From contig JAFGJS010000140.1 of the NCBI GenBank assembly GCA_016928995.1, positions 1 through 27,313 on the forward strand: a stretch of DNA of 27,313 nt, written 5' to 3'. This document shows positions 1 to 27,313 of the stretch, piece by piece (the stretch's first letter is position 1; every line of letters starts with the position of its first letter). Source of the DNA: Candidatus Sumerlaeota bacterium. Its GTDB lineage: Bacteria > Sumerlaeota > Sumerlaeia > JAFGJS01. The notes below the pieces were generated by a model. That model was not told the origin of the DNA, did no database searches, and worked only from the letters and a program-made list of their open reading frames with translations. The translations under genes were made by a program, and so were the position numbers.

Positions 1-420
1 AGCCGGTTCGAGAAGCGGCTGACCGGCGTGAGCGCGTCGGGCAGCGTGCGACCTGGGCTATCGCGGGTACGGCTACGCCGATCCATGCGACGTGCAGGTC
101 GTCCAACGGCGGCGCAAAGGGATTTCGCGCGCGCTGCGGCGCTGGTGGAAGCGGCGCAGCGCCATCGAGCCGGTGATCGGCCACGTCAAATCCGAAAGCC
201 GGATGGAACGCGACTGCCTGGTCGGCGTGATGGGCGACAAACTCAACGTGATCCTTGCGGCCTGCGGCTTCAACCTGCGCAAACTGATGCGGGGTTCGCC
301 GATTTTTTGCGCTTTTTGCTTCTCGCGTGGTCTTTGTTCCAGCGCCTTATGGCTCGCTTCCGGCCGATTGGAGCTTTTCTCAACCGTTCAGGACGCCTTC
401 AGCGGTCTTCAACGGCTTGA
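1..420 (+). pseudogene. IS5-family transposase, C-terminal remnant with two frameshifts
   Basis: This is the end of a DDE transposase of IS5 type, cut by the left window edge. The frame starting at base 2 gives, from about base 45, a 'DLGYRGYGYAD' motif followed by 'RRRSAIEPVIGHVKSESRME' and 'LNVILAACGFNLRKLMR', which is the usual C-terminal catalytic-Glu region of these enzymes. The flanking coding sense is in frame 1: 'RFEKRLTGVSA' before it and 'FADFLRFLLLAWSLFQRLMA' after it. So one shift lies near bases 30-50 and a compensating one near 285-297, around a GGGG run. The protein cannot be made intact unless the shifts are sequencing errors. I saw no terminal inverted repeat downstream. The family call is from recognised motifs; the exact IS is unknown. 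Confidence 0.8.
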
Positions 421-594
421 CAGTCTAATCGGATTCGCGCCACAAGCGTTTTTCAGCATCGACTACACAATGACGAAGATAAATGTGACCAGAATTTTGG
501 CAGGTATCGCCCTGAAACAAAACAAAAACATAGCTGGAATGAAGCAATCCAGTAGCTTATCAATGTTGATGTAAACGACTGATAATCTTGGATA

Positions 595-687
595 TGGCGG
601 AGAGGGCGGGATTCGAACCCGCGGATACGGTTTACCCGCATCAACAGATTAGCAATCTGCCGCCTTCAGCCACTCGGCCACCTCTCC
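595..687 (-). tRNA. tRNA-Ser (anticodon GCU)
   Basis: Read on the minus strand, the gene begins GGAGAGG and ends CCTCTCC-G-CCA, so the acceptor stem is seven perfect pairs and CCA is encoded (bases 597-595). The anticodon loop contains GCT at 653-651, which reads AGC/AGU serine codons. A long variable arm of class II type lies between the anticodon stem and the 'GGGTTCGAATCCC' T arm. The length of 93 bases is normal for tRNA-Ser. No other tRNA is adjacent. Confidence 0.96.
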
Positions 688-708
688 GCATTTTATGAGG
701 TTGTGTGA

Positions 709-743
709 TGGCGGGTTCGCCCCGCCAGGCTGAACGCGTTTTT
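709..743 (+). other. small hairpin followed by a T-rich run upstream of hisI
   Basis: TGGCGGG (709-715) and CCCGCCA (721-727) form a 7-bp stem with a TTCGC loop. A run of T bases follows about ten bases later (738-743). It lies between the minus-strand tRNA-Ser and plus-strand hisI. The stem-to-T spacing is too long for a classic terminator and there is no plus-strand gene just upstream, so the role is unclear. Confidence 0.25.
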
Positions 744-920
744 TATTGGCAAACAAGGCTGCGATTCTTAATTCCGCCGATTACAAAGAGCAAGCAAAAA
801 AACAACGGCGCGTGATTTCCTGCGGGGATCTTGAGGCTTGACTTTGACCGCTGATCCGGGAACGATTCGCCTTCCAAAGCCGCGTTGGTGGCGGCTTCGA
901 TTGTGCATAAGGATGAGACG

Positions 921-1382
921 ATGACGGAATCCAATATTGTATTTGCTGATCGCAATGATAGAAGAGCTGTGGAAGAAGGCGTGAAATTCGCTCCAAAGTT
1001 CGACGAAAACGGCCTGATTCCGGCGGTGACGACGGACTATCAAACCGGTGAATTGCTGATGCAGGCCTTCATGAATGCGGAGGCGCTCAAGCGCACGATT
1101 GAACTGGGCGAGGCGGTGTATTGGAGCCGCAGCCGCCAGGAAATCTGGCACAAAGGCGCGACCAGCGGCATGGTTCAGAAGGTGCGCGAAATCCGCACCG
1201 ATTGCGATCAGGATTGCATCTGGCTGCGTGTCGAGATGATCGGCGGGGCCTGCTGCCACACCGGTTACCGTTCCTGTTTCTATCGCAGCGTCCCCGTCGG
1301 CGGCGATCCGGCAGGCGAAATCGATATGCAGTTCGAAGAGAGTCAGAAGGTCTTCGATCCCAATAAGGTTTATGGGAAGTAA
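921..1382 (+). CDS. hisI: phosphoribosyl-AMP cyclohydrolase
   Basis: HisI opens the adenine ring of phosphoribosyl-AMP in the third step of cytosolic histidine synthesis. The 153-residue protein carries the family signature: 'RTDCDQDC' (residues 92-99), giving the D-x-D-x-D magnesium ligands D94, D96 and D98, and '[11 protein letters not shown]' (111-121), giving the zinc cysteines with C95. The start chosen is ATG 921, with AAGGA at 909-913 seven bases upstream; an ATG at 885 in the same frame has no good ribosome site. There is no HisE domain, so this is the single-function form. The N-terminus is about 20-30 residues longer than compact HisI proteins. No other his gene is in the window. 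It lies 76 bases ahead of asnA on the same strand, so the two may be co-transcribed. Confidence 0.95.
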
Positions 1383-1458
1383 TGCAAGTTCCGGTATAAC
1401 GTGAGGTAAAGGCCAGAATTGGCGCGCGATCACAAACCAAGAAAAGGATGATCAACCG

Positions 1459-2499
1459 ATGACAGCGAATCTGTTTATTCCGGATGGCTACAGCTCTTTG
1501 CTCAATGTACAGCAGACGGAAAGAGCGATCATGCTGATCAAGGACTTCTTTCAAACCAACCTGGCCTTCGAATTGAATCTGGCAAGAGTCACTGCGCCGC
1601 TTTTTGTCGAAGGCGGGACCGGGATCAACGACGATTTGAACGGCATTGAAAAGCCCGCCTCTTTCGCGGTGTCCGGCATGGATGGCGCGCGTGTGGAAAT
1701 CGTGCAGTCGCTGGCCAAATGGAAACGAATGATGCTGGCTGATCTGGGCGTCGAGCGCCATGCCGGCATTTACGCGGATATGAACGCGATTCGCCCGGAT
1801 GACAAGATCGACAACACGCATTCCATCTATGTCGATCAGTGGGATTGGGAGCAGGTGATTGCGGCGGAAGACCGGGACCTTGATTATTTGAAGCGGATCG
1901 TTCGCAAGATCTATGACGTTATCCGCCGGACGGAAAAGTATATCAGCTACGAATACTCCATGATCGAGAGCATGCTCCCGGAGCACATCCATTTTATTCA
2001 CTCCGAGGAACTGGAGGCGATGTATCCGGACGCGACGCCCAATGAAAGGGAGAAGCGGATCTGCAAGGAGCACGGCGCCGTCTTCATCATCGGCATCGGC
2101 GGTCCGCTGAAAAACAGCGAATATCATGACGGCCGGGCGCCAGATTACGATGACTGGATCACGCCGACCGTCAACGGCTATAAGGGCTTGAACGGCGATA
2201 TTTTTGTGTACAATCCCGTGTTGGATTCCGCCTTTGAACTTTCCTCGATGGGCATCCGTGTGAGCAAGGACAGTCTGATTCAACAGCTGGAAATCCGAAA
2301 GCTGACGGAGCGGAAGGAATTATTTTTCCATCAGCGGCTATTGAATGGCGAGCTGCCTCTTTCCATCGGCGGCGGGATCGGGCAGTCCCGCCTCTGTATG
2401 CTTTATCTGAAGAAGGCGCACATCGGCGAGATCCAAGCGTCCATCTGGCCTAAGGCGATGCGGGAAGAATGCCGTCAGCATAATGTTTTTCTCTTATAG
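1459..2499 (+). CDS. asnA: aspartate--ammonia ligase (AsnA-type asparagine synthetase)
   Basis: AsnA makes asparagine from aspartate, ammonia and ATP in the cytosol; it is related to class II aminoacyl-tRNA synthetases. The 346-residue protein (family about 330) shows the expected blocks in order: 'LARVTAPLFV' and 'GINDDLNGIEKP' near the N-terminus, 'EIVQSLAKWKRMML', 'DMNAIRPDD', 'THSIYVDQWDWE', and C-terminal 'LSIGGGIGQSRLCMLYL', which is the motif-3-like Arg/Gly-rich ATP site. The ATG at 1459 is preceded by AAAAGGATG. The gene ends tail to tail with recQ and the two stop codons overlap the opposite gene by six bases, leaving no room for a separate terminator. hisI lies just upstream. Confidence 0.96.
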   Translation: MTANLFIPDGYSSLLNVQQTERAIMLIKDFFQTNLAFELNLARVTAPLFVEGGTGINDDLNGIEKPASFAVSGMDGARVEIVQSLAKWKRMMLADLGVERHAGIYADMNAIRPDDKIDNTHSIYVDQWDWEQVIAAEDRDLDYLKRIVRKIYDVIRRTEKYISYEYSMIESMLPEHIHFIHSEELEAMYPDATPNEREKRICKEHGAVFIIGIGGPLKNSEYHDGRAPDYDDWITPTVNGYKGLNGDIFVYNPVLDSAFELSSMGIRVSKDSLIQQLEIRKLTERKELFFHQRLLNGELPLSIGGGIGQSRLCMLYLKKAHIGEIQASIWPKAMREECRQHNVFLL

Positions 2500-4623
2500 C
2501 GATTCATCAGGATCGACGAGGCCGAGTTTAATCAGGCGGCTGCGAATCGCTCCACGAGAACGTCCGAATTTATTTGCGATTTCTTTGGGCGGCAGGCCGT
2601 CGTAAAACATTGCGCGGACGTTTTCATCTTCCTCCTTCGTCCATTTCGCTCCGCGCCGATTATTTGCGGGTGGCGCCTGCGGCTGCAGCGAATCAACTTG
2701 CCGTTTGAGTTTCTCGATGCTCCAAGCGCCATCATCTGGAACGATTTGCAGCTCGTGATGGCTCCGGTCATCATCAAGGCCGGCGTCAAAAGATAGGTTC
2801 GTGTCGAGGCTGTTGTTGCGGCAGTATTTGCGAATAACTTCGGTGAAGTCTTTTCCGTATTGTTTCAGCTTGCGTTCTCCGACGCCGGTGATTTGGATAA
2901 AATTATCGAGCGTGGCCGGACGGCGCCGGGCCATATCGCGCAGGGCAGCGTCGCCAAAGACCATGTATGGCGGGATGCGCTTGATCTCTGCGATTTCCTT
3001 GCACAACCGCCGCAGCTCTTTGTAAAGGCCGCGATCAACGCCGCTCCAATCGCGTTGATCCACGGCTTTGCGTTTTTCCGCGCGTGTTTTTCTCGTCACG
3101 GGTTTCGATAACTTTGGCGTTTCATTCGTTTCATCGCGCAACAGGAGCCAGCCTTTGGAAGTCACGGAGAGCTGATTGTACTCTCCAGTTTTGGCCAGAT
3201 AATCTTGCACGATGAGTTGTTCGGTCCAGTCGCGCACCTGCCGGTAGGGTTGATCGGCCAGCAGACCGTAGGTGCTGAGCGCATCGTGGCCGTTTTGCCG
3301 GATGCGCTCGTCATTGGAGCCGATCAGCACCTTGCAGGTGTAATCCGCGCCGAACATCTCCTTCAGCCGCACGACGCAGGACAGGATTTTTTGCGCGGCT
3401 TGCTTGGATTCTACCATGATTTCAAGCTCGCCGTGGCAAATGTCGCAGGCGCTGCAATTATCTCCGTCGAGCGTCTCCCCGAAATAGCCGATCAGGGAGC
3501 TATGGCGGCATGTGACTCCCGATGCGAAATTTTCCATGTCGCGCAGTTTATCGAGCGCGATCCGCCTCACTTCCAGATCCTCATGACTTTGTTCGATGAT
3601 GAAGCGCCACGTCGCAGCGTCGCGGCTTTGCCAGAGCAGACGGCACTCCGCCAGCAGACCATCGCGTCCTGCGCGGCCGGTTTCCTGCTGGTAATGCTCG
3701 ATGCTTTTCGGCAGGCCGGAATGAATCACGAAGCGGACGTTGGGCTTGTCGATGCCCATGCCAAAGGCGACAGTCGCGACGATGATCTGGACGCGGTCTT
3801 CGATGAAGTCCGTCTGGCTGCGTTTGCGCGCTTCGGCTTCCATGCCAGCATGATACGGCGCGGCTTTATAGCCCAGGCGCACCAGGCGTTCGGTCAACTC
3901 ATCCACGTCCTTGCGGCGGATGCAGTAGATGATGCCCGATTCGCCAGGGCGACGGTCGATGAGCTCCTTGATCTGCCTGACCGGATCGCTCTTGTGTTGC
4001 ACGGAGTAGTGGAGATTCGGGCGATGAAAAGAGCCGATTAAAACTTCCGGATCGCGCAGCTGCAATTGCCGGATGATGTCCTGGCGCACGTGATCGGTCG
4101 CCGTGGCGGTGAAGGCATGAATCGGGAGACCGGAAAAAATCTCGCGCAGACGGCTGAGCTGCGTGTATTCCGGCCGGAAATCGTGGCCCCACATGCTGAT
4201 GCAGTGCGCCTCGTCCACGGCGATCATGGCTGGACGCAGCTCGCGCAAAATTTCAGCAAACCCGTCCGATAGCAGACGTTCAGGTGAGACATAAAGCAGT
4301 TTCAGCGCGCCATTGCGGAGTTGCTCGAGCGTGGCGCGCCGCTCGTTCCAATCCTGCGAGCTGTCCAGGCGACCAGCAGGAACGCCGCATTGCGTCAGCG
4401 CATCGACCTGATCCTTCATCAACGCGATGAGCGGCGAGATCACGAGCGTTGTGCCATCCAGAGCGACTGCCGGAGCCTGGAAACAGAGCGATTTTCCGCC
4501 GCCCGTGGGCAGCACGACCAGTGAATCGCGTCCGGACAGCGCCGCCTGGATCGCCTCATGCTGCAATGGACGCAGGCTCTCGAATCCCCAGTATTTCTTC
4601 AGTACTGTTTGGATGCGGTGCAT
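2494..4623 (-). CDS. recQ: ATP-dependent DNA helicase RecQ with C-terminal HTH-like extension
   Basis: RecQ unwinds DNA 3' to 5' in recombination and replication repair. Counting from a possible upstream ATG at 4719, Walker A 'PTGGGKS' is at residues 71-77 and the DEAH box at 169-172. After the helicase core come four zinc-type cysteines ('CRHSSL' and 'CSACDIC'), the RQC region, and an HRDC domain ('LYKELRRLCKEIA' to 'KYGKDFTEVI'). The last 50 or so residues add a 'WTKEEDENVRAMF...IANKFGRSRGAIRSRL' module, which looks like a SANT/GcrA-type HTH. I prefer the ATG at 4623 because 'MHRIQTVLKKYWGFESLRPLQ' matches usual RecQ N-termini and the 96 bases upstream are A+T rich. Neither start has a good ribosome site, so 4719 remains possible. 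Confidence 0.95.
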   Translation of the reverse strand: MHRIQTVLKKYWGFESLRPLQHEAIQAALSGRDSLVVLPTGGGKSLCFQAPAVALDGTTLVISPLIALMKDQVDALTQCGVPAGRLDSSQDWNERRATLEQLRNGALKLLYVSPERLLSDGFAEILRELRPAMIAVDEAHCISMWGHDFRPEYTQLSRLREIFSGLPIHAFTATATDHVRQDIIRQLQLRDPEVLIGSFHRPNLHYSVQHKSDPVRQIKELIDRRPGESGIIYCIRRKDVDELTERLVRLGYKAAPYHAGMEAEARKRSQTDFIEDRVQIIVATVAFGMGIDKPNVRFVIHSGLPKSIEHYQQETGRAGRDGLLAECRLLWQSRDAATWRFIIEQSHEDLEVRRIALDKLRDMENFASGVTCRHSSLIGYFGETLDGDNCSACDICHGELEIMVESKQAAQKILSCVVRLKEMFGADYTCKVLIGSNDERIRQNGHDALSTYGLLADQPYRQVRDWTEQLIVQDYLAKTGEYNQLSVTSKGWLLLRDETNETPKLSKPVTRKTRAEKRKAVDQRDWSGVDRGLYKELRRLCKEIAEIKRIPPYMVFGDAALRDMARRRPATLDNFIQITGVGERKLKQYGKDFTEVIRKYCRNNSLDTNLSFDAGLDDDRSHHELQIVPDDGAWSIEKLKRQVDSLQPQAPPANNRRGAKWTKEEDENVRAMFYDGLPPKEIANKFGRSRGAIRSRLIKLGLVDPDESL

Positions 4624-4936
4624 AATTAATGGTAAATCTTTCAAATCGGAAAAGCAGTTGAATCTATCCATCAACTGATGACTGGTCAACCAGCTATTGA
4701 GCGATTCCATGTGTGGCATTTTTGCATGCTTGAATCAAGTAATCTGCGTCGTTTTGGCGCACCTGCATCAATAATGGAATTTTAGATCCTCCATCAAATT
4801 TTATATACAACTGATATTAAAAGAGATGGGCTATCACTAGATTAACAATTTTATGAAATCGATTTTGGTATGGTACTTGTTTCTACAATTCAACAAGCGG
4901 GTATTTCATGCGGGTATTCTTTTTGAGGAGCCGAAT
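4624..4936. other. divergent intergenic region between recQ and htrA
   Basis: This A+T-rich stretch separates the divergent recQ and htrA genes and must hold both promoters. Part of it is open in frame with both genes (upstream extensions to 4719 and 4853) but I see no ribosome site for those longer starts. I could not pick a -35/-10 pair with good spacing on either strand, so no promoter is called. No other gene or RNA is visible. Confidence 0.5.
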
Positions 4937-6478
4937 ATGAGACGCAAGTTCAATCCGAATAGTTATTTCCTGGCGTTATTCGCGACAATCGCCGCAGGTT
5001 TGATGGCCGGTTTGTGGATCGGCGCCGAGGAAACGACCGGCTATGAGCCGTTAACGCAAAACACATTCATCGACGTGGCCAAGACGGTGCGGCCGGCCGT
5101 GGTCAGCATCAAGGTGCAGCCAGGCCGGACGGCCCTGGAACAGCAAGAGGCGAAGCCGTTGGATGAGATTGATCCGCAGGAATTGCTCCAGGAGAACTCT
5201 CCATTTTTCCGCTATCATAATTTCCCCAATCGACAATTTAGCGTACCCGACATGGATCCGGAGATGCTGTTGCCGCGCCAAGCCGGTTCCGGCGTCGTCA
5301 TCCGCGCTGACGGCTATATCATCACAAACACTCACGTGATCGGTCAGGCGCAGGATGGCGGCGACATCACCGTGGAATTAAACGACGGGCGCTCATTCGG
5401 CGGAGACGCGGTCGAGATTGTGGGCATGGATCCGCTGACGGACGTGGCGGTGCTGAAGATCGACGCAAAAGACCTGCCATACGTGGAATGGGGCGACAGC
5501 GAAGAATTGCAACCGGGTCAATGGGTGCTGGCTATCGGCGATCCGATGGAGTTGCGCAATTCCGTGACGCAGGGCATTGTGAGCGCGATTGGACGCGACC
5601 TGGGCAACAGTCTGGTTTCCGATTACATCCAAACGACGGCGATCATCAATCCGGGCAACAGCGGCGGGGCGCTGGTCGATCTGCATAAACGGCTGGTGGG
5701 CATCAACGTGCTGATTGTCAGCAACAACCACCGGTGGCAGGGCGTGGCATTCACAATTCCGAGCAACACGGCGCGCGATGTGGCGGAGGCGCTCATCAAG
5801 CACGGCAAGGTGCGGCGAGGCTTTGTCGGCGTCACGATGGCCGATTTATCGCGTCAGTTGAAAACACAATTGGGATACGACGGCGACGGCGTTGTCGCGC
5901 GCGAAATTTTGCCGGAAGGGCCTGCTGCCGTGGCTGGCATCCAGCCCGGCGATGTGATTGCGGAAATTAACGGCACGGCGATTGAAGATCCTGCGGCGTT
6001 GTTGCGCGTGGTGGCTTCGCTGCCCGTGGATGAAAAGGCTCAGATGAAAGTTTTCCGCGATGGAGAATTTCAGACGCTCGATGTGGCCATCGCTGAACGC
6101 CCGGAGGACGAGATGGCCTGGACCAAGGCGCGCAAGGCGCAAATGACGCCGAAAATCGAACCGGAGCCGAAGATCCTCGACACGCCGCTGCCTATCGGCG
6201 AAAAGGCCCGGCTGGGCGTCCGGGTGGAGCCGGTGACGGATTCCATGCTGCCGGATGCGGATAACGAAGCCCTGAAGATCGTGGAGGTGCTGCCTGGATC
6301 CAAGGCCGAGCAAATAGACCTGAATGTGGGCGATGTCATCTACGAAATCAACGGCCAGCGCGTACGCACATTGCAGGATGTGACGGATGCGCTGGACGCG
6401 AATCCGAATGGATTGAGCATTAAGTGCCACAATGAGGCTCAGCGTGGAGCGAAGAGCCTGCTCCAGCAGTGGCGGTGA
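4937..6478 (+). CDS. DegP/HtrA-family periplasmic serine protease with two PDZ domains
   Basis: Deg proteases degrade or refold damaged envelope proteins. The 513-residue product has an N-terminal signal/anchor (residues about 9-28), a trypsin-like domain with the full triad H133 ('TNTHVIG'), D169 ('PLTDVAVL') and S242 ('NPGNSGGAL'), then PDZ1 (about 293-385, starting 'RRGFVGV') and PDZ2 (about 423-505, starting 'ARLGVRV'). Length and layout match Do-type enzymes. ATG 4937 is chosen because GAGGAG sits at 4925-4930, six bases upstream, and the signal peptide follows directly; an in-frame ATG at 4853 would add 28 residues without a ribosome site. It is 120 bases upstream of the first Bat-cluster-like gene on the same strand, so a shared envelope-stress role is plausible. 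Confidence 0.95.
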   Translation: MRRKFNPNSYFLALFATIAAGLMAGLWIGAEETTGYEPLTQNTFIDVAKTVRPAVVSIKVQPGRTALEQQEAKPLDEIDPQELLQENSPFFRYHNFPNRQFSVPDMDPEMLLPRQAGSGVVIRADGYIITNTHVIGQAQDGGDITVELNDGRSFGGDAVEIVGMDPLTDVAVLKIDAKDLPYVEWGDSEELQPGQWVLAIGDPMELRNSVTQGIVSAIGRDLGNSLVSDYIQTTAIINPGNSGGALVDLHKRLVGINVLIVSNNHRWQGVAFTIPSNTARDVAEALIKHGKVRRGFVGVTMADLSRQLKTQLGYDGDGVVAREILPEGPAAVAGIQPGDVIAEINGTAIEDPAALLRVVASLPVDEKAQMKVFRDGEFQTLDVAIAERPEDEMAWTKARKAQMTPKIEPEPKILDTPLPIGEKARLGVRVEPVTDSMLPDADNEALKIVEVLPGSKAEQIDLNVGDVIYEINGQRVRTLQDVTDALDANPNGLSIKCHNEAQRGAKSLLQQWR

Positions 6479-6598
6479 AAAAAACAGGGTTCGAGAGAGC
6501 CTGCGGAAATTGATCATTGACATTGACCAGGCGCAAGAAAGTCGTCAACATTCCACAAATAAACACAGTTGCATTTTGAGCAAAGCGAGGATTGTGGA

Positions 6599-7648
6599 AT
6601 GAAACGCTGGATGGCAGTGGCTTTGCTGTTGAGCGCGTTGGCGGGATTGCGCGCAGCGGCGCAAACGACAGTGACGGCGGCAGGGCCGGTTCTTCCTCCG
6701 CCTGCGGACTATGTCGCGTTGAACGGTTTTGAGGGAAATCCGACATCCGTGACGCTGGACGAAAATGTGGTGTATTTTATCCAGATGTCCTGGCGCGGCG
6801 CGGCGGATCGGTTCCAGTTGGACGGCGGAGCCAGTCCGCAGCTGATGGAATTGGAGAATCTGCGTCTCGTGCGGCAGATGCCGGTGGTGACGGAGCGCGT
6901 CTCCGACGACAGGATGAGCGTGACCTATCGCTATCTTTTGAAGCCCGAAACCGTCGGAACGGCGAGCGTTGGGCGCATATACTTCAACGTGCAGGACACC
7001 GCGACCCGGATTCCGCAACCGCGCGAGTTGGAAAAGTGCGAGCTTCAGGTCAAGGCGGTGGTTCAGCCTGTTGCGGTGGAAAAAACGCCTCTGCCGGATC
7101 CGCCGAAAGCGGAAAAATCTCCCTCCAGCGGCGTCCTCAGCCATCTCTGGAATCCAGATATCCGTTGGCAGCGTTATGCGCTCTGGGGCGGCATTGCAGT
7201 CGTTGTTTTGCTGGCGGCAGTGGCGTTGCTGGCCCAATTTGGCGGAGGAAAAGCGAGTTTTGAAGTGGATGAACATAACGGCGCCCCGTTCGAACGCTTT
7301 GAGGCGGAACTCGTAGTGTTGCAGCGGAAGATCAATGAGCGGGAATACCTGGATTTATACGTCAAATCGCGGGATTGGTTCCGCAAACTGGCCGCCGCGG
7401 CGATTAATGAGCCGGCTTTGCGGCGAGGGACATCAGCGGATGTGAAGCAGCGCTTGCAGTCCTCGAAACTGCCGGCTGACTTTGTCGAGCAGCTGCTCAG
7501 TTTGCTGGAGACCGCGGACCACTGCATCGCGACGAAAAACTTTCCGCCATACGAGGAACAGATGGCGTTTTATAAGGACTGCCGCGCCTTGATCCGTGTC
7601 GCGAATGATCTCGTGAAGATTGCAAGCACGGAAGAATCTCCGGGCTGA
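6599..7648 (+). CDS. BatD-like/DUF4381-like single-pass membrane protein
   Basis: The 349-residue protein has a signal peptide (1-21, 'MKRWMAVALLLSALAGLRAA'), a beta-rich exported part (about 22-190), one membrane helix (about 193-215) and a cytosolic helical domain. The C-terminal segment 'YLDLYVKSRDWFRKLAAAA...TSADVKQRL' follows the same pattern as the C-terminus of the second BatD-like protein at 9.9 kb and of BatD at 14.1 kb. ATG 6599 is chosen because GAGGA ends seven bases upstream; an in-frame start at 6569 would bury the signal peptide. It sits 274 bases upstream of moxR on the same strand. The role is inferred from context: a membrane partner of the MoxR/VWA system. No enzyme motif is visible, and the family name is tentative. 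Confidence 0.75.
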   Translation: MKRWMAVALLLSALAGLRAAAQTTVTAAGPVLPPPADYVALNGFEGNPTSVTLDENVVYFIQMSWRGAADRFQLDGGASPQLMELENLRLVRQMPVVTERVSDDRMSVTYRYLLKPETVGTASVGRIYFNVQDTATRIPQPRELEKCELQVKAVVQPVAVEKTPLPDPPKAEKSPSSGVLSHLWNPDIRWQRYALWGGIAVVVLLAAVALLAQFGGGKASFEVDEHNGAPFERFEAELVVLQRKINEREYLDLYVKSRDWFRKLAAAAINEPALRRGTSADVKQRLQSSKLPADFVEQLLSLLETADHCIATKNFPPYEEQMAFYKDCRALIRVANDLVKIASTEESPG

Positions 7649-7770
7649 TGTTGTTCTCAACGGTCCGTGTGGGACGCGATGAAGGGTTTGCTTCCCTGAT
7701 CCAAACAAACAAATGGCGAAAAGGCGGCGCAGATCGGCCCTGATGCGGGCATTTCTACGGAAGGAATGAC

Positions 7771-7878
7771 ATGCTCTTCGCATCAGACGAATTCAACGCC
7801 GGAAGCGTGAGAAGGAAAACTCGAAATAGAATTAAATTCCGAAAATTCATCATAGCGGGCGCATATTCCAATCGTTGA
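7771..7878 (+). CDS. possible 35-residue peptide in the moxR leader
   Basis: In the 274-base gap before moxR there is an ATG at 7771 with an AAGGA ribosome site (7761-7765) five bases upstream. It opens a 35-codon reading frame ending TGA at 7878, rich in Arg and Lys. I do not recognise it. It could be a translated leader peptide or a chance ORF; the only support is the ribosome site. Confidence 0.2.
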   Translation: MLFASDEFNAGSVRRKTRNRIKFRKFIIAGAYSNR

Positions 7879-7922
7879 AATATGGGCTGGAACGCTGAAT
7901 TTTTCAACAGGAAGGACAAACG

Positions 7923-8912
7923 ATGGACGCGGGAATTCAACAACTGACGGATGAGGTGCAGCGGGAGCATGAACTGATCCGGCGCATGCAGGATCAACTG
8001 CACCGGGTGGTCATCGGGCAAAAACAAATGATCGACCGGCTGCTGATGGGGCTGCTATGCAACGGCCATATTCTGCTGGAGGGAGTGCCGGGATTGGCCA
8101 AGACGCTGACGGTTTCGGCGCTGGCCCAGACGATCAACACGGGATTCCAGCGGATTCAGTTCACGCCGGATTTGCTGCCCGCGGACTTGATCGGGACCAT
8201 GATCTATCAGCAGAAAACCGGCGACTTCGTGGTGAAGAAGGGTCCGATTTTCTCCAACGTGATTCTGGCGGATGAGATCAACCGCGCTCCGGCCAAGGTC
8301 CAGAGCGCGCTGCTCGAGGCGATGCAGGAACGGCAGATCAGCATCGGCGAGGAAACATTCAAACTGGAAGAGCCCTTCATTGTGCTCGCCACGCAGAACC
8401 CGATTGAACAGGAAGGAACGTATCCCCTGCCCGAAGCGCAGGTGGACCGTTTCATGTTCAAGGTTTTGGTGACCTATCCATCCGTCGAGGAAGAGCGGAC
8501 GATCCTGGATCGCTTCTTCGAAATTCAGGAGACGCATCTGGAGCCGCAATGCGAGCCGGCTGACATCTTCCGCGCGCGCAAGCTGGTGCGGAGCATTTAC
8601 ATCGAGGACAAGGTGAAGGACTACATCGTGCGGCTGGTGAACGCCACGCGGCAGCCGAAAGGCGCTGGCGCTGATGCGGTGGAAAACCTGATCGACTTCG
8701 GCGCATCGCCGCGCGCTTCGATTTACCTCATGCTGGCTTCCAAGGCGCACGCCTTCCTGCGCGGCCGGGCCTATGTGACGCCGGACGACGTGAAGAGCAT
8801 CGGCCCGGACGTCCTGCGGCATCGGGTGATTTTATCCTACGAAGCCGAAGCGGAGGAGATGACGCCGGACATGGTGGTGCGAAAAATCTTCGACCAGGTG
8901 GAAACGCCGTAA
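7923..8912 (+). CDS. MoxR-family AAA+ ATPase
   Basis: MoxR ATPases are chaperone-like AAA+ proteins that usually work with VWA-domain proteins encoded next door. The 329-residue protein shows the MoxR-type Walker A 'GVPGLAKT' (54-61, K60), Walker B 'VILADEINR' (113-121, D117/E118), sensor 1 'ATQNP' (156-160, N159) and the subgroup hallmark 'EGTYPLPEAQVDRF' (164-177). A C-terminal AAA lid follows. The start is fixed by AGGAAGGA six bases before ATG 7923. It heads the DUF58-BatA-BatB-BatC-BatD-BatE genes, as in Bacteroidetes and spirochaete aerotolerance operons. A 118-base gap with an inverted repeat separates it from the DUF58 gene. Confidence 0.95.
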   Translation: MDAGIQQLTDEVQREHELIRRMQDQLHRVVIGQKQMIDRLLMGLLCNGHILLEGVPGLAKTLTVSALAQTINTGFQRIQFTPDLLPADLIGTMIYQQKTGDFVVKKGPIFSNVILADEINRAPAKVQSALLEAMQERQISIGEETFKLEEPFIVLATQNPIEQEGTYPLPEAQVDRFMFKVLVTYPSVEEERTILDRFFEIQETHLEPQCEPADIFRARKLVRSIYIEDKVKDYIVRLVNATRQPKGAGADAVENLIDFGASPRASIYLMLASKAHAFLRGRAYVTPDDVKSIGPDVLRHRVILSYEAEAEEMTPDMVVRKIFDQVETP

Positions 8913-8913
8913 T

Positions 8914-9019
8914 CTATTTTAGATTTTAGATTGGTGATTTTTGATTCTACATGAATTCAATGGCCAGTGTTTGCAGTCATACAAGCAAATCTAAATTCTA
9001 AATTCAAAAATCTAAAATT
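8914..9019. repeat. A+T-rich imperfect inverted repeat between moxR and the DUF58 gene
   Basis: Almost the whole moxR-DUF58 gap is an imperfect palindrome. The left arm (about 8914-8946) is built of 'TTTTAGATTTTAGATT' and the right arm (about 8987-9019) of 'AATCTAAATTCTAAATTC' and 'AATCTAAAAT'. The arms are complementary over most of about 32 bases around a 40-base, more G+C-balanced centre. It may be a small non-autonomous repeat or an RNA hairpin that changes relative expression of the two genes. Origin unknown. Confidence 0.65.
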
Positions 9020-9030
9020 TGGTTTCGAGC

Positions 9031-9906
9031 ATGATACCCCAGGAAATTCTGAAACAGGTGCGGCGGATTGAACTCGCGACTCGCAAGGCCGTCAACGACG
9101 TGATGGCCGGCGAGTATCACAGCGTTTTCAAAGGCCGCGGCATGGATTTCGACGAGGTGCGTGAGTACCAGCCGGGCGACGAAGTGCGGTCGATCGACTG
9201 GAACGTCTCAGCGCGCATGGGGCGGCCGTATATCAAGCGCTACATGGAAGAGCGCGAGCTGACCGTGATGCTGATGGTGGACGCCAGCGGCTCGCTCGAC
9301 TTCGGCTCCGGTTCGCAAATGAAGGGCAAGACGGCCGTGATGATCTGCGCCTTGCTCGCTTTCGCGGCGATCAAAAACAACGACCAGGTAGGGCTGATCA
9401 TTTTCACCGATGAAGTGGAACTCTACCTTCCGCCGAAGAAGGGGCGCAAGCATGTGCTCCAGGTGATCCGCGAGCTGCTTTACTTCGAGCCGCGGCGGCG
9501 CGGCACGGACATCGGCGGCGCGTTGGAGTATATGAACCGCGTGACCAAGCGCCGCAGCGTGGTATTTCTCGTGTCGGATTTCGCGGATGAGCATCTGTAC
9601 AAGTCGCTGCTGATCGCCAACCGCAAGCATGACTTGGTGGCGTTACGGATTCACGATCAACGCGAAATGGAACTGCCGCCGGTTGGTTTGCTCGAGTTGC
9701 AGGACGCGGAAACCGGCGAAGTGGTGATGCTGGACACGTTCAGCGCCGGTGTGCGGCGATCCTTTGAGCGCAAAGCGAGAGAGACTGCGACAGGATTGGA
9801 GAACTTGTTCAAACGGCTTTCCATCGATTCAGTGGATTTCGAAACGGAGGAAGATTACGTGGAGCCGTTGATTCGTTTCTTCCGCAGACGGGCGCAAAGG
9901 GCATGA
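9031..9906 (+). CDS. DUF58 domain protein (VWA-like), MoxR partner
   Basis: The 291-residue cytosolic protein has the DUF58 core 'GRGMDFDEVREYQPGDEVRS' followed by 'IDWNVSARMGRPYIKRY' (residues about 35-71) and then a VWA-like strand with 'LMVDASGSLDF' (81-91; D84, S86, S88 form a MIDAS-like DxSxS). DUF58 proteins are regularly encoded directly after moxR and before BatA, as here, but their biochemical action is not known. The start is uncertain: ATG 9031 has no strong ribosome site, and a TTG at 9019 in the same frame lies inside the flanking repeat. The gene ends five bases before the next one. Confidence 0.92.
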   Translation: MIPQEILKQVRRIELATRKAVNDVMAGEYHSVFKGRGMDFDEVREYQPGDEVRSIDWNVSARMGRPYIKRYMEERELTVMLMVDASGSLDFGSGSQMKGKTAVMICALLAFAAIKNNDQVGLIIFTDEVELYLPPKKGRKHVLQVIRELLYFEPRRRGTDIGGALEYMNRVTKRRSVVFLVSDFADEHLYKSLLIANRKHDLVALRIHDQREMELPPVGLLELQDAETGEVVMLDTFSAGVRRSFERKARETATGLENLFKRLSIDSVDFETEEDYVEPLIRFFRRRAQRA

Positions 9907-9910
9907 GAAT

Positions 9911-10945
9911 ATGATGTTTCAAATCCACATCCGGCGAATTCTTTTGACTGGTGTCTGGTTTATGGCGTCGCTGGTTTTTTGCGCGACGCAGCCAGATAAG
10001 GTCGAAGTGCATGCGGAGCTCCGACCGCAAAAGGCGGAGGCGGGCGATCCGGTGGAGTACATTGTGACCGCACGCTGGGATGCGAACGCCGTGAGCAAAG
10101 TGTCGCTGCGCAACCGGCCATCGTCGGACACGCTGGAATTGCTCGATTATCAGGCGGGAGATGCGCGGACGCTGAAGGATGGCCGGACGGAAGCGCAATA
10201 CACGATGCGCCTGTTGCCGTTGACTGACGGCGCGATGATTATTCCACCCGCCGAGGTGGAGTATATCGTCAATGGCGAAGATCAATCGCACGTGGCTCAA
10301 TCGCAAGCCGCGCGGCTCGAAGTGTCGTTGACTCCGCCGGAAGATGCGCAGAATCCGGATATCCGCGAGCGGCTGGCTCAAGCATCGGTGGCGCCGGATC
10401 GCACTGTGCTGTACGCCATATTGGCAGGTGGAGCTGTTTTAGCGGCGCTGGCTGGGGTCGTTGGCTGGCTGATTTGGCGCAAGTGGAATAGTCACGTTGC
10501 CGATGTCCCGCGCGAACCCTTGCGGCCGTTGGAGGAAATCGTGCGAGAGCAGCTGGATCAATTGGCGCGCGGCGATCTGCTGATCCAGGGCAAGTACAAG
10601 GAATTCTTTCTGGAACTTTCGCGCATCATGCGATTTTACGCCGGGCAGCGTTTCAACATCCTGGCGCTGGATATGACCAGCTATGAACTGGAAGAGGCGC
10701 TGGCGGACCGGGTGAATCAGGAGCTGCACGATCAATTGCGCGAGTTCAACAGCGATTGCGATCTGGCGAAATTCGCCAAGCATCGCCCCAAGAACGCGCG
10801 GGTGGATCAGTTGCTGCAACTGGCGCACGAGTGGGTGCGCAAGACTTCGCCGTCGATGCGCGACGGGAAGATGACGCCTTCGCCATACGTGAAGAGCGCC
10901 GGCGCGGAAGCGAACGCGGACGTTCATGAGGAGGTTCGCGCATGA
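9911..10945 (+). CDS. BatD-like/DUF4381-like single-pass membrane protein
   Basis: The 344-residue protein has a signal peptide (about 1-25), a beta-sandwich-type exported domain with 'LRPQKAEAGDPVEYIVTARW', a membrane helix (about 165-188, 'AILAGGAVLAALAGVVGWLI'), and a cytosolic helical domain with 'YKEFFLELSRIMRFYAGQRF' and 'TSYELEEAL'. That C-terminal pattern is typical of small membrane proteins between DUF58 and BatA genes. It starts five bases after the DUF58 stop (AAAGGG lies at 9896-9901) and its stop overlaps the BatA start as ATGA, so translation is probably coupled. A second in-frame ATG at 9914 is equally possible. Function is inferred from the operon only. Confidence 0.85.
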   Translation: MMFQIHIRRILLTGVWFMASLVFCATQPDKVEVHAELRPQKAEAGDPVEYIVTARWDANAVSKVSLRNRPSSDTLELLDYQAGDARTLKDGRTEAQYTMRLLPLTDGAMIIPPAEVEYIVNGEDQSHVAQSQAARLEVSLTPPEDAQNPDIRERLAQASVAPDRTVLYAILAGGAVLAALAGVVGWLIWRKWNSHVADVPREPLRPLEEIVREQLDQLARGDLLIQGKYKEFFLELSRIMRFYAGQRFNILALDMTSYELEEALADRVNQELHDQLREFNSDCDLAKFAKHRPKNARVDQLLQLAHEWVRKTSPSMRDGKMTPSPYVKSAGAEANADVHEEVRA

Positions 10946-11970
10946 ACGCATTGCAGACGATTTTCGGCGAAGGCTTCCGGCTGCTGAATCCGGAGTGGCT
11001 GTTGCTGTGGCTGCTGCTGCCCGTGCTCTGGCTGATCGCGCGGCGCAAGGAGCGCGCGAGCCGGGCGGCGTTGCGCTTTTCCACGGTGCAGCCGGCGCAG
11101 GGAGCGCCGCGTTCGTGGACCGTGCCCGGACGCCATGTGGTGAAACTGCTCCGGCTGATAGCGCTCGCGTTTTTGATTTTTGCGCTGGCGCGTCCGCAGC
11201 AAGGCCAGTCGAACAAGCGAGTGCGCGCGGAGGGGATCGCGATCGCGCTGGTCGTGGACTGCTCCGGATCGATGGAACATCAGGACTTCAAGCCCAACCG
11301 GCTGGAGGCGGCGAAGCGGGTGCTGGAGGAATTTGTGGACGGCCGTGAGAACGACCAGATCTGCGTGGTTATTTACGGCAACAGCAGTTTCGTCGCGTGT
11401 CCGATGACGATGGATTACGATGTGCTGAAGGACTTTGTGCGCCGGATAAATTTCCAAATGCTCGGTGAGCAGTTCACCGGAAAAACGGCCATCGGCCTGG
11501 GGCTGGCGCATGCGTTGAACCAATTGCAGCAGACCGGCGCCGAAAGCAAGGTGGCGATCTTGCTGACCGACGGCAAAAACAACGCGGGAGAAGAAATGCC
11601 GCCGCTGAAGGCCGCGGATCTCGCCAAAACCCTGGGTGTGAAGGTGTATACTATCGGCATGGGCGACCCCAACGCCCGCGTGCAACCGCAAGGCTTCGGC
11701 TTCTTCCAGATGACAATGCAGGGATCGGAGCTGGATGAGGAACTGCTCGCCGAGATCGCGCAGAAAACGGGCGGTCGATATTTCCGCGCGACGAACGGCG
11801 AGAAATTAGAGGAGATTTACGCGGCGATCAATAAGATGGAGAAGAAGGAATTTGAACTGCCCACATTCGACAGCTATGACGAGAAGATGGGTTTCTGGGC
11901 GGCGCTGGGATTGGCGCTATTGATGCTGGAATTGCTGCTCGGGTATACGCGATTTTTGAAGTTGCCATAA
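10942..11970 (+). CDS. batA: VWA-domain membrane protein BatA
   Basis: The 342-residue protein has two N-terminal membrane helices (about 17-34 and 66-84), a von Willebrand A domain and a C-terminal helix (about 320-338). The metal-ion-dependent adhesion site is complete: 'VDCSGSM' (D106, S108, S110), T172 in 'GKTAIG' and D200 in 'LLTDGKNN'. Together with BatB it is expected to form a membrane complex driven or remodelled by the MoxR ATPase; the substrate is unknown in the family. The start overlaps the preceding stop as ATGA. A 110-base gap with a perfect inverted repeat follows before BatB. Confidence 0.94.
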   Translation: MNALQTIFGEGFRLLNPEWLLLWLLLPVLWLIARRKERASRAALRFSTVQPAQGAPRSWTVPGRHVVKLLRLIALAFLIFALARPQQGQSNKRVRAEGIAIALVVDCSGSMEHQDFKPNRLEAAKRVLEEFVDGRENDQICVVIYGNSSFVACPMTMDYDVLKDFVRRINFQMLGEQFTGKTAIGLGLAHALNQLQQTGAESKVAILLTDGKNNAGEEMPPLKAADLAKTLGVKVYTIGMGDPNARVQPQGFGFFQMTMQGSELDEELLAEIAQKTGGRYFRATNGEKLEEIYAAINKMEKKEFELPTFDSYDEKMGFWAALGLALLMLELLLGYTRFLKLP

Positions 11971-11975
11971 AATAT

Positions 11976-12048
11976 GTAGGGTGGGCCTTGGCCCACCATC
12001 TTGAATAATGGCTCGATATACGAAATGGTGGGCCAAGGCCCACCCTAC
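11976..12048. repeat. perfect 24-bp inverted repeat with nested palindromes
   Basis: The arms 11976-11999 and 12025-12048 are exact reverse complements. Each arm contains its own palindrome, GGTGGGCC-TT-GGCCCACC in the left one, and the centre is a 25-base spacer. It fills most of the batA-batB gap. The shape is that of a REP/MITE-like palindromic unit or an intercistronic RNA hairpin. There is no T run, so it is not a standard terminator and probably lets transcription pass. Confidence 0.9.
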
Positions 12049-12080
12049 TTCAGGACTCCGATAAAGGAATAGAATAGTCC

Positions 12081-13109
12081 ATGGAATGGCATTCGCCGCA
12101 ACAACTCTATTGGATTTTCGCTTTGCCGCTGCTGATTGCGTTTTTCGTCTGGGCGCTGCGGCGGAAACGGCGATTGCTGGAGCGCTTCGCGTCATGGCCG
12201 ATGATCCAGCTTTTGGCGAGCAATGCGAGCCTGGAGCGGCAGATCATCAAGTTCGGCATGATCACAACCGCCGTTGCGCTGACGATCATCGCGCTGGCGC
12301 GTCCGCAATATGGACGAGTGGAGCGCGAGGTGCTGCGGCGCGGGATGGACATCATCGTGGCCGTGGACGTTTCGACGAGCATGCTGGCGTCCGACATTCC
12401 CCCGACGCGATTGGAGCGGGCGAAACAACAACTTTCGGACTTGATCGACAACATCGAGATGCGCCAGGGCGACCGGGTCGGCATCATGGTCTTCGCCGGC
12501 GACGCTTTCCTGGCGTGCCCATTGACAGTGGATTATTTTATCGCGCGGCAATTCCTGGAATCGGTGAATCCAGCGACCATCGCGCAGCAGGGCACGATGC
12601 TTGGCACGGCGATCCATGAAGCCGTGCGGGCTTTTGAACGGTCCGAATCGGACGGCGACCGCTTGCTGATTATGCTGACCGACGGCGAGGATCAAGGCTC
12701 CGATCCCGCGGCGGCGGCGCAGGCAGCGAAGAGCAAAGGCGTGAAGATCTACACCATCGGCATCGGCTCGGAGCAAGGCGAGCCGATCCGGCTGCCGGAC
12801 GGGAGTTTCAAAAAAGACCAGGATGGCAAGATCGTCACCTCGAGGCTGGATTTCAACACGTTGCAACAAGTCGCGCTGGAGACCGGCGGCAAGGCGATCA
12901 AGGCGCTGGAATCCGGCTTTGAAGAGCTGGAGGTGATCTCGCGCGACATCGAATCGATGAAGCGCGCGCAGCTCTCGACAAAGACCTTCTCGTTAAAGCA
13001 AGAACGCTATCAATGGCTGCTGGCGCCCGCGGCGCTGCTGCTGATGTTTGAAATGCTGATCGGCGTGCGGCGGCGGCTGACTCACGATTGGAAGGGGCGA
13101 TTCGAATGA
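12081..13109 (+). CDS. batB: VWA-domain membrane protein BatB
   Basis: This 342-residue paralogue of BatA has N-terminal helices (about 10-26 and 56-72), a VWA domain with an intact MIDAS ('VDVSTSM', D96/S98/S100; T172 in 'GTMLGT'; D201 in 'LTDGEDQ') and a C-terminal membrane helix ending 'LLMFEMLIGVRRR'. 'DIPPTRLERAKQ' just after the MIDAS is typical of the BatA/BatB group. AAAGGA lies at 12063-12068, a rather long 12 bases before ATG 12081. The stop codon overlaps the BatC start as ATGA. Role: partner of BatA in the membrane complex. Confidence 0.94.
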   Translation: MEWHSPQQLYWIFALPLLIAFFVWALRRKRRLLERFASWPMIQLLASNASLERQIIKFGMITTAVALTIIALARPQYGRVEREVLRRGMDIIVAVDVSTSMLASDIPPTRLERAKQQLSDLIDNIEMRQGDRVGIMVFAGDAFLACPLTVDYFIARQFLESVNPATIAQQGTMLGTAIHEAVRAFERSESDGDRLLIMLTDGEDQGSDPAAAAQAAKSKGVKIYTIGIGSEQGEPIRLPDGSFKKDQDGKIVTSRLDFNTLQQVALETGGKAIKALESGFEELEVISRDIESMKRAQLSTKTFSLKQERYQWLLAPAALLLMFEMLIGVRRRLTHDWKGRFE

Positions 13110-14113
13110 GCGGAAGGCAAGCGCATATCGTCGCATGGGCGGCGCTGTCGTTCTTGATCGCGGCAGGCGGTTTCGCGTTCGCCCGTCCATTGCATCAAGT
13201 CGTCGAAGAAGGCAACAAGCAATATAACGCGGGCGAGTACGACAAGGCGCTGAAGACATACGAGCAGGCGGAAGAGCAGGATCAGGATGCGGCCGAACTG
13301 CGTTTTAATATCGCCAATACGCAGTACCGCCTGGGAGAATTCGGCCCGGCGATGGAGGCGTATCGCGGCGTTTACGATCCGAAAAAAGACTGGTTGAATT
13401 TCGACGCGCAGTTCAACGCCGGAGCGGCGATGTACCGGGATGCGGAAAAGGCCCTGCAGCAAGCGCAACAACCGCAACCGCAGCCGCAGCAGATGCAGCA
13501 GGCGCCGGGCGGACCGGGAATGATGATGCAGCCGCCGGATTTGCAGCCGGCGATGGATAAACTTGAGCAATCGATCGACGCATACCGCCAGCTGTTGCGC
13601 AAACATCCCGGCCACGAGGACGTGAAATATAATTACGCCCAGGCCATGCGGCGTCTGCGCGAACTGAAACAGCAACAGCAACAGCAGCAGCAGCAGAATC
13701 AAGATCAACAACAGGACGACCAGCAGCAAAACGATCAGCAGCAGGACAATCAGCAGCAAAACGATCAACAACAGCAACAAGAAAACCAGGAAAATTCACA
13801 ACAGAACGATCAACAGCAGAATCAGGATCAGCAGCAAAAGCAAGATCAACAAAACAGCGAGGAACAACAGCAACAGGACGAACAACAATCAGAACAGCAA
13901 AAGCAGGATGAGTCGCAACAACAGCAACAAAACGAATCACAGCAGGAGTCGCAGGGTCAGCAAGGCGATCCACAAAAACAGCAGGAGCAGTATTCGCAAA
14001 TGATGGCCGAGCGTCTGCTGAAGCAAATGTTCGGCAAGGACAACGAGGAGCTGTATCAACAGATGCTGATGCAGCAACAGCGCGGCGGTCCGAGCGCGGA
14101 GAAAGATTGGTGA
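13106..14113 (+). CDS. batC: BatC-type TPR protein with long Gln-rich tract
   Basis: The 335-residue protein has a signal peptide (about 1-27, ending 'FAFARP'), TPR-type repeats ('VEEGNKQYNAGEYDKALKTY' and 'FNIANTQYRLGEF', about 32-115), a Pro/Gln/Met-rich linker (about 117-146), another TPR-like helix pair ('QSIDAYRQLLRKHPGHEDVK') and then about 100 residues almost wholly of Q, N, D, E, S and K (about 189-290). A helical tail with 'MMAERLLKQMFGKDNEELYQ' closes it. ATG 13106 has AGGGG at 13093-13097 and overlaps the BatB stop as ATGA; an in-frame ATG at 13088 is rejected because it lies before the ribosome site and signal peptide. TPRs suggest a protein-binding scaffold in the periplasm. Confidence 0.92.
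   Translation: MSGRQAHIVAWAALSFLIAAGGFAFARPLHQVVEEGNKQYNAGEYDKALKTYEQAEEQDQDAAELRFNIANTQYRLGEFGPAMEAYRGVYDPKKDWLNFDAQFNAGAAMYRDAEKALQQAQQPQPQPQQMQQAPGGPGMMMQPPDLQPAMDKLEQSIDAYRQLLRKHPGHEDVKYNYAQAMRRLRELKQQQQQQQQQNQDQQQDDQQQNDQQQDNQQQNDQQQQQENQENSQQNDQQQNQDQQQKQDQQNSEEQQQQDEQQSEQQKQDESQQQQQNESQQESQGQQGDPQKQQEQYSQMMAERLLKQMFGKDNEELYQQMLMQQQRGGPSAEKDW
13668..13990 (+). repeat. CAR-rich low-complexity tract coding for poly-Gln-like region
   Basis: Inside batC the DNA is an irregular run of CAA/CAG with GAT, GAC, AAC and GAA codons. Units such as 'QQQNDQQQ' and 'QQQENQENSQQNDQQ' recur without a fixed period. CAA and CAG are well mixed, so it is not a simple microsatellite; the amino-acid composition appears to be what is kept. 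Confidence 0.85.
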
Positions 14114-14117
14114 CGCA

Positions 14118-16097
14118 ATGAGAGCGCGGTGGATGCGATGGACATTGCCGGTATGTTTAACTGCGGCGGCGGCGTTTTGGATGATGGCTACCGCGGCGCA
14201 GGGACAAGCCTTGCAGCTCACCGCGACCGTGGACTCTCAAACCGTGCCCGAAGGCGGCGTGGTGAATCTGACGTTGATGCTTTCCTCGAACCAATTGGAA
14301 ATCAAGCAATTAGGATCGCTCTTCCCCAACGTTCAAGCCATCGAAGGATTCACACTGCTAGAACGAGGCATGCAGAGCCAAAATTCGAGTTATTCCGTCG
14401 GCTTCAACGGTCAGCCGTCCGTGCAAGCGTCTGTCTCGCAGGAGTTCGCACTAAGGCCGAATGGCAAGGGCACGTTGACGATTCCCCCGTTTCAGACGCG
14501 CTACAAAGGCGCGTTGATTCAATCGAAGCCGATCACGATCCGCGTGTCCGGCGCAGGAAAAGAAGCCAGCGGCATGCCGGAGGAACTGAAACAGGAAGGC
14601 GTTCCGCTGCCCTATTCGCAGCATCAGGGTTTGAACGAATTTCTGCAAAAGGCGCCGATCCTGCTGCGCGCTAGCAGCGATAAGAAAACATATTACGCGG
14701 GCGAGGCGGTCTGGGTGCAATATGAGCTTTGCCTGACGAACCAGATGAAGAAACTGGTGGAGAACAGCAGCAATCGCCTGGCGTCCGAAAGCGTCGACCT
14801 TGGCGTCAAGCAAATGCCGGATCGAAGCGATTTTCAGACGCTCGCTGAGGATGGTCCGCATGCGGATCAATGGGTGCGAAAAAGTTTTGGCGGAATCGAG
14901 TATCAGGTCGCGGATCTATACAGCGCGCTGTTGCTGCCGATGAAACTTGGGAAATTGCGCATCTCGCCCTTTGTCTTAAACGGAGCATACTCCGTGGCGC
15001 GGCAAGGCCGAGGTGGCGACATGTTCAGTTTCGGCTTCGATCCCTTTGGCCGCCAGCAAGTCGGCTTTGCCATACCCTCGGTCGCGCTGGAAATCGAAAT
15101 CCGGCCGTTGCCTCAGGACGGCCGTCCGGAGAATTTCAGCGGCGCGGTCGGTGATTTCACCATCCGCGCGGAACTGGACCGGGACTCAGTCGGCTTGGAT
15201 GAATACGCCGCATTGCGTCTGATCGTCGCGGGCAAGGGCACGCTGTCCACGGTGCAGGAGCCAGATCTGCCGGCCATGCCGCAATTCAAGCAGCATGGTA
15301 ATTTGAGTCGCGAGGAAGTCCCGCGCAAAAATGATCCCTTGCGCGGCGAGGTGGTTTTCGAGGCGGTGTTGCGGCCGAATGAAGCGGGAAAACTGGATAT
15401 TCCTCCTGTCGCTTTCACTTATTTCGATCCGGCAAAAGAGCAATATCGATCCACGCAATCCGAACCGCTAACGCTCAATGTGACGCCGAAGGAAGGGGGA
15501 ATCCAGAATCCGCTTGTCATCTCATTAAACAATGCGCCGGATGCGGATTATTCGAAGGGCCGCCAGACAGTGCAGCTGAATGCGAATGAGATGATGTTCA
15601 TTCAGGAGGAGGGCTTTCAGGGCTTGCGCGCACGCGCGCCATTGGCCTCCGGAACAGTTTATTGGCTGCTTCAACTTTTGCCTGCGGGTTTGGTGTTCGG
15701 CGCCGTATATTTGCGCCGTCAGCGCGAACGTTTGCGCGGAGACGCCGGACTTGCGCGGCGGCGCGGCGCACGAGGAGCGGCCGGCAAGCGGCTGAAAGCC
15801 GCCCGGATCCAGTTGCAGCGGCAAAACGCAGCGGAGTTTTACGCCGAGCTGATCCGCGGAGTGCGAGGTTTTGTGGCGGATAAAACAGGTCTGGCCGCGG
15901 ATGGCCCGACGAATGAAGAGCTTGCGGAGCGGGTGCGGCAATCGAGCAAGGATGACGCCTTGGCCGATGAGTTGCGCGCGTTTCTGGATCAGTGCGATCA
16001 AGCGCGCTATGCGCCCTCGGCGGTCTCGGCGTCGATGGACGAAATGCTGCAGCGCGGTTCGGATTTGATTCAACGATTGTCGAGGACGCTGAAATGA
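14118..16097 (+). CDS. batD: BatD family protein (oxygen-tolerance protein)
   Basis: The 659-residue protein has a signal peptide (about 1-29), a long beta-rich periplasmic part starting 'LTATVDSQTVPEGGVVNLTL' with repeated immunoglobulin-like BatD blocks ('FQTRYKGALIQSKPITIRV', 'SDKKTYYAGEAVWVQYEL'), a membrane helix near 514-533 and a basic linker leading to a cytosolic helical domain ('AAEFYAELIRGVRGFVADKT', 'TNEELAERV'). This is the standard BatD layout. It starts four bases after batC (ATG 14118) and its stop overlaps batE as ATGA. It likely links envelope events to the VWA/MoxR complex; the molecular role is not known for the family. Confidence 0.93.
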   Translation: MRARWMRWTLPVCLTAAAAFWMMATAAQGQALQLTATVDSQTVPEGGVVNLTLMLSSNQLEIKQLGSLFPNVQAIEGFTLLERGMQSQNSSYSVGFNGQPSVQASVSQEFALRPNGKGTLTIPPFQTRYKGALIQSKPITIRVSGAGKEASGMPEELKQEGVPLPYSQHQGLNEFLQKAPILLRASSDKKTYYAGEAVWVQYELCLTNQMKKLVENSSNRLASESVDLGVKQMPDRSDFQTLAEDGPHADQWVRKSFGGIEYQVADLYSALLLPMKLGKLRISPFVLNGAYSVARQGRGGDMFSFGFDPFGRQQVGFAIPSVALEIEIRPLPQDGRPENFSGAVGDFTIRAELDRDSVGLDEYAALRLIVAGKGTLSTVQEPDLPAMPQFKQHGNLSREEVPRKNDPLRGEVVFEAVLRPNEAGKLDIPPVAFTYFDPAKEQYRSTQSEPLTLNVTPKEGGIQNPLVISLNNAPDADYSKGRQTVQLNANEMMFIQEEGFQGLRARAPLASGTVYWLLQLLPAGLVFGAVYLRRQRERLRGDAGLARRRGARGAAGKRLKAARIQLQRQNAAEFYAELIRGVRGFVADKTGLAADGPTNEELAERVRQSSKDDALADELRAFLDQCDQARYAPSAVSASMDEMLQRGSDLIQRLSRTLK

Positions 16098-16879
16098 GAC
16101 ACAAGCGCATGCTGGCGATCGCGGCGTTGACGGCGCTGAGCGCGTGCTCGGCTGGGCTGATGCATTTCGCCTGGCCGCAGCATTCCGGCGGTTATTATAA
16201 GCAGATTTTCCAGGCGGGCAACCAAGCCTTCGTTAACAAGGATTTCGCCGCCGCGCTTGAGCGCTACAAGGAACTGCTCAACATGGAACTCGCAGATCCG
16301 GTTTTATATTTCAACGCGGGCAACGCTTATGCGCAGCTGGGCCAGGCGGGGCGCGCGACGTATATGTATGAAAAGGCGCTGCGCCTCGATCCGCGCGATG
16401 AAGCGGCGGCGTACAATCTGCGCAAGGTGGAGCCGGAAGAGAATCGCCAGACGCCGTTCATCCTGCTGGCGCCGTTCGTGTCGCTCTTACGCTTCCTGAC
16501 GCTGGACGAATGGGCGTGGCTTTTCAGCGCGTTGTGGTTCGCGACAGCGATTTTGATCGCGGCGGCATTGCTGGTGGAGACTGATTTGCCGCGGCGCTAC
16601 AGCAAGTTTTGCGCGTGGATCGTCGGCGCGTTTTGTCTTTTCGCGCTGAGCATGCTGGGCGTCAAGTATCAAACGCAGGTGTTGCACGACGAGGGAATCG
16701 TGTTGGAATACGTGGTGACGCGCGCAGGCCCCAGCGGCGAATTCAACGAGGAATTTAAATTGCCCACGGGCCGCAAGGTGCGCGTGACGCATCAATCGCC
16801 GGAAGGCTGGTGTGAGATCGCGATTCCCGGCGAATCCAAGCAGACATACATCCCGGCTGACAAGCTGGGTCTGCTTTAG
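16094..16879 (+). CDS. batE: BatE-type TPR/SH3 membrane protein
   Basis: The 261-residue protein begins with a signal that fits a lipobox ('LTALSAC', C18), then a TPR unit ('AGNQAFVNKDFAAALERYKE', 'FNAGNAYAQLGQAGRATYMY', about 40-110), two membrane helices (about 140-165 and 175-195) and a C-terminal bacterial SH3-like domain ('GRKVRVTHQSPEGWCEIAIP'). This matches BatE, the usual last gene of the cluster. ATG 16094 overlaps the batD stop as ATGA; a longer frame opening at 15992 lies inside batD and is not used. The stop is six bases from the stop of the convergent helicase-C3-like gene, with no visible terminator between them. Confidence 0.9.
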   Translation: MRHKRMLAIAALTALSACSAGLMHFAWPQHSGGYYKQIFQAGNQAFVNKDFAAALERYKELLNMELADPVLYFNAGNAYAQLGQAGRATYMYEKALRLDPRDEAAAYNLRKVEPEENRQTPFILLAPFVSLLRFLTLDEWAWLFSALWFATAILIAAALLVETDLPRRYSKFCAWIVGAFCLFALSMLGVKYQTQVLHDEGIVLEYVVTRAGPSGEFNEEFKLPTGRKVRVTHQSPEGWCEIAIPGESKQTYIPADKLGLL

Positions 16880-16885
16880 TCTCGA

Positions 16886-19636
16886 TTAATTCTCTTCTTC
16901 CGCGAGACGCGTTTCCTGGATGCGGGCGACGAAAAAGTTAATGTGCCGGTCGCGTTCGGGGACGTGCGCATACATCTTTTCATTATTGAATTCTTCGGGC
17001 ACCACAGTGAGCGTGGTGGCTTTGCCGCCCCGGCGTTCGTAGACGATCTCAATCGGCTGCTTGTTTTCCTGCGAATATTCAATCATATCGAGAATTTCAT
17101 TTTTGCGCTTGGCGGGATTGGCGCCTTGAAAGCCGAACCGCGACGCGCGTGGAGCGACGGCGTTTTTCGCGGCGCGATGCGTCGTGAGCAAACGTCCCAC
17201 CTGGCGTTTGTATTTCCCCATGACGCTCGACATTTTTTTCTTCAGCGCCTCTTCGAAACGCCGCTCGTAGGTGTGGCTGACGGTTTCGGCGTAGTAGTTC
17301 AGGTTGTATTGCTTGCCGGAGTCCGGTTTGAGCCGCTCCAGCAGCGGACCGATCTGGTTTTGCGTGATGTCGCTCTCCAGCAGATTCTCCACAAAACCTG
17401 TGAAGCGGAGCACAGCCATCAGCGTGTAGAGCTCTTCCTGGCTGAGCGAGATGTTGTATTTGCCTTCGCTGGTGACCGTCACATTTTCCGAGTCGAGCTG
17501 CGGCATGAAGCCGAGTTTTTGCAGTTCCCGGGCGACTTTGCGCACGTCCAGGTTGGGCTGGAGGATGATCAGCTTGTCATCGAGCACGTCCTTGATGAAC
17601 GGCTTCAGTTTCTTTTGCGACTTGAGCTCTTCGAGCAAAATCCGGTCGAGGACGCGCATGAATCCGCCGGCGAAGCCCATGCGCAGCTCGCCGTGTTTGT
17701 CGCTGCACTCGGCGATCAGGTGCTTGACGGTTTCCGGCACGCCCTGCGGACAGCATTCGTTGAGGAAGTTGAGGATTTCCTCCGCTTCCATGCCGCGATC
17801 CATGCCGTTGCGCAGCGATTCGCGCGAGATCACAAGGGTGCTCATGACGTCGATGGATTTGATCTGGGCGAATTCATTCAATTGGAAAAACGAACGCAGC
17901 TTCAGGTCCGGCGGTGTGATGATCTCCAGATTGGGCTGAACCGTGAAAAGGTTCACCTCATTATACAATGGCAGAAAGGACGTGTCGCGCCCTTCGAAAA
18001 GCTTCTTCGGATTGTCGAACGGCCCGTCGAGGATGAAGCGTCCGAGGGGCGTGACCTGAAAGAAAAACTGATGGTTGTTGCCCCGTGTGCGCGAGGATCC
18101 CCGCATGCGGTTGCCAAGCCGCGCGAGATTGGTTTTCTCATCGATGCCCAGCGTGACGATGCCCAGCCAATGCAGCATTTCGGCGATAACCGATTCGATG
18201 ATCATTTTCACTGGACGCTGGTTGCGCTCCATGCCGCCGCCCCGGCGAGGGATGTTCATCTCGACCTGCGGCGCGAGGCTCTCGGCGAAAGCGTCGAAGT
18301 TGATCCATCGCGTGTGCGGGATGGATTGGATGTTCCGCAGGACAAGCTTGCGCAGTTCAGGCGCGTTGATCAGGTTCGCCGCGGCGTCCGAATGATGCGC
18401 GTTGCCGTCGATATGCTCCTCGTTCCATTGGTTCGTGGTGAGCCAGAATTGATAGATGTCCTGGTAGCATTCCAGCCCTTTGTCCAGCCAGGCATGGAAG
18501 GTGTTGTTCACGCGCCAGGAATTGCCGACCGGAATGAGGAACTTGTTCTCGATCATGAACAGCGCGAGAAAGCCGATGTACTTCAGCGTTTTGTTGGCGC
18601 TGACGAACGGGACGAATTTCTTCAGGTCGTTTTTGCCCATGCCGCCCGTCGCGAGGGGCTTGACGTTATTGTGATTGATGTAGCTGGCGACGATCACGAT
18701 GTCGCGCAGCATGTTGTTGCTGTTGTCGATGATGTTGCTCGGAGCATGCTCTTTATACTGCGACTTGACGGTGTCGAGCTCCTGCAGCGGCCGCATGTCC
18801 TCCGCGTAATGATGGTCGATGATGTAGTAAATGTCCTTCGGGATCATCAGCAGGTTGTTGTATTTATTCTCGCCCTGCTGCGCGACGAAAACCAGCCCGC
18901 TGTTGTTTGTCAGGTTGTTGACATATTCCGCCTTGGAATGGTCGTAATGCTTTTGATATCCGCTGTCGAGCAGGTCGCGGTAAACGCAGACGCCCTTGCG
19001 GTCGAGGATCATGCGGAAAATCTCACGCTCGTTCTCGCCGAGGCTCTGGATGTACTGGCGCAGTTTCTTGGGCGTGAGCAGGTGCTGCCGTGCAAGATAA
19101 ACCAGGATGTTGTGCCGCGTGCTGCGCGTGCGGACCTTGAGTTTTTTGCTTACGAGTTCCTTCAGGCTCTGCGCGTTCATCTCGTTGAGGTAAAAGCCCA
19201 GATAGCCCTCCCAATAGCTCGGCAGGGTGATATAGCGCAGGAACGGCTCCGGGATTCCGGCCAGGCGCTCCTTGATTTTTTTGTCTCCGGATTCGTCGAA
19301 AAAGACCATGCCCTTCAGCGTCAAGATCCCGATGGCTTGCTCCATGCGCTCCGTTTCGCCGTTGAAGAAGCGCTGCAGAATCTCGGACTCGCCCATGTCG
19401 CCGCCATGGATGGCGAGGAAATACATGAGATCCTTTTCCCCCATGCCCAGACGGTTATAAGCGCCCATGAAGTACTGGCTGATTTGCAACCGTGGATAGA
19501 GGTACTCGACCAGCTGGAGTTTCTGTTTCGCGGAGGGTACGCCGGGGCTGAAGATCATCTCATGGACGCCCCAGTACTTCTGGATATCCTGCAACTGAGC
19601 CAGTTCCATCGATTTTAGGATGCTTTTAAGTTTCAT
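16886..19636 (-). CDS. helicase-C3 (XPB/Ssl2 N-terminal-like) and WYL-like domain protein without helicase motor
   Basis: The 916-residue protein has no Walker A or DEAD box. About residues 563-680 ('FTVQPNLEIITPPDL', 'VPETVKHLIAECSDKHGEL') resemble the helicase-associated domain seen at the N-terminus of XPB/Ssl2 helicases. A small alpha/beta unit follows ('LIILQPNLDVRKVARELQKL'). The last 70 residues ('ILDMIEYSQENKQPIEIVYE' to 'HINFFVARI') look like a WYL-type ligand-binding fold. The N-terminal half is helical, perhaps winged-helix repeats. ATG 19636 is chosen because AGGAAA lies five bases upstream; an upstream in-frame start at 19795 is less likely. Such proteins are suspected DNA-binding regulators or helicase partners. 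It is monocistronic, and the function is unknown. Confidence 0.8.
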   Translation of the reverse strand: MKLKSILKSMELAQLQDIQKYWGVHEMIFSPGVPSAKQKLQLVEYLYPRLQISQYFMGAYNRLGMGEKDLMYFLAIHGGDMGESEILQRFFNGETERMEQAIGILTLKGMVFFDESGDKKIKERLAGIPEPFLRYITLPSYWEGYLGFYLNEMNAQSLKELVSKKLKVRTRSTRHNILVYLARQHLLTPKKLRQYIQSLGENEREIFRMILDRKGVCVYRDLLDSGYQKHYDHSKAEYVNNLTNNSGLVFVAQQGENKYNNLLMIPKDIYYIIDHHYAEDMRPLQELDTVKSQYKEHAPSNIIDNSNNMLRDIVIVASYINHNNVKPLATGGMGKNDLKKFVPFVSANKTLKYIGFLALFMIENKFLIPVGNSWRVNNTFHAWLDKGLECYQDIYQFWLTTNQWNEEHIDGNAHHSDAAANLINAPELRKLVLRNIQSIPHTRWINFDAFAESLAPQVEMNIPRRGGGMERNQRPVKMIIESVIAEMLHWLGIVTLGIDEKTNLARLGNRMRGSSRTRGNNHQFFFQVTPLGRFILDGPFDNPKKLFEGRDTSFLPLYNEVNLFTVQPNLEIITPPDLKLRSFFQLNEFAQIKSIDVMSTLVISRESLRNGMDRGMEAEEILNFLNECCPQGVPETVKHLIAECSDKHGELRMGFAGGFMRVLDRILLEELKSQKKLKPFIKDVLDDKLIILQPNLDVRKVARELQKLGFMPQLDSENVTVTSEGKYNISLSQEELYTLMAVLRFTGFVENLLESDITQNQIGPLLERLKPDSGKQYNLNYYAETVSHTYERRFEEALKKKMSSVMGKYKRQVGRLLTTHRAAKNAVAPRASRFGFQGANPAKRKNEILDMIEYSQENKQPIEIVYERRGGKATTLTVVPEEFNNEKMYAHVPERDRHINFFVARIQETRLAEEEN

Positions 19637-20301
19637 GATCGTTTCCTGATTTCGCCGCGGGCGCAGGCGGCTTATCGGTGTTTCAACCCCTTGCGCAAAA
19701 AAACGGCGGTTCCTATCGAGCAAATGATTAACTGTGATCCACGGGCTGAAATCAAGTTTATTTCGACATGTGATCGATTTCAGCTCTGCCGCCAAAGCCG
19801 GCCGAAACGGCGGTTGGGGACATCAATGACGGATAATGGAGCGGGAAAACAGTAAAGCGCTGCCGTTCGATTGATCCATTTGCGCATTTTTTTTCATCGA
19901 GCAAAGACCCTTTCGGCGCATAGCAACCTGCGCCGATGGCGATTCGTCAAATCTCACCGTCCTGCCAATGGTGTATGTTCAAAAAGAAAGCCGCAAGCCC
20001 ATTTTTCTTCAGATTCGTACTTTTCCCTGAAATTTCATACCGCAACAACGGCCCCAGAAACTAGCGAAAGTCTCTTCCGATCCGATCTAAATCACTATCG
20101 CTATCGGAATCGGGATCGGAATCGCTCTCTAAAAAAGCAACGGTAACGACGATCCCGATTGCGATCCCGATCCCGGAGAGCGAGAAGGAAGCACATCGAA
20201 CGGACTTTGGAAAGCTCCTCTCTATGGCCAAACCCGCTGAGAAATCTATTGAAAGCGGCGTTTTGAACTGAGAAAATAGCTTATTCTCTCGGGAATCTCG
20301 T
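19637..20301. other. 665-base non-coding gap upstream of ssrA
   Basis: No convincing gene is present; the short open frames have no ribosome site or recognisable protein. The 5' part must hold the promoter of the minus-strand gene ending at 16886, and the 3' part that of ssrA. A hexamer-type hairpin repeat lies near 20091-20184. TTGAAA (20249-20254) and TTGAAC (20263-20268) are possible -35 elements for ssrA, but no -10 with proper spacing is clear. Confidence 0.6.
20091..20184. repeat. inverted repeat built of GATYCC-type hexamers
   Basis: The left arm (20098-20124) is a run of ATCGGA/ATCGGG hexamers and the right arm (20156-20183) a run of GATCCC/GATTGC units. They pair as an imperfect hairpin of about 27 bp with two or three mismatches and one bulge around a 31-base loop. 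It lies 120 bases upstream of ssrA. The loop contains an A run. It is probably a mobile or regulatory palindromic repeat; no protein-coding sense is seen. Confidence 0.75.
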
Positions 20302-20669
20302 GGGGGCGTAACGGTTTCGACGGGGTTCGATGACGGAATGGCGGCAGGCCGAGTTACGCTCTTGGCAGACTCGTAAAACGGCTAGAGCACATCGTTTAAG
20401 TGCGAACGACAACTATGCACTGGCTGCGTAATTAAACGCGGCCCGTCCGCTCCGGTAGGCCGACAGACCGGAATCCGGGCGTCGACTTAATCGGCTGGTC
20501 CAAGAGCCTCTTCTCGTGGGCTTGAGGATGAGACCTTTTGCGAGATAAGCGGCGCCGCAGTTTTGTCCGGCGGCAGCGGCGCCGCCGACAATCCTTCACC
20601 GGACTATGCCTGTAGATGCCATTTCGGCAAGTTCACCGGACGCGGGTTCGACTCCCGCCGCCTCCACCA
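20302..20669 (+). ncRNA. ssrA: transfer-messenger RNA (tmRNA), one-piece
   Basis: tmRNA rescues stalled ribosomes with SmpB and tags the nascent chain. The 5' end GGGGGCG (20302-20308) pairs with CGCCTCC before the encoded ACCA end (20669), with one G-U pair. 'GTAACGGTTTCGAC' follows as the conserved 5' D-loop-like region, and the 3' T arm is 'GCGGGTTCGACTCCCGC'. The resume codon is GCG at 20402 and the tag frame reads ANDNYALAA then TAA (20429-20431), with a second stop TTAA just after. The 368-base length and continuous layout mark the standard one-piece form. A perfect terminator stem follows at 20687. Confidence 0.97.
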
Positions 20670-20686
20670 TTATCTTAAATGCAACG

Positions 20687-20722
20687 ACGCTCTCTCGGGC
20701 AACCGGCCCGAGAGAGCGTTTT
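20687..20722 (+). terminator. Rho-independent terminator of ssrA
   Basis: The arms 20687-20700 and 20706-20719 form a perfect 14-bp stem (ACGCTCTCTCGGGC with its complement) around a 5-base loop AACCG, followed by a short T run (20719-20722). It lies 17 bases after the tmRNA 3' end. Confidence 0.9.
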
Positions 20723-21171
20723 GCGTTTCGGCCCTTTGTTGGCGGGCCTTTGCGCGATTTGCCACCGCCCCGACCTGTGGACTTGCCAACCTGCATTTCC
20801 AGCCGATTCGGCCACATTTCTCCCCAATCCTCTCTGTTCTCTCCAAACCCTGTGGACTGAGTCCGAGGAGGCGAATTCGCATAACACCAGCCATTTCAGG
20901 GCGTTGCGGCCTTCATTGGTTTCTGTGTTTTGTGACTGGCCATCGAACGGCTCGCCCGAAAACCGGCCTCTGAAGGCGTTTATCGAACCGCGAGTCCAGA
21001 GCCGTTTCACGAAACCCGCATAAACAAAGGGTAAAACGCGATCCGCCTGGAAGCCTTCCTGACATTCGCTTCCAGGGTCGGGAAGCGTTTCTTGAGAGGA
21101 TTTCCTTTCGTTGCTGTCATGACGGCAAGCCCGCCCTACGCTCGGTGACTGCGAAATGGCCGCGGAACAGC
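20723..21171. other. non-coding gap between ssrA terminator and island genes
   Basis: I see no supported gene here. Open frames on both strands are composition artefacts, and one overlaps the tmRNA itself. A 9-bp inverted repeat (CCTGGAAGC about 21048-21056 with GCTTCCAGG about 21069-21077) is visible. If an element integrated at the tmRNA 3' end, its attachment-proximal DNA would be this stretch, but I found no second copy of the tmRNA 3' end in the window. Confidence 0.5.
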
Positions 21172-21203
21172 AAAAAGCCGGAGGCGCGGCATGCGCTTCC
21201 GGC
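21172..21203 (-). terminator. Rho-independent terminator of the recombinase-linked operon
   Basis: On the minus strand, GCCGGAAGCGC (21203-21193) pairs with GCGCCTCCGGC (21187-21177) through 11 pairs including one mismatched or wobble position, with a 5-base loop, and is followed directly by TTTTTG. It stands 37 bases after the stop of the ParB/HTH-like gene. Confidence 0.85.
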
Positions 21204-21239
21204 ATCGAAGGCGAGGGAGTTTTCAATGGGATGAGACGA

Positions 21240-21659
21240 CTACGCGAATCCAAGCGCCCTGCGCTGCTCGTCCCAGTCGCAGGAGAGGACCTTGATCAAC
21301 TTCATGTAGGAAAGCCCGTCGGGTTCGCGGCCATCGAGGATGGCCTGTGTGATATCCGGCGCGAGCGTGGCAAGCCGCAGGACGCGGGCGACATAGGAGG
21401 GGTCCTTGCCCAGCGCGTCGGCGAGCTGCTTCGTCGAGCCGTACTTGCCTTCATCCAGAAGCCGGGTCCAGGCGTGAGCGCGGGCCAGGATGGCGACAAG
21501 GAGTTCCTGGCTCGCGGGATGGTCGCCGGTGCTCGATCCGTCGAGGCCCTCGGGAGCGATAATCAGTTTTCGCCCAAAGCGTTTGCGCATCAGCATCGGC
21601 ACGTGAATCAGCAGGCCCCCGTCGGCGGTGGACCGGATCGTGACTTTGCCGTCGCTCAT
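21240..21659 (-). CDS. small ParB/HTH-like protein linked to serine recombinase
   Basis: The 139-residue protein has an N-terminal beta segment ('VTIRSTADGGLLIHVP') and a central helix-turn-helix region 'STKQLADALGKDPSYVARVL' continuing 'RLATLAPDITQAILDGREP', which resembles the ParB/KorB DNA-binding helices. The C-terminal 'CDWDEQRRALGFA' is a typical ending of small proteins found directly after large serine recombinases on prophage-like elements. Its start overlaps the recombinase stop as ATGA, so the two were one operon. It probably binds DNA and regulates or assists recombination; this is inferred. A terminator follows it. Confidence 0.8.
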   Translation of the reverse strand: MSDGKVTIRSTADGGLLIHVPMLMRKRFGRKLIIAPEGLDGSSTGDHPASQELLVAILARAHAWTRLLDEGKYGSTKQLADALGKDPSYVARVLRLATLAPDITQAILDGREPDGLSYMKLIKVLSCDWDEQRRALGFA

Positions 21660-22764
21660 GATTGGCCTCCCCGTTGCCGCGCCTCGTCGGCATAGGCGTT
21701 CAGGTCGGCGACCAGTCCCACGACACCCACGGCTTTCAGTTTCAGATCGAGTCCATCCTGCCAGACCGTGATCCGCTCGACCATCGTCTGGACGATGCGT
21801 TGCTTCTCAGTTGGGAATAGCACATCCCAGAACTCTTCAAGCGAACCGAATGCTTCGGCGACGTCATGCTCGGTGATATTGGTCTGACCGAGTCCCGCCA
21901 GATCGCGTTCGATCCGGTCGAGGTCCTGGCCGACCGAAGACGCCTTTGTGTTCACTTCCATGATCCGGTCGGTGTCGCCGCCGTCGCGCACGAGTCGGAT
22001 CGCGTCGTCCTGGCCGATGGCGCGGATGCGCTCGATGACGAAGCGCTCGATGTCGCGCGCCGGCAGCGACTTGGTCGGGCATGTGTCCCAGCCGTGTTTC
22101 TGCGGGTGCGAGCAGACGTAGTAGCGATAGCGCCGCTTGTTTTTGGCCGTGACAGTCCAGGTGTGGATCATCGCCGCGTGGCAGGCGTCGCAGAAAATGA
22201 GGCCCTTGAGCAGACCGCCATATTTATTGCGAACCTCGACGCCGCCCGAGCGGCCGTTATGCCGCAGCCGCTCCTGCACGCGCCGCCAGACGCCTTCGTC
22301 AAGGATCGCGGGATGCTCGCCGTCATAGATGGAGCCTTTGTAGTCCACCTTGCCGATGTAAATGATATTGGTCAGCAGGCTGAACAGGCTGTTCTTGTTG
22401 AAAGGACGCCCGCCGCGCTCGATGCCTTTCTTCGTCACCCAGCGTTTGCTGACGAGTCCCCGGCGCGCGAGTTCCTGCGTCGCGGTGACGAGACCTTGTT
22501 CCTGAAGATAGACCTCGAAGATCTCGCGCACTTGTGCGGCTTCTGCTTCGTTAACGAGCAGTCGACCGCCGCGCGGATCGACGTCGTAGCCCAACACCGG
22601 CATGCCGCCGACCCATTTGCCCTTGCGCCGCGCCGCAGACATTTTATCGCGCGTGCGTTCGGCGATGATCTCGCGTTCGAACTGAGCAATGGAGAGCAGA
22701 ATATTGAGTGTCAGGCGCCCCATCGAATTCGTCGTGTTAAATTGCTGCGTCACGGACACAAAGG
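21656..22764 (-). pseudogene. large serine recombinase lacking its catalytic N-terminus
   Basis: The open frame gives about 367 residues starting at 'SVTQQFNTTNSMGRLTLNIL', which is the end of the resolvase catalytic domain. The recombinase domain follows ('GKWVGGMPVLGYDVDPRGGR'), then a zinc ribbon ('FCDACHAAM' with later 'YYVCSHPQKHGWDTCPTKSL') and a coiled-coil/C-terminal part. The first hundred or so residues with the catalytic Ser are missing. Homology reads back to 'FVS' at about 22764 and then stops in frame at 22772-22774, at the point where an unrelated plus-strand fragment begins. The GTG at 22759 is only the first possible start, not a true one. The gene is therefore a broken integrase of a former mobile element. 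Confidence 0.88.
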
Positions 22765-22921
22765 CGGCGCTTCAACGACATGCGCGGCTGGGACCTCGAT
22801 CCGCAGACTCGCAACGACCTGCGCGACAAGGGGATGATCAAGAACTACAGCACGAGCGGCATCCTGTTGACCTCGGCCATGCCCCTCGACGAAATCCTGC
22901 TCATCCCCGACGAGGAGAATA
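22765..22921 (+). pseudogene. unidentified gene fragment, possibly phage-type, abutting the broken recombinase
   Basis: The plus-strand frame reads 'RRFNDMRGWDLDPQTRNDLR', 'DKGMIKNYSTSGILLTSAMP' and 'LDEILLIPDEEN', which looks like real protein sequence. It has no upstream start with a ribosome site and begins just where recombinase homology ends. After 'DEEN' the frame runs into A+T-rich island DNA and stops near 22960. The wording of the segment recalls C-terminal parts of phage structural (capsid-like) proteins, but I cannot name the family. It is probably a piece left by a rearrangement. Confidence 0.5.
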
Positions 22922-22936
22922 GACGAGTATTTCACA

Positions 22937-23878
22937 TTATTCACTTGTCACATTGAATTTCCCTGTTGTCCATACATACTCGGACGTCCCCATTCTCTCA
23001 TGTCGCATACCACTTAATTCGACAATCCGTTTATCTGGAAGTCGTATGCATTCGCCTGCCACAAAAAAGGAACCTGCATCATGCAATAAGCGCTTATGAA
23101 AATCGATCAGTGACCATTCTCTGGATATGTCAGGATACTTAGATGCGTTGTCTATTCCTTGAAACGCTGAAAAAAAAGCCCTCTTGTTCCTCTTGGCGAC
23201 TTCAGGGACAAAACACTGTATGCAACGAATCTTCCTTTCCCCTTTTTGTTTGCGATTAATGCTATTCATTGACACGATCGCAAATTCATTCTCACTTAGA
23301 AGATTCGCAATAACAGGCTCAGCGCCAAACAAAAACGCTTGTAACGAAACCTGCAATTGTTCAGCAGCGGCAAAATACAACTGATATTGAAGCAGACCAA
23401 CTTTTGAATGCTCGATAATCCCCTTCAGCAGTGATGTAGGCATCAGGAAACCGCACGCAAGACCATTGCATACTTCCTCTTCCCTGCGTTTGTCATCATT
23501 TGGGGCAATTCGGATTGGTGGCTTTTCTGAAAGATTCCACATCAGCGAATGACCAAGTTCGTGAGCATATGTAAACTTCATTCTCGTGAATAACGGATGA
23601 TTTCTTGGCGGGGCTTTTCGAGAATTACTGCTAATAACAATTCGCATAGCCGAATCAACTATTTCGAGAGCGCCGTCCCCTGATATTGCCTTATAGATAG
23701 GACGAGGATCCTCAAACCCAAGGATTTTTGCAATACTACCTAGATGAATCGGCGCAGACTTGTCAAATCCATTTGATGCAAGCAAATTCTCGGCATAACT
23801 TCTAGCATTAGCCGCATTCCCTTTGCCACCGAAAGTGCTTTTGCACCAAACAGAAAATTGGCTTTCGCGGAGACTCAT
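22937..23878 (-). CDS. ImmA/IrrE-family zinc metallopeptidase
   Basis: The 313-residue protein has the gluzincin motif 'YAHELGHSLMW' (H106, E107, H110) and a downstream acidic helix 'RREEEVCNGLACGFLMP' (E133-E135) that supplies the third ligand, as in ImmA/IrrE (DUF955) proteases. The N-terminal 'ANARSYAENLL' helix and 'GSIAKILGF' are also usual for the family. The C-terminal 150 residues (with 'IRCIQCFVPEVAKRNKRAFF') are not recognised. Its start overlaps the HD gene stop as ATGA, so it is co-translated with that gene. ImmA proteases cleave repressors or other regulators; here the likely partner is the HD protein or an unseen regulator. The DNA is A+T rich compared with the chromosome around it. 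No terminator is obvious. Confidence 0.88.
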   Translation of the reverse strand: MSLRESQFSVWCKSTFGGKGNAANARSYAENLLASNGFDKSAPIHLGSIAKILGFEDPRPIYKAISGDGALEIVDSAMRIVISSNSRKAPPRNHPLFTRMKFTYAHELGHSLMWNLSEKPPIRIAPNDDKRREEEVCNGLACGFLMPTSLLKGIIEHSKVGLLQYQLYFAAAEQLQVSLQAFLFGAEPVIANLLSENEFAIVSMNSINRKQKGERKIRCIQCFVPEVAKRNKRAFFSAFQGIDNASKYPDISREWSLIDFHKRLLHDAGSFFVAGECIRLPDKRIVELSGMRHERMGTSEYVWTTGKFNVTSE

Positions 23879-26439
23879 TCTTGAATTCCATTAAACAACT
23901 CAAGGTTTTCAGATGTGTCTTTCGCGAGGAGTGAATTCATTGCTTTATTCAGAACCTGTGCATAGAATGCTTGATCGCGAGCGGCTTCGCGAATATCCGA
24001 AGGGAAATTATCCTCAATCGCCTTTTCAAATGAAGTCTTTTCTGATTTTTTTAGCGCATCCGGATTCTTAGAATTGCGGATCAAACTAAGGAATGGTTTG
24101 TTTTCTCCGATCAACCTGCGCAATTCCTTTGGATCCCATGCGTCACTATCCGAGAGGGAATCAGAACCCTCGATCTTGCGAATATTAGATGAAAACACTT
24201 TAAGAACATTTCCGACCAATCCGTCTTCTACTTCAGGCTCTATGGTTTCGTAAAACACATAGGATCGAATATCTAAAGGTTTTTCCGGAAGAAGATTATC
24301 AAGATTCGTCAGCGAGTTCTTCCAGCTCCAACTGGTTCGCTGAATTGCATACTTAAGCGCAATATCAGATACTTCTTGAAGAGCTTTTCCGAATCCAGAC
24401 TTGTAGTTTCCAATGGAGTCTTTCGCGCGATCAGACAGAAGATGAAAAAAGGGGTGCGCAAAGAAATAGACCCGCCACAACGAATTATAGCTATCTTCCA
24501 TAGCAGCAAGCTGCTTTCTGATATTCTCAGGATCCTCGCAATCACAAAGGGGAGTGATATTGAGAGCCGAGTTCTCATCTTTTCGAATTGAAGGGCGCGC
24601 CACAAGAACCAATGGCTGTTTGTATTTTTTTGCCCACTTGCGAATACCGAGGATTACGTAATTCTCAGGTTTGGTCATATATACATTAGGCTTATGTTGA
24701 TCATAGGCGCCTGAGAGCAGATCTTCCATTTCTTGCAGTTTAGCTGAAAGAGCCGCCTGGTGTGCTTGGTCATGATCACGGGGAATAAATGCTTGCTCCA
24801 AACTCTGACATGCAAATTCCTCTTTTTCCGAAGGAGCATCATCAAGACCATGAACGCCGTCAATGATTATGCTTTCTCTGAATACCCTACGCTCTTCAAG
24901 CATTTCTGCAAGTTCCTTGGCTCGCTTGACGGCATTGCAATGTTGTTTTTCTAATGCCTTCTTGCACACATGACGGACCCACCTCAACAATGTTGCGTCA
25001 TTGTCTGGCTGCAATGGATCATCATGATCATAAAGCAGGGGATGGAGGCGCTTGACATTAATAGCAATGGTTTGATCATTCAATTCCTTTGATGCCTGAT
25101 CGAGCAAGGTCACAATTTCCTGAAGCATAACACGAGCGGACTCCACGACGCGATGTGTATATACCCGTTCGCAGAGAAGATAACGCGCTTGCAGATAAGC
25201 CAACATTTCCGTGAAAACGCTATGGCGATGGCATCCCCTTTTGTGATCCCAGACATCAAATACGATATGCTCGCATGAGATTGGAATGCTCTCATATTGA
25301 AAAACGTTTCCCGATTCAGCTCCAGTTACCTCTCTCTTTTTCTTGTCTTGAGGAAGTATTTTCCTTGCGATAAACATGCGATCCAGGAATTTGAGGTCAA
25401 TCTCGGAGACAATCCCGCTATGATAACCGTCGCGCTTTACATAGTCGATTAAATCCGCGCATATCGTATTTCCGATAATGTCTTTTCGGTAGGCGCGAAA
25501 CCAACCGGGGATAGGCAACCATTTCAATGAGGTCCCATCGTCTGGTTCAGCGTTGAAACATACTTCCAGCGGGGAAGTTGTATCGAGCTGGTTATCTTTA
25601 ACTTTCTCGCATAAAAAGTCTCGTCTCTCTTTGCCGGAAGACAGCCACTGGCGTTGCTTCTCGAAAAGATGTATTTCAAAGATCATTAAAGATAAGATAG
25701 GCAATCCATCCGGAAAGGCATTTGTGCATCTGATAACTCCATCGGCAGAATCCGTTTTGACCATTCCATCGCTTGTGATCTGGCCCGAATTTAAGAAGTC
25801 GATAAACTGGCCATATCCTTGACGCGTAAGCATATCCTTACGGTGCTGATCCGTATAAAAAGCCTTTAATGCTTTGAAAAAATCGGCATTATGCTTTCGC
25901 AGAACAGAAGCAAGAATGCTACGCTTACTAAACATGTAAAGAAATAATGTTGGATTGGATGAAAGATCATCATGCGACGGGATGATCTCCGTTCTCCCAC
26001 CATCGTTGATCCGCCTTCTTGCACCTTCAATCTCATGTGAAAATGGCGCATGAGGAAGGTCATGGAGGAGGGCGGCGGCAGAGATGATTATTCTCTCCAA
26101 CGATGTTATGAGCGGAAGGTTGTTTGGATCGGCTTTCTGCTTTAGTGAGCCATGCAGCCTATACGCGGCATATCTCAAATCTGACCGCATATTCGCATTG
26201 ACCCTGTCGACAATTATCTTGGATTGATGGCAGACGCCAATACTATGCACAAAGCGACTATGCTCAGCTGCAGGATAAACGAGATTTGCAAATCCAAGCT
26301 GTTTGATGTGGCGAAGTCTTTGGAATTCCGGTGATCCGATAAGTCGCTTTTCGAACATGCTTATAGGCACGAGTCCGTATAAAGGATCTGCAATTATCTC
26401 ATTATCTTGAAAATCCGGCGGGAGTGACATATCGCCCAT
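23875..26439 (-). CDS. SAMHD1-like HD dNTP triphosphohydrolase, large form
   Basis: The 854-residue protein opens with the dNTPase signature 'SPEFQRLRHIKQLGFANLVY' then 'PAAEHSRFVHSIGV' (about 36-69). Metal ligands of the HD site are visible: H65 ('FVHSIGV'), H126/D127 ('LLHDLPHAPFSH') and D329 in 'CADLIDYVKRDGYHSGI', which lines up with the SAMHD1 'DVDKWDYFARD' segment including the tyrosine. The family removes triphosphate from dNTPs. The C-terminal half (about 450-854) is long and not recognised. ATG 26439 is chosen because GAGGG lies six bases upstream; 26454 and 26430 are alternatives. It is first in a two-gene operon with the ImmA-like gene. A 60-base sample at 24181 has only 37% G+C, which suggests transfer. 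Confidence 0.88.
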   Translation of the reverse strand: MGDMSLPPDFQDNEIIADPLYGLVPISMFEKRLIGSPEFQRLRHIKQLGFANLVYPAAEHSRFVHSIGVCHQSKIIVDRVNANMRSDLRYAAYRLHGSLKQKADPNNLPLITSLERIIISAAALLHDLPHAPFSHEIEGARRRINDGGRTEIIPSHDDLSSNPTLFLYMFSKRSILASVLRKHNADFFKALKAFYTDQHRKDMLTRQGYGQFIDFLNSGQITSDGMVKTDSADGVIRCTNAFPDGLPILSLMIFEIHLFEKQRQWLSSGKERRDFLCEKVKDNQLDTTSPLEVCFNAEPDDGTSLKWLPIPGWFRAYRKDIIGNTICADLIDYVKRDGYHSGIVSEIDLKFLDRMFIARKILPQDKKKREVTGAESGNVFQYESIPISCEHIVFDVWDHKRGCHRHSVFTEMLAYLQARYLLCERVYTHRVVESARVMLQEIVTLLDQASKELNDQTIAINVKRLHPLLYDHDDPLQPDNDATLLRWVRHVCKKALEKQHCNAVKRAKELAEMLEERRVFRESIIIDGVHGLDDAPSEKEEFACQSLEQAFIPRDHDQAHQAALSAKLQEMEDLLSGAYDQHKPNVYMTKPENYVILGIRKWAKKYKQPLVLVARPSIRKDENSALNITPLCDCEDPENIRKQLAAMEDSYNSLWRVYFFAHPFFHLLSDRAKDSIGNYKSGFGKALQEVSDIALKYAIQRTSWSWKNSLTNLDNLLPEKPLDIRSYVFYETIEPEVEDGLVGNVLKVFSSNIRKIEGSDSLSDSDAWDPKELRRLIGENKPFLSLIRNSKNPDALKKSEKTSFEKAIEDNFPSDIREAARDQAFYAQVLNKAMNSLLAKDTSENLELFNGIQE

Positions 26440-26481
26440 CTCAAACCCTCGCATTTCAAAGGTATTTTTTCTCGATCAAGC

Positions 26482-26576
26482 TCACAGCACCGCCATGACG
26501 GAGTTGCTGGGGTCGCCTTCGCCGGTTTTGTTGACGGCGAAGGCGCGGTATTCTCATTCCTTGCCGGACTCCAGTG
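26482..26576 (-). pseudogene. decayed C-terminal copy of an FnIII-domain protein
   Basis: Read on the minus strand right after the stop of the FnIII gene, the frame gives 'TLESGKE', a TGA, then 'EYRAFAVNKTGEGDPSNSVM' and 'AVL' with a final TGA (26484-26482). This aligns with the end of the upstream protein ('LEYRIIAINPGGNSVPSNTA', 'AVVL'). It is thus the last 30 codons of a second FnIII protein, joined to the first gene by a deletion and carrying an in-frame TGA where a Tyr codon (KEYEY) is expected. Confidence 0.75.
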
Positions 26577-27197
26577 TTATAGCACCACCGCCGCTGTGTT
26601 GCTGGGGACGGAGTTGCCGCCGGGGTTGATGGCGATGATGCGGTATTCGAGCTGGGTGTCGATCGGCTGATCGGTCAGATCGATTTCGCTTTCCAGCGAA
26701 ACGCCGACTTGATGCCACTCGCCAAAGACGCCCTGCTTGTTGGCTTCGCGGCGTTCGACGATGTAGCTGCGCACCGTGCCGCCCGTGCGCGGCGCCGGGG
26801 CCTTCCAGTCGAGAAACAATTTGCCGCGCCCCTGGATCACCGGATCGAGCGCGCGGGGCTGTCCGGGACGGCTGCTCGGCGATGGAACGGCGTCCTCGTC
26901 CCAGCCGATCTGCGTCAGTTTTCCGGGGTCATTTGCCGTGTCCACTTCGGACTGTTTCAATTCAACGCCCATTTTTGCTACCAGCGCGTCGAGCGAGCCG
27001 TCCTTCTTCACGGTCGCCATTTGCGATTTGGCCTTTGCGTCGATCTGGGCGTCCTTGTCGGTCTGATAATTCGAGCGCGCGGTTTGCAAACCCGCCACGT
27101 CTGATTTGGGAAAATCGGAAGGATTGGCCGTATATCCTGCGATCATGTTGTCGGCCAACGCGACGATGTCCGCTTCTTTCTTCGGGAAAACAGGCAT
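26577..27197 (-). CDS. fibronectin type III domain protein, function unknown
   Basis: The 206-residue protein has a helical N-terminal half ('KEADIVALADNMIAGYTANP', many Ala, Lys and Asp) and a C-terminal FnIII fold (about 110-206) with 'LFLDWKAPAPRTGGTVRSYI' and the closing 'LEYRIIAINPGGNSVPSNTA'. FnIII domains bind proteins or sugars. There is no signal peptide or membrane segment, so it is probably cytosolic unless exported by another route. ATG 27197 has AAGGAG eight bases upstream. Similar short proteins occur as tandem families in some uncultured Gram-negative lineages, from memory. A broken second copy follows directly. Confidence 0.8.
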   Translation of the reverse strand: MPVFPKKEADIVALADNMIAGYTANPSDFPKSDVAGLQTARSNYQTDKDAQIDAKAKSQMATVKKDGSLDALVAKMGVELKQSEVDTANDPGKLTQIGWDEDAVPSPSSRPGQPRALDPVIQGRGKLFLDWKAPAPRTGGTVRSYIVERREANKQGVFGEWHQVGVSLESEIDLTDQPIDTQLEYRIIAINPGGNSVPSNTAAVVL

Positions 27198-27313
27198 GGT
27201 TTCAATCTCCTTGTGTCGTTGATGGTATACCCGGATTCAACTTCCAAGTGCCCCCCCCACGGGGTGGTCACGTGTTCTTTGAGAATACAACTGCTGGCGT
27301 GGCGAAGCCAAGC

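Follow-up and report, generated by a model that had tools for sequence, protein, structure and literature searches.

We describe a two-gene module, composed of a predicted SAMHD1/EF1143-type HD phosphohydrolase and an ImmA/IrrE metallopeptidase, that recurs in unrelated bacteria, often near anti-phage genes, and therefore looks like an unnamed anti-phage module. We assign a probability of roughly 0.5 to the reading that it is a conserved, horizontally spread effector-regulator module, toxin-antitoxin-like and most likely anti-phage, in which the HD protein is gated via its C-terminal tail. That the two genes form a defence effector-regulator pair is probable. Control of the HD protein by the ImmA protein through the tail stands slightly below even odds, and the most specific form of the proposal is more tentative again: here the pairs would make up a widespread defence family, so far unnamed, whose SAMHD1-type dNTPase is gated by its own ImmA/IrrE protease acting on an added C-terminal tail. 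In the proposed mechanism, the HD protein would be the effector, splitting dNTPs into deoxynucleoside and triphosphate and thereby stopping DNA replication, and the ImmA/IrrE protein would serve it as a dedicated regulator, both being translated from one mRNA with their amounts coupled. The ImmA protein may contact the HD protein via a C-terminal tail peculiar to the ImmA-linked HD branch. It could keep the enzyme off until infection is sensed or, alternatively, could clip the tail and so switch the enzyme on or off, and the pair would in this way protect its host against phage.

The window is the whole 27,313-nt stretch of Candidatus Sumerlaeota contig JAFGJS010000140.1 that was analysed, and the features of the pair are collected in Table 1. 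An earlier note on this DNA had described an 854-residue HD protein overlapping by ATGA a 313-residue HELGH metallopeptidase. Both genes and the overlap were confirmed, the shorter HD length corresponding to an alternative in-frame start, ATG 26439, with GAGGG 6 nt upstream; the 859-residue numbering is used here. The A+T richness reported at the locus is also borne out, with a G+C content of 43-45% at the pair compared to 55-62% in the surrounding DNA. The match of the adjoining recombinase to the 145-position Resolvase domain starts only at position 98, so that the protein lacks its catalytic N-terminus, in agreement with the note's description of a broken phage-type recombinase. A search for att-like repeats in the window returned only weak repeats, and a promoter scan gave a result at chance level.

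Table 1. Features of the HD-ImmA pair and the adjoining recombinase, in window coordinates
Feature	Position	Strand	Length or basis
HD gene, predicted SAMHD1/EF1143-type dNTP triphosphohydrolase	23875..26454	-	859 aa
H70, equivalent of SAMHD1 metal ligand His167	26245..26247	-	alignment
H131-D132, HD motif, equivalent of SAMHD1 His206-Asp207	26059..26064	-	alignment
H140, equivalent of SAMHD1 proton donor His215	26035..26037	-	alignment
D334, equivalent of SAMHD1 metal ligand Asp311	25453..25455	-	alignment
C-terminal tail of the HD protein, 199 residues past conserved W660	23878..24474	-	
ATGA overlap of HD stop and ImmA start (translational coupling)	23875..23878	-	ORF coordinates
ImmA/IrrE (Peptidase_M78) metallopeptidase gene	22937..23878	-	313 aa
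HELGH zinc-binding and catalytic motif, residues 106-110	23549..23563	-	
E134, invariant glutamate at the family's third zinc ligand position	23477..23479	-	
Large serine recombinase, CcrB-like, without catalytic N-terminal part; mobile-element remnant adjoining the pair	21656..22759	-	

The HD protein is nearer to SAMHD1 and EF1143 than to the Dgt/dGTPase family. The four ligands named in the earlier note (H65, H126, D127 and D329) correspond to H70, H131, D132 and D334 in the present numbering. None of them varies among the 13 paired homologs, and neither does the proton donor H140 (SAMHD1 residue roles for His167, His215 and Asp311 from PMC12186264). H161, which aligns with the second-metal residue His233, is kept in 12 of 13 and lost in L097. 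SAMHD1 Lys312 is replaced by Leu335 in 13 of 13, so that substrate preference may differ from that of SAMHD1. In profile comparisons, the HD protein matched SAMHD1 at E 1e-42 and the Dgt-type SpdGTPase weakly, at E 1.7e-6. An AF2 model built from 76 aligned sequences (pLDDT 71, pTM 0.74; a model built without relatives reached pLDDT 34 and was unusable) contains the common fold, an HD core plus a C-terminal lobe, and aligned with EF1143 structure 3irh at Z 31.2 over 423 residues (4.1 A) and with SAMHD1 at Z about 28. Compared to the EF1143 and SAMHD1 structures (PDB 3irh, 9mr6, 6brg), the protein has the HD ligands, proton donor, second-metal histidine and fold over residues 9-702 (Z 28-31) in common, and differs in its large insertions, the leucine in place of Lys312, the extra C-terminal tail and the linked ImmA gene. 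No SAM domain was recognised in the HD protein. The earlier assignment to a SAMHD1-like HD family stands, and the active site is complete, whereas the dGTPase (Dgt) type does not: the protein scores far below the curated threshold of TIGR01353 (21.7 vs. 152.35 bits). The PADLOC dGTPase model covers the HD motif only (23.9 bits), and the Pfam HD model barely reaches its cutoff (22.1 vs. 22 bits). The HD protein is predicted to hydrolyse dNTPs.

The gene pair is conserved as a two-gene unit. The earlier note's proposal implied that the two families co-occur in other genomes, and searches that used only the HD protein turned up 12 more loci, in Alphaproteobacteria, Chloroflexota, Planctomycetota, Zixibacteria, Verrucomicrobiota and Ignavibacteria, at which, as in the window, an ImmA gene immediately follows the HD gene on the same strand. 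Spacing at these loci, counted from the longest ORF, ranges from an overlap of up to 53 nt to a gap of up to 8 nt; the HD frame is broken at one of them (L068). Relatives were recovered only with a motif-shaped search alignment, whose artificial rows were used for searching only, and single-protein scans of viral and genome contigs found no relative. The only ImmA-like ORFs in 1.3 Mb of flanking DNA were the eight of the first scan. In a reciprocal test of 455 genomes, an HD gene adjoined only the family's own ImmA proteins, at three loci, each being the best-scoring match of its genome; none of the 38 other ImmA/IrrE matches lay beside an HD gene. The HD and ImmA proteins co-diverge (Mantel r 0.43, p 0.008). 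In the HD tree, the paired label needs 3 changes compared to 12.3 when shuffled, distant phyla are neighbours, and 56 untailed HD proteins form a supported clade. Chance adjacency, or a decayed remnant beside the broken recombinase, might be suspected from the truncation of that gene and from the divergence of the window's HD protein, the most divergent member at 23-27% identity. This explanation is highly improbable, being contradicted by the same gene order at 12 other loci and by two uninterrupted frames, of 859 and 313 codons, in which no catalytic residue is missing. A phage origin of the pair is unsupported, viral HD relatives being unpaired. In plasmids and phages, tblastn matches were confined to the N-terminal HD portion of other HD proteins, and in the regions inspected none of these was followed directly by an ImmA gene; neither the ImmA protein (by tblastn) nor the Tistlia HD protein used as a query had a match.

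Presence of the ImmA partner follows that of a C-terminal tail on the HD protein. The SAMHD1 fold match stops near residue 702 of the HD protein. Tails of 94-199 aa are found in the ImmA-paired HD proteins and are absent from solo relatives, the only other tailed proteins being two unpaired members (L142/L171 and L173), which have no adjacent ImmA gene. In a first set, ImmA lay beside 7 of 7 tailed HD genes and 0 of 70 untailed ones (Fisher 4e-10), and in a second set from whole-genome searches beside 4 of 6 and 0 of 27 (4e-4), an association that is inflated by shared ancestry. No common sequence motif was found in the tails, and hence no common cleavage site is visible.

The partner is a recognisable M78 peptidase, scoring above the cutoff of Pfam Peptidase_M78 (PF06114; 31.7 vs. 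22 bits), a model that matches eight of nine partner-family members at E values up to 1. Its best PADLOC match is capP (2.3e-12), IrrE structures match the ImmA profile at 4e-12, and PADLOC RmrA models match just its peptidase stretch. Its relatives IrrE, CapP and RmrA act as regulators of systems for stress response or defence against phage (PMC10904395, PMC10440598), and the ImmA protein has a C-terminal region following its peptidase, as in CapH-CapP and IrrE/PprI-DdrO. Given that the cited characterised M78 proteases cleave HTH repressors (PMC10904395, PMC2701414) and that the ImmA profile resembles IrrE and CapP, one alternative is that the substrate of the ImmA protein is an HTH repressor whose gene lies elsewhere, as in ImmA-ImmR, IrrE-DdrO and CapP-CapH. 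The HD protein would then not be its target, and the pair would be just one of several outputs controlled by a stress or mobile-element switch. We consider this improbable: in contrast to CapH-CapP, ImmR-ImmA and DdrO-IrrE, the pair has no HTH gene that is conserved beside it, the ImmA gene has no constant partner other than the HD gene, and ImmA presence tracks the HD tail.

Another parallel is RosmerTA, in which an ImmA-domain antitoxin, RmrA, is paired with an adjacent effector, the toxin RmrT. This system was validated against phage, and ImmA domains act as a hub among antitoxins, being paired with many toxins that are unrelated to one another (PMC10440598). By analogy, the ImmA protein could be a proteolysis-independent antitoxin that masks an HD toxin by binding, and the module could contribute to maintaining its element no less than to phage defence. 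A pair of small genes that overlap and lie on mobile DNA fits such a role, an integrase or recombinase adjoins the pair in the window and at L169 and L085, and the catalytic glutamate is changed in the L174 partner (HDxxH), where proteolysis may therefore not be needed. However, HExxH is retained in 12 of 13 partners, which binding alone does not demand. RmrA often, though not universally, carries an N-terminal HTH (PMC10440598), and RosmerTA gene order varies, whereas here the HD gene is always first, a search for HTH families in nine partners reported none, and the alignment has no evident N-terminal HTH. No RmrT is described as an HD phosphohydrolase in the available part of PMC10440598. 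A binding-only toxin-antitoxin pair is rather unlikely, and we favour gating of the HD protein through its tail.

Restriction-modification (RM), CBASS, integrase or recombinase genes lie near about 7 of the 13 paired loci, window included, in line with the candidate antiphage role named in the earlier note. For example, a CBASS cyclase and 2TM effector neighbour the pair at L097, a type IIG RM system and HKD-Snf2 at L174, a XamI endonuclease at L168, a type II methylase and serine recombinase at L085, an Eco57I methylase at L063 and a phage integrase at L169. No clear known defence neighbour was seen within the flanking stretches examined at L091, L093, L102, L106 and L170. The HD protein could instead be a housekeeping or signalling phosphohydrolase with another nucleotide substrate, in an operon for stress metabolism rather than defence. 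The replacement of Lys312 is compatible with this, as are the untailed relatives, which are common in Planctomycetota and Acidobacteriota and for which RM and CBASS were absent from the 25 leading neighbour families of nine control loci. Paired members, on the other hand, are seldom met with (in one class a single genome out of 385 has the pair, and in one phylum a single genome out of 308), patchy over phyla, fast evolving and near RM or CBASS genes. We regard a stress-metabolism role as quite unlikely, and a housekeeping operon, one of the counter-readings named in the earlier note, was rejected because the solo HD relatives lack both tail and ImmA.

The pair is distinct from Clover, RosmerTA and CapH-CapP. 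Clover consists of the dGTPase CloA and the nucleotidyltransferase CloB, which makes p3diT (PMC12265719). Both Clover and the pair described here are two-gene systems in which a dNTP-hydrolysing HD enzyme (by prediction in our case) has a dedicated regulator. They differ in that the partner here is an M78 metallopeptidase rather than a CloB-type nucleotidyltransferase and that the HD enzyme is SAMHD1-type, as judged by comparison with the Dgt-type SpdGTPase. No named system with an HD-ImmA pair was found in PADLOC 2023 or the literature searched, consistent with the earlier note, which could name no defence system with this exact pairing; an earlier mention is possible.

Nucleotide depletion is a defence common to animals and bacteria, exemplified by SAMHD1, a human antiviral protein that destroys DNA building blocks. 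The bacterial controls that keep such enzymes off are known in few cases, one being the nucleotide signal of Clover, and to our knowledge proteolytic control has not been described for any dNTPase. Because the tail sets the paired enzymes apart from the solo ones, deleting it offers a direct test of the control mechanism. If our reading is correct, the HD-ImmA pair would represent a second, protease-based control of a nucleotide-depleting enzyme, beside Clover's nucleotide signal, and SAMHD1 would gain a closer bacterial immune counterpart than the Dgt-type dGTPases.

The HD and ImmA/IrrE genes form a real, conserved two-gene module. They lie on a contig (C29) that is complete here and belongs to a 4.5-Mb draft genome. 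Our reading of the open reading frames gave the coordinates and lengths claimed in the earlier note, with GAGGG 6 nt upstream of the in-frame HD start codon. The G+C content of both genes is 43-45%, compared to 55-60% for the contig. A large serine recombinase flanks the pair on one side and an fn3-type gene on the other. The recombinase lacks its catalytic N-terminus, in agreement with its earlier description as broken, and together with an overlapping ParB-HTH-like gene it resembles a phage or ICE recombination module. The short G+C-rich scraps on either side of the A+T-rich pair look like gene remnants and are likely insertion scars; the right-hand one is similar to the terminal part of the adjacent fn3 gene, and the genome contains a second, weak match to this scrap.

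Features of the window and of other HD loci
Sequence	Feature	Position	Strand	Description
Window	HD gene	26454-23875	minus	859 codons; 854 from ATG 26439
Window	ImmA/IrrE gene	23878-22937	minus	313 codons; ATGA overlap with HD frame
Window	tmRNA gene	20302-20669		complete; further along the window
Window	ParB-HTH-like gene	21240-21659		139 aa; ATGA overlap with truncated recombinase
Window	G+C-rich scraps	22765-22936; 26460-26576		flank the pair
Window	glutamine-rich protein	13088-14113		long glutamine-rich stretch; amid MoxR-, DUF58- and BatA/BatD-like aerotolerance genes (by eye)
L020	HD neighbourhood	4986-9673		Sinorhizobium chiapasense plasmid pB
L022	HD gene	4848-7265		Desulfosarcina ovata plasmid; 806 aa
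L171	region of tailed HD gene	9672-11816		no ImmA downstream; includes the small convergent gene
L171	small convergent gene	11445-11816		reads VLLHELIELYLY
L174	ImmA partner	11411-12373		HDxxH for HExxH; adjoins intact HD gene
L097	1265-aa protein	16404-20198		no Pfam/PADLOC match; directly downstream of CBASS cyclase and 2TM effector
L085	phosphatase-HD fusion	7077-8255		low-molecular-weight phosphotyrosine phosphatase; about 1.4 kb upstream of pair

Direct searches of viral contigs, plasmids, phages and genomes returned no full-length HD relative. Relatives were collected with a search-only alignment, a degenerate query that kept two catalytic HD motifs and scrambled the rest; a tblastn search with the real HD protein then confirmed its matches. 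An ImmA/IrrE gene is directly downstream in 8 of the 80 HD loci found in this way: L063 (Limisphaerales), L085 (Dehalococcoidia), L097 (Ignavibacteria), L068 (Planctomycetota, HD frame broken), L106 (Zixibacteria), L102 (Hyphomicrobiales), L093 (Bradyrhizobium) and L091 (Tistlia). No further ORF in the 1.3 Mb of these loci matched the ImmA profile. Whole-genome searches with an HD profile added four pairs, L134/L168 (same phylum as L085), L136/L169 and L138/L174 (as L106) and L140/L170 (as L068). The pairing, whose co-occurrence the earlier note had proposed to check, recurs in 12 further loci; the HD gene is first in every intact pair, and the genes overlap or are at most 8 nt apart, counting the longest ORF. 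Few genomes carry such a pair: one in 385 for the class to which L093 belongs and one in 308 for the phylum of L063. A reciprocal search of 455 genomes with the ImmA profile found an HD neighbour at only three loci, all of the paired family and each holding the top-scoring ImmA match of its genome; no HD gene was near the 38 other ImmA/IrrE matches within the short stretches examined.

The HD protein is barely at the Pfam HD cutoff (22.1 bits, cutoff 22). Against structures, a profile of the paired relatives matched SAMHD1 at 1e-42, compared to 1.7e-6 for the Dgt-type SpdGTPase. An AlphaFold2 model (76 aligned sequences, pLDDT 71, pTM 0.74) matched the Enterococcus faecalis dNTPase EF1143 over 423 residues (Z 31, 4.1 A) and SAMHD1 structures at Z about 28, the fold match covering residues 9-702. 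The SAMHD1 iron-site residues His167, His206, Asp207 and Asp311 correspond to H70, H131, D132 and D334 (859 numbering), and the proton donor His215 to H140 (roles from PMC12186264). These five are invariant in 13 of 13 paired proteins, and the ligands named earlier were correct. H161, equivalent to His233 of the second metal site, is retained in 12 of 13. Because Leu replaces SAMHD1 Lys312 in all 13, the substrate of the predicted dNTPase is uncertain. The partner protein belongs to the M78 metallopeptidases (31.7 bits, cutoff 22), with a HELGH motif and an invariant Glu134, and its closest described relatives are CapP (PADLOC, 2e-12) and IrrE structures (profile, 4e-12). HExxH is retained in 12 of 13 partners; the exception, in L174, may be a catalytically dead regulator.

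Beyond the conserved Trp660, paired HD proteins carry a tail of 94-199 residues, compared to 25-72 (median 36) in 55 solo relatives. No common motif was found among the tails. All 7 tailed HDs had ImmA beside them, and none of the 70 untailed ones did (Fisher p 4e-10, ignoring shared ancestry). In a separate whole-genome set the counts were 4 of 6 tailed and 0 of 27 untailed HDs (p 4e-4, also ignoring shared ancestry); the two tailed HDs lacking ImmA were L142/L171 and L173. On the HD tree, 56 untailed proteins form one supported clade, and the paired label requires three changes compared to 12.3 for shuffled labels. L171 is nested among paired HDs, where it likely lost its ImmA partner; its small convergent gene is possibly a mini metallopeptidase. 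Members of different phyla are adjacent on the tree, suggesting that the HD gene probably moves horizontally. HD and ImmA distances are correlated (Mantel r 0.43, p 0.008). Two plasmid loci depart from this architecture. L020 is an HD and ImmA neighbourhood built differently from the tailed-HD pair, where a short HD protein of the ordinary kind has as neighbours a PIN gene, a QueC-like gene, an XRE-ImmA fusion and a Shedu SduA domain. The L022 protein, with a PD-(D/E)XK nuclease-like C-terminus (by eye), looks like a different effector fusion.

The proposed location among defence genes held for part of the paired loci. Neighbours include a CBASS nucleotidyltransferase and 2TM effector (L097), a type IIG restriction enzyme and HKD-Snf2 helicase (L174), a XamI-type endonuclease (L168), a type II methylase and a serine recombinase read by eye (L085), an Eco57I-type methylase (L063), an adjacent integrase (L169) and an AAA/STAND-like TPR protein (L068); no clear defence neighbour was found at L091, L093, L102, L106 and L170 within the stretches examined. 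When the genes around ten paired loci and nine controls were scanned with PADLOC, RM, cyclase and helicase families were among the top 25 listed for the paired set; the top 25 for the control set were kinase-like and other common families, with no RM or CBASS family. The pair itself is unnamed in PADLOC 2023 and the literature searched, in line with the earlier note.

SAMHD1-type enzymes cleave dNTPs and thereby halt viral DNA synthesis. Bacterial dGTPases and Clover use dNTP cleavage against phage (PMC12265719). ImmA-type proteins are regulators: IrrE/PprI, switched by ssDNA, cleaves DdrO (PMC10904395), and in the RosmerTA systems of phage defence, RmrA proteins carrying an ImmA domain serve as antitoxins to a variety of toxins (PMC10440598). 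Given that no conserved HTH repressor was found beside the pair among the paired loci and that the HD partner is constant, the HD protein is the likeliest ImmA target. The ImmA protein would act on this partner, and the tail, found only in the paired HD branch, would be the likeliest point of control, which ImmA could mask or cut. Among known kinds, the pair is comparable to a regulated dNTPase or to a toxin-antitoxin-like pair in which the partner has an ImmA domain, and its best reading is as a predicted defence effector-regulator pair.
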